From the NCBI GenBank assembly GCA_021234155.1, contig JAJEKV010000002.1, positions 23,204,942-23,268,941 of the forward strand: a stretch of 64,000 nt of DNA, given 5' to 3'. This stretch comes from Isoetes taiwanensis (lineage: Eukaryota > Streptophyta > Lycopodiopsida > Isoetales > Isoetaceae). The notes below the pieces were generated by a model. It saw only the letters and a program-made list of their open reading frames with translations, did not search any database and was not told the DNA's origin. Positions 1 through 64,000 of the stretch are shown in pieces. How positions within the stretch are numbered: the stretch's first letter is position 1; the number at the start of each line of letters is the position of its first letter. The translations under genes and the position numbers were made by a program.

Positions 1-583
1 AGTAATTTGTTACAAAAATCCTCTCTATAAGAAGCAGATTCTTATTCTGTGCTGGCCCGTAGTCAAGTAAAGCAAGTCCACTCCGATATGTTGGGAGAAT
101 TCCTTCTTAGGGTCTTTTTCCTTGGGCATTTTGGTTTTTTTTTTTAGAATAACAGCAATACATATAGATTTTTTTTCATTAATATTAATATATAATACGT
201 ATATTCTTTGTGCCTTCTCGGAGGTACAAAAATTGCTGCAGTTCTAGCCTAATGTCATGCAAAATATGATGTGGTATAATCTCTATCTTTAAATTTCTTA
301 TTTTCCAATCGTACTGCTAAGGAAATAAAAACTTTTTTAGAAATTTGTCTTCAATATGTTGTTCTCTATGTGCGACAACTGGAGCAAAGGATTAGGGAGG
401 TTTTTGCAACTTTATGCATGCCGGAAATACATTCAAGTTTTCCCCTATCAATTCATTTCTTGCAACTTTACCATTGTGATTCTTTTCTAAAACCTTCCGT
501 AGATTTTGTCTACATCAACTCCATTCTGAACATCCAGTAACTCTAAATATTCCATCCAACATTGCACATGTAACAGGCCATCT
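1..583. other. Left flank, no recognised gene
   Basis: AT-rich sequence without a recognisable gene. The last part (about 491-583) stays open in one frame and joins in frame with sequence right of the Copia element when the element and one TSD copy are removed (see the entry at 5974-6085). Confidence 0.4.
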
Positions 584-1136
584 TGTTAGAAATCTAGGAT
601 ATGGTCATCACATAATTCTTCAACAGGTTCTCACACAAGGTAGACCTTAACCTATGCATACATCTGAATACAGTTATTGATCTTAGGCGAAACCAAAGTT
701 GTTCATATAAAGGGTTTGAAGGTTGTAAATAGGTTCAATGGTTAATATTGAACCAGATACTGATTTTACTGTTAAAGGTGGCACTTAAATTAGGGGGAAA
801 GCTCCATTCAAATAGAAGCTCGGTTAGGCGGCCTTATCCATAGCCAAGACCATCGGATACAAGCTCTATAAATTACAGAGCAGGCCGATTTGATAAATAG
901 TTGGCCAGAATTGAATGTTAAGGAGGAATTAAGCTAACAGATCGTAGTTTTTGCATTGGTTCCTTGCAGGTCAACACAGCTACAGTGATCGGGTCAATAC
1001 CCATGCTACAGTGCCAATTTCATAAGGTCCTAGTAGATAGTGTTTTGACATCATTATTACATTGCATACTCAAGGACCGATTATTGTGAATTGATCTAGA
1101 GATTGAAACAATATTATCTGATAGCATATTCCAACA
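584..1136 (+). repeat. 5' LTR of the Copia element
   Basis: 553 bp, TG...CA ended. It matches 5368-5968 with scattered substitutions and lacks about 48 bp that are present at about 5805-5855 of the 3' LTR. It ends directly before the primer binding site. Confidence 0.93.
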
Positions 1137-1138
1137 AT

Positions 1139-1150
1139 CGGTATCAGAGC
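1139..1150 (+). promoter_or_regulatory. Primer binding site (tRNA-iMet)
   Basis: GGTATCAGAGC lies three bases after the 5' LTR. It is the standard plant Copia site, complementary to the 3' end of initiator tRNA-Met, and would prime minus-strand DNA synthesis. Confidence 0.9.
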
Positions 1151-1192
1151 TATATTATCCTGTTGAATTTTGTGTTGGTTTGCATCTTTAAA

Positions 1193-2629
1193 ATGTCTAG
1201 CAGATTTGGAGCTAGCCTCTTAAGCACTGTGGAGGTCTACAAAGGTGGACCAGGATTCCAGGTGTGGAAGGATGCTGTGAAACACATTTTGGAAGTTGAG
1301 GAACTCTGGGATCGTGTTGATCCTGATGGTGGCATAAATGTCAATATGAACACTATAACCAGGTCTATTTCTGAAGGATCTGTTAACATGAGAGAGCATG
1401 CAGGTCTTGGAGCAGCATCTGCAGAAGTAACTGCTGATGGCAGTCGTATGGGAACTGGAAGGTCTCTATACTCAAAGGTTAAGGAGGCCCAAGGCATTAT
1501 CACCTGCAAGGTAAGTCCTACCATTAGGCTTAAGTTGAGGAATTTAAGTCCTAAGCAGATGTGGAGTTTTCTTCTAAAACATTATGAAGAAAAGACTTCA
1601 TCCCAAATAGATTTACTCGAAAATGAACTAAGGGGTCTGAAACTAAAAGAGGAAGAAGATGTATCAGATTTCTTCAATCATTTTGATAACATAATAGCTG
1701 ATTTAGCTGTTGCTGGAGTGAATGTCAGTGAAAGAAGCCAAGTACTTCAAATATCTAGGGCAGTTAGTGAAAATGAAAATTTGTCCCTATTTATTAGAAA
1801 CATGAGTAAATCAAGGGAAGAAGCAGAGAATGTTCTAAGAACAGAGTTTGAGCAGAAGAAGATAATAAGGGAAAGAGAAGAGTCTCCCGAAATTCTTTTT
1901 GCTGGAAAAAAGAAAGTGTCATGCTACCATTGTCATGGAACAGGGCACTTCAAGAGTGAATGCCCAAAATTGAAAAGGGATTTTAATTGTTACACCTGTG
2001 GAGGAAAAGGGCATGTTGCAGCCAAGTGTCCTACCCCAAAAGATCCTGGCAAGGGAAATAATAAGGGATCTGCAAATAGAGGAGGAAGAGGAAGTTCCAG
2101 TAGGGAACGTGGCAGAAATTCAGCTGGAGCTTTTGTTGCAAAAGAACAAGTGGAAAAGGACAACTTTGAGGAGGAAGAAGAAGATGAGGTAAACCAAACT
2201 TTAGCTATTTTTGATAACAATCTGAATGCTAATAAAGTTGATCCTCTTATAGTTGATAGTGGAGCTGAAAGATCAGTAGTCCAATCTACTGATCTTCTTA
2301 AAAATCTGGTCACGACAAACTCCAAAAGAATCCAGGTTGGAAATGGAGAACTCCAAGAGATTGAAGGGAGGGGTTTGCTGCAGCTCACTGATCTAAATGG
2401 GAATATTGTAGACATCGAGAATGTATTGTGTGTTCCTACAATAATAAAAAATCTTATTTCTGTCAGCCAACTTGTGGATTTAGGATATAGAGTTAATTTT
2501 GATTCGAAAGGATGCAATATCTATTTTGGAAATGAATTAAAATTCCATGCAAAGAGAGTTGGAAATCTGTTTCAAATGGACAATTTGGTGTGTAACAGTG
2601 TCAAACACCATAAACATTCAGGAATTTGA
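1193..2629 (+). CDS. Copia gag and protease
   Basis: An ATG at 1193 (protein starting MSSRFGASLL) is the likely start; an in-frame ATG at 1103 lies inside the LTR. The protein has a UBN2/gag-type N-terminal half, then two CCHC zinc knuckles (CYHCHGTGHFKSEC, CYTCGGKGHVAAKC) for RNA binding, a Gly/Arg-rich stretch, an acidic stretch, and an aspartic protease site DSGA. The frame ends at 2629 inside the GAG-pre-integrase domain, where the reading moves to the next frame. Gag would form the cytoplasmic particle and the protease would cut the polyprotein. The shift lies in the middle of a domain, so I read it as damage and not as programmed frameshifting. Confidence 0.88.
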   Translation: MSSRFGASLLSTVEVYKGGPGFQVWKDAVKHILEVEELWDRVDPDGGINVNMNTITRSISEGSVNMREHAGLGAASAEVTADGSRMGTGRSLYSKVKEAQGIITCKVSPTIRLKLRNLSPKQMWSFLLKHYEEKTSSQIDLLENELRGLKLKEEEDVSDFFNHFDNIIADLAVAGVNVSERSQVLQISRAVSENENLSLFIRNMSKSREEAENVLRTEFEQKKIIREREESPEILFAGKKKVSCYHCHGTGHFKSECPKLKRDFNCYTCGGKGHVAAKCPTPKDPGKGNNKGSANRGGRGSSSRERGRNSAGAFVAKEQVEKDNFEEEEEDEVNQTLAIFDNNLNANKVDPLIVDSGAERSVVQSTDLLKNLVTTNSKRIQVGNGELQEIEGRGLLQLTDLNGNIVDIENVLCVPTIIKNLISVSQLVDLGYRVNFDSKGCNIYFGNELKFHAKRVGNLFQMDNLVCNSVKHHKHSGI

Positions 2630-4808
2630 ACTTTGGCACAACAGGCTGGCCCATACTCATTGCAACAACTTAAAGCATCTAGCAAAGAAAGGTTTGATAA
2701 ATTGCAATGGTCTGAAAACTGAAAACTTCTTGTGTGAAGGATGCATCCTTGGGAAAATAAATAGACTGCCATTTGTAAAATCGAAAACCAGGGCCAAAGA
2801 TGTGTTAGAGCTGGTGCACACAGACCTATGTGGGCCATTAAATGTCAAAGGGAGGACAAACAAAAGGTATTTTATCTCATTCATTGATGACTACTCCAGA
2901 AAATGTAAATGTTATTGCCTAGAAAGAAAATCACATGCTCTAAATGCATTTAAATAGTATGTTGCTGAAATGGAAAGGGATTCAGGAAAAAAGCTAAAGT
3001 GCATTCGATCTGATAGAGGAGGAGAATACCTATCTTCCAAATTCAAATTATTTTGCATTGCTAATGGCATTAGAAGACAATTAACTTGCAGGTACAGTCC
3101 ACAACAAAACGGAGTAGCAGAAAGGAAAAATAGGGCTATTATAGATGCAGTAAGATCTACGATCAAGAAAAGTGGTCTTCCAAACTATCTCTGGGAAGAG
3201 GCATTAAAGACCGCCATATATGTGCAAAACAAGCTCCCTTCCTCGAGCATTAAAGGTAACATTCCAGATTTGTTGTGGTCAAAAGGAAATGCTAAAATAA
3301 ATTATGAAATGTTCAAAACCTATGGGTGCTTAGTGTATGCACATATCCCAAGTGAGCTCAGAAAGAAGTTAGAAAATAAGGCTGACATTGGATTCCTTAT
3401 GGGATATGACGAGGAAACAAAAGGATATAGAATCTATGTACCAGAGAATAAGAAAGTCATCATTAGCAGGGATGTCTATTTTGATGAAAACACCTTATAT
3501 AAGGATAGATATACCAAGAAAACAGTAGCTAAAGATAGAGCTACTGCTGTGGAAAAGAAACAGCGAGAATTTGATCTGGATTCATTGGAGGATGATGTTG
3601 AAAATGAGGTCATAACAAATGGTGAAGCTGATTCTGCAAGTGAAGCTCAAATTGAAGTAAGTAACAATGCACACCACAGCAATTATGATATACCATATAA
3701 AAGAGAAACCCAAGCTGAAAAGCTTTTAGAAGAAGCTGCAGTAGATCTGGATCACTATGGCAGAAACAGCATGGGAAGGAGCAAAAGGTTTGAAAAACAA
3801 AATGAAGATCATGAGCAGATAATGGCTATCTTGGATGATGTATTCATCCCCACCTCCTATGAGGAAGCAATGGAAAGTGAAGATAAAGCGAAATGGATGG
3901 AAGCCATGAATGATGAGTTAGAATCATTTAAGAAAACCCAAACTTATGAAGTTGTAAATCAGCCAGCAGGTCAGAATGTGATAGGATGCAAATGGTTATT
4001 CAAAATTAAAGAAAATGCAGACGGAAGCAAAAAATATAAAGCAAGACTTGTGGCAAAATGGTATACTCAGAAACAAGGACGAGATTTTGATGAAACTTAC
4101 TCCCCCATTGTCAAGCTGACAAGTATCAGAATCTTATTGGCTTTAGCAAATGCATGGGATTTAGAGCTGCACCATATGGATGTCAAAACTGCCTTCCTAA
4201 ATGCTAAGTTAGAAGAAAAGGTTTTCATGAAACAAGCTCCAGGATTTATGGAAGGACAAAGCAAAGTTTGGAGATTAAACAGGGTTGTGTATGGGCTAAA
4301 ACAGTCCCCCAGGGAGTGGTATTTTTGCATGGACAAGTTCCTAAGAGAGCAAGGCTTCGAAAAACTTCAAAATGATGGAAACCTTTATAGGTATAAAGAA
4401 GGGGAAAAATTTTGTGTAATAGCACTCTATGTTGATGATTGCATAATGGCAGCAAATCACATAAATATCCTCAACCATTGCAAGGGGATCTTGAACTCTA
4501 GGTTTCAAATGACAGACCTAGGTGAGCTAAAAAAATTTCTGGGAATCGAAGTAAGTAGAAACAGGAGTCAACGGATCTTGAAACTACAGCAGTGCAAGCA
4601 CATTGAAAACATGCTTAAAAGGTTTAACCTTGTAGATGCTCATCCAGTAAAAACACCTGCAGTTCCAGGACATAGATTGACAGATGAGAAGCCTATAACT
4701 GAAAAATATATTAAAGACATGGAAAATGTGCCATATAGATCTTTAGTAGGATGTTTGCTATATTTAGCAAACAATACAAGACCAGACATTGCTTACATTA
4801 CATTCTGA
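2600..4808 (+). pseudogene. Copia integrase and reverse transcriptase, broken
   Basis: The frame resumes with the GAG-pre-integrase motif (LWHNRLAH), then the integrase core: first Asp in HTDLCGP, second in RSDRGGEY, the Glu in NGVAERKN. A TAG at 2955-2957 interrupts it, and the same frame continues from about 2958. Reverse transcriptase follows with HHMDVKTAFLN and the catalytic YVDD (near 4430-4441), then KFLGIEV. A TGA at 4806-4808 stops the frame just before RNase H; the sequence there suggests small compensating indels. The motifs are all present, but the stops make a working polyprotein unlikely. Confidence 0.88.
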
Positions 4809-5381
4809 GCAGAAGGTGTCACAATCCTAAAGGACCACTGGATTGCAGGCAAGCGAGTTCTCAGGTATCTTAAAGGCACAAAGAGACATGGAATAATTTT
4901 TGACTCAAACAATTTAGAGTTATTTGCTTACAGTGATGCAGACTGGGGAGGGGATTTATCCAGCAGAAAATCCACCTCAGGATATGTAATATTCCTAGGT
5001 GGAGGAGCAATCACATGGAGGAGCAAAAAGCAAAGTGCCGTTGCAATGTCTTCAGCTAAAGCTGAGTACACAGCATCCTCTTTAGTAGCAAAAGAAATTT
5101 CATGGTTAAGGAGATTACTAGATGAACTTGGATGCAAACAAGCAGAGCCAACAAAGATCTTGACTGATAGCCAAAGCTCTAAGACTAAACATGTTGAGTT
5201 AAATGGTCACTTCATCAGCGATTTCGCAGCCAAAAATTACATACAGATGGTATATGTCAACACAGCAAAGCAAGTTGCAGATATATTCACAAAGGCATTA
5301 CCAGAAAGTAAGTTCAAACAATTTAAGACTGATCTGAAGATTGCAGAATTATGTGCTGAAGGAGGAATGTTAGAAATCTAG
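4809..5381 (+). pseudogene. Copia RNase H, deleted
   Basis: It continues the reverse transcriptase frame after the TGA. The RNase H motifs SDADWGGD, TSGYV and AMSSAKAEY are visible, as is the C-terminal QVADIFTKALP. Compared with the related copy at 21184-21637, the segment after DSQS lacks about ten codons before TKHVEL, removing the region near the last catalytic aspartate. The end overlaps the start of the 3' LTR. Confidence 0.85.
5358..5367 (+). promoter_or_regulatory. Polypurine tract
   Basis: GAAGGAGGAA directly precedes the 3' LTR and fits the plus-strand primer of an LTR retrotransposon. Confidence 0.85.
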
Positions 5382-5968
5382 GATATGGTCATCACATAAT
5401 TCTTCAACAGGTTCTCACACAAGGTAGACCTTAACCTATGCATACATCTGAATACAGTTATTGATCTTAGGCGAAACCAAAGTTGTTCATATAAAGAGTT
5501 CGAAGGTTGTAAATAGGTTCAATGGTTAATATTGAACCAGATACTAATTTTATTGTTAAAGGTGGCGCTTAAATTAGGGAAAAAGCTCCATTCAAATAGG
5601 AGCTCGGCTAGGCGGCCTTATCCATAGCCAAGACCGTCGGATACAAGCTCTATAAATTACATAGCAGACCGATTTGATAAGTAGTTGGCCGGAATTGAAT
5701 GTTAAGGAGGAATTAAGCTAACAGATCGTGGTTTTTGCATTGGTTCCTTGCAGGTCAACACAGCTACAGTGATCGGGTCAATACCCGTGCTACAGTGCCA
5801 ATTTGCTATAGTGTTCAATGGTCCTATTTAAATGATTACCATTATTTGCTAGCATAAGGTCCTAGTAGGTAGTGTTTTGACATCATTATTGCATTGTATA
5901 CTCAAGGATCGATTATTGTGAATTGATCTAGAGATTGAAACAATATTATCTGATAGCATATTCCAACA
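5368..5968 (+). repeat. 3' LTR of the Copia element
   Basis: 601 bp, TG...CA ended, followed by the target duplication CATCT. It carries about 48 bp (about 5805-5855) missing from the 5' LTR. That segment is bounded by short direct repeats of ATTTGCTA, consistent with a deletion in the other LTR. Confidence 0.93.
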
Positions 5969-5973
5969 CATCT

Positions 5974-6085
5974 TCTATTGTCTGTTAAACAAGTTGAGGC
6001 CATTGTAAATCCAGACGAAGATCCCATCGAGGTGCCTTGTATAGCTTGGCATGTTTATATGCTTGGGAAATGGCAAAAGGTAATG
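5974..6085 (+). other. Exon-like open stretch interrupted by the Copia element
   Basis: After the target duplication an open frame runs to about 6082 and is followed by GTAATG, a possible splice donor; the protein text ends IAWHVYMLGKWQK. Joining 491-583 to 5974 in silico keeps this frame open for about 65 codons. The family is not recognised. It could be an exon of a host gene broken by the Copia insertion, or chance. Confidence 0.3.
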
Positions 6086-6239
6086 TTTCTCCAGTCACAT
6101 TACTTCTTGATTAGAATTGCAAGATATGTAAATTATGTCTGTACTTACATTATGAGTTACAATTGGTTTCGTAGTTGAAAAAAGGAATATATATTGCCTT
6201 TAGGACTCTTGTAAATCTAATTGTATGCTTACGAAACTT

Positions 6240-9200
6240 GTCAGGGTCAGGGGCATTCGCCACCAGGGGGGTGCCGCAGGATTGGTTCAAGGCAAGATGT
6301 ACATTTTCCGATGACACGCTATCGGGCTGCAGACCCGCGGCCCCCAACCAAGTTGGTGAAGCGTGGCCCCCGCCGCTTCTCCTACCACGGCCCCCCCTTC
6401 TCCTGCTCCTACTCCTGCTCCCTCACGACCCATGCCCTCTCAGCCACATGCTGCCTCCGCTCCATCTACTTCTCACTCAGCCTCTGCTTCCCGTCCTCCC
6501 CCATGACTCGGTTGCAAGATACCATCCTGCTGACAAATAGGAATTGTGCCTCCGGGTGGTCTCATGGAATTGTCGAGGCTTCCCTTGGCAGAAAGGGGAC
6601 AGTATGATCTCATCTTCCTCATGGAGACATGGCAACATCTTTGGGCACAAAGCTACTGATCTGCAGGGTTACCAACATTTCTCGGTCTTCAATACATGCA
6701 GACAGACGAGAGGGTCATGGTGGAGTGGCTTGCTACTACCGGACAACCTTGGCACATTGGTTACCCTCCGTAAAATGAGCGCATGACACAACCGGTGCAC
6801 TGTGGGTTCGTGTGCATAATACCGATGGCAACCCTCTTTTTACGGCGCTGTTATTTCCCTCACGCTGAGAGAGCACCTTCTATCGCAGACCACCCGTCTG
6901 CGGATAGGATGGACCCGTATGTCGATCTATATGATGACATATAGCAGCACCAGCTAGTTGGGTAGGGTCGTCCTTCTTGGAGATTTCAATGCACCCGGGG
7001 GAGTAGAGCAGCCCATGCGACTTGACCCCCTCGGCCGACGATGTCCTGCAGCTTCGCCCCTTGAAGAAAAACGGCGCCCCGAGGATCGGATGACGGCCTG
7101 TGTCACTCGCTTTGTGACGTTGCTCCTGCTATGTGGTATTTTTGACTTGATAATTTGCAATGGCACATCCGCGGTGGCCCGATTCTCGCAAGTGCACATG
7201 CGCATGGGACAATCGGGGGAGGGTCTAGTGTGGTGGACTATGTGCTCAGAAGTTGCGCAAGATATGCATCTCATCGGTCGTTTTAGGGTGGGCATGCCGG
7301 CCGGGATGAGGAGGTCGACTCAGATCACCTCCCACTTTATTTGGACCTGGTTTGGCAAGCCGCCGAGAACCCCCACTATGCCCCCGGCCCTCGGTTGAGA
7401 CTAGATTATGAGCGTGCGAGGACTACGCCGAGATGCTCATGGACGCCCTCCCGCAATTTCGCGGACCTCCACACTAGAGCAAGAAGCCGGACCACCGACT
7501 TCGCTATTACGGGATGCAAACGGACAGTGCTTTGGCAGCCCCCCGTCGCCGCTCAAGGTCGGCAACATTCCCGCAGAACCGATGGTTTGATGCGAGTGTA
7601 AAGAACGCAGCGGCAGCTCGGCCACATGCGGATCCAGGCACCCGCTTGCGAGGCCACCACACACGCATCGTGCCCATCCGGAAGGAGACAAAGGCGTGGT
7701 ACCTTGCCGGACATCGTGGGGAGATGTTCGCCTGGCTGGACACTCATCCTCGAACCTTTGGCGCTTGAGAGTGCTTCAAGGCCAGCCCAAACCCTGGCGA
7801 GGGGACATCACACCCGGCCCGGTGGGAAGCGATGACTTGCAGCAGCTCTATGACCCGGCCGGGACGCCAGCGACGCCCATACCCCCCCGGGATGGCCCCC
7901 CATTGGTTCTCGTGGAGGAGGATGTTGAGGAGGGCCCGCAACGGCCGGCTAATGGGAAGGGCGGTGACCTCGATGGTATGCAGGCCGAAGTTACTCAAAT
8001 GGGCAGGGCAGCCACTTGTGCCGGTCCTCACTACCCCTGTTCAACAGAGCATTGCAGGAAGGTCTCCCCCGACAATGGACCACAAGCATGGTTGTTCCCA
8101 TTCACAAGGCCGGCGACCCACAATTGTCCGTCCCAATTCACGGACGATCATGGTCGGATTCAAGATTTGCCAAACTCTTGGTCGGCATTCTCGAAAGCAA
8201 AGAGTTGACCCGGGGCCGGGCGTGAGGCGCAGATGTGCGCGAGCCCTCACACAAAGCGGGCTTTAGACCCCGCCACTCAACGATTGACCATATCTTTACA
8301 CCTGCGGGCGATTGAAGGCGGCCGGAATCATCGGCAGGACTTGTATTGCTGCTTTGTGGACTTCGGGAAGGCTTTTGATACACTGGTTCCCTAGGAAAAG
8401 TCGTGGGCTAGACTGCGTCAAGCTGGGGCTCCCGCCTGCCCTGCGGGTAATGCCATATACAAAGTTGTATGAGAGTTGTTTTGGCGGGATGCGACCAACG
8501 GGCCAAGCATTCACCAAGAGTATCGGTCCCAAGCAGGTTGCCCCTCTCGCCAACACTTTTGGCCTCTACATTGATCGGTTAGAGCCCGGCTTATCGGTAT
8601 GGGGGATGGCATACGACTTTTGCACCGGGCCATCCGCCCGGCTCATCTATGCGGACGATGTTGGCCTGTTGGCCCACACCCCGAAGCTATGCGATCTCAC
8701 CGGATGCCCTAGACACATTTTGTCGGGCTACTGACATATGCGCGTGAATCCGGGTCAAGACCGTGGTGGTTCTCATATCCTCTTTCACGTCACCCCATGC
8801 CTCCCTGCACTCACATATCGGGGGGGGCACTGTGGACGCCACGCCCACCTACAAGTACCTAGGGGTGGAGTTCCCCTCCCGCGCTCTGGCTGGGAGGCGT
8901 CTATCCGCTATGGGTGATAGCTTGAGCTGGAAAGCGCTTTATGCCATGCGAGAACAAATCACCGTGCGAGCTCTATGATTGGGGCCATCATCCACATCCA
9001 TTCGCACCGGTCGAGCCTCGCCCTTCATGACGGGTCGAGGTTTGGGGCCCCGTCTCTTTGGCGACTGGAATGACTTGGAGCAGTGCGAAGGCATTTTTGT
9101 CACGGGCACTTGGGGTGAAACCTTGATCCCCCCTATCGGTCTCGGCTGCAGAAATCGATTCTTGCCGCTTGGCCCGGGCAGCCCCTTGCTAGACACATCG

Positions 9201-10075
9201 CCTATTTTCGTAAAGTGGTTACTATGGGTGATGCTCGGCTCCGCGACCGGGCTTACTGCTTGTGGCAATGGGTCCGCATGGCTTAGGGCTTGTTGGAGGG
9301 TAAGAGAGATCGGTGGTTCGCCGGATGGAACGTCGGCGGGAGCATAGATGCGTGCGGGACGGGGACGCGGCCGATCGATCGTGACGTACACGGGGAGTAT
9401 CTAGACACTTGTTTCCTTGGCAAGCTCACGGGACCGGCTCTAGAGCATGTCAAAACGGCCCATTACAAGGAGCACATCAACCCCGTGTTAGCGGGGCCCA
9501 CAGCTCTACCTGCGTTCCCAATTTGCCCTCGAAAAGGCGGAGACTCATTGCCTCCATTCGCGCGGTGCCCACCATCTTCGCATCGAGGCGGGCAGGTGGA
9601 TTGGGGAGCCCGCCAGACGGACTTTCTGTCAGTCTTTGTCAAATGGGTGCCATTGAGGATGAGTCTCACACTTTCGAGTTGCCCGTTCGGTCGGATCGGG
9701 GCGGATCGCTCCCTTAATGCGGCGGACTTGCCCTTACATTCTTTGATGAACACACCGCCGTCGATGCGTGCCCCGGGGTCGTACATTCGGAGAGGTACTT
9801 GGACTGCGAGGTCACCTTTGCCCCCGCCTGGCTGCTCGCTGATTAGGCACTACGGGTGCAGTACATGACTGTATATATTTGGGTGTTCTTGCATTTTATA
9901 TGTTAGGACAGTTTGTCAGCAGGCTGATTGCTGCCACAGTTTTTCCCTCGAAAACCCTTCGGGGCGGGGGTTTTTTAATCCGGGCAGTAATCCGCTTGCT
10001 GCGTTTTTGTATTGGGTCCCATAGACCGATTGGTCTCCGTGGACGATAAAAGTACCTTCCTTCCTTCCTTCCTTC
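6240..10075 (+). mobile_element. Decayed LINE with endonuclease and reverse transcriptase
   Basis: A GC-rich block in an AT-rich setting holds pieces of a non-LTR retrotransposon ORF2 in shifting frames: an APE-type endonuclease start (VVSWNCRGFPW near 6550-6585) and LLGDFNAPGG near 6970-7000, reverse transcriptase motifs (LQEGLPRQWT near 8050, YADD near 8650, YKYLGVEF near 8850), and the conserved 3' end with GGTCTCCGTGGACGATAAAA at 10035-10054 followed by a CCTT repeat tail. The many frameshifts mean no intact protein. The 5' boundary is approximate. Related 3' ends occur at 22860, 39580 (minus) and 51465. Confidence 0.85.
10050..10075 (+). repeat. CCTT microsatellite tail of the LINE
   Basis: A short (CCTT)n tract directly follows the LINE 3' end; sister copies carry (ATTCT)n at the same place. 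Confidence 0.8.
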
Positions 10076-10077
10076 CA

Positions 10078-10248
10078 ATCCAAGTTTTCTCCAACAATTA
10101 TCCATGCAGGCTCTTTGTTAGGGGGATGTATGAGCTCTTCAAAGGACATTGGCTTTAAAAGACGAAGAATACTTAAGTACATTCCCAGATTCACTTGCAT
10201 GGATGATGGAAGTGAGATAAGATCCCTTATGACGGACACAACAATCAC
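10078..10248 (-). other. Open stretch of unknown origin
   Basis: The minus strand is open from 10248 to the LINE tail, with protein-like composition (MSFEELIHPPNKEPAW). It may be an exon piece cut by the LINE insertion. No family recognised. Confidence 0.25.
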
Positions 10249-11929
10249 AAATAAGAAATGTCAAAAAAGCCATGTACACCATCTTCATGCTTGAGGGATT
10301 CGTCCTCTATCCACAAATGCGGTGCCACAGGCATCGCATTACCATCTTGTATTAATCAAATTCGTTTTCCATTTTAATTGAAATATGAAAATAAAGTTTG
10401 AAGTTTAAGTTGTCATCGCGATGGTGTTCGGCAGAGCATAAGCGCCGCTGCTATTGCCTTGGACGGTAAGAATTTACCATAAGATGCATAAGATTTATTT
10501 ATTTTTGCTCCTAACTAATGGATGTATTTAGGTTTATCGCTTTCTAGATTCGGTCTGGGCAAGAGCAACATTTACACAGGCAAAAGAGATCTACATCATG
10601 TGCGTCGTCGCACTATTAACAGTAATAAATAAGTGTTTAATCTCCCTAAACAAACAGAAATTAGTTTGTGCTTGTACACATCATCAATCCATGCCAAAGA
10701 ACATGATGATGTGTAATGTGTCCATTCATGAAGAGATGCCATTCACATCTCTTCACATACTATGTAAAGCCACAATCCAGGCTATTTGGATGAACTCTGA
10801 TGAACTCTGAATCAATACAATTTTCCGCATATTTCTAGTTTATAACACGCACATGCTCAAGGACGCATAGAAGCTCCAAGTTGCTTATAGTAGCCAGCTT
10901 TGATTTGGATTTGTGATTTTTGATCTGTGATTTGTTATCGCCGGAGCTCTTGCTCCATAAAGGTTTTCCTAACATCTCGTTCATGATCTAGTGAGGTAGA
11001 CCCATTAATTTATTTTACAGGTAGGCATTTATTTCATAAATAAGGTTGAGAGCCAGCAAACAGGTTTGGTGTAGAGCCGCATCAATGCGTCATTTTAGCA
11101 AAGCCATATACCATTTTTAGAAACTCACTGCAAACTCGTATGTGCACTTGTCAGCTGTTACATCACATTAAGCTAATCCTACCATGAACCAAAGGAAATC
11201 ATGACATATCTGCATAACTGTATCTGCACCACTATGACTGTCCTTTTTAAGGAATTTTTGCAGTCCCTTTACTTGACTGAGTAGATTTTGAAAACTTGTT
11301 ATATAAAGTGCCTTGAGAAATGAGAACTCCTTGGCTTATATGCAATATTTTCTCAGTGCAAATAAATATAGCTAAAGGTAGATGTAGGAGAGCAATATTT
11401 ATTTCTTGATTAAACAAGTCTTGTAGATGTTCATCTCACTAAATCTGAACCAGATAACTAGACTTCCATCTAGGATGGCCAATATCCATTTTACTATCCA
11501 TTTTGGCTTGCAGAAATTGGAAAAGAAGACAGGGCCAATATTCTGATATGAGACAGAAGTGCTTGAGCCAGTATATAAAGTAGTATATGTTGTGGATCGC
11601 ATTTGGTTAGGATGGCATAAACTATTTTTCGTGGAAGTTAACTAATGCCTTTTGTTTACAATGTTTCATATAGATTAAAAAAACGCATTTCATGCTGCAC
11701 TTCATCAGACCTTTTTCTTGCTCTTGTTATGAAATAAATGCCTATATATAAAGACTAAGTATATTGTCTACCATATTAATCTAATTTTTATGGTATACTA
11801 GTAGAACTAGCATTTACCATATAAACTCACAAAAGAAATGGTAGTTCGAGTAAGTATTATATATCTATTCATGTATGCTTGCTTCAAAAAATTACAACTT
11901 TTTCGTATTCCTAGAAGATTAGGTTAAAA
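10249..11929. other. Intergenic, nothing recognised
   Basis: AT-rich DNA with only short open frames. I see no RNA gene, transposon end or conserved motif apart from the fold-back terminus at 11930. Confidence 0.5.
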
Positions 11930-12099
11930 CTAGAAAAGGGCCCGTCCTGCGGGACCCTTTTTTTTTAAGCTATTCCTCGGCTCGGCCTCGGACTTCGGCC
12001 GAGGCCTCGCCTCAGTTCGGACATCTTTTACTATTGCTCTAAGCTATTCCTCGACTCGGCCTCAGCCTTTGATCGAGGCCTCGCCTCGGTTTGGTCAAA

Positions 12100-12530
12100 A
12101 TTAGGCCTATGCCAATCTATGAGGAGCTTATTGCCACTTACTGTCAATTACAGAGTATCACCCATAAAGAGTTGACCCACACCTACTACCAATTTCGAAG
12201 TATCACCCACGTAGAGCTTATACACACCTACTACCAACACCTATCAATTCCAAAGTATCATCCATTGGGAGATTACTCACACCTACTGCCAATTCCAAAG
12301 TTGCAACCATTAAAAGCTGACTCGCATCTACTGACAATTCCAAAGCATTACACATGAGGAGCTGACTCATACCTACTACAATTTCAAAGTATCCCCCATG
12401 TAGAGCTTATACATACCTACTACCAACACCTCTCAGCTCCAAAGTTTCATCCGTTGGCAGCTTACTCACACCTACTGCCAATTCCAAAGTCGCACCTGTT
12501 AGAAGCTGACTCACACCCATGTGGCTCAAC
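12100..12530. repeat. Tandem repeats of the left arm
   Basis: Repeated blocks built on CTACTGCCAATTCCAAAG followed by an ATCACCCAT-like spacer and GAGCTGACTCA. The reverse complement of the same unit fills about 14880-15250. Confidence 0.8.
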
Positions 12531-12599
12531 GTCCATATCGATTCCATTTGACAATTTATGAGAAGTTTATTACCACATACTACCGATTCTAAAGAATTA

Positions 12600-12935
12600 C
12601 CTATTGAGGATTCAGTGATGCTATTCTGAAAGGAGTGGGATAAGTAAGTAAGGGTGGAGTGAGGTTCGGTGACCCACTGATTCTAGTTGATCGAAGTGTT
12701 GTGTTTTCACCCTCCTATCCCGTTTGTTGCCCCACACATCCAGAGTCGCTGCTGACTCCCCAGAATACACTTGATGTATTAAAGAATATCAACAGGTACA
12801 GGAACCACAGCAATCCACCAGATGAGGATTACCTCTCCTTCTGCCTTAGCTTAGGGGGAAGCACCAGAGCGAGCAGGTATGGACGAAGCGAGGCATATTG
12901 CATATTTTACAAAAACTTTCTATTCTTGGACTAAG
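12600..12935. other. Unique insert within the left arm
   Basis: This stretch has no counterpart in the right arm and does not resemble the tandem units. A 91-codon frame crosses it without family resemblance. It may be a captured or inserted piece. Confidence 0.35.
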
Positions 12936-13384
12936 CTTGCGCAAGTACTGCCAATTTCAAAGCATTACACATGAGGAAAGCATCACCCTATGTGGCTCAA
13001 CATCCAATACTATCAATTCTAAAGAATCGCCTATTGAGGAGTCATACCTACTATCCATGGGGAGCTTACTCCCACCTACTACTATTTCCAAAGTATTCAA
13101 TATTTTGCAAAGAGTTTCTATTCTTGGACTAACCTATTGAGGAGTCATACCCACTACCCATGAGGAGTCCCACCTATGAAAGCATTGCATATTTTGAAAA
13201 CTTTTATTCTTGGACTGGACTTGCCCATGAGCATCTGGAATATTCTAGAACATTCTATTTTTGCAAAGTTTTAAAGAACTTTCTATTTTTAGACTGTGGT
13301 GCTTACCCATGAGACTTTCTATTTTCGGACTGAACTGCTTGCTCAGGAGCATCTGAACATGTAGAACATTCTATTAGTGTCAGT

Positions 13385-13610
13385 GCGTAAGTAAGTGAGT
13401 GAGTCGGTAACTTCACCTCCATCGACGGTCAAGGATGCGCCATGTGGCGCGATCTCAGCCCTCCATGTTCTCCCTCCAACTTAGTGGGGGGCTTTTAAAA
13501 GTTCAATGTAGCGTGGGGGATTTAAACCCTAGTCCTTGCCTCCCAAACCCCCCATACTTACCACTAGGCCAAGCATTAGTTTGTTAAAATAATTGGAAGT
13601 TCACATATAG
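13385..13610 (-). mobile_element. tRNA-derived SINE-like copy
   Basis: On the minus strand an A-box-like TGGCCTAGTGG (13561-13571) precedes a B-box-like GGTTTAAATCC (13518-13528), the spacing of an RNA polymerase III internal promoter. A diverged copy lies in the same orientation at 15505-15790, with the same flanking text, so this is a dispersed repeat and not a tRNA gene. Confidence 0.6.
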
Positions 13611-13649
13611 TTAAGGGCGGGATCTAATCAATTCAAGAATCCTCTATAG

Positions 13650-14520
13650 GATGTTCTAGAATGTTCTAGATGGATCTTCTCGAATGTTCTGGAATGATCT
13701 AAAAATAGAATGTTTTTGAAACTTTGGAAGGAACAAAAGTAGAATGTTCCGGAATGTTCTAGATGCTCAGGATAGGCACCTTGGTCTAAAAATAGGAAGT
13801 TTTTCTGAAGCTTTGCAAGGAGCCAAAATAGAATACTCCAAAATGTTCTAGATGCTCAGGTTAAGCACCTCAGTCTAAAACTAGAATGTTTCTGAAACTT
13901 CTCATACAGTCAAAATAGAATGTTCTAAACTGTTCAAAGATGCTCATGGGTAGGCATCTCTGTCCAAAAATAGAAATGGGATGTTCTAGATAGTTCTAGA
14001 ATATTCTAAATGCTCATGGATAAGCACATCTATCTAAAAATAAAAAGTTTGCTGAAAATTCGCAAAGAGGCAAAGTAGAATGTTCTACATGCCCAAATGT
14101 TCATGAGCAACCAGTTCATTCCAGAAATAGAAAGTCTCAGAGGCAAGCCCCTTAGTCTAGAAGTTGAAAGTTTTTTGAAACTTTGCAAAAAGCCAGAATA
14201 TAATATTTTGGAACGTTCCAGATGCAGTTCAGTCCAAAAATAGAAAGTCTCATAGCCAAGCCCCTCAGTCTAAAAATAGAAAGTATTTTGAAGCTTTTGC
14301 CAAAATAGAATCTTCTAGAATGTTCTGGAATGATCCAAAATAGAAAGATTTTTTAAACTTTGGAAGGAGCCAAAATATGTTTTGGAATGTTCTGGATGCT
14401 CAGGATAAGCACCTCAGTCTAAAAACAGAAAGTTTTTTTGAAACTTTGCAAGGAGCCAAAATAGAATATTTTGGAATGTTCTAAATGCTTAGGATAAGCA
14501 TCTACTCGGTCCAAGATAGA
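13650..14520. promoter_or_regulatory. Array of heat-shock-element motifs
   Basis: Roughly 100-bp tandem units each carry alternating GAA/TTC pentamers in the nGAAnnTTCnnGAAn arrangement bound by heat shock factors. Perfect runs of four or more pentamers lie at 13677-13694, 13742-13759 and 14308-14330 (five pentamers); shorter ones at 13654-13670, 13984-14006, about 14205 and about 14375. The left arm has a four-pentamer run at 13238-13255. Binding and heat response are inference. Confidence 0.65.
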
Positions 14521-15316
14521 AAATTTTCAAAATATGCAATGCTTTGGAAATGGTAGTAGGTGGGAATAAGCTCCTCATGGGTAGTAGCTATGACAACTCA
14601 ATACGTGATTCTTCGGATTTTGTAAATTTGGATGTTGAGCCACATAGATGATGCTTTCCTCATTAACAGTAGGTGTGCAAGCGCAGTCCAAGAATAGAAA
14701 GTTTTAACAATGTGCAATACTTTGGAAATGGGAGTAGGTGGGAGTAAGCTCCCCATAGGTAGTAGGTATGACTCCTCAATAGATGATTCTTTAGAATTAG
14801 TAGTACATGGTAGTAAACTTCTCATAAATTGTTAAATGGATGTCCAGTGACATCGATGGGCGTTGAGCCACATGGATGATGCTTTCGTCATGTGTGATGC
14901 TTTGGAATTGGCAGTAGGTATGAATCAGCTTCTAATGGGTGCAGCTTTGGAATTGGCAGTAGTTGTGAGCTGTCAATGGATGATACTTTGGAATTGAGAG
15001 GTGTTGCTAGTAGGTATGTATAAGCTCTACATGGGGGATACTTTGAAATTCTAGTAGGTATGAGTCAGTTTGGAATTGATAGGTGTTGGTAGTAGATGTG
15101 TATAAGCTCTACATGGGTAATACTTTGAAATTGTAGTAGGTATGAGTCAGCTCCTTATGTATGATACTTTCAAGTTGGCAGTAGGTGTGAGTCAACTCTC
15201 GATGGGTGATACTTTGGAATTGGCAATAAGTGGTAGCAAGCTCCTCATAGATTGACAAATGAATGTTGTGTATAGTAGGTGTAGATGTGTATGATCAAGG
15301 CGAGCCCTAGACTGAG

Positions 15317-15347
<31 letters not shown>

Positions 15348-15504
15348 TGAGGAATAATACCAAGGATGTCCAAACCGAGGCGAGGCCTCAGCCGAAGGCC
15401 GAGGTTGAATCGAGGAATAGCTTAGAGCAATAGTGCATAAGATGTCCAAACTGAGGCGAGGCCTTGGCTTAAAAGAAAAGGGCCTTTTCTAGTCTAATAT
15501 AATA

Positions 15505-15790
15505 AGAAAATAATGTTCGTATGTGTGTGAGTGAATCTCTCCACCCACATCAACGGTAAAGAAGCTGCCACGTGGCGTGATCTTGGCCCTCCGTGTTCTC
15601 TCTTAGTGGGGAGGGTTTTGGTCCTCCGTGTTCTCTCTTAGTGGGGAGGGCGCTAAAAGCTTCCAACTTAGTGGGGGGGTTTTGAAAACTTCCATGCTGT
15701 ATGAGTGATTCAAACCCTAGTCCGTGCCCTCTAAACCCCCCATATCTACCACTAGGCCAAGCATTAATTTTTTAGAAGTTCACATATAGT
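15505..15790 (-). mobile_element. Second tRNA-derived SINE-like copy
   Basis: It matches 13385-13610 with substitutions and a short internal duplication (a TCCGTGTTCTCTCTTAGTGG block occurs twice, about 15589-15650). A-box-like TGGCCTAGTGG lies at 15749-15759 and B-box-like GGTTTGAATCA at 15706-15716, both on the minus strand. It lies just outside the fold-back element and is followed by more GTTCTAGA motifs (15825-15865). Confidence 0.6.
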
Positions 15791-15869
15791 GAAGGGTGAG
15801 GAATGATGAATTCAATAATATTCTAAGATGTTCTAGAGTGTTCTAGAGAGCTCTAGAATCTTGCAAAAT

Positions 15870-16479
15870 CTTCTATCGCTTGCGTTCGATTCGAAGGGGT
15901 GCAACTAATAATGCCTTATCTCGAGGAAGCGCTGCCAGAGCAAGAGGACGGAGAGTTGTAGATAAGAACAAAAAAATGTAGCATCCTTGAAATTTTCTCT
16001 CTAACTTTTGTTTGTGGACGGATTGCCGACATTGTTATGGGTGCCACTGCACCCATGCAGGGTTCTTAGCGCCTCAATGCCGTTGTTATTTGCAGGAGGT
16101 CCGGCAATCAGAAACAGAATGCCTCAAACAAATAAAATGCAAACAAAAATTGAAGTTGCATTATATATGAGTGAAAACGAAAAAGTTAATCAATCTTTTA
16201 TTTCTATGGCAAATCTTTTTTTTTTTTGTAAGAATTTATTTTGCAAAAATACTTTATGGCAGGATATGCATGGAGATGATGCTAGAACATAAGAAAAAAA
16301 GATTTTTTTGTTATAAATAGTGGTAATAAGGGCCTCAGGAACACAGATGGCATATCCAATATACATACAGGTGAATCCTCTGGGTCTAGATTATATGCTG
16401 CTAGGTGTTTGCATCTCCTCTTGTTATTCACTTGTTTAATATCATATTAGAGTGGGCAACAGTTTCCATACATGGAGCG
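15870..16479. other. No recognised gene
   Basis: Only short open frames. A 5' LTR for the Copia copy that follows could lie here, but I see no second LTR to define it. Confidence 0.4.
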
Positions 16480-19400
16480 ACTGGAACAAAGATGCTCTAT
16501 GTATTCGATGGGACAGGTTATCCTGCATGGAAGACAAAGATGAAAATTGTACTTCGAAACGACAAAGTTATTGATGTTGTGTTAGGAGCGGTGGTGCATC
16601 TTTCGCAACCCGAAGATATGCCTGGGGTTCCTTTGACACAATGGTCTCTGTGTGATGCATGGCGTAAAGAAGTAGAAGATTCGGATGATAAAGATCAGGT
16701 TGCTCGAGGCATGATACTTTATGCCCTTAAAGATTCCACTCTTGTTGATGCCGAACTATATGAACATGCTAATGTAGTATGGGAGTATTTAAACAAGATT
16801 TATTTGAAGCGGACAAAACAAGAAGCGTTACGTCTACGTAACAAATTGAGCAGTTTAAAGTACATTATTACAGATTCTATTGATGATCATAGCAGATGGG
16901 GCACTGGTGGAGAAAGAACAATTACCTATTATGTTGTCAGGCACGATGCCTCATGATTTTGACACTATAGTCATCAATCTTCTCAACAAAGAAGATTTGG
17001 CTTTTGAAAGTGCATGTTTGTCATTAAAAGATCATGTTCGAAAAGTGAAGCATGATGTTGTTCCCCTAGAGGAAAAGCTTTAGTTGTTCATACCACTCCT
17101 GATGAGCAAAATCTTAGAGGTTTCTGACATGCTAGAGAGCTTAGTGATGGCGAAAAGGCTTTTTGTATTGCATATAAAAAGTTTAAAAAGAAGCATGTAT
17201 TCCAAGACGGAATTTTTCTGCCTGACGTGATTCTAGTGGCGCCTTTTCTAGTGGCGCCTTTTCCAGTGGCACAAATCGTGCTTTTCCCTGGGTTAATGGC
17301 AATAAGGACTGTGCGTATTCCTTTTATGGAAAGCACAATCATGAAAACTTTAATTATCACTTTTGACAGTTTTTTGAAAAATACCATGCTCATAGTAACA
17401 TGGTTTGTAAATACATGTTGAAATTTGTGTCCATAACATGGTATATGCCCCAGTTATTGTGCTACATATTCTAAACAAGATGCACCTTGGACTACCACAG
17501 TCGTCGGATCCGTCAATCCCACGGCCCAGATCGTATGTTGGGGGCCTATGATTTTGAAATATGAAATATGAGTTCGCCTAAGGTTTTGAGAGAATATCGA
17601 ACCTCTATACGGCTTTGCCTAAAATTTTAGATTATGAAATACGGGGACTCGAACCTCTACCAAAATAATCAATATCCTAATAAGACTACTTTAACCAATA
17701 TACTCAGTGAGCTAATGTGCTTATTTTTATCTTGAACCTATTTTTTTTCTTTTTTATAACAACCCATTCAATTGTTTTAGGGATATATGGTCTATGGTTT
17801 TAGGAATTGTCATTTTACATCCATATCAAATCCCCCTGGAACCCCCTGTTGTGCTACATATTAAAGCTCAGGCTGTGATGATGGATTCATCCACTTATTT
17901 CATAGTTGACTCAGGAGCAACCTCCCTCATGGCCTATGCCAAAGAGCATTTGGTGAATCACTTTCCTATCCACTTTCAAAAATTGGTGCACCTTGGTGAT
18001 GATACTTGTCATAAAGTAGGTATTGAAGATTTACGTATACAGACCTCATCTGGTGTTTATATTCTAGGGGGTATTCTCCATGTTCTTGGATTGCGCAGAA
18101 CACTGCTTTCTGTTTCTCGACTTGCTGACTTAGGTGTTGTGGTGCAGTTTGAGAGAAATGTTTGTCACTTTATTACTGATGGTTGCATACTAGCTACTGC
18201 TCACCGCATGGGACATCTCTATAAAATAAATCTCACTGCTGATTTTGTGGATATGGTGACGGATACAGGAAGTAGTTTATCGTTGCTATGGCACCTCAGG
18301 TTTGGCGATGTTACTTTCCCTTGCCTTGTGGCCTTGGAATGTAACAAGGCGGTGAAAGTCCATGGGCGATTGTGATACATGTGCTCTTGGAAAATTGTAT
18401 AGGCGGTCGTTCTTCAAATCTGAGATTTCGACAACCAATATTCTTGAGTTGGTGCAATCCGACATTTGTGGTCCATTGCCACATTCACATGGCAGTTGTC
18501 ACTACTTTTTACTATTCATTGACGATTTTTCTCCATACACACCTGTTTATATTCTCAAAAACAAGTCTGAGGTGTTAACTAAGTTTAAGTAGTTCAAGGG
18601 GATGGTTGAAACACAAACAGGTAGGCGATTGAAGAGATTGTGAAGCGACAATAGTGGTGAATGTTGTCCATCATGAGTTTACTATTCCTTATACATCTCA
18701 GCAGAATGGAGTGTTTGAGTGCAAGAATCGTACTATCTTGAATGCTGTCGATTGTATATTGATTCATGCGGGTCTTGAAAGTTCTTTTTGGGCAAAATCT
18801 GTGGCAATTGCTGTCTATCTTCTGAATAGTTTGCTTTTTGTTGCTTTAGGTGATATGACTCCATATTACTTATGGACTGGCGATCAGCCGGATGTTGCAC
18901 ACTTGTGTATTTTTGGATGTTTGGCTTGGGTACATACCTCTACTCGTAAAAAGCTTGATGCGATGTCTAGAAGGTGTATTTTCTTGGGATATTCTTTTGA
19001 CACTTGGGAAGAGATCTTATTTTTAATGAGACTCAATTGGCTCGTGAAACCTATAATGCTACAGCTTCAACTGTCATATTGTGTGACTTTTATACTGAAG
19101 AGAATGATGCTCCTATTGCCCTAAGTTCTCCAAATGTTACTAGTGCTCATAACCCTCCATTAACATCTCATACACTTCCTCATACTTCTACATCCACTCA
19201 CAACCCTTCATTAGTCCTTCATGAACTTCCTGATATGTCCATCTCGATGAGTGTTGATGATAGTGCATGGTAGCATGGATGTGGTACCGGTTGCATCTGA
19301 CATTGTTCGTTCCTCACACCGTCATTGGCAACCTACTAAAAGGATCTTGGACTATCATGCCGGATGTTATTACCTTGATGATTTTCATTCTTGTTTTACT

Positions 19401-20241
19401 ATTATAGATGATCCTTGCAAATTGTGCTATGGATGTCGAATATGATTCCTTAATCAATAAAGGAATTTTGGAGTTGATATAATTGCCCATTGGAAGGAAG
19501 ATGAATTATACTGAAACTTGCTCACTTGTAGTTCGGTTAACTATTGTAAGAGTTCTTTTAGCATTTGCAGCTGCCCATGACTTGGAAGTACATCAGATGG
19601 ATGTCAAGATGGCTTTTCTTAATGGTGATCTTCAAGAAGAAATTTACATGGAGCAACCAGTTGGATATGTTGTTCAAGGGAAGGAGACTATGGTATGTCG
19701 GTTGCAAAAATCACTATATGGGCTTAAGCACGCTTCAGGAGCATGGTACTTAAAGATGAATAATTTCCTATTATCAGCAGGATATCTCCCTAGTGCAGCA
19801 GATTCGAACCTTTATGTCAAGAGATATGGTGGACGATTTGTTATTATAGCTTATATGTTGATGATACGATCTTTAGCTGATAATGATATCAATTTTATCA
19901 ATCAAGTAAAGCGAGATCTTTCAATGGCCTTTGAGATGGTTGATCTTGGGGTGATACGTTCATGCTTGGGAATTGAAGTGACTAGAGATAGAAGCAAAGG
20001 ATGGTCGCAGCTACGTCAAACCAAGTATATTGATGGTATGGTTAAAAATTTTGGTTTGGAACATTCCAAGAGGCAAATTACACCTTTGCCTATAAGCTCT
20101 CGGAAGTGTTCTTTGTCTACTTCAGATTCTCCCCTTTTAGATGCCGAGAGACTTCAGATGAAATCAGCTCCAGTTGCTAGTCTTGTTAAGGCAGATGCCT
20201 TGAGTTCAAAATCTGCTGCCATTTCCCATTCCCAGGCATAG
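16480..20241 (+). pseudogene. Decayed Copia element, second family
   Basis: Pieces in Copia order: gag with FDGTGYPAWKTKMK (about 16507-16550), protease with FIVDSGATS near 17900-17926, GAG-pre-integrase (LLWHLRFGDV) and the zinc motif CDTCALGKL, integrase with SDICGPL, QQNGVFECKN and FLGYSFD (about 18280-19010), then reverse transcriptase with VHQMDVKMAFLNGDL (about 19590-19635). The catalytic YVDD is destroyed (YMLMIRS near 19851-19871), and frames shift many times. No RNase H follows; the copy ends near 20241 and passes into a different Copia family. An insertion with tRNA-like boxes sits near 17445-17850. Confidence 0.85.
17530..17745 (-). mobile_element. tRNA-derived SINE-like insertion
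   Basis: On the minus strand TAGCTCACTGAGTATATTGG (17694-17713) resembles an A box and GGTTCGAGTCC (17645-17655) is a perfect B box. A second B-box-like AGGTTCGATAT lies at 17594-17604. The insertion sits inside the decayed Copia gag-protease region; TTGTGCTACATATT occurs on both sides (about 17458-17471 and 17840-17853) and may be its target duplication, although that interval is longer than the tRNA-like part. Confidence 0.55.
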
Positions 20242-20374
20242 GTCGGCACTAGATAGAATCAAATGCTTTTCAAAATTCCTTACTGTGCTGGGCACTGAAA
20301 AATCCTTGAAGAAAAAAGCGGCCAGTGTTTAGATTTAGTATTCATTCCCTGAGATTCGGTGGCACCACAACCAG

Positions 20375-21656
20375 TCGCATGATTCACATTTTGAAGACAC
20401 CTACTCACCCATTGTAAAACTTACAAGCATAAGAGTGCTCTTGGGATTGGCAAGTGCATTGAATTTAGAACTACATCACATGGATGTAAAAACAGCATTT
20501 CTGAATGCAAAACTAGATCAAAGCATCTATATAAAGCAGGCTCCAGGATATGGAGAAGGCAAAAACAAGGTTTGGAAACTAAACAGGGCAGTCTATGGGC
20601 TGAGGCAGGCACCAAGAGAATGGTACTTGTGTATAAATAATTATCTCAAAGAACAAGGAAAATTTGTGATAACTATTGCATCATAGCCTTGTATGTAGAT
20701 GATTTTATCATGTGTGCTAATGATACAAAGACATTGGTTGTGTGCAAGAATATTTTAAAAGCTAGATTTAAGATGACTGACTTGGGAGAGTTAGAGCATT
20801 TTTTAGGGATTGAAGTGATAAGGGACAGACAGAAGAAATTGCTGAAGTTAAATCAAAGCAAGCACATTGACAACATATTGAACAGATTCTACTTGCATGA
20901 TGCTCACCAGTAAAAACACTTGTGATCCCAGGACATAGACTGACAGCAGAAAAGGAGATGACAGAAAAGGAAATGAAAGAAATGGAAAAAATACCATATA
21001 GAGAACTAGTTGGGTATCTATTGTATTTGGCAAAAAATAATAGGCCTGATATTTCTTATCTTGAGCAGAAAATGCAATAATCCTAGTAAAGAGCATTGGT
21101 TAGCTGGAAAGAGAGTGTTGAAATATCCTAAAGGCACTATAAACCAAGGTATAACCTTTGACTCTGATGATCTCAACATGTATGATTATAGTGATGCAGA
21201 TTGGGGTGGTGATTTAAGCTCTCGAAAATCAACTTCAGGATATGTAGTGTTTATAGCAGGAGGAGCAATTTCATGGAGATGCAAAAAACAAAATGCAATA
21301 GCTATGTCTTCAGCTGAAGCTGAATATGTAGCTTCTTCTTTGGTGTCTAAGGAAATTGCTTGGCTAAGAAGGTTGTTAGAAGAGCTGAAATGTGAACAGA
21401 CAGGACCTACAGAAATATTTAGACAGTCAAAGCTGTATTGCTATCACAAAAAATCCTATAGACCATGAGAGAACAAAACACATAGAGCTAAACATGCACT
21501 TTATCGGGGATTTGGCCGCAAAGAATTACATCAAAATGGTATATGTCTGTACCTCTGATCAAGTGGCGGATGTGTTTACAACGACTTTGCCTGAAGGGAA
21601 ATTTGTGCAGTTCAGAAATGCTCTTAAGTTTGTCTGATTATGCAATAAATGAGGAA
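20375..21656 (+). pseudogene. 5'-truncated Copia element related to the first
   Basis: Reverse transcriptase begins abruptly at HFEDTYSPIVKLTSIR, with LHHMDVKTAFLNAKLD, a small deletion after YLKEQG, then LYVDDFIMC and FLGIEV. RNase H follows with SDADWGGDLSS and AMSSAEAEYVAS; frameshifts occur near 20670, 20910, 21060 and 21430. Protein text is close to the element at 584-5968, so they share a family. Everything 5' of reverse transcriptase is missing, replaced by the unrelated Copia copy ending at 20241. Confidence 0.87.
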
Positions 21657-21871
21657 TGTTGGAGTTGTTATGGTTATTAACAGGCTGTTGGAGCATTAAG
21701 TTCTCTGTTTAACATGCACAGGTTGATGTTGGGTCACCCTGTGACCTAGTATATATACAGCAAATAGTGAAAGATCAGAAGAAACATTAAACCATATGGA
21801 AAACAACTGTGGTTGTAAATATATGATCCTAAAGTGTTATAAGGGTCGATATTACTATTATTATGATGGTG
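21657..21871 (+). repeat. Probable start of a 3' LTR
   Basis: A purine tract (ATGAGGAA, to 21656) is followed by TGTTGGAG, as expected for an LTR start. With no 5' LTR in the window its end cannot be set; a TRIM element is inserted from 21872, so the LTR may continue after 22341. Confidence 0.6.
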
Positions 21872-21994
21872 TGTTACACATTAGAACCTCTAGTGATAAC
21901 CAACGCATCAAAAGGGCGGATCCTTCAAAGAAATCATTATCCAATGGGTCCCAACCTTTTCAAGGCTTTATCCCATACCCCATAGAGCATATCA
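21872..21994 (-). repeat. TRIM 3' LTR
   Basis: 123 bp, similar to 22214-22336; adjacent to TSD and to the purine tract. Confidence 0.9.
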
Positions 21995-22213
21995 ATTCCT
22001 TCCCTTCCTGAGATGCTTGCCCTCAAGCATGTGGAACACACCAATGTTGCCACGAGGAATTGGTCGTTATCTAATGGGTCCCAACCTTTCCAAGGCTTTA
22101 TCCCATACCCCATAGAGCATATCAATTCCTTCCCTTCCTGAGATGCTTGCCCTCAAGCATGTGGAACACACCAATGTTGCCACGAGGAATTGAACCTTGG
22201 CTCTGATACCAAA

Positions 22214-22336
22214 TGTTGCGCACTAGAACCTCTAGTGATAACCAACGCACCAAAAGGGCGGATCCTTCAAGGAAATCATTATCCAATGGGTCCCAACCTT
22301 TCCAAGGCTTTATCCCATACCCCATAGACCATATCA
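22214..22336 (-). repeat. TRIM 5' LTR
   Basis: 123 bp, ending next to the primer site (22199-22211) and flanked outside by TSD TGGTG. Confidence 0.9.
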
Positions 22337-22341
22337 TGGTG

Positions 22342-22859
22342 AGTTGAAACTCATTTTGGAGGCAAAACCGTTAAACATAGAAATTGAACTAGGTGGCCGA
22401 ACCGAGCTGCATAATTAACTGCTTAACCGTCAAAAATAGAGGAGATAAGGAGACAGACGAGATCAGTGATGGCAAGAGTGCTCAGATCATTTGTTTGAGG
22501 AGGAAATCCGATACAAAATTTGGAGTTTATTGTAAAAGTTCAATGAGCTGTGTTGTGATCAGTCCCATTGCGACAGTAACCCGATGGTATTTGTCTTTTG
22601 AATAATTACATTACCATTAAATCAATGATATTGATTTTTAAATTGATAGTTAATGGTTTTATGATACTTCTCACAAGAATATCATTTAACACAGTTCATT
22701 GCTAAGTTGCATTTCAAGTTGTAGTTTTGCTCTGATTCTCACATGAAGGTTGGGATCATACCTTCAAGAGATCATGAATTGCCAAGATCAGCTCGATTCT
22801 CGGGCACTTACCTGATACGTGTACATATTTCTTTCCCCCATGATATATATTTGTATTTG
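22342..22859. other. No recognised gene
   Basis: Short open frames only. It may include the remainder of the LTR that starts at 21657. Confidence 0.4.
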
Positions 22860-23035
22860 TATTTGTACAGTTTGACAGCAAACCTATTCCTGTCACAGTT
22901 TTTCCCCCAAATAACCCTTGAGGGGGTTAACCCGACGATAATACGCTTGTTGCGCCTCTTGTTTGGGTCCCATAGACCAATTGGTCTCCGTGGACGATAA
23001 AAACTCTATTCTATTGTATTCTATTCTCTTTTAAT
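22860..23035 (+). mobile_element. LINE 3' end fragment
   Basis: It matches the 3' end of the LINE at 9900-10055, including GGTCTCCGTGGACGATAAAA (22983-23002), and ends in an imperfect (ATTCT)n tail. Only the last 150 bp or so are present, so it is a strongly 5'-truncated copy. Confidence 0.8.
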
Positions 23036-23430
23036 GGAAACCCTTCTAGCAGGGCTGCGTTAAACATCAAGGTAAGAATCTCTACTACATATGTTCCTAC
23101 CCATTTAAACATTTCCGATATCAACCCTTGAACATCAACAACTGTCCCATTAGATAGCTTATGTAAGTCACCAAGGATGTCTTCAACAGACAATTGCAAG
23201 GAATTATACATGTTCTGTTTTGCATATCTCCCATACTTGGTTATAAAGTTTCTGTATTTGTTGCATCAATCTATCCATATCGAGCTTCAAATCATGTTTC
23301 TCTTCGAATCTAAGTCTGTTCCAAAATCTGTTTGGAATTGCAATCAATTCTTCAACCATAGCTATCATGTTTCTTGTGCAAGTATGGTAAATAATCTCTC
23401 TCTCCCTCCCTCCCTCCCTCCCCGCGTATA
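23036..23430 (-). pseudogene. LINE reverse transcriptase N-terminal fragment
   Basis: On the minus strand the frames give text such as SVEDILGDLHKLSNGTVVD, ISEMFKW and NAALLEGFP, which parallels the 7900-8070 region of the GC-rich LINE (the part before the reverse transcriptase palm). It is open over about 130 codons with one frame change near 23207 and stops where the plus-strand LINE tail begins, so the two copies meet tail to body in opposite orientation. Confidence 0.65.
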
Positions 23431-24300
23431 GCATGAGAGATTATGAGAGATAATAATCTCTCATCGCTTAACCAGGCCCGTTAGACGGAAAAGACAAAAA
23501 GGGTCCATTTTTCCTTACCAAGAACTTTTCCGGGATTCCTTTTTTTTAGGGAGCGATCCCCTGCTTATGCTTATGGCAACCATGAACATTGCAGATTGAA
23601 GCTTGAATATTTTTTGGCAAAGGATTCAACAGCTTAGGGATGCTTTGCGGGTAGGTGTTCTGCAACAGAAGCACTTTATTTGGGAACATGAGCAAAACGA
23701 ATTAGTGCATGAGAAACGGGAACACAAAGGTGATTCTGAGGAGATAAACTGCAGCGGCAATAGGATGTATACAAGCCAGCTACTGTGATACGCAGGAAGA
23801 ACATCTGTCTATGAATATCTATTAGAACAGAAGAGACTGAAGCCAACATTGCTGGAATCCGTCTATAGTGATGAAAGCCATAGTTGTGATAGCTGCAACT
23901 GCCATAGCTGTGAGGCAGTCTGCCGAAAAGTTTTACGGCAGACCCAAAAAGAAATTTAGAGACACCCTTTTTAACATAAGAAAATCAAATGAGAATGCCC
24001 TAATAGTAGTTAAGGGGCAAATCTGCTCTCAATGCGAGAGTCCACTAAATGGACTCTCGCATCTCTCTCATCACTCATCTCCCCTCTCAAATTGTCTCTC
24101 ATTTATCTCTCGTCGAGCATATGATCCACGCTTCTCTCTCTCTCTCTCTTGCGTCGGCCACATGCTCCAATTTTTTTTTTATCTCTCGTGCTATACGGCG
24201 AGAGATAATTTTTATACCGTATAGCACGAGAGATAATGAGAGATAATAATCTCTCGTAGCCTAACAAGGCTCGTTAAGAGGAAAAAAAAAGCGGCCAAAC
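23395..24300. repeat. Repeats rich in CTCTCG/GAGAGAT
   Basis: ATCTCTCGTGCTATACGG at 24180-24197 is answered by its inverted partner CCGTATAGCACGAGAGAT at 24216-24233. The text around GAGAGATAATAATCTCTC recurs at 23445 and 24238. A related block (GGCAAATTGTCTCTCGAGG type) recurs near 25705. I read this as remnants of a small inverted-repeat element, several copies of which seeded CT runs. Confidence 0.5.
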
Positions 24301-24354
24301 TTTTCCTGCCTAAAAATTTTCTGGGATCCCTCTTTTTTCCGGATCCCCTGTTTC

Positions 24355-24460
24355 CTGGTTATGGCCGCTTCCAGATCCCCTGCTTCCTTCTTCTGGTTAT
24401 GGCAGCCGTTTCTGGTTATGGCGGCCTGCTTCTGGTTATGGCGGTTGCTTGCAGCCTGTC
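24355..24460 (+). repeat. Short tandem repeat containing CTGGTTATGGC
   Basis: CTGGTTATGGC(C/A/G) recurs four times between 24355 and 24445 with variable spacing. No coding meaning seen. Confidence 0.6.
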
Positions 24461-24533
24461 TATTCTTTGTTTTCTTTGTTGTTTTCTTTGTCGTTTTCTT
24501 TGGTCCTGTTCACAGCAGAGTTTGCAGTCCTGT

Positions 24534-25150
24534 TCATAGCAACGATGTTGAATAATCCTTGTTACGGCATAAGCTTATCCTGAATACCCTGAAGAATGAG
24601 GAATTTTTTGTCCAGTTCATGGTCTTGATGTCTGTGCTAGCTTTCCATGCAATAGATTCACTGCATCTTCTAACTAACTGCAGAGATTCTGCTAAGGGGG
24701 AAAGATTTTCACAGCTCTTGAGTACGATTGAATCCTTCCATGATGCAAGGGCCACAAACGTCAAGAAAGTCTCTGTTTTGGAAATAAGGTTACCGTCTTC
24801 CAGATCATCTGTCATCTCCAGGTACTCTGCTGCGCAGCGCAAAGGAGCCACATTTGAAGCATTTACATCTATTTCCATGCCATAGCAGAACCTTGCAGCA
24901 AGCGCAAATGTTTCTAAGACCTTCTAGCTTAATAAAATCGCTTTCTGTGTCCCTTGATTCAAAAACCAGTCTATTTAACTGCCCACTTCGAGATAACAAA
25001 GGGAACTTCACAAGAAATCACAAGAATATTGTCAGCACAAATGCTCCTTAAACCATAAACCTTGAATCATGAATACCTTATGTAAATTAAACTTGATTCC
25101 ATCCAGATCCACCACCAGATCACTCTGTAGTTCAGTTGCTACAAACCTAT
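24534..25150 (-). pseudogene. BTB-NPH3 family protein fragment
   Basis: The minus strand carries the N-terminal BTB part of a plant NPH3/RPT2-type protein (family role: substrate adaptor of CUL3 ubiquitin ligases in blue-light signalling). One exon ends at 25077 with DLDGIKFNLHK before GTATTC; the next starts at 25005 with FPLLSRSGQLNRLVFES, exactly the family's splice position. A frameshift with a small deletion follows after KLEGL, then FALAARFCYGMEIDVNASNV, RCAAEYLEMTDD, and SWKDSIVLKSCE are in frame. After about 24640 similarity stops and the NPH3 domain is absent. Introns are kept, so this is a DNA copy and not a processed one. Confidence 0.82.
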
Positions 25151-25941
<791 letters not shown>

Positions 25942-25949
25942 GAGTCAAG

Positions 25950-26933
<984 letters not shown>

Positions 26934-27043
26934 ACACGCACGCGCGCGCATTTCTTACATGTTCGCGATTTTTATCTCTCGCCTTATACGACGAGATAAA
27001 TTCTGTACGCATCGAAAGGAGCTTGTTTCTCGGGCCTTAATAG

Positions 27044-27251
27044 CAAAAGAAACGAAAACAGAGAGCGCCAAAATCTTCCGACCTCCTAATTCAATGTCTA
27101 TTGGCGCGAACCATCTTTGAGCCATCAATTGGCTTTTTTGCCTTTGACCGCTTTTGCTAAAGAAACAAAAACAGAGAGCGCCAAAATCTTCCGACCTCCT
27201 AATTCAATGTCTATTGGCGCGAACCATCTTTGAGCCATCAATTGGCTTTTT
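27044..27251. repeat. Tandem duplication, period about 112 bp
   Basis: A block containing ACAGAGAGCGCCAAAATCTT and ATTGGCGCGAACCATCTTTG occurs twice, near 27057-27135 and 27169-27251, almost without change. Confidence 0.85.
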
Positions 27252-27552
27252 GTCTTGCACACTATTATGCTCTGCATTGCATTGCAGTAGTTTTGCCTAA
27301 GCCTGATAGCTTCATATGACAATGCAGAGCTCTTGGACTTAGCTATGGAGGACAGATTCATCGAAAGTAGCCGACTCATGACTTGCTGTCAATTTACCTT
27401 GATGTTGTTGGGGTCCGCCAGACTGAAGAGGCCTTCAAGAAGATTTTGGGTTGCACCGAGACAAACCACATAGTGGGATAGCATTGACAACCATGCCTGG
27501 ACTGCTTGCTGTCATATAAAGATGATATGTGGAGACAGTGATACAGGATGTC

Positions 27553-28497
27553 AAGATCCTCATTCAAAAAACTGGTAGATCTTCTGGCCCCATATTTTAT
27601 AAAATCAGGTAATAAAGTGAGGGCTCCCATTAAGCCAAGAAGGGTTGTAGCTATGGTGGTTTATTTCTTAGCTCATGATGAATCTCCTGTACATGTCAAA
27701 AGGAGATTTTATGATGGTTAATCCATAGTTCAGAAGTATGTGAGGAAGATCACACTTGCTTTGGCTTCCAAGAGCATGCTGTATAAAAGATTTGTAGCCA
27801 TTCCATCATGGCAAAGATTACTTGACATTATAGCAGAATTTAAGGAAGCCACTAGTCTTCCTAATATGTTTGCTGCAGCTGATGGCAGCCACATATACTT
27901 GTACAGAAAACCAAAGAAAAAGGATCATGCAAATGACTATTACAGAAAAATAAAAGACACTCCATTCTGTTTCAAGGCTGTGTAACTCATAGTGAATTAT
28001 TTGTCAAAGTCTCTTGTATTAGACTAGGATCTGTACATGATTCTGGCCATTTTAGAAAAAGCACTATTTATCACAGGTTAGCCTCCAAATCTATTTTACA
28101 GAAGTCAGTTATTAGATTACAAGGGAAGAAGATTAAAAAAGGAATGCCTTTCCTCCTCAACTACTTGGTGATTCTGCATATCCTAGCAGACCTTTCTTAT
28201 TGAAGGTCTTTCATGATCCTGATTCCAAGAAGAATCGATTCAACAAGAGAATTTGCAGAGGGTAGGGTTATTGAAAATGGTTTTGCCATAATTAAGGAGA
28301 AGTGGAGAATATTGAAGAGCCTCATAGTTCAAGCATCACAAGCTAGCAAAATCGTGCATGCTTGTGCTATGTTGTGGAACTACTGTATTTTTGAAAGAGA
28401 GGGAATGGAATTGCTGCCATTGGCTCCAAATTTTCCACAGGTAGAGTATTATGAGACTCAAGATATGAACAGGAAATTGAAGAAAGAGGGAGATTAG
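27553..28497 (+). pseudogene. PIF/Harbinger DDE transposase, broken
   Basis: Fragments in order: an N-terminal helical part (FKKLVDLLAPYFIK, VVAMVVYFLAH), a stop near 27720, then the first catalytic Asp in AAADGSHIYLYRK (about 27873-27911), a frame change after FCFKAV, the second Asp in LGSVHDSGHF (about 28027-28056), and the Glu in VIENGFAIIKEKW (about 28270-28308), followed by the C-terminal FEREGMELLP. The DDE_Tnp_4/HARBI1 nuclease cuts and joins DNA at element ends. Several frameshifts and stops make it inactive. Terminal inverted repeats were not found. Confidence 0.82.
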
Positions 28498-30672
28498 ATC
28501 AAGCGTATCCTCCTCTAGTTCTTGAAGGAATGAATTTTATAGAAGTTTATGTTCTTTCATGTCAGCCCCAATTGTAGATAGTATTGCACTTATCTTGAAT
28601 TGAAATCCGAGGATACTGAACTTGGTTTGCTTACTTTGTTTGTATAAAGAATAGCAAGCATACTTTGTTTGTATACACTTATCTCAAATTATATTAACAT
28701 AGAGCTTAGTTTATATAAACTTTGACTGGTTTGGTGAGGCAGTGTAGTGAATACAGATTAAAAACTTGTTTGTTTTATCTTGAAGAGGAGGATAAAGTTG
28801 AAGCATCTATCTATATATAATAATAATGGCGTTTATGATAGTCTGTGCACCATCTTGTCCCTTCATTTTTTTAAATTATTTTCATCCATTCGATTTACAG
28901 TTTTTCATGCCCGTCTATTGCTTGGGCGCGGCAGTAATAGCCAGGAGTTAGATGATCCCTCCGAGAAGTTTGCCGGATCAACACTACAATAACCAAAAAC
29001 TTGTTAGGTCGAAAGACGCAGCATTACCAATGGATTTATCCTGTTCGTCATTGCAAGAATCTTGTGGCGCATCATCTGCTCTCATTCCAACCTTGGATCA
29101 GCTCTGTTTCTGCTGTGTCCATTCAAACTCAAACAAGGTTTAACTCAAATGCATGGATGCATAGATACATTGATCTGCTGGTGGGAAGCATGAACGCAAC
29201 TCTGCATATGAATCCGATAGTGCAGGAATGAAACTTATAGCAAGAGACAAAGGCACATCTGTTTATCGAAAAACTTCTCTCTGATTCTAGGTTTTCACTG
29301 GAAAGTCTTAGCTCTAAATTACTATTCAGCTTCTTTATATTTGTGAATGATCTACAAACTTGCACAGGGAAGTTTATTTTGTAACTAGAACTGTGGCTGT
29401 CACTGCCCGGTTGGTTCTTTTCTTGCTTAAACTATTTTTGCCTCCAAATGTTTTTTTACGGAATCACAGCAAAATGCTCGAAAAGTTCTGTATAACACAT
29501 TCATTTCCTGCAAGGCTTATCAGAACCCTCACGTAGATAGTGTAAATAACAAGAGGCATCAAACACTTGGATTTAGAGCCTGCATCTGTTAAATTGACAA
29601 TTTGAACATGTAGACATATTGCACTTGATAATGAGTTGAGAGGTCAATCATTGTGTTGTGTCAGTATATTCGTAATTTTGAAGTGGATATTGACATCCAT
29701 GTCTTAAGCATCACATGGATTGTTAAAACGTTGTACATTCGGTTTCTCTGAGGAATAACGATGCACGCTTCGTAATTGGACTAGATGTCAAAATGGTTGA
29801 TCTTGGCCATGATGCGTCGTTTGGAAGCATCGGAAAAAGCCATTCATTTTCCCGGGTTCGGCCGAGTTCCACCCTCTCATGTATGTAATTTGACATTTGA
29901 ATGTATCTCTTGAGGATTTGGTTTCTCACTTATGTACTTGCTAAATTAGTTACGTCACCAAGCATACTTTCGACCTTGAGGACTTCTGAAGCTCCCCATA
30001 TAGAGTTATATAGCATAGTAAACAAAACATAAATGGTGGGATGAAAAGACCCCTACCATTATGTTAGGCTTGAACGAAGGATAATTATGATGTGTTGATA
30101 GTAGGTGGAGAGGACACCGACCTTTGGGATGAAAGTATTGGATTGAGGAAGATAGATCCTTATCTTTGCATTGATTGACATTTGGGCAAGAAAAAGGTGG
30201 ACAATGGCTGGGGATGTTTTGTACAAGTGGACGGGGGAGGTGTGGGTTTAGTCACTTGCTTTGTTTGTACATACAGCGTATATAGTAGGCAATCAATTCA
30301 AGTGTGCTCCTGCGGATAATAAAAGTGTCCTATGGATGGCAAATTTTTGTTCCCTAGATTACTACTAATTCATACTTCTGGATTACAATATTATAGGAAA
30401 GTAGTTGAACTTTCAAGTTTCTAAGTAACCATTGCCGTTGTCTAAAACAAGTATGAAGTCTGCCTTGGAGCCCATACCTTTCAGGTTTATGAACATGCCA
30501 TCTTTAGTCTCTAACCATGTGTTTGTTGTATATATTCTAAGCCTATGAATGTTCAGTCTGTCTGGCAAGGACTTCGTAGCTAATTGCAGGCACTAGATTT
30601 GCTGGATAAAAAATTATTCCTCTGCAAGCTTGCTTTTCTACCTTTGATAAGATAGATAGATAGAGCTTTCTA

Positions 30673-31056
30673 TTGCATACCAGAAGATTGATAGAAATCC
30701 CTTCCTGCGCTATGGAATCCCACTTATGTCTTTCACAGTTTTTGGTGCTTTTGGACTGGGTCACCTCAAACAAATCCGGTAATTATAAATTTCCATTCAA
30801 TATGGAATTTTTTTATAAGAGTTTATCTGGAATTAGAAGCTTGAGGATCATGTATGACTTTCTAAGGACAGAAAATTGCTTGCCTGTGTTGATGTGCAGC
30901 AAAGATGTATCCAAAGCTCGTGATGAACGTGAATGGGAGGTTATTGAAGCTACCATGGCACTTACTAAAGAAGGTCCGATCAAGGATAATAAGATGACAA
31001 AAAAGCTTGACCTTGAAGCTGAGTTAAAGGTCAATCACGTTTTCATTTTTCTCTGA
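30673..31056 (+). other. Open frame of unknown family in the Helitron
   Basis: 127 codons, with a polar, charged C-terminal part (SKARDEREWEVIEATMALTK). Not recognised. It lies between the Helitron ends and may be another captured exon. Confidence 0.3.
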
Positions 31057-31494
31057 CTAGAGTATTTCGATGCTTCTGCTCTCTCTTAAACTCAAATATA
31101 GAATATAGAACATATCCTTGTAAGAGGAGGTCCAGTATTGATAACATTTTAAGTATGTTCAGCCTATAAGCTATACCTTCACCTTAGAGAACGTTTTAAC
31201 AACTGCTAACTATCTAAGGATGGGTTATCAAAGACCTCTGTGCAGATCCTACAATTATTACAGAAAATGTGGAACAGAAAAGCCCAACAAGGAAGAGCAT
31301 ATGCAGATATGAGTTCATCTTGCCACTTCTTCTGAGATTTTTGTGAAACATGTCTTCTTCAAGATCGGATGAATAGCTCGAGAGATTTTTGTTGTGAATT
31401 TGATCACAAAATTTGCAAGATATGGCACCCAATTCTCGGCAGAGATCTGAGCAAAAAGACCAAATCCAATCTCTCGTAGTTAGAAATATGCCCA

Positions 31495-31800
31495 TGCGCA
31501 TGCATCCTAGAATGGCTATGAATTTGATGTCTTTATTGAAAACACTCTTTGCTGACATGTATTTTAAATTTAGGAGCATAGATGATGCTTCCCATGTATT
31601 TGATCGCCGCCGTGAAGAGATGCTATATCATGGAATACCATAATTTGGGGTATGCCCACCATGGCCATGCAAAGAAAGCATTTATCTTTGCTTTGGCAAA
31701 TGCAAAGCATGCCATGAGCTTAATTCAGCCCACTCAAGTTACTTTAGTTAGTTCAATAAGTGTTTGTAGTGTTGTATTTATTTGTTCCAGAAGTGCTACT
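31495..31800 (+). pseudogene. Pentatricopeptide-repeat protein fragment
   Basis: LFADMYFKFRSIDDASHVFD matches the plant PLS-class pattern LVDMYAKCGxIxDAxxVFD. After a frame change near 31640 it continues with YAHHGHAKKAF and QPTQVTLVSSISVC, matching the next repeat (GYAQHGxxxEAL, xPDxVTFVxVLSAC). Such proteins bind organellar RNA. Only two to three repeats remain and the frame is broken, so this is a captured fragment. Confidence 0.72.
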
Positions 31801-32189
31801 TCATTGCAAAAAATGCAGCATTGTAATTGTTGTAGCGCATGGTGCGTTTAACCTGCCCATCTTGCACTAAAGTTCTGACTTTGCATAGAGATTACTTGGT
31901 AGGCTGCATTCTAGATGGCATCTAATTTTGTTTTTAAACATATAATATAAGTATCCAATCATTTCAGAAGAAGGCATTTCAGAATGTATGTTGTTAATGA
32001 TTGAACCCCCCTTTTTTATTCCAGGAAATGGCCTGAGATTAGCTGCCCATAACTACTTTAATATTTGATGAAGATGTTGATTTGGAGAAATGAATACTGT
32101 TATGAAGGAATTAATGGACCAGACAAATCATCAGGCTTAGCAATTTGAGGTATGATGCCTATAACAAACTAGGTGAGGTTCTATTCTCT

Positions 32190-32840
32190 AAAAGGGTAGA
32201 GTGAACAATCGTGTGTGTGTGGCCTTGTCAAGAGCCAAAGAAGGTTTTCACATATTTGGCAACGCCAACATTCTATCAGAAAAGAGCAGGTTGTGCAGAA
32301 ATGTCATTCAAAATCTCAAGGATACTGGCTGCATAGGTCCTGAACTTATATTATGCTGTCAGAGTCACCAAAATACAGAAACAACAATTTCTGTAGCTGA
32401 GCAATTTAAACAGGTCGAAGATGGTGGATGCAGTCAACAATGTGAATACCAGTTAAAATGTGGGCATGCTTGTCCAAGACGTTGCCATATAGGAATACAT
32501 GAGACAACGTTCTGCTCCAAAAGATGTTTGAAGCCATTTGGTAACTGTCCGCATAGGTGCATGGCATCGTGCCACGTGGGGGAAGAATGTCCACCCTGTC
32601 AGGTGCTCGTAGAAAAAAATATACCAAGTTGTGGACATATAAGTTCTGTGCCATGCTCAAAACCTGCAGATGGTGCATCCTGCATATGTACATAAACTGT
32701 TATCATGTGGTCACCAATGCACCAAAAGATGTGGCAAAACTTGGAACTCAGTCTGCAATACAAGGGTATTGAAGGACCTGCCATGTTGTCATTCAATGAT
32801 GTTAGAATGCCATCAAGATCTCCTGCAAAGATGGATATAA
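32190..32840 (+). pseudogene. ZNFX1-like helicase / NFX1 zinc-finger fragment
   Basis: The open part starts NNRVCVALSRAKEGFHIFGN, the last motif of UPF1-like superfamily 1 helicases, followed by NFX1-type cysteine-rich fingers: CGHACPRRCHIG, CPHRCMASCHVGEECPPC and CGHISSVPC. The frame stops at about 32695 and similar finger text continues in another frame (SCGHQCTKRCGKTW, then CCHSMMLECHQD) to about 32830. This fits ZNFX1-type proteins, known from RNA silencing and antiviral roles in animals. The helicase core upstream is missing, so it is a fragment. Confidence 0.75.
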
Positions 32841-34564
32841 AACAAACAACATCATTAATTGTCATTAACCTTGGTTAAATCTGAAAGTTTGGCAAGTTAT
32901 GGGTTAAATGACTATTAGTGTCTTGGTTCATGGATTCAATAGCAATTTCTTAAGCTCTTAAGATTGAACGTAGGCAATATTTTGGCAGCTAAAATTTTAG
33001 AACATACTGGAAGGTTGGATTCGGAACACCCGAGCTCAGGTTCCATCTGACATTTTGTGACTGACCAAGGAGGGCTTTAGCTGCCACAAGAGGCACGATT
33101 CTTGTTGCTGCAACAACTGCCTTTCATCTGTTCGGGGCTTTCACCTGTCACATATGGGGATCAGGATAATATGATGGTATGTGTTTGTATAATGCAGCAT
33201 ATGCCTATTGATTTTTGCAATATGATATTGTGGATTAGGTCATGGGCAATGTATTTTTCTTTTGATATATTGGCATTGCCCGTTTTCAACTGAGATTGTG
33301 CTAGCTATCCGTCTATAATGCACATCTATATTAACCTATAATATATGCACACGTTACATCAATTACATACACGTATGCACAAAAAAGGGAAAAAATAGAA
33401 AAAAGGAGAGAATTATCTAATTTAGTTGTGGGTGCATGTGCATCTCACCACCCACAGCTTTATAATGTACACACCCACATGTACATACAAACAATCAACA
33501 TACAACTACCAACCAACTAATATGATCATTATTTGCACGAGTTTCTATTTGTAATGTCTTTTGCCATGTAGTTTGTACATCAACTAATTTAATTGCTACA
33601 TTCTATCTGGAGGGCGAGCAATCGCCATGTTTGCACATTTAAGCAAAGAGAAATGGGCAGCAACAGGTTACTGAGAAAGTTGGTGGCTAGCATTTTATAT
33701 GAATCTTAAATCGTGTGATTCTGAACTACCTACAAAAATTGGTAGTATCTTTAGTTGTTTTTGTGTTGTGGGTATGTATTGATGAGGTATATAGCTTTGG
33801 CTTGCTTTGGAACTGTTCAATGTTCCATGTGCCTTTGCTCTGTGTGCCATGTTTCTTTCTTTCTAATCGATTGCTTCCGGGCCATTGTTCATACGTGGCT
33901 ATGAAACGTTACATGTTTATTAGGGTAATAGTGCTCCATTTTCTGTTCCAGTTTTTCAAAAAATGTAACTGCAGACCTCTCGAGTTATGGGCTTGCATGT
34001 AATTCTGTTTGAAAATTCCTATGAGGCTAGAAGCGGCCTGTGGCCCACTATATATCAACTCTAGCAATGGTTACCTTTACAAGGATTTTGGGTGCGAGTA
34101 TGATTGTGGTGAATACCAAGGATATCATTGTTGTGAGTTCCTACTGACATATGGAGTATAAGCATGTTGGGTGCGAGTATGATTGATAGCTGAGCACCGC
34201 CAGGAACAAGCAAGGATTAACACTCATCATTTATGGCATGGACTACCAGGGTCTGAATAGACGTAGAAGTGTCTTCATAAACTATATCATTCTCTGGAGT
34301 ATGATTGAGCTAAATATCAAGGACACAATTGCTTGAAGGATATATTGATAAACTTAGAAACAATTATACTTTTCAAGAACTTAATGCCACAATGCCAAGG
34401 TATAGATTCACAGGTTTGTAATAGAGCAAAGCCTAACATTCATGCTTGAACCATATTTGCTTTTGATGCCAAACTAAAATTCAATTAATGACATTTATCA
34501 TATATGCCCAACGTCACCAAGTTTTTTTTTTTTAATTAATTTTTTGAATTTAATCTTGGCAAAA
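32841..34564. other. Helitron 3' region, no gene recognised
   Basis: AT-rich, with short open frames only and no recognised family. Confidence 0.4.
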
Positions 34565-34592
34565 GCCCAGCAACGCTGGGCACTTTTTCTAG
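34565..34592 (+). repeat. Helitron 3' terminus
   Basis: 7-bp stem with loop AAC, seven bases, CTAG, then T. It nearly equals the terminus at 53849-53876. Confidence 0.8.
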
Positions 34593-35581
34593 TTTATAAC
34601 ATAAAACAATGACATCATCGCAAAACATGAGAAAACTCAAGACAACAGATGTCATATGAGCTAAAGAAGAATTATATTCATTAAAATATGCTTGTACAAA
34701 TCATGAATGCACTCAAATGTAGTGCTCTTGAATGGAACGAAATACCAAAACCTGAAGACTAAGTAAATTCCACTACTTAAAGAATAAGTATTCTCTGCAA
34801 CCCTTTGCATGCTGGAGGTTGAAAACTCGGGATATCAACATCATGAATACCTATCCCTGTTGCATACCTTGTTAGCAATAACAGTCACAAAGTTTTGTAA
34901 TATTTGGCATTTTATATCCTCAAAATACATTTACATCAGCATGAATGTCTTTTACAAGAAAGAGTTAGAGGTACAGGTTTATTTGCCAAAACATCCTCAT
35001 GAGTTGAAGATACAGAAGACACCAAAATGTTTACTAGAAAACAAAAGGAAAAACTAAGGAAAACTAAAAAAAAAGGGCGGCTTCAGTATGCAACACACCT
35101 TGTATCTGGAGTTTTTATCTCCATCAGCACCCAATGACCCGAGATCTTAACAAAAGTGACTCCACATGCACTTTATGTCGAACAGACGCATTCATAGCCC
35201 AGTTGAACAGATGTTCTTCGATGCGAATCGTACCCATATCCAAGTACTACACCAAGGCCTGTGCAATGATGAAGTTGTGAATCTTCTGTGTGTAAGAACA
35301 TAAAGCTCATTCTGCTCTACCGTGCATGAAGAGTTCACGCTTGCTTCCGACATTTCTGAATCGCTTGAAGAGCTTGGAGATGAGCGCACATGAATCTGAA
35401 GCGCCTTCTAACAAGCACTTGCCACTCTCCGACTTCTACTGATAAAGATGGTGTGCATGAGATCAGTCCCAAATTGGCAGCTTGTATGCAGCCTATATAG
35501 GAATTCATGTATTCTTTGTTGGAGATTCACTGTTGGGAATTTCGAACTGTTCATCCTCAAATGTAGAACTAATTCTAAATG

Positions 35582-36000
35582 TTATGAATCTGTCATAAAT
35601 GTATCTTGGTATAATGAATGCATCTTTGCAGCATGGAAAGCTTCTTCCCCAAATGCACCATCATCTCCAGCTCCAGAGAGATCAGTGTGATTCGTGCAAC
35701 TCTCTCTCAATTCTACCATTCTCTCATACCATTGCCAAGTAGAAGGCTCTGCTCCTGTTCTGTCTTCAACATATTTCTCATCCTTGAATTTAGCCTGAAG
35801 CTTGTCCCATTTGTTGTTCAACTGCCTCAATTTGACCAAATGTGGCACTATGGAGGTCAATCTTTTTAAAATTTCTTTCCATTGGGAATTGGAAAGATTG
35901 ATATTACCATATGATATGGATCAATAATGCACTAATGGCATTATTCGACCATTCTAGTAATGATTTTCGCTTAGCTCTTGGCACCATTGTGTCGGAATTT
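35582..36000 (-). pseudogene. Myb/SANT-like domain fragment
   Basis: The minus strand reads QWKEILKRLTSIVPHL, QLNNKWDKLQAKF, then GAEPSTWQWYERMVEL, the layout of Myb/SANT-like (trihelix-type) DNA-binding domains found in plant transcription factors and as the second protein of Harbinger elements. A frame of 92 codons (35582-35860) is open; upstream residues lie in the same or adjacent frame to about 36000 with stops. It may derive from the same Harbinger family as 27553-28497 or from a host gene. Confidence 0.45.
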
Positions 36001-36099
36001 GGATACATAACCACCAATGCTTGGGATTTTCGACAAGAAATAGAATTTTGACTCATTTGCCCTGCTTCAAAGTTTGTCCTTCTGGCACAAACTATTATG

Positions 36100-36215
36100 G
36101 AATTATAGGGCCAGATACTGATCCGATCATTTTCTTTGGCTCATTTTCAACAGCAAGTGCTTGAATTATAGGGCCAGATACTGATCCGATCATTTTCTTT
36201 GGTTTTCTTGGCTGA
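36100..36215. repeat. Short tandem repeat
   Basis: AATTATAGGGCCAGATACTG plus the adjoining CCGATCATTTTCTTTGG occurs twice (about 36099-36143 and 36163-36203). Confidence 0.8.
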
Positions 36216-36339
36216 AATTCCTTCTCACGCCTTGGAGGAACAAAGGCCTTCGAATGATCCGAAGCCCTTGTCATATTATCAAGTCTACGATCTAGAAGAC
36301 AGTCAAGAATGAAGATAATCAAGTTTCTGCCATGAAATC

Positions 36340-37205
36340 TCCATTCCATTTGCCAAAATTAAAAAAAAAAAACTGAATTATGCAAAAATGTGTGACAAGA
36401 ATACAAAAATCTGATGCAATAATCCTTAGCTCATTCTAAATCGCCTTGATCCGGTCGGAATTGCCAAAAAGCTCAGTTTCAATTCTTCAACCTTTTAGTT
36501 GCATTGATGCTCTTACTTCGTGATTCTTTCTCATTCCAAACAAGCACTACTAAGTTAATCAAATAGTTTTAAATTTTAACAAGCATTACTAAGTTTGAAT
36601 TAGATTGTTTATCAAAGTATCTTTGGTTGTTTTTACAAAAATTAAGGTTGACAGTTTTCTCTATTGTTTTTAGGCATGCTCGTTTAGAGATGAGTGGCAA
36701 GAATGGGAATGCTCTTTGGTTATTGCACATTTCTACTTTCGATTTTGTTCGCCGTGCATAGTGACGAACATAATTACGGGAAATGCAAAGGGTCCCTAAA
36801 ATTTTGAAAATGAAAACGGGAACGGAACATGGAAACGAATAACACGAGAATATTCGAGAATATTCCTAAAAAATATTTAATTTTGGAAGAAGTAATTTTC
36901 ACCGACAGAAAATTTCGTCGTGAAATTTCCTGGCGAAATTTTCTGTCGGTGAAAATTTCCTTACGAAAAAACTAGGGCCTTGAAATTTGCCCCCGATCTT
37001 TTCTTTTCGGCGAAACTGGTAGCTCTTCCTTGGCGGCACCGCTTCGCAGGGGAAGGTGAAGTCAAGGGAGATCATCGCAGAGGAAAGTGCAAATCAGGTG
37101 AAGATCAGCTGCATTTTTTCGCTTTGAAAGAATGAGTAGTTTGGGGCCGAAATTTCAAGGACCCTGTTTTTTCGTATATTTTTTTTCGTATAGTGAAATT
37201 TCTAA
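36340..37205. repeat. Duplicated segment B, copy 1
   Basis: It matches 43386-44185 from TTAGCTCATTCTAA onwards, with only scattered differences. Its left part (36340-36425) matches, inverted, the left part of the DNA between the two MITEs. Copy 1 lacks the MITE, giving the empty site TTAG (36426-36429). Confidence 0.9.
36894..36960. repeat. Imperfect palindrome in segment B
   Basis: TTTTCACCGACAGAAAATTT and its reverse complement lie about 25 bp apart. The sister copy at 43870-43945 is more nearly perfect. Confidence 0.85.
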
Positions 37206-37353
37206 AAAAGTAAAAAAGAATACGAGTACTTTACAATGTTGGAACTTGCAACAGCCTCTTCATCCCTGTGGCACAAATTTCGATGACTCTCCATATCCTT
37301 CCTATCTAATGCAGTATCTATTTCTGTTCTCGCCTAATTTGTTCCTTAAAAAT
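37205..37353. repeat. Duplicated segment C, copy 1
   Basis: It matches 47905-47998 and then 49413-49458; copy 1 is continuous (CTATCTAATGCAGTATC), so the 1.4 kb at 47999-49412 is an insertion in the other copy. Confidence 0.88.
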
Positions 37354-38084
37354 TACGAGCATGTGACACGTTGCATTGATGGCATTTATTGCATTGATTT
37401 TAGATTTCTGCATTTATGAGCATTTATGGCGGATCAAAAACAGGGTCTGAAGGCGTGCCCAGGAGCCGGATTCCGCCGACCAAAGCAAGCCACCATCGCT
37501 GTCGTGCTATCTAGAGTTTAAGAATGCACCATCATTGCCGGATCGGAGAAGCGGCATTTGTTTTGTGTTTCAGCAGAGGGATGCAGCGACATCCAGGAAC
37601 ATTTTCTAATTTGTCATCCAGGAATACGCTTTAATCTGCCATAGAAAATTGCGGTTGAGCTGTTTGGGGTCATGCACTCCGATACGAGGTTTATTTGCTG
37701 CAAAAAAAACTCTGGCAGAGGTATTTGTGTTGGCATCCAAAAGCTTTCGGTATCACATTCTTGCCGTTTTGTCATCTAGAACTTCCATGTTCAACTGGTT
37801 CTTGCTTGTGGAGGCAACTAAACCTCATATTCTTGGATGCATGTATATTTAGGCGTCAAGAGCTCTTCAGCTACAACTGCTCCTACTCTTAAATCGCAGC
37901 CCTGAGTTATTATTGGAAATGGATTCTATGACATGGTGCTTGGAAACCGATTCATGTATGATCGTCATCTTCCAGTAAGCTCTTTGACTCTGTCCTACTA
38001 TGTTTATATAATTAGCTAATTTATAGTTTTTGCAAAAACTTAAAGCCTTTTAGAGATCTTCCAACCATTATCACTTATTAAACA
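37354..38084. other. No recognised gene
   Basis: Short open frames only. Confidence 0.4.
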
Positions 38085-39508
38085 ATAAAAATGGGTCGGT
38101 GTACCAAATCCGTTAGCTGGCAAAGCTTTGGTAAAAGGATGTACAAAAGCCAATCAGAGCTTGAACAGAAAAATGCGTCTTGCTCTACCTAGTCAGAAGA
38201 AGCTTTAAGCCCCTTGATGATGCTGTAATCGGCATGTAAACAGAAGCTGCCCGCATCTGCCCCCTTCTTTCTGGCCATGCCCGCACCTCTTTCATGCCAA
38301 ACAAAATAAAACCCTAAAAAGGAAGGTCTCGAGCTCTGTCCAGTTCGCACAATTTAGCTTTTGGGTTTCTGTAAATGTGCTTCTTTGTCCAAGCCTTGAG
38401 AATATGGACAGACAAAAGTACTTTGTAGCTCTTCGGAACTTATTGCCGTCAATATCATTCTCGGGGATGTTGGGTGCATTCATGCACAAAACCATGGGCA
38501 TCAACAGTGATAGCAAACTAGAAGCTATGGGTACTTTTCCAATTTTTGAACTTCTTATTTGTCATGCAGCAACTTCGGATGAGTTTGACTAATTTAATTT
38601 CTTGAGATTTCTAGCAATATAGATGGCTTATTTAAAATATATGGTTGGGTAATGTGTTGCAGGTTGCGGCAGCTAATATTATTGCATTAGCTTGGAACAT
38701 ATATTTTATCTTTTGCAACTCATACAGATGTAGGTGCAGGAAAGAATGATTTTGATTCTAAGGCAATATAACAATGAAGATTGTTGCAACGAAATTATGT
38801 ATTATAATTCTATTTGCAGGCTCTTTGTATAGAGTCTAGAATTAACCATCTTATAACTTGAATAAACTTGGCTACGCGAAAACCATATAGAATGAAAAGA
38901 ACTCTATATTGAATGTTTCTTCCTTGTATTAGATACCACTTCCTAGATTTCTCTGCAGATGTCCAACAATTTTTCCAACATTTTTTGTTATATTTTCACT
39001 GGTTTCTATCTTCCAAGCAATTCTATTATAAAGTGCATCCTTTGTAATAACAAGTTCTCATTATTAGACACAAGCTACATTGTGTAACAGGATTGCAATC
39101 TTTTTGTATTCTTTCAATGAACCTACAAGCAATGGAAAGTTATTTCCAATACAATGTTATTTCGCTGCAAAAGAGACAGAAAAAAAGAGAAAAGAGTAAG
39201 ATGGAAACAAGATTTTAATACGAGGACCTAAGGAGAATTAAGTTATGAATCATCCTTCTCATCTCCGCAGCACAAAGAAATTATGGTTTAACAATATGTT
39301 AAATTGAATCAAAGAAAAAAAATATCAAGACACTAGGATTCCTGAAAGATGGTGTTAATTGTATTGAGTAAGGAGAAACTTGCTAAGTTTAGCTAAGGGA
39401 TCTAAGAGTTGTGTATGGAACATCACAGGTTGTAGTGTTATCATTCTAGAACCAATCAAATATTTGCAACTAATGATGAGTATTTTGCATCGACATCTAA
39501 CAAAGAAA
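38085..39508. repeat. Duplicated segment A, copy 1, first part
   Basis: It matches 53877-55380 nearly base for base; copy 2 has an extra stretch near 54690-54765. The left boundary in copy 2 is a Helitron 3' end; copy 1 continues as CTTATTAAACAATAAAAA, an uninterrupted site. Confidence 0.92.
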
Positions 39509-39580
39509 TAGAATAGAATAGAATAGAATAGAATAGAATAGAATAGAATAGAATAGAATAGAATAGAATAGAATAGAATA
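39509..39580. repeat. (GAATA)n tail of the truncated LINE
   Basis: About 14-15 pentamer units. On the minus strand it reads as (TATTC)n after the LINE 3' end. Confidence 0.95.
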
Positions 39581-40774
39581 TGATTTTATCGTCCACGGAG
39601 ACCAACTGGCCTATGGGACCCAAGTACAAAGAGAGAGCAGCAGGCGTATTACTACCAGGATTAAAAAACCCCCCACCCCGAAGGGTTTTCGGGGGAAAAA
39701 CCTTAGTAGCAATAAGGATCTTGACATCTTGCACAGATTATATACATAATCACAAGTACACTGAGGTTAATGTCGGACGGGGGCATAAGCGAAGTCCGCA
39801 GATCCATTACCTCCCTGAGGTACGATCCCAACAAGTTTGGCCGTGCTCAAGTAGCTCATGCGTGGCCCGATGGGGCACAATTAACCGAGCATACCGAGCC
39901 CGGATATGCTCCTCACGGACAACAGGCACCGAGAGCGTGACTTTCATCCTCAATGGCGCCGTTGGCAAAGACGGCGGACTCTGTCCTCACGCTGCTCCCC
40001 GAATCCATCTCCCTGTCTCAATGCGGAGGTGGTGTGCACCGTGCAAATGGAAGCAATCACCCTGCGCTTTTTCATGGGTAGATGGGTGCGCGGCGGTAGT
40101 GGTGTGGGCCCCTCGTGAGCATGGGATTAACCTCATTGCCGATAATTTGCCACCTTGACATGTGACGGGGCCTCTCAGATCCCAAAGCTTGGCCATGAAG
40201 CAAGCATCCAAATCTTGCTTCAAAGGCAAGCGTTCCTTCGGTGTATGCAGCGGTCCACATCGTGTGCTCGCACATTCCATCGCGAGAACCACCGGGCTTG
40301 CTTGTCTTTCCATGAGCAGCCCATCGCCATCGCCAAAGCAAGGTTGGGCAGGGGCAAGCCACTACCTTACGGAAGTAAATAATGTGGCGTTCAGTATGAC
40401 CCTCTGTAATGGAAGGAAGCTTTGTCTCTGGAGCAAGATCGATATGGGACCGTGGATTTCACTCCCGGTGCAGGGCCAAGAAGGCCTTCTGTACCTGCTC
40501 TAGATCGTTCCAAGTGGTGAGGGATATCACTGGCCCTCACACTTCTGCCCCATAGAGGAGGACCGGTTCAACCAAGGCCTTGAACAAATGTGCCTGGTGA
40601 CCCCATGCATACGGCTCTGCCTTGTGACTGTTGTTTTGCATTGCATACAGGGCTTTCCAGCCTGCAGTGACCCGTAACCTGATGGATGCATCCCAGTGTG
40701 TGGTAGTAGAAAACTCAATGCCCAAATACTTATAAGACTGAGCCACCTCCACTACCTGCCCCTGGTAAGTGAAT
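39509..40774 (-). mobile_element. 5'-truncated LINE inserted in segment A
   Basis: Read on the minus strand: reverse transcriptase text SYKYLGIEFSTTTHWDASIR and GWKALYAMQ (about 40735-40610), the C-terminal region in broken frames, the conserved 3' end (TTTTATCGTCCACGGAGACC on the plus strand at 39584-39603), then the pentamer tail. The paralogue at 55371-55395 runs without interruption from AACAAAGAAATAG to ACACCATACC, so it is the empty site. No long target duplication is visible. Confidence 0.88.
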
Positions 40775-41659
40775 GACACCATACCTTAGTTTGAATAGCA
40801 AGAGTCTCTATAGAGCAGATATTGCTGTTGTATATGCATTGCACAGACTTTGACCATTGAAAATATTTTTTCCATTTACTTCTTGCATTGTGCTACCTAT
40901 AATATTTTAGCAAGTTTCTTTTCTTAAAGATGGTCATTTGTTTTCGTCACTTTGGATGTTGCTTTATTCATTTGCATCTAACACGACCTGAAACTTAATG
41001 CAGAGCTAACACAACCTAAGACTTATTGCAGAGTCCAACTTCATGAGGTTGGAACCAAAGAAATGTTCGCGGCTTGGCCGCCGCGATAAATTTCTTGTAT
41101 TAAAAATGATGTTCTCTTGTGTGGCCCATGGTTCTTAAACGGCAAATCGGCTCTGCAAATAGACAAATCTTCTGCTTTGCGAAAGACTTCTCAAAGTTCT
41201 TTAAGCGGCTATGATCTCTGCTTTTGTTACCGTCAACGGATTTTTTTCAAACATGGGCCTTTTTTGGGGGATTTTTAGGGCGACACCACGACCATGTTTG
41301 ATAACGTCATTTTTACCACAGTCGTTGCCGTGTTGAACGCAGTTTTCTGCTAAATTCGTGGCGGACGTGCAACGCGACCAACACGGTCGTGTTTCGTAAC
41401 TACATCACCGTGTCTAAAGCCTATGGTTAAAAACACCTCTTTCTATTCAAATCCTTAAATACCAAAGGGCATACAAATTTTAGATTTGCCCATTTGATTA
41501 AACTATTTTCTTAATACACCAGGGTTATGCTTTTTTGTACCAAAAACAATTGAGGCAACATGTTCATTGAAGTTTACAATTGAGTCTTGTTATTCTGTCA
41601 AAATATCTATTCATAGGCCTTTACGAATCTCTGCTACCTTAATAGTTGATCTACACATT
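40775..41659. repeat. Duplicated segment A, copy 1, second part
   Basis: It matches 55384-56230, ending at the CATT that is the target duplication of the first MITE. Small indels separate the copies (for example near 55870 and 55950). Confidence 0.92.
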
Positions 41660-42355
41660 ATGGCATATTCAACAAAACTTGGACTTATTCAAATTTAATA
41701 GATAACATTTCAAGGACGCCACTATAAGAATATATGTATTGTTTAATTCTTTTTTATTGTTATAATTTTTGTAAATTTTAATTATATAAGTCTTCAAATC
41801 AAAACTATAATGGTTAGTAAGAATATATAAAATTTCAATTTTTAGTGATTTAATAAATTTAAAATTTGGCAACTATGATAATTTCTAAATGAAATCTGAT
41901 GGTTTAATAAGCGATTGACTTAAAACTATTATGAGAATTTCATAATTTACAGACTTTTATACTTTTAAGGAAAGTTTTAGGTTGAGTTTTTTATTGATTA
42001 ATTTTCAATATATTTTATTTCATCAACAATAAATTATTCAATAGTTATTATTAAAATATAAACGTAATCATTTAATTAATTTCAATCTAAAATTTTCTTC
42101 TTTAAAGATTTTTAAAAAATAACATTTTAATCATATAGAATATATCTTAGATGAGAATTTAATTCTAAATATATTAAAGTAAAAAAAAATTAGGAAGCAA
42201 TTTTACACTTTTGTAACTATTATACTTTTGATCTAATGATAAATTGAACAAATTATTAGAATCAATAAAGCTAAAAATACATATTATCTTATCAAGGTAT
42301 CCTTGAAGTATATATGTTAGATTTGAATAAGTCCAAATTTTGTTAAATATGTCAT
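41660..42355 (+). mobile_element. MITE, left copy
   Basis: About 696 bp, very AT-rich, noncoding. Terminal inverted repeats of about 70 bp begin ATG(G/A)CATATT. It is nearly identical, in inverted orientation, to 42689-43385. Flanks are CATT on the left (41656-41659) and CTAA on the right (42356-42359). The 4-bp non-TTAA duplications would fit superfamilies such as Sola, Chapaev or Ginger; family unassigned. Confidence 0.9.
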
Positions 42356-42688
42356 CTAAGCATTATTGCATCAGATTTTTGCATTCTTGTCACACATTTT
42401 TGTCAGTTTTTTATTTTGGCAAATGGAATGGAGATTTCATGGAGAGTTCCGAAGAGCTAGGGGAACTAGATTTGGAAAAGCTTTAAGGACATTGCGAAAA
42501 GTTGAAGACGAATGAATTTTTGTCACAAATTGTAGAATATCTGTCTCACCCTCTGTAATATGATCCTGACCTTTGTATTGGGTTAACCCATATTTTTGAA
42601 ACATTGTACTATAATGAATACTTTCGTGGCTGGGTTGAATGTTTACCATGTCTTATTGAACTTTTGGATTAGAAAGTGCAGCACAATG
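42356..42688. other. Inverted 333-bp spacer with the end of a MORC gene copy
   Basis: Its reverse complement joins the right end of segment A (at CATT) to the left end of segment B (at TTAG). It contains, on the plus strand at about 42451-42515, a diverged copy of the last exon of the MORC gene at 56400 (GGAACTAGATTTGGAAAAGC ... GAAGACGAATGA) and its 3' flank. Confidence 0.9.
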
Positions 42689-43385
42689 ATGACATATTTA
42701 ACAAAATTTGGACTTATTCAAATCTAACATATATACTTCAAGGATACCTTGATAAGATAATATGTATTTTTAGCTTTATTGTTTCTAATAATTTGTTCAA
42801 TTTATCATTAGATCAAAAGTATAATAGTTACAAAAGTGTAAAATTGCTTCCTAATTTTTTTTTTACTTTAATATATTTAGAATTAAATTCTCATCTAAGA
42901 TATATTCTATATGATTAAAATGTTATTTTTTTAAAATCTTTAAAGAAGAAAATTTTAGATTGAAATTAATTAAATGATTACGTTTATATTTTAATAATAA
43001 CTATTGAATAATTTATTGTTGATGAAATAAAATATATTGAAAATTAATCAATAAAAAACTCAACCTAAAACTTTCCTTAAAAGTATAAAAGTCTGTAAAT
43101 TATGAAATTCTCATAATAGTTTTAAGTCAATCGCTTATTAAACCATCAGATTTCATTTAGAAATTATCATAGTTGCCAAATTTTAAATTTATTAAATCAC
43201 TAAAAATTGAAATTTTATATATTCTTACTAACCATTATAGTTTTGATTTGAAGACTTATATAATTAAAATTTACAAAAATTATAACAATAAAAAAGAATT
43301 AAACAATACATATATTCTTATAGTGGCGTCCTTGAAATGTTATCTATTAAATTTGAATAAGTCCAAGTTTTGTTGAATATGCCAT
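42689..43385 (-). mobile_element. MITE, right copy
   Basis: About 697 bp, inverted relative to 41660-42355, from which it differs at only a few positions. Flanks are AATG on the left (42685-42688) and TTAG on the right (43386-43389). Confidence 0.9.
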
Positions 43386-44185
43386 TTAGCTCATTCTAAG
43401 TTGCCTTGATCCGGTCGGAATTGCCAAAAAGCTCAGTTTCAATTCTTCAACCTTTTAGTTGCATTGATGCTCTTACTTCGTGATTCTTTCTCATTCCAAA
43501 CAAGCACTACTAAGTTAATCAAATAGTTTTGAATTTTAACAAGCATTACTAAGTTTGAATTAGATTGTTTATCAAAGTATCTTTGGTTGTTTTTACAAAA
43601 ATTAAGGTTGACAGTTTTCTCTATTTTGTTTTTAGACATGCTCGTTTAGGGATGAGTGGCAAGAATGGGAATGCTCTTTGGTTATTGCATATTTCTACTT
43701 TCGATTTTGTTTGCCGTACATAGTGACGAACATAGTTACAAAACACATCAATGGGAAACGCAAAGGGTCCCTAAATTTTTGAAAACGAAAACGGGAACGG
43801 AACATGGAAAACGAATAACACGAGAATATTCGAGAATATTCCTAACAAATATTTAATTTTGGAAGAATAATTTTCATCGACAGAAAATTTCGCCGTGAAA
43901 TTTCCTGCAGGAAATTTCACGGCAAAATTTTCTGTCGGTGAAAATTTTCCTTACGAAAAAACTAGGGCCTTGAAATTTGCCCCTGATCTTTTCTTTCCGG
44001 CGAATTTCTGGTAGGCCTTCCTTGGCGGCACCGCTTCGCAAGGGAAGGTGAAGTCAAGGGATATCATCGCAGGGGAAAGTGCAAATCAGGTGAAGATCAA
44101 CTGTGTTTTTTGCTTTGAAAGAATGAGTAGTTTGGGGCCGAAATTTCAAGGCCCCTGTTTTTTCGTATATATTTTTTTTTTTGAA
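43386..44185. repeat. Duplicated segment B, copy 2
   Basis: It matches 36426-37190. Differences include an added ACAAAACACATCA-like stretch near 43740 and a more perfect palindrome at 43870-43945. Confidence 0.9.
43866..43950. repeat. Near-perfect palindrome of about 80 bp
   Basis: It is centred on CCTGCAGG, with arms reading GACAGAAAATTTCGCCGTGA and the near-perfect reverse complement TCACGGCAAAATTTTCTGTC. It could form a long hairpin. Confidence 0.88.
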
Positions 44186-44929
44186 AAAGTAAACTAGCAA
44201 AAAGGCACGCCAGGGGCTGTGGTCGAGTTATGCAATGTCATGAAGGTCCCTTTTTTCTTTCCTTTTGTAAACTCTTATGCTTGTTACGCACACATAGAGA
44301 CTTTAGTTAGGTCAAATTTATTAGGCATCATACTCCATCAACTTATTCTTCTATGCCAGAGGTAGACACATCTAGGTAAATCCAAGGAATTTGGTCATAT
44401 AAAGATGAATGCAAACTTATTACCCTTGCAACCTTGCAAATATGCATTTCATATCAGGTCTATTAAATCCTGCTATGCTACTTAAAGACACTCCTTTCAT
44501 GTACACCCCAGAAGCAAACTAGTGTTTGGCATTGAAGAACCTCCTTGCAAACATACAAAGTAAATATTTACTTTGCATCTTTATTATATTTGAATGGATA
44601 ATCCTTTTAGTGGAAGATGATGCTTATAAGAAGATTCCATATACACCATATCAAAGAGAAATAAACAACTCAAAGCTGACCCATCTCTCCAAACTGCAAT
44701 TGCACATGGGATTGATGTCCTGTGCCAGCATTTTGCAGAATATAGGGTACTGCATACTTAGAATTTGTCCATGAACTTCCTTCAAACAGAAACGAAGAGA
44801 TAATGTAACATTGACACTCCAATGCTTTTAAAACTGTCACATCAAAATCAATTAGAAGAGAAGAGATGACACTTTTCACGGCAGTATGGAATCTATGCAT
44901 GAAAAAAATAAGGTGGCCCATATACTTCT

Positions 44930-45883
44930 ATTTGCAATATGCAGATTTAAGTCCACGACTTGGCCTTTCTGAATTTTGTCTCCAACCTGAAAATGGGAAC
45001 AAAGTCAAGGTTAAAAAACATAACTAAAGAACAGGAAAAGTTGAATGTAAATTCAGAAGATGTTTTAGTTTTGCAACTTCACAAGGAATGGCATAATCCA
45101 AGGATATGTTGGAAAAGTAAAGGCATTATATAATTTTACAGTATTATGGGGAGAAGAAAAATTGAGGCATATCACAGATGCAGTGAAAACATCTTAATAA
45201 AAGGAATGAGTCATTACCTTCACAAATGGAGGCTCTCCAGATCGAAGTCCAAAAAGGTTCCCGCCATTGGTGAAAGCATTGGCGGGAATTCATTTACAAA
45301 AGTGCAAAAGGAGGTGGAGGCAAAGATGGCGATGCATCCTCGGTTGTAGTGGCAATGGTAGAAGGAGCGGCGAGAACTGGCTGGACTTGAGCAGGCATTG
45401 ATTGAAATGCTGGGTATGGATACATTGTATGAGCCATAACATGAGGTCCAGGAAAGCTTTGAGGCGAAGGCGTAGGAAAGGCCTCTTGCCATTGATATTT
45501 CATAGTCCTTATACTTTAGTTCCAGCTCAACAATGCCTTTTGAATCAACAAGTCTGTAGTGGACAAACTTTGAAGCATTACTTTCTGGTAATATTTAAAA
45601 TGTAAAATCTCTGACAATCTTACTTGATCAGGCTGACAACATCGGAAATAAAGCTAAAAGCTTCATTAGAGAGATCGAGAAGCTAAAGAAGGGCAAGATC
45701 ATTGAGCTCGACCGCCGGATTTTGTTGCGCCATCATCTGCAAAATGAACATGACAAGTATTGCTGCTTATAAAATGTCAAGCAACAAACAAAAAAACAGA
45801 TCAAGGAAATGAGATTACCTCATTAGGTGTAAGAATGCTGACCTCACTAATAGACCCTTTGCAGGTTCTGACTGTGCCGACCC
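44930..45883 (-). pseudogene. Plastid acetyl-CoA carboxylase biotin carboxyl carrier protein, broken
   Basis: Four exon pieces with intact GT-AG borders are visible on the minus strand: 45883-45834 (VGTVRTCKGSISEVSILTPNE), 45736-45624 (ends AFSFISDVVSLIK), 45553-45218 (LVDSKGIVELELKYKDYEI, a Pro/Ala linker PTPSPQSFPGPHVMAH, then PPMLSPMAGTF and GEPPFVK) and from 44986 (VGDKIQKGQVV). This is the order of plastid BCCP, the biotin-bearing subunit of fatty-acid-forming acetyl-CoA carboxylase. Damage: TAG after NDLALL, frame changes after KDYEI, before VNEFPP and in a T run after MAGTF; the biotin site (EAMK with its lysine) is missing. Hence a pseudogene. Confidence 0.85.
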
Positions 45884-46861
45884 TGAAATTGATGGTGACA
45901 CAAAACAGAAGCAAAAAGAGAAAACTAAGTCAAAAGCAGACTATGAAGGCTAAAAGTTAACATCAGTAAAGAGAACTTGAAAAAGCAAACCTACACAGAT
46001 TATAATGTAGCAATGATACAAAACAAGAACCTTCTACCAATTTTTTACCAAAATTCTATGATGAAAAAGGAGCTTTAGCTTACATGAGGAGCATTGCAGA
46101 ATGCACATTGGAAACGAGCACCAGAAGTGTTACAAAAATTTGACAATTGCTGGGGATGCTGCGCTTTAAGGCAATATTGCATGTTTCTATATCCATGTTG
46201 AGAAGATCTGGGGAACAGAGCAGTGTCAGCACCATTGATGGCCCATCTGACCTGTTGATGGCGCACCCAAAACTACCATGATTTTCTCAAGCTATAGAAT
46301 ATATTTCTTCAGGCCGATTTTAAATCTGCAATCCCAACAAACCCATCAAGGTAAACGCAATATTTCCATTGCATGCATTGGATTTAAGGGTTAGACTTAA
46401 GAAAAAGAGGCTTCAGAGAAAGCAGGCCCACCTAAGCGGCCGAAAGGTGGCTTCAACCAACCGGAATATACCAGAAATGTTGGTCCATAAAGTTGTTTTA
46501 TCGCAATGCCATATTCCACCTTCTTCACTTTGTTTTTGGACAAGAAACCCTTAGCAATCATAAACAAAAGGAAAAAGTAGTTCCATGTGGACAAAGTTTA
46601 TTCACAATGCATGTTAGATCAGGTAAACAATTTTTCCAGGACATCATACTGTATGCTGGTGCCATACAAGATCAATGAACAGAAACTGTTAGGCAATAAT
46701 ATAGGAAATGTTTGAAAATAATGAACTTGAGGAGGGCAAAAATGGTAATGAAAATGCTAAGAGAGAGGATGAAGTCTACACTTGTTGCACATGAGCTGGA
46801 AAATGTGTCAAAAATAGGACTTGCAATAGCTCCAGAAGCATGTTGGAGACTTAAAAATATA

Positions 46862-47579
46862 TCAAAGTATGCATGAGAAAGGTTTAACGAATTGTCCATA
46901 TACACTACTCATTGGTGGTACCATCATTTTACAGGATGAAGCCTGTCTTATATCCAGCACAAATTCCTGCTTGAATAGATATCTTGTATTTATGTCTGAT
47001 AAAACTCTTATATCCAGCACGCGTTCCTGCTTAAATTGCACAAGGGTTTTACCTGATGAAATTGCAAGAGACGTCATTTTCCTTCTGTAGATCCGCGCCA
47101 TATTATTCTCAGTGTCGACATAACCCTAACCCATTTTGATGGCCATCGAAGAGCATAAAGCGAGGAAGCTTGATTTTGATTCTACACATAAAATATCTCA
47201 AACTACGGCAGTACATAAGAAGAATATGGAAGGAAACCAGAATCTGAATGCCTGTAAAATTTGCAAGAAAATAAATTACATCACATGGGTGCGGGGCATG
47301 TAGCCGGATCTAGATCTATAGATTGGATATTGGCAAAAGAAGAAGGTGTAGACAATATAAGAAAGGCGACCCATAAATCGTAGCTGAAATCAGGAAAAAG
47401 CTAAATAATATAAAAACCATGTTCATTGCCTCTGCTGCCTGCGAGACTCCCAAGCGAGCGACATAGGAAGAACCGGCGTACTTCTCCATATCTCTGTTTA
47501 TTTTTTCGTCAATTTCTGATTTTCTCCGTTTAATACGAAAGGAACCGGTTTTGGATTTAGGAGCAACAACGACGCCCAT
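46862..47579 (-). other. Possible upstream exons, unrecognised
   Basis: A frame starting with ATG at 47579 (MGVVVAPKSKTGSFRIKRRK) is open for about 54 codons to a GT at about 47418, and a further exon-like piece lies at 47119-47047 (MARIYRRKMTSLAISS) between TTAG and GTAAAA. They could be 5' exons of the same gene copy as 44930-45883, or of another gene. I do not recognise them as BCCP. Confidence 0.35.
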
Positions 47580-47904
47580 ATAGGTTCTTACCAGATCGGA
47601 ATCCTTTGGCTCTGTTAGTATGAGGAGAGGAAGAAATGAAAATTGCGGATAGTCACAGAAAGAAGGAATTGGACGAGCGAAACCAAAAAAATAAAGGCTC
47701 GATGGACGGAGGGAGTTATTTCGCGACCTTCTCCATCTCCGTGCTATTTTTAGCCATTTTTTCTAATTTTCTCGGCCATTGATTCGTAAAAGAGAGGATC
47801 TGAAGGTGCAGAACATGCCACCTCACGTTTTGCTTACTTGGAACTGCTACGTGGATAGCCTAGAATTGCAAGGAGGGTTGCACGCTTGGTTAGGCTGGCG
47901 TGCT

Positions 47905-47998
47905 AAAAAGAATACGAGTACTTTACAATGTTGGAACTTGCAACGGCCTCTTTATCCCTGTGGCACAAATTTCGATGACTCTCCATATCCTTCCTATC
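47905..47998. repeat. Duplicated segment C, copy 2, first part
   Basis: Matches 37210-37305. Confidence 0.88.
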
Positions 47999-47999
47999 A

Positions 48000-48290
48000 C
48001 CCCTTTGGTTTGGGTGCATATTTACACGGGGGGTGACTCCGGGCAACGAGAGCTGTTGGATAGGCATATTCACCCCTTATTCCTTAATCTACACCGTACG
48101 TAAAGTTCCTCGTTTGTGGGGTATACAAGTACAAAATTTGCTATACTGTATAACAAGATTCGCAAAATACTATAAGATTTCAAGCGGAATACTATATGGT
48201 GTTGATTTCGTACGTGCAAAATATAATTATGAGGGCTCTCGCTGCCCTACGTCACCCCCTGTGTGAATATGCACCCAAACCAAAGGGGGT
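48000..48290. mobile_element. Small inverted-repeat element (MITE)
   Basis: The first 38 bases (starting CCCCTTTGGTTTGGGTGCAT) are repeated in reverse complement at about 48252-48290 with three mismatches. The interior is about 210 bp and noncoding. It sits at the left edge of a 1.4-kb insertion into segment C. Confidence 0.8.
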
Positions 48291-49084
48291 TTTTAAGGGG
48301 GATTTTAATTTAAATGTGTTAGACCCAATGGTTGTGTTAATTAATGTCAATGGTAGTTATGTGGGTTGTTAATGTCAATGGTTGTTATGTGTTGGTTGTT
48401 ATGTGTTGGGGGATTTAATTTTTATATGTTGGATGTTAATGCTTTGTATTGCAAATTTTTTTTTTTTGCCCCTTTGGGGCCTTAGGGACGTCACCCCTCT
48501 CCCCCCCCCCCCGGTGTGACAAAAATTTTAGAATTCAAACCAGAAAAAAACTAGAATTCATTTGAGGCTTTCATCACCTGTAGCTTTTGAATTTCATCAC
48601 AATAAAACAAATAGAACATAAGTAAAAGTTACCATAAAGATAGAGCAGATTGATCCCATTATTCTGAAAGTCATAAAGTTTGCAACACCCATACACAAAC
48701 ATTTTTCAACTGGAATTTAACAGCAGCCTTTGGCCTCCATGGATTCTTGTGGTGAGAAACCAAAGTGGAAAACTTTTCTGCTTGTTAGCACAAGGATCTA
48801 GAAGCCTCAAAATCTAAAAATGCATGGTAATTTTTTGCAAGCTTCATTCAGAATGAGTCATAAAACAATATCCAATCGCGCAATCCTGTATTAATCAGCT
48901 GGTAGGATGTGAAAGCCTACCAAACCCGGCCGGAAAATTGCTGTTTTAGCATAGATAACTTACCCAAACATATCCATATCATACATATCGAAAAGATCTC
49001 GGAGAGAGCTTTCCAACGCAATAAAAATCATCTGAAACAAAGCTCTAGATCAAAAGTTATGATAAGAAATGTGTTGCCAACGGG
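48291..49084. other. Rest of the insertion, no gene recognised
   Basis: Includes GT-rich direct repeats (ATGTGTTGG, TTAATGTCAATGGT) at 48310-48430 and a C12 run at about 48502-48513. Confidence 0.5.
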
Positions 49085-49265
49085 GAAACTGCACTACATG
49101 CACAAAAAAAGGCTTTTGTTGTGAGTCATTGGCTGTTGACCATTATGCACCACATGCACAAAAAAGGGCTTTTGTTGTGAGCCATTAGTTGTTGACCATT
49201 ATGCACCACACGCACAAAAAAAAAGGCTTTTGTTGTGAGCCATTGGTTGTTGACCATTGGAAAAA
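49085..49265 (+). repeat. Three tandem repeats of about 62 bp
   Basis: Each unit contains GGCTTTTGTTGTGAG(T/C)CATT and GTTGACCATT; the three copies start near 49092, 49150 and 49209. No CRISPR-like spacer structure. Confidence 0.88.
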
Positions 49266-49412
49266 AAAAGGGCTAAAATCAATGGCTCAGAAATGGCGCA
49301 CTCTAGATGTACTCATTAGTACATCCATTTGAATACATCACGAAATCATAGGAAAACCTTAGTGAAAAGCGTACAAAAACACAAAGAAAACCCCCTGTTA
49401 TTATGCTACATA

Positions 49413-49458
49413 TTGCAGTATCTATTTCTGTTCTCGCCTAATTTGTTCCTTAAAAATT
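49413..49458. repeat. Duplicated segment C, copy 2, second part
   Basis: Matches 37311-37353 (GCAGTATCTATTTCTGTTCT and onwards). Confidence 0.85.
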
Positions 49459-51322
49459 ATTACTTGCCAATATTAGTTGTTTACAGCCAAGCTTAGTGCC
49501 AGCGACCAAATATGAATGAGGAGAGCATCCTTTTACCATATCTTTGGACAATGCACTATAACCATTCGTAGACTCTGTATTTTTCCTATTTCACTTTTGT
49601 CTGCTTCTTTTCATTTAGAAGACCATGTTTTGCATCCAACCAAATCACATGATGGCTCACAACACAGGCCAATAGCCCTCACGCTGGCGTGCTTACTCTT
49701 TAAAGGTACCTATGTTACTTCCATTTTGCATATATTTTAACAACCTGATAGTCGCCTATGTTACTTTCTAGCAACTGCATTATGCGGTGATGCAAATTGC
49801 AAGATGCAGGCTCATGGATTGAATAATGAATGGAAAATATCACTTTAACTTCTTGCACATGAAGTGCTTACCATTAATAATTCCATCTTTCCATCATCTA
49901 TTCATATATACTAGGACTTTGAAAAAGTATTAAATTCTTCATTAAATTCTTAGACAATTTCTGAAAACTCAATTTCGTTTCTTACTTCAGGTACATCCAT
50001 AGGTTGCAATATAGTCATATCATCTTCCTCAACTCGCAACTACCTCTGTGATTCTTTCGCAACAACCAGTTGTATTTACGATGATAGCATGACCATATCA
50101 CAGAGGAGTTTGCACACTGCAAAAATTCATCCATCCAGCTCAATTGTCAAGGTTTGTTCTGAAATTTGCGGCAATCAGACACATATCCATTGCATACATG
50201 ACCAACTTCAACAGTCTGTTTGCAGTCATCTCAACATCTTTATGATCATACCTTCTTACCTCTATACTTCCAAATCGTTTCGCTTACCTTCATGTCAATA
50301 CAGGTTCGGTCTACAGCATCCTTGGTATTTGGCTTCCTTTGTGCTGTCAGTCCGTGACTATGCAGGACATCTGATAATAGGAGATGTACCATGAAGAAAA
50401 GGCTCCGACATTTTCATATGTTCCTTTCCTATCCTCTGATACCCAGATATAATCCGATCCTCTCCATAAAGGGTAAACAGCTCCCATGTTGATTCTTTCA
50501 TAACTTAGGTAACGAGGTTTCACATTATTCTAATCTACATTTGTTTACATTTCAATTGCAATGCAGTGTTTACCATTGAGGTTGCAAATGTCGTCTGCCC
50601 TGACATCTAAAACAATAGGTTTCTTATTTTTGAAAGTTTCTTCCATTTGTCAGCTTCTAACCATATCTGCTCTCATTCACACAATAAAAGAGCACTTCCC
50701 CGTGAACCCAGCATAGAGAATAACTCTTTAGCTCACCAACTAACACAACCTAGGTATTTTTTCCACCTTCACTTGATGGTATTCCCGATGTTTTGCTTCC
50801 AGATTTGCTTCCAGCATTATTTTAAAGTTGTATGCATGAAGGCGATTTCACAATGTGCAGATGCATGAGCATGGAGCAATAAGATGCTAGATCAAAGAAT
50901 TGCATGCTTTTATCCAGCAAACACCCATAATATAGCACGCCTTTCCAGCCTCATCTTGACATTGAAGGTATGACACTATTCTTTGTTAATCAATAGGCTA
51001 ATACTATGATACAATGGCTAATATTCCGATATGATATCCATTTATTCTACAACTTTTTTTCCTTCATATATGTATGAGCTATTGCAAGCATATATTGTTG
51101 CGATGCATATATATATCACGTTGTGCCAACAAGGATGTAGAGATACTATAAATTATTTATTGACTGACTACTCTGCGCATGCATATATCTCAGTCCCTTG
51201 GATGTCCTTTTTTTTTAAAAGATACAATAGCCTGCAAGTACCAACGTGTTCTACACTTGAATTGAGGTATGTCTGATGCTATATTAAATGAAACTGAAGT
51301 CTTAACATCTTATGCATTTGTT
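49459..51322. other. No recognised gene
   Basis: AT-rich with short open frames only; I see no transposon end or RNA gene. Confidence 0.45.
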
Positions 51323-51464
51323 ACAGGTTAGTTTTACCCTACTGATGCACTGTGCCGCAATAGTAATCCAACTTAGTACGAGAGGAACCGTTGATTCGCA
51401 TACTTGGTCATTGCGCTTGGTTGAAAAGCCAGTGGCGCGAAGCTACCATGCGTAGGATTATGAC
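51323..51464 (+). rRNA. 25S rRNA fragment (retrocopied, not a functional gene)
   Basis: It begins ACAGGTTAGTTTTACCCTAC, passes through CTTAGTACGAGAGGAACCGT and TTGGTTGAAAAGCCAGTGGC, and ends GGATTATGAC, all near-universal text of the large-subunit rRNA 3' region. Several C-to-T and G-to-A changes fit decay of a methylated copy. Confidence 0.93.
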
Positions 51465-51955
51465 GCTTATAGCTTCCATTCGCACGGGGGCACATCGCCT
51501 CCGCATTGAAACAGGGCGTTGGGCTCGTGAAGCACGGGAGCAAAGGCTTTGCCAGTGTTGCCACCAGGGCGCGATTGAGGATGAATGTCATGCCCTCCAG
51601 ACCTGCCCAGCATTTGCCCATATCCGACAGCGATATGTTCGATTACTAGTGCCTGCCCAGCCGTTGCATCAGTTATTGGCTACGGCGTCAGTGGGTTTGT
51701 TGGGGTCATACCTCCAGGAGGTTATGGATGCACGGACTCGTTTGTGTCCTACGGGACGGCATTGAACTGTCCTATGCAATTGTACAGTGTGCCAGCAGGC
51801 TTATTACTGCTAAGGTTTTTCCCTCGAAAACCCTTCGGGGCGGGGGTTTTTTAATCCTGTCAGTAATATGCTTGCTGCTCTCTCTTTTTTTGTTTGGGTC
51901 CCATAGGCCAATTGGTCTCCGTGGACGCTAAAAACCTATTCTATTCTATTCTAAT
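51323..51955 (+). mobile_element. Chimeric retrocopy: 25S rRNA piece fused to a LINE 3' end
   Basis: 51323-51464 is sense 25S rRNA including the sarcin-ricin loop (TAGTACGAGAGGAACC). From 51465 the sequence is LINE: a frame with IMTLIASIRTGAHRLRIETG, the zinc motif CQCCHQGAIEDECHALQTC, the 3' untranslated region with AAAACCCTTCGGGGCGGGGG and GGTCTCCGTGGACGCTAAAA, and an (ATTCT)n tail. Both parts are in the same orientation. This is the structure expected if the reverse transcriptase jumped from LINE RNA to rRNA. It is related to the GC-rich LINE at 9540-10055. Confidence 0.88.
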
Positions 51956-53848
51956 ATTAAAGCCTTTTCACCAGTGGTGTTTATAGCTTAGCGTGTGGTC
52001 TAAGCACCCACAACCCACGCTGAAAAGTTAGATTTGTAAGTTCAAAGTACACCTTTGACTTGGACTTCTTTCATTCTGTGTATTTTCGTTTTCTGATCAC
52101 AGAGTCTTAGTCTTAGACTGTGGAGTTAGCATTGGTTGCATATGCAAAATACGGTTTCAGTTAGTTATAAGCAATGATTGCCTTTTTGACATGAGCATAT
52201 TATAAACCATATTGTGGTTGGAAATGCAAAGTACAGTTTTTGTTTGTTCTGAGTTATGCCCGGCTTCTAGATGTGACTACACCATGCTGTCGGCATGTAT
52301 TTAGCTGCACATGAATATATGGACATGCATATTCAACTTTTATCATGAGTTCTGCCACCCTTTGCAAACAGCTCGACTGTTGGTAAGTGTTATTAAATTG
52401 ATAAGGTTATGTAGTTTTTGTAGCTATTGCCTGCTTTGCATGTTTAGGTCGAATACAAGTTTCCCAAATTTGGATATATTAAAGGCCATTCAGGCGAGCG
52501 AATATTGTTCCGTCAGATCTAGAGTACAAATAACTATAACTAGGTTGTCATTCTGAACATCTCTATTCAACATTTCTATTCATGTGCCATTTACTTTCAA
52601 ATGTTTCTGTAGATCAGAAGCAGAATCCAGAGTTGCAGGCCTCAATGAAAGCATATTTGTCACTTCTATAAATGTTGTAGGACCATCGAGTGGCATGTTT
52701 ATTCTAGCATCAGGTTTTAGTAATGCCTATAACTTCATTGTTGCATTGACATGCTCCAATTTTCTTATCTTGCTGCCATATATAATATTTTGCAATGGCG
52801 CTTTCTTGAGTAAGATCTTTACACCTGACGTCATTTTATTCCAGGACTTTGTTTTGGATAGCAGATGTTGTATTGGCACCATAAACAACACCATTCAAAT
52901 CTACCTCTATTCTTGCATCACAGAGCTGTCAAAAATGAATTGTTCAACCTAGCAGCCACACTTCAGCAATCTTGACACCATACTTCCGACAGAGGTCTCT
53001 GATATATATAACTCCTCTGAAAATAAGTTTGCCCACAGCCAGAAAAGGGTCGAGGATAGGAAGACACTAACTTCGTCATATGGTAATAGCTATGACATTG
53101 ATATCCAAGGTTTACTATCTCTAGCATTTTTGATGTACGATATAATATGATATCTGCAAAATATCTCTTTTGTTAACAATCGACAATGAAGGTACACTTT
53201 GTGCATTCAAATATAATGCAAGATGGACAACATTAACAATGTCGTATTGGAGATAAGCTCACTTTATTCCTTTACAACTATGCATAGGCATTTCTTACAA
53301 ACATGCATAGGTTACACACCTAACAGTTGCATATTCAGGTTCCATGTTAGGTATGGTTGATGAATCTTGCAATGTTCCTCTATGTTACCCTTGCCCCTTC
53401 CAAGCAAAAAAGGAATTGACATTCTCTTTGGGGTTTATTCCACATAGGAAAACAACAACCAAGCAACTCTGAAATAATTTTCCATATTCTTTCCAACTAC
53501 ATTGTCGCATTGCACTTTAAAGATTTCAATTGTCACATTTCCCACAAACAACTATGTCACTTCAAAATTGCATCATAGAATATGCTCAATATTCCTATCC
53601 CAACGGCATTTACAACTTCATTAACTAAGATTATTAAATCATATCGTCACAAACTTGAATCCTAATTCATCTCGACTACTTCCAATCACAAATCATATCC
53701 TCACAAATTTCAAATCTAATTCATCTCAACTACTTCCATATCAAGACACAACAAAATGAGACTATTTGTACGTAGTCCAACAAAATACCACATGTACACA
53801 AAATTAATGAATTACACATCACACAACGACCTCTTCAAATGTTGAAAA
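51956..53848. other. No recognised gene; one weak tRNA-like stretch
   Basis: At 51975-52052 text starting GGTGTTTATAGCTTAGCG and ending GTTCAAAGTACACC has pairing ends and A/B-box-like words, so it may be a tRNA-derived repeat; support is weak. Part of this region should belong to the Helitron that ends at 53876, whose 5' end I could not place. Confidence 0.35.
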
Positions 53849-53876
53849 GCCCGGCAACGCCGGGCACCATAACTAG
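53849..53876 (+). mobile_element. Helitron 3' terminus
   Basis: Hairpin GCCCGGC-AAC-GCCGGGC (53849-53865), seven bases, CTAG (53873-53876), then T. Segment A starts directly after it; in the other copy (38072-38090) the same sequence continues without the Helitron, so the boundary is confirmed by an empty site. Confidence 0.82.
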
Positions 53877-56230
53877 TTAAACAATAAAAATGGGTCAGTG
53901 TACCAAATCCGTTAGCTGGCAAAGCTTTGGTAAACGGATGTACAAAAGCCAATCAGAGCTTGAACAGAAAAATGCGTCTTGCTCTACCTAGTCAGAAGAA
54001 GCTTTAAGCCCTTTGATGATGCTGTAATCCGCCTGTAAACAGAAGCTGTCTGCATCTGCCCCCTTCTTTCTGGCCATGCCCGCACCTCTTTCATGCCAAA
54101 CAAAATAAAACCCTAAAAACGAAGGTCTCGAGCTCTGTCCAGTTCGCACAATTTAGCTTTTGGGTTTTTGTAAATGTGCTTCTTTGCCCAAGCCTTGAGA
54201 ATATAGACAGACAAAAGTACTTTGTAGCTCTTCGGAACTTATTGCCGTCAATGTCATTGTCGGGGCTGTTGGGTGCATCCATGCACAAAACCATATGCAT
54301 CAACAGTGATAGCAAACTAGAAGCTATGGGTACTTTTCCAATTTTTGAACTTCTTATTTGTCATGCAGCAACTTCGGATGAGTTTGATTAATTTAATTTC
54401 TTGAGATTTCTAGCAATATAGATGGCTTATTTAAAATATATGGTTGGGTAATGTGTTGCAGGTTGCAGCAGCTAATATTATTGCATTAGCTTGGAACATA
54501 TATTTTATCTTTTGCAACTCATACAGATGTAGGTGCAGGAAAGAATGATTTTGATTCTAAGGCAATATAACAATGAAGATTGTTGCAACGAAATTCTGTA
54601 TTATAATTCTATTTGCAGGCTCTTTGTATAGAGTCTAGAATTAACCATCTTATAACTTGAATAAACTTGGCTAAACGAAAACCATATAGACACTTGTTAC
54701 TCGTACTGTGTTGGGATTATGGACTCAAGTCTGAACATGCACGAATTGGGTAAGCCAAAGGTTGAAAAGAACTCTATATTGAACGTTTCTTCCCTGTATT
54801 AGATACCACTTCCTAGATTTCTCTGCAGATGTCCAACAATTTTTCCAACATTTTTTGTTATATTTTCACTGGTTTCTATCTTCCAAGCAATTCTATTATA
54901 AAGTGCATCCTTTGTAATAACAAGTTCTCATTATTAGACACAAGCTACATTGTGTAACAGGAATGCAATGTTTTTGTATTCTTTCAATGAACCTACAAGC
55001 AATGGAAAGTTATTTCCAATACAAAGTTATTTTGCTGCAAAAGAGACAGAAAAAAAAGAGAAAAGAGTAAGATGGAAGCAAGATTTTAATACGAGGACCT
55101 AAGGAGAATTAAGTTATGAATCATCCTTCTCATCTCCGCAGCACAAAGAAATTATGGTTTAACAATATGTTAAATTGAATCAAGAAAAAAAAAATATCAA
55201 GACACTAGGATTCTTGAAAGATGGTGTTAATTGTATTGACTAAGGAGAAACTTGCTATGTTTAGCTAAGGGATCTAAGAGTTGTGTATGGAACATCACAG
55301 GTTGTAGTGTTATCATTCTAGAACCAATCAAATATTTGCAACTAATGATGAGTATTTTGCAAAGACATCTAACAAAGAAATAGACACCATACCTTAGTTT
55401 GAATAGCAAGAGTCTCTATAGAGCAGATATTGCTGTTGTATGTGCATTGCACGGACTTTGACCATTGAAAATATTTTCTCCATTTACTTCTTGCATAGTG
55501 CTACCTATAATATTTTAGCAAGTTTCTTTTCTTAAAGATGGTCATGTGTTTTCGTCACTTTGGATGTTGCTTTATTCATTTGCATCTAACGTGACCTGAA
55601 ACTTAATGCAGAGCTAACACAACCTAAGACTTATTGCAGAGTCCAACTTCATGCGGTTGGAACCGAACCGCCGCGATAAATTGCTTGTATTAAAAATGAT
55701 GTTCTCTTGTGTGGCCCATGGTTCTTAAACGGCAAATCGGCTCTGCAAATAGACAAATCTTCTACTTTGTGAAAGACTTCTCAAAGTTCTTTAAGCGACT
55801 ATGATCTCTGCTTTTGTTACCGTCAACGGATTTTTTTCAAACATGGGCCTTTTCTGGGGGATTTTTTATTCGACAAGGGCGACACCACGACCATATTTGA
55901 TAACGCCATTTTTACCACGGTCGTTGCTGTGTTGAACGCAATTTTCTGCTAAATCCGTGGCGGGGCTACGGGGTTTCGTAACTACATCACCGTGTCTAAA
56001 GCCTATGGTTAAAAACACCTCTTTCTATTCAAATCCTTAAATACCAAAGGGCATACAAATTTTAGATTGCCCATTTGATTAAACTATTTTCTTAATACAC
56101 CAGGGTTATGCTTTTTTGTACCAAAAACAATTGAGGCAACATGTTCATTGAAGTTTACAATTATCCTGTCAAAATATCTATTTATAGGCCTTTTCGAATC
56201 TCTGTCACCTTAATAGTTGATCTACACATT
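53877..56230. repeat. Duplicated segment A, copy 2
   Basis: It matches 38085-39508 plus 40775-41659. It lacks the truncated LINE and the MITE. Beyond 56230 the match continues, via the inverted spacer at 42356-42688, into the 3' end of the MORC gene. Confidence 0.92.
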
Positions 56231-56399
56231 GTGCTGCACTTTCTAATCCAAAAGTTCAATAAGACATAGTAAACATTCAACCCAACCGCGAAAGGATTCA
56301 TTATAGTACAATGTTTCAAAAATATGGGTTAACCCAATACAAAGGTCAGGATCATATTACAGAGGGTGAGACAGATATTCTACAATTTGTGGCAAAAAT

Positions 56400-59300
56400 T
56401 CATTCGTCTTCAACTTTTCGCAATCTCCTTAAAGCTTTTCCAGATCTAGTTCCCCTACCTCTTACAGTTCTGCTATTTTGAGATTCCTTCCGCCTCCTGC
56501 CATACCGACGGATTGGCTCAGAATCTTCCGAATCTTCACTCTCAACGTCACCTACAATGATACATTATGCTTCAGCCAATTGATTGAATACCTAGAAGAG
56601 CCACTTAATGTATATCAGTGTTACCATTCATTTCTGGAATAGATTGCCCATGACGCTTGGTACCGACGGTCACAACACCCTCTTCAGGTTGTTCTTCTGG
56701 ACTTTCACACCTTCCATTAAAAGGGTACATATAGCAAAACCTGGTTGAAAAGTGAAATCAAATCCTGGTCAAGCTCATACAGATAACTAGATAACTGTTA
56801 TTTTCATTACAATATTTCAGAAAACCAATTTCACATTCTTATGACTAATCTCACATTGAAAAGGCGGGATTAAAAGAAAAGAAATGCTTTAAATTCATTT
56901 CCGATTTCAAGATCTAATATGATACCATTCGTCTGGGAGATTTTCATTGTCAACATCTGGGTTCAATTTCCTCCATTTTAAGCATTTATTGCACTGGACC
57001 CAGTCCACATCAGGTTTCCAGCTCTCCCTAGGCTTCCTTCTCTACATATTATTCAAATGCATGCATTAGTTAGTTAGAAACTTCATCAAGAAGCACTTAT
57101 TTGAGAATTATTCCACCTGCAGTCCTTCACCATTACGCTCCCAGTATTTATCAGCTTCTTCGGCAAGCCATCTCTCGAGGTTGGCATATGTTTCACTGTC
57201 TTCAAAACCTTGCTTGTTATTAAGAACACCTACACGGCCTTTTCCAAATTCCTAGAAAATTATAGAGTCAATAACGTACCAAATAATAAATGATTCAAAG
57301 ATCTGAATATACCATCAAGGAAGTTATGTCAATAACTCCAACCACCCCACGTCCCCAATCTGCACTATGCATCATGTTTCCCACCCTTTTGTAGGCCTGT
57401 GTAAAAGCTTGTTTATAGTAGGTTTACAGGGAAAAGAGACTTAAAAGTAGCTAAAGGTAAATCTCCCTAACCTCAATGAGGCGACCATGCCAATAAAGAA
57501 AAATACCACAATTTGCCTTTTTGAATTCATCCTGGCTGTGACCCAGCGTCAACTCCACTTCCTTCCCTTGTAATGTATGCCTAGTCCTGCTTGTCTCACT
57601 TAGTGATTCCCTAAGCCTCCTTGTTTTCACCTACATGAATATTCCCCCTATAGCATAAAGATACACTACTAAAAAAGAACAAAGCTCAACAATTCTCGTG
57701 TATTCTATTAATCTCAGATCATTAGTTGATCAAAAGTCTGCAAAAGATCCATTTATTCACCTGCGAACCTTGGATAAAGATTATCATGTGAGGATCAAGA
57801 AAAATCACTTCAAGATATGCTCGTAGAGAATAATCAAGCGGCACCTGACGAATGAACAACAACAAGCTACAATCACTAATATGCCACAGCCTCAGAATAT
57901 AATACCAAAACAATCAAAAGTACCTCAATGCTTATTTGCCCTGGCCTAGTGCGCACCCGTCTAGACCGTAATGTTATATCTCCTTTAGCATCTGACTTGT
58001 TGTCATCCCACTTCAAGGAATACTCAGCACCCCACTTTTCCAAGTTATAAATATAAATGCACGTGCCTGAAGCATCTCCAAAAGAAGCCAATTCGTGCCC
58101 AATGCCATATTTATCAAATGGAGAATAATCTATAACAGCTTTTTCATTAGCTTTGGCCTCATCCAGCCCATGTGCCCTCAAGTCGTATTCCATTCTCCCA
58201 TGCTGTCTATGGTAGGTAACGACAGGCACTTCCAAAACCTTACATAAAATTAAGATACAATAAATAACAGCTCCACTAACTTGTAGGTATGTGTCTGCAA
58301 ACATTTAACCTAACATAGTACATCCTTTCCTACCTTACATGCAAGGAAAGTACAAATTGCAACCTTACATCTTTGCCTTCATTGTAGCATGCAGAGAATA
58401 GTGCAATCGACCTGGTTTCACTACTTTGAGTAAAAACAACAGCATCTTTTCCAATACGCATTGACCCTGTCTGCATCAAACAGAGATAAATTCTTTAGTC
58501 CCAAAATAGACTTCAGCAACAAATAATGGTCAAAACTAAATGCAGATGCATAATAGCTGTAGAAAATAGAAGCTCACCTTAAATCCAACTCCAAAACGTC
58601 CAATCTGTTCCACATCATCTTCATCTGGTTTCTTGTGACCAAAAGAGACCATGCGTAAAATATTTTCATGGTTCATTCCAGCTCCATTATCTGAGATGCA
58701 CAACATAGGCACCTCTCTATTCTCTTTTTTCAAGCGCCCAGACTTCACTGAAATATCAAGTCTACACAATAAAAAATTGCTTCTTAGTATAGAAACAAAT
58801 TGCTAAGACCTGGTGGAAGTAACAAATTAAATTAATATACTAAACTTATGATAATGACTGAAGTGCTGCCGCATACATTCAATAGAAAAGTTGATAATCT
58901 AACTTAATGTGCATGCAAGCAGGTTCAATGTCTTCTGCCATCTCAGCACCATATACAAGTTTATGTGAAGCAAATAAATGAGCATCAAAACCTTTTAGCT
59001 CCAGCATCTCTAGCATTATCAACCAACTCTGCTATTCCTCCAAAAAGCCAACTTGCATGCACTTGGCTCAATGTTGTCAAATATTCTGGATGCATTCTTG
59101 CTGCTGTCGCCTTCCCTCCCCATTCTACAATAAAGTATCTTATAAGCCTTTACATAAAAAAAAAACGCCCAAAACATATTTAAAAACTACACCTGCTCCA
59201 TGACCATTTTGGTGTATTTTAGTCTTAGAAGAGAAACAAGGAGAAGCTCTGCTACTTGACCTTCGTCTCCAATAGCAAACAGAAACAGCTTCAAGACGGC

Positions 59301-60582
59301 TAAAGGACCCATTAGATGGAGGCTTAATAAGCAACTGCCATCCATCTACTTCAATGACTGAAACCTAGAAACCAATTACAGGAGTAAAAACCATTATAGC
59401 TTGTTATCCCTTGTCCTAAATTGAAGTTAAATCCAACGCAATGAATTGCATCAAAGTTGCATAACTTTGACTTAAGCGTTTACCATATCCTATTTGGACA
59501 AAAATAAAAATACACCTTCATTGCTCCATGTGAGAAAGAAATGTGGTTGGCTCACTAAGTAAACTCTACACAAAGGCCATAAACATACTGCATGGACCAT
59601 ATCTGCATGTGTTAATGGTTGTGTTACCCAAATGCAATATTATCTTCCCATGTCTGAATCAAGGAAATTGCTGATTTTCCAGTTTCTAAACCCACGGAAT
59701 TGAACGAACTCTCTTAAGCTGCTCGCCTAGTCCATCATTTATATGCACACTACATACTGTCGACTTTCAATTCCCCCCATGGCATGTTGTTGCCACATCT
59801 TATGACTTATGATAAACATTATACACACATTACCCACATTATATATAACATGCGAACAGAAGAGAGCTTTGTTTATAGAAATGGAAAATACTGAGCAGTC
59901 AAAAACAGCAAACAAAAGCAAATAGAATTACATAAAGCAATAGCTAAGACGTGGTACCAGACAGCACAGCATGCCTGTTGCATACCTTCTGTCTGTCATA
60001 TGTATACTTCAGATACTTCAGCCACTCGTCAGGTTGAGGTCCAGTGTTTGGAATTGGAACTATTTCAAAAGATGGAACATCACTAAGTGAATATTGGTTA
60101 GCGGATGCAAAGTCTAAGATCTCAATGCTGCGAGGCCTGTAAAAAAACAATATGCATTAGAAATACAAATTAAAATAGTTTACCCCAAAGCATCTAGTTG
60201 CTACAATTGTCTAACATCAGAGCATTCTTTTCCCGAAGCAGGTAAGTATATTTTTATGCTCAGCCAAAGGCCAAGTCTGCAAACCAAGAAAAAAAGATGC
60301 AAGTACTCTATATATGATGCTGCAACTTACAATAACGTTTTTCATTCAAAACAATTTATCAAAAAGCCACGTGTTCTTACAATGGGAAGGGTGGTGGCTT
60401 ATTGCAGAACACCCGGGAAATAATCTTGTGATCCCTAGTAAGATCACCCTCCCAACTGACATTCTCGCATCCATCTGTGAATAAAATTATAAATCATAGC
60501 CCAAAGTACCAAGCTCATAGTTCCCTACTTAGCATCACATTCATACATTACCCTCATAAGAAGGAATCTTGTTCAAATCCAT
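56400..60582 (-). CDS. MORC-family GHKL ATPase with CW zinc finger, complete, 15 exons
   Basis: Exons on the minus strand: 60582-60552, 60474-60381, 60136-59986, 59364-59193, 59124-58992, 58761-58578, 58470-58369, 58238-57924, 57844-57761, 57630-57472, 57396-57313, 57251-57117, 57041-56926, 56740-56625, 56551-56400. All have GT-AG borders and join in frame to 675 codons plus TGA. Residues 182-190 ELVDNARDA (ATP/Mg box), 218-223 DNGAGM and 248-255 GRFGVGFK are the GHKL ATP-binding motifs; [12 protein letters not shown] and an S5-like part follow. CW finger: Cys 565, 568, 589, 598 with Trp 562 and 571; such fingers read H3K4 methylation. The tail is acidic then basic, nuclear-type. MORC proteins compact chromatin and silence transposons. 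The first 150 residues are not recognised. Start chosen because it is the first ATG that splices in frame; the 5' end is the least certain part. Confidence 0.88.
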
Positions 60583-61088
60583 TTTGCTCTCTTCAATTTG
60601 AACCCATTGGAGGAAAAGTGATTTTGCTGTCAGATTTTGAGTATAGAAGTCTAGGTTACGAAAATAGAGGTATACCTATTTCTGGAAAAGGCAAGGCAGG
60701 CTTCTCTACTGCCGGATGAAAACAAAGGCTACAGGAAGAAAAGCAAGGCAGGAAAAAGGCGGGAAGGGTGAAGAAAGAAAAAAGGGTGAGAAAGGGTGAT
60801 GGGGGAGACCGCCATAGCGAAAATTTTTGGAGCAAAGGCCACATGCACGACGGAATAGTAGAAGTACGAAGAGAGAGAAATTGGGAGAAGAATGGACGGG
60901 CCACCCTCGCTCTTTTTGCGTTTACTAGGCTTTAATTAGAATTAGGGCCTTCCCAAATATAATTATTCTGTCCGGCCTCTTTAATCGTCGTATTGCCTTA
61001 AATTTGAAGTGTTCGGTACCATTCTTGAGGTACTAGCCCTATCCTAATCGCTTTGTTTTTTCCCTTAGTAAAAAATCTGAGCCGAAAT
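60583..61088. other. Upstream region of the MORC gene
   Basis: Presumed 5' untranslated region and promoter. A purine-rich stretch with (GGAAGAAA)-like repeats lies at 60715-60800. No clear TATA box could be assigned. Confidence 0.35.
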
Positions 61089-61851
61089 TCAACCATGGAC
61101 TTGAAATAAAAAATTCACTGCCATACACGTGGCATCGAATCTATCTCTGGCAAGAATACTCTGCAACAAACAGTACTCAATCTGAAATCTTCGTACCATG
61201 GAAACCACCCTGCACCCTTCAGGATTCCTGCTGCTAGATTCAACGCAACTTGAATACACAACCTTCGAGTAATTCTTCCATGGCCGACCCAAATAGCTGC
61301 CAATCTAACCTTCTAGGGTTCTTAATTTCATCACAGAATCTATGGTGCAGCCCTGGAACAAAAATTCGGTGTTTTGATTTGGGTCTGTTCTTCCCTGCGC
61401 AGTGTAGAGAGGACTTGTTGATTCCACAACAGAATTTTGTTGTGTCAATAGCTTTACAGGGTCAGGGACATTCTGAGCTAGAAGGAATACATGGTTGCTT
61501 TTTCACAATCATGCATTTAATTTTTTGCAGGAAATAAGAGAATGGAGGAAGCTTAAAAAATGAGGAGCAAAACAATCCATGCAGGTATCCAAGAATTACG
61601 GCAGAGTGAAATGGGTGGAAAGCATGTAATCCCACCACCATGAATTTGCAGACTCGGATCTCCTCTAACGGCTCCTTCATGAGACGGAGCTCCTCTAGCC
61701 TTTTGTGGGAAAAAACGTATGCTGCAAGTTCTTCCCTTTTGGGACATTCCAATTCCGGCTGCTCCAAATCAGGTCGTTCAAACAAGTCTTTGGCAAAAAA
61801 AAATGCTCTATCCAATGGCGCACTTAATTTCAACCAATAAAAAGCCAACAA
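61089..61851 (-). other. Unrecognised open frames upstream of MORC
   Basis: A 129-codon minus-strand frame (61851-61462) contains a charged, protein-like part (DLFERPDLEQPELECPKREE, LEELRLMKEPLEEIR). A second, of 67 codons, lies at 61292-61089. The acid-rich helical composition suggests possible exons, but no family is recognised. They would be transcribed in the same direction as MORC. Confidence 0.35.
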
Positions 61852-61946
61852 AACCGAGACGATGGCTCATTGGGAAACCTACTAGCCATGCAGATATTAG
61901 CCGAAATTTTTTTATATTCCAAAATTTTCTTTGACATTCTTAAGAA

Positions 61947-61974
61947 CTAGAAATAGAGCTCAGCATTGCTGAGC
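61947..61974 (-). mobile_element. Helitron 3' terminus, minus orientation
   Basis: On the minus strand a hairpin GCTCAGC-AAT-GCTGAGC (61974-61958) is followed by seven bases and CTAG (61950-61947), then T. The body would extend to the right, possibly into the pyrimidine tract or beyond the window. Confidence 0.65.
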
Positions 61975-62054
61975 ATGGCTATGAACTATAAATAATACAC
62001 TGGAGCAATTACTAAATGAACTCATATTTTAAAAAATACATGAATAAGAACATT

Positions 62055-63390
62055 CGACTTCTCTTTTCCTTTTGCCTTTCCCCACGTTTTCCTTCTTTTA
62101 TTTTCCTCTTTTCCCGTTTCCCTTTTCCATTTTTTCATTTACCTTTTTCCACTATCCCATTTCCCTTTTCCCTTTTTTATTTTCCCCTTCCCTGTTTTTT
62201 CTTTTCTATTTTTCTCTTTCGTTTTCTGTCATTTATGTTTGCCCTTTCCTTTTTCATTTCTCCCCATTTTTCCTCCCTTTGCCCTTTTTCTTATCTTTTT
62301 TTCCTTTTTCGTTTTTCCATTCGCCGCGTTTTTCAGTTCCCTTCTTGGGTTTTCTTTTCCTTTTTGTTCCCCTCCCTTATCTATTTTTCCATTTTACTTT
62401 TTTCCTTTTTCTCCCGTTTCCTATTTGTTGCTTCCCTTTTTCCCAGTCTCTTTTCCCCTTTTTTCACGTTTCTTTTTTCTTTTGTCTCTGGGGTCCGTCA
62501 TATGTCCTCATGGATGCTGCCAATGTGGCATGACGTAAAAATACTATCTATCTATCTATGTATCTTTTCCCTTTTCTTATTTCCCCCTCCTTTATTTTGC
62601 CTCCTCTTTTTGCCTTTCCTTTTTGCATTTTCCTTTTTCCCCTTCTCTTTGTTTCATTTCCCCTTCCCATTTTCTTTTTCTCGATGGCCTTTTTCCCTTC
62701 CCTATCTTTTTCTCTTCCCTTTTTTCCCTTCTATTTCTCCCCCTCCCTTTTCCTTTTCTCTTTCTTTTTTCTTTTTCCTATGCCATATTTCCCTTCTCTT
62801 TTCCCCACCTTTTTTCTCTTCCCATTTTTCGCTTCTCTTTTCCCACCCTTTCCCTCTTCTCATTTTTTCCCTGCCTTTTTTCTTTCATTTTCCTCCTTTA
62901 TTCTTTTCCCTTTCCATTTCACTTTTCCCATATCCTCCCGTTTCCCCTTTTCTCACTCTTTCCCTCTTCCTTTTCTTTCACTTCTCCTTTCGACCTTCTC
63001 TCTTCCTCTTTTCCCATGCTCTTTTTTCATTCTGCCTCTCCTTTTCTTTCCCTTTCCCTTTTCCCACCCTTTCCCCCCTCCCCTTTCCCGTCCTTTTTCC
63101 TTTTCTCATGCCCTTTTCATTTCTCTTCTCGCAACCTTTTTACTCTCCCCTTTTTCCCCTGCCTTTTTTTCTCTTCCAATTTCCTTGTGTCATCACCTTT
63201 TCTCTCTTCCAATAGTCTTGGTGTTTTTTTCCCTCTTTCCTTCCTCCCTTCCTTTTCTTTTTCTTTCCCTTTACCTTTTCATGTGCATTTTTCCCTTCTT
63301 TTTCCCTTTTCCCTTTTTCCTACGCCTTTTTGCCCTTCACTTTTCCACTTTCCTCCTCTCTTTTCCTTTTCCCTTTTCCCTAGGGCTCCT
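62055..63390 (+). repeat. Pyrimidine tract of 1.3 kb
   Basis: Diverged repeats of CCCTTTTCC type; the plus strand has very few purines, apart from about 62490-62560 with a TCTA repeat. The long Phe/Pro/Ser-rich open frames in all three plus frames are by-products of the missing purines. Confidence 0.93.
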
Positions 63391-63399
63391 CTCTTTATC

Positions 63400-64000
63400 A
63401 GGCGCTGCTGGCGCTGCACAGGCGCTGGGCGGCGCGGTGAAGGGTGTTGTTGGCGCTGGGGCCGCCGGCACAGGCGCTGGGAGTGCGGTGTGAGGGTGGC
63501 GTCGTACCTGAGCATGCCTGAGCGCATGAGCACCTGAGAGCATGCTTGAGAGCTTGAGGAGGCACCTCCTCTGGCGACTTCACGATTTTCCTTGGGCCGC
63601 CTTCCCCGAGCTCGGGTTTTGGCTTTTCGGATCTATTGCATGCGCATTCGGGGATTGACTTGACCTTATGGATGCATGTGGCGGGGCATGTAGATGCATG
63701 TGGATCAGCGTGAAGATGGAGATTTAGCGCATGCATGCGTCCGCGCCAGTACTTAGAATCAGCTGTGAAGAGGTTACGGTTTGGGGGCGTTTGGTGAAGG
63801 TTTGTTTTTTGGAGGTATGCTTGTTGCTTTTTGCAACAGCATGGATTTTTGGATTTGTGAGCAGCCATAATCATCCTGGTAACGGTTTTTTCCCAGGTGG
63901 TTTTTAATCCGGGCCATGGTGATTGTGCTTTTGCTCACGTTGTGCTTTTGCTTAAGGGCTTTGGCCCATGTTCTTGTTTGGACTTCGGTCCAGGACTTCG
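63400..64000. other. GC-rich end of the window
   Basis: Starts with GGCGCTG repeats (63400-63485) and GAGCATGC-type repeats (63505-63560). Text near 63880-63930 (TTTTTTCCCAGGTGGTTTTTAATCCGGGCC) loosely resembles the LINE 3' untranslated region (9945-9985), but no tail is visible. No gene recognised. Confidence 0.4.

Follow-up and report, generated by a model that had tools for sequence, protein, structure and literature searches.

Inverted DNA between two near-identical MITEs with exchanged target-site duplications in Isoetes taiwanensis

Results

Two MITE copies in opposite orientation enclose a 333-bp spacer

The window, namely the whole 64,000-nucleotide stretch of Isoetes taiwanensis DNA analysed here, contains a Copia-type LTR retrotransposon frame at 2970-4805 (RVT_2, E 8e-74) and an exon-like frame on the minus strand at 58539-58802 (HATPase_c_3, GHKL ATPase, E 6.5e-10), which we take to be MORC-like. 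Sequence comparison across the window identified two MITE copies in opposite orientation around a 333-bp spacer (Table 1); the original prediction of two near-identical inverted MITEs at this locus was right to the base. The copies differ from each other by (i) T/A at 42113, (ii) a 1-bp indel in an A run near 42180, and (iii) T/A at 42262, and the two repeats are identical over their outer 453 bp. At 42262 the A of copy 2 is private, with T in 36 and a gap in two of the 38 other family copies compared. At 42113 these copies show both states (25 A, 5 T, 2 G, and 6 gaps), and this difference, which adjoins an A run, says little.

The terminal inverted repeats of copy 1 are imperfect (45 bp at 87%, then 35 bp at 77%). 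The inverted-repeat score of the whole element is 192, compared with 44 on average in 200 shuffles (sd 13), and since it is still 92 once the outer 90 bp are removed (shuffle mean 42, sd 13), the inverted symmetry reaches weakly into the middle of the element. No stop-to-stop ORF of at least 70 aa lies wholly inside either MITE copy, and one 81-aa frame (42673-42918) crosses from the spacer into copy 2.

Table 1. Features of the MITE pair, its spacer, and the surrounding tandem duplication (window positions)
Feature	Position	Strand	Remark
Left end of tandem-duplication copy 1	36326-37186	+	carries MITE-free TTAG site
Duplication pairing	36426-37186 with 43386-44177		
Duplication pairing, two short pieces	37213-37306 with 47905-47998; 37307-37355 with 49411-49459		
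Duplication pairing	38070-39512 with 53869-55384		
Duplication pairing	40775-41659 with 55383-56230		
CATT, outer half of first target-site duplication	41656-41659	+	single CATT at 56227-56230 and in L065
MITE copy 1, 696 bp	41660-42355	+	termini ATGGCATATT...AATATGTCAT
CTAA, inner half of TTAG duplication	42356-42359	+	read as turned along with spacer
Spacer, 333 bp	42356-42688	-	resident DNA, read as now inverted; reverse complement gives ancestral orientation
Junction of older tandem duplication (approximate)	42446-42452	.	within spacer; turned spacer 1-237 resembles right end of copy 2, 244-333 left end of copy 1
AATG, inner half of CATT duplication	42685-42688	+	read as turned along with spacer
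MITE copy 2, 697 bp	42689-43385	-	inverted relative to MITE copy 1
TTAG, outer half of second target-site duplication	43386-43389	+	single TTAG at 36426-36429
Duplication pairing	first 237 bases of turned spacer with 56227-56463		
Right end of tandem-duplication copy 2	53869-56463	+	carries MITE-free CATT site

The family has 4-bp target-site duplications

A family search gave 2029 first-look candidates, of which the best 40 were scored; two of these are the window copies, and the other 38, in 36 loci, were fetched, so that the set is ranked by likeness to the window copy and is not a random sample. Both ends were recognisable in 24 copies. A perfect 4-bp duplication flanks 15 of them, although these do not amount to 15 independent insertions, the 24 including segmental duplicates (L017/L019; L026/L031/L044), and none of the 15 has a 5-bp duplication. 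No matching duplication was found in the other nine full copies, including L028 and L041, which lie within tandem-duplicated arrays. The family is short, non-coding, and of high copy number, with terminal inverted repeats and duplications of a fixed 4 bp, as is characteristic of MITEs.

The Sola superfamily is defined, in the part of the source available (PMC10741241), by a 4-bp target-site duplication, and the present family agrees with it in duplication length; a further mark of Sola is the DDD transposase of an autonomous partner that has the same ends. The Ginger superfamily, defined in the same part by 5'-TG...CA-3' termini and a 4-6 bp duplication (PMC10741241), was rejected on its termini: both window copies, with limits fixed by the empty sites, are 5'-ATG...CAT-3', and all 15 copies with matched duplications have A as the first base and T as the last. 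Searches of an open-licence library listed no report of this MITE or inversion; the I. taiwanensis genome paper contains no word beginning with MITE (PMC8566536), and the sole mention of MITEs in the available text of the I. sinensis paper is the program MITE-Hunter.

The flanks and the spacer indicate an inversion

The spacer starts with CTAA and ends with AATG, and the outer flanks of the pair are CATT and TTAG, so that in the present state the flanks match for neither MITE; turning the spacer makes them match for both, exactly as originally described. Since 11 of the 552 ordered pairings of flanking 4-mers from different family copies give a match (2.0%), two accidental matches would have a chance of ∼4 in 10,000, with the alignments left out of this count. 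The prediction further held that the reverse complement of the spacer would align to two other loci of the window, and this it does: spacer positions 1-237, turned, are identical to 56227-56463 at 229 of 237 bases, while positions 244-333 (the last 90) align to 36326-36429 with 88 identities, two mismatches, and 14 gap positions. The unturned spacer gave nothing above noise against these two segments (a 12-bp match, and 21 identities with five mismatches and two gaps).

Moreover, we searched the whole assembly (1,658,258,908 bases, 1110 contigs) with the turned spacer. The 24 places listed comprise the window locus itself, 56227, one place on contig C1063 (L065), 36330-36429, and 20 dispersed matches within spacer positions 247-332; the window locus is the sole whole-length match among the 24, and no locus with two MITEs and an unturned spacer was found. 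The L065 alignment starts 200 bases left of the MITE, crosses an empty CATT site, and continues within the turned spacer, with 402 identities, 13 mismatches, and 12 gap positions in all. All three dispersed repeats that were fetched from the 20 (L066, L067, and L068) span the TTAG site in the turned orientation, with the letters TTAC, TTAT, and TTAC, respectively, at this site.

At the level of the assembly, these alignments all but establish that the DNA between the two MITEs is now inverted against its ancestral orientation. As read from the letters, both insertions demonstrably made 4-bp duplications, which are now exchanged between the elements.

The spacer spans the junction of an older tandem duplication

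The two related loci had been regarded as paralogues that retain the empty sites. Their single CATT and single TTAG were borne out; the loci themselves are the far ends of one tandem direct duplication (36326-56463), of which the matching segments of the window are collinear pieces and whose junction lies inside the spacer. Neither is an empty paralogue of full length, as each covers a different part of the spacer. At the junction, the end of copy 1 and the start of copy 2 are separated by ∼6 unmatched bases. Copy 2 begins within a dispersed repeat, which continues left to at least 36153 in two relatives. The dispersed repeat at 35585-36475, a possible PIF/Harbinger-type element, carries a minus-strand frame with a Myb/SANT-like domain (Pfam PF13837, E 2e-6), and this frame lies just upstream of a stretch recurring in 20 further places of the genome.

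Between their matching parts, tandem copy 2 contains ∼9.7 kb (44178-53868) in place of 0.9 kb in copy 1, which in turn has an additional ∼1.2 kb at 39513-40774. Over 38070-41659 and the spacer, the tandem copies differ at 74 of 2518 aligned bases, and this divergence of 2.9% suggests that the tandem duplication is older than the MITE pair.

The two MITE copies resemble each other more than any other copy compared

By substitution, the window pair is 99.7% identical, and its nearest relatives among the 38 copies compared are L010 (95.1% over 533 aligned bases) and L009 (93.9% over 661). Seven pairs among the 40 copies exceed 99% identity; six of these share at least one flank, as duplicated segments do, and the window pair is the sole one with unrelated flanks, the next-best pair at unrelated sites being 97.8% identical. 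A recent burst of the family finds no support in the same comparison of the 40 best-scored copies, where no further pair exceeding 99% identity has unrelated flanks. Six bases are common to the window pair and absent from all 38 other copies, although the alignment is uncertain around three of them, which lie in an A run. Furthermore, only two substitutions separate the pair, compared with the 20.4 expected (Poisson P 3e-7) for a pair of the same age as the tandem duplication. The window copies thus come from one template or were homogenised. Given this near-identity, and with none of the 38 other copies compared above 95.1%, two unrelated insertions would be unlikely unless gene conversion equalised the copies.

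Neighbouring family copies are mostly in the same orientation

We surveyed 20 neighbourhoods of ∼9.8 kb each, nine of which contain another family match, only a fragment in two of the nine. The near-identical neighbours in L047 and L051 lie within direct duplications that include flanking DNA, as do the neighbours in L057, which are 93% alike; L051 holds three family copies ∼1.5 kb apart in a short direct tandem array with flanking DNA. Among these nine neighbourhoods, most neighbours have the same orientation, the exceptions being L050, where the inverted partner is a 211-bp internal fragment, and L060, where an inverted pair of 86% identity lies less than 0.9 kb apart. One L060 copy retains its own CCTT/CCTT duplication, which indicates that inverted neighbours do not always flip. 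A second family search, in which the best 40 of 2057 candidates were scored (partly the same copies as in the first), yielded pairs within 10 kb that all have the same orientation. Apart from the window pair, neither search, with 40 best copies scored in each, contained a close, near-identical, inverted, full-length pair.

Discussion

A probable route by local copying and recombination

We consider it probable that the present arrangement arose by local copying followed by a recombination flip. A member of the MITE family would have inserted at either the CATT or the TTAG site, with a 4-bp duplication, and a copy from the same template would then have inserted 333 bp away in the opposite orientation, by what we infer to be local transposition. 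Homologous recombination between the inverted ∼0.7-kb copies would finally have turned the spacer and exchanged the inner halves of the duplications. Such exchanged, non-identical duplications are the expected outcome of recombination between inverted elements in the available part of a maize paper (PMC8225341), and the exchange seen here fits recombination on that expectation. Several findings count against this route: among the 24 places matched by the spacer, none has two MITEs around an unturned spacer; neither family search of 40 best copies contained a second near-identical, inverted, full-length pair; and the L060 copy with its own CCTT/CCTT belongs to an inverted pair.

The original prediction had read the swapped duplications as proof of two insertions followed by inversion. 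The 4-bp duplications, their exchange, and the inversion hold up; two separate insertions followed by recombination are not proven, and the word was too strong, because in a symbolic check the insertion of a hybrid element from one site gave the same product as recombination between two inverted copies. The inversion is thus firmer than the exact route by which it arose.

Alternative routes

In the hybrid-element route, after replication, transposase would pair the 5' end of the element on one sister chromatid with the 3' end of the sister copy. Insertion of this hybrid 333 bp away would produce the second copy, the inversion, and the exchanged duplications at once, as a one-step duplicative inversion. 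Delprat et al. (2009) also give this product as the same, and leave hybrid insertion possible where duplications are exchanged, identical copies pointing to a hybrid and chimeric ones to recombination (PMC2775673, available text and legend of Figure S1A). Between copies that differ at three places, the chimerism test has no power, and no chimeric pattern is visible or could be. Hybrid insertion predicts identical, inverted, adjacent copies, and copies that are near-identical, inverted, and adjacent are observed, as would equally be expected after copying and a flip. It needs the fewest events (two, compared with three for local copying and a flip). However, sister chromatid transposition of Ac/Ds is listed with inverted duplications and deletions, not with clean inversions, in the part of a second maize paper available (PMC3744419), and a further close, inverted, near-identical pair is missing from both searches of 40 best copies.

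In general, aberrant events are much rarer than standard local transposition, and over many generations recombination between inverted repeats of this length is frequent enough. On these background rates, which are not a measurement, we infer that local copying with a flip is likelier, and regard hybrid insertion as the main rival, though an unlikely one. Even less likely, in our view, is the original reading with conversion added, in which two differing copies inserted unrelatedly, were later equalised by gene conversion, and had the DNA between them inverted by a crossover. Close repeats are well known to undergo gene conversion, and with ∼2,029 first-look candidates placed at random in 1.66 Gb, 0.8 pairs per genome would be expected to lie within 333 bp by chance; however, conversion would need to span all 696 bp with no divergent patch left, and other pairs at unrelated sites reach at most 97.8% among the 40 copies sampled. 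A composite transposon, with both MITEs carrying the spacer between them, was rejected: the pair has CATT on one outer side and TTAG on the other, and related loci hold the spacer as resident DNA.

An assembly error, in which the spacer was mis-oriented between the repeats, seems very improbable. Mis-orientation between near-identical inverted repeats is a classic error with short reads, the outer 453 bp leave nothing to tell the repeats apart, and A runs, which are prone to nanopore errors, contain or adjoin two of the three differences. However, such long reads normally span 1.7 kb, and the window is free of any N. According to the available part of the genome paper, the I. taiwanensis assembly was built from Oxford Nanopore reads, together with Illumina reads and a Bionano map, and comprises 1658.30 Mb in 204 scaffolds and 909 contigs (PMC8566536).

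Comparison with known systems

Among known cases, inversion 2z3 of Drosophila buzzatii, with Galileo elements at its breakpoints, shares with the present locus (i) opposite copies of one element at the breakpoints, (ii) exchanged target duplications, and (iii) single target copies in the uninverted state, there in uninverted chromosomes (Delprat et al. 2009, PMC2775673, available part). It differs in that it is a chromosomal inversion for which chimeric copies decided in favour of recombination, whereas the present one is of 333 bp, with a non-coding MITE whose copies are too alike for that test. In the reversed-ends and sister chromatid transposition of maize Ac/Ds, transposase acts on the ends of two elements and gives rearrangements that include inversions; both systems show new target duplications, and in each the breakpoints are occupied by elements, whereas the maize events were obtained with an active transposase and have 8-bp duplications, and their reversed-ends inversions lose the DNA between the two elements, where here nothing is lost (PMC8225341 and PMC3744419, available parts). 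A 29.8-kb MITE-associated inversion in Brassica napus, linked to cleistogamy, likewise has opposite plant MITEs at its breakpoints, but these are 327-bp PIF/Harbinger MITEs, and the inversion, of ∼30 kb, affects two genes (Wan et al. 2022, as cited in the available part of a review, PMC12595863).

Implications

This small, base-perfect inversion neatly exemplifies a known process, and its ancestral orientation, the insertion sites, and the duplications are all readable from one genome. It also illustrates that exchanged target duplications alone cannot separate recombination from aberrant transposition. If hybrid insertion is true, a non-coding element that makes 4-bp duplications would have produced a duplicative inversion naturally, and in a lycophyte. 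As the copies are close and nearly identical, the pair could flip back and forth, and both orientations may exist and still segregate in the population.
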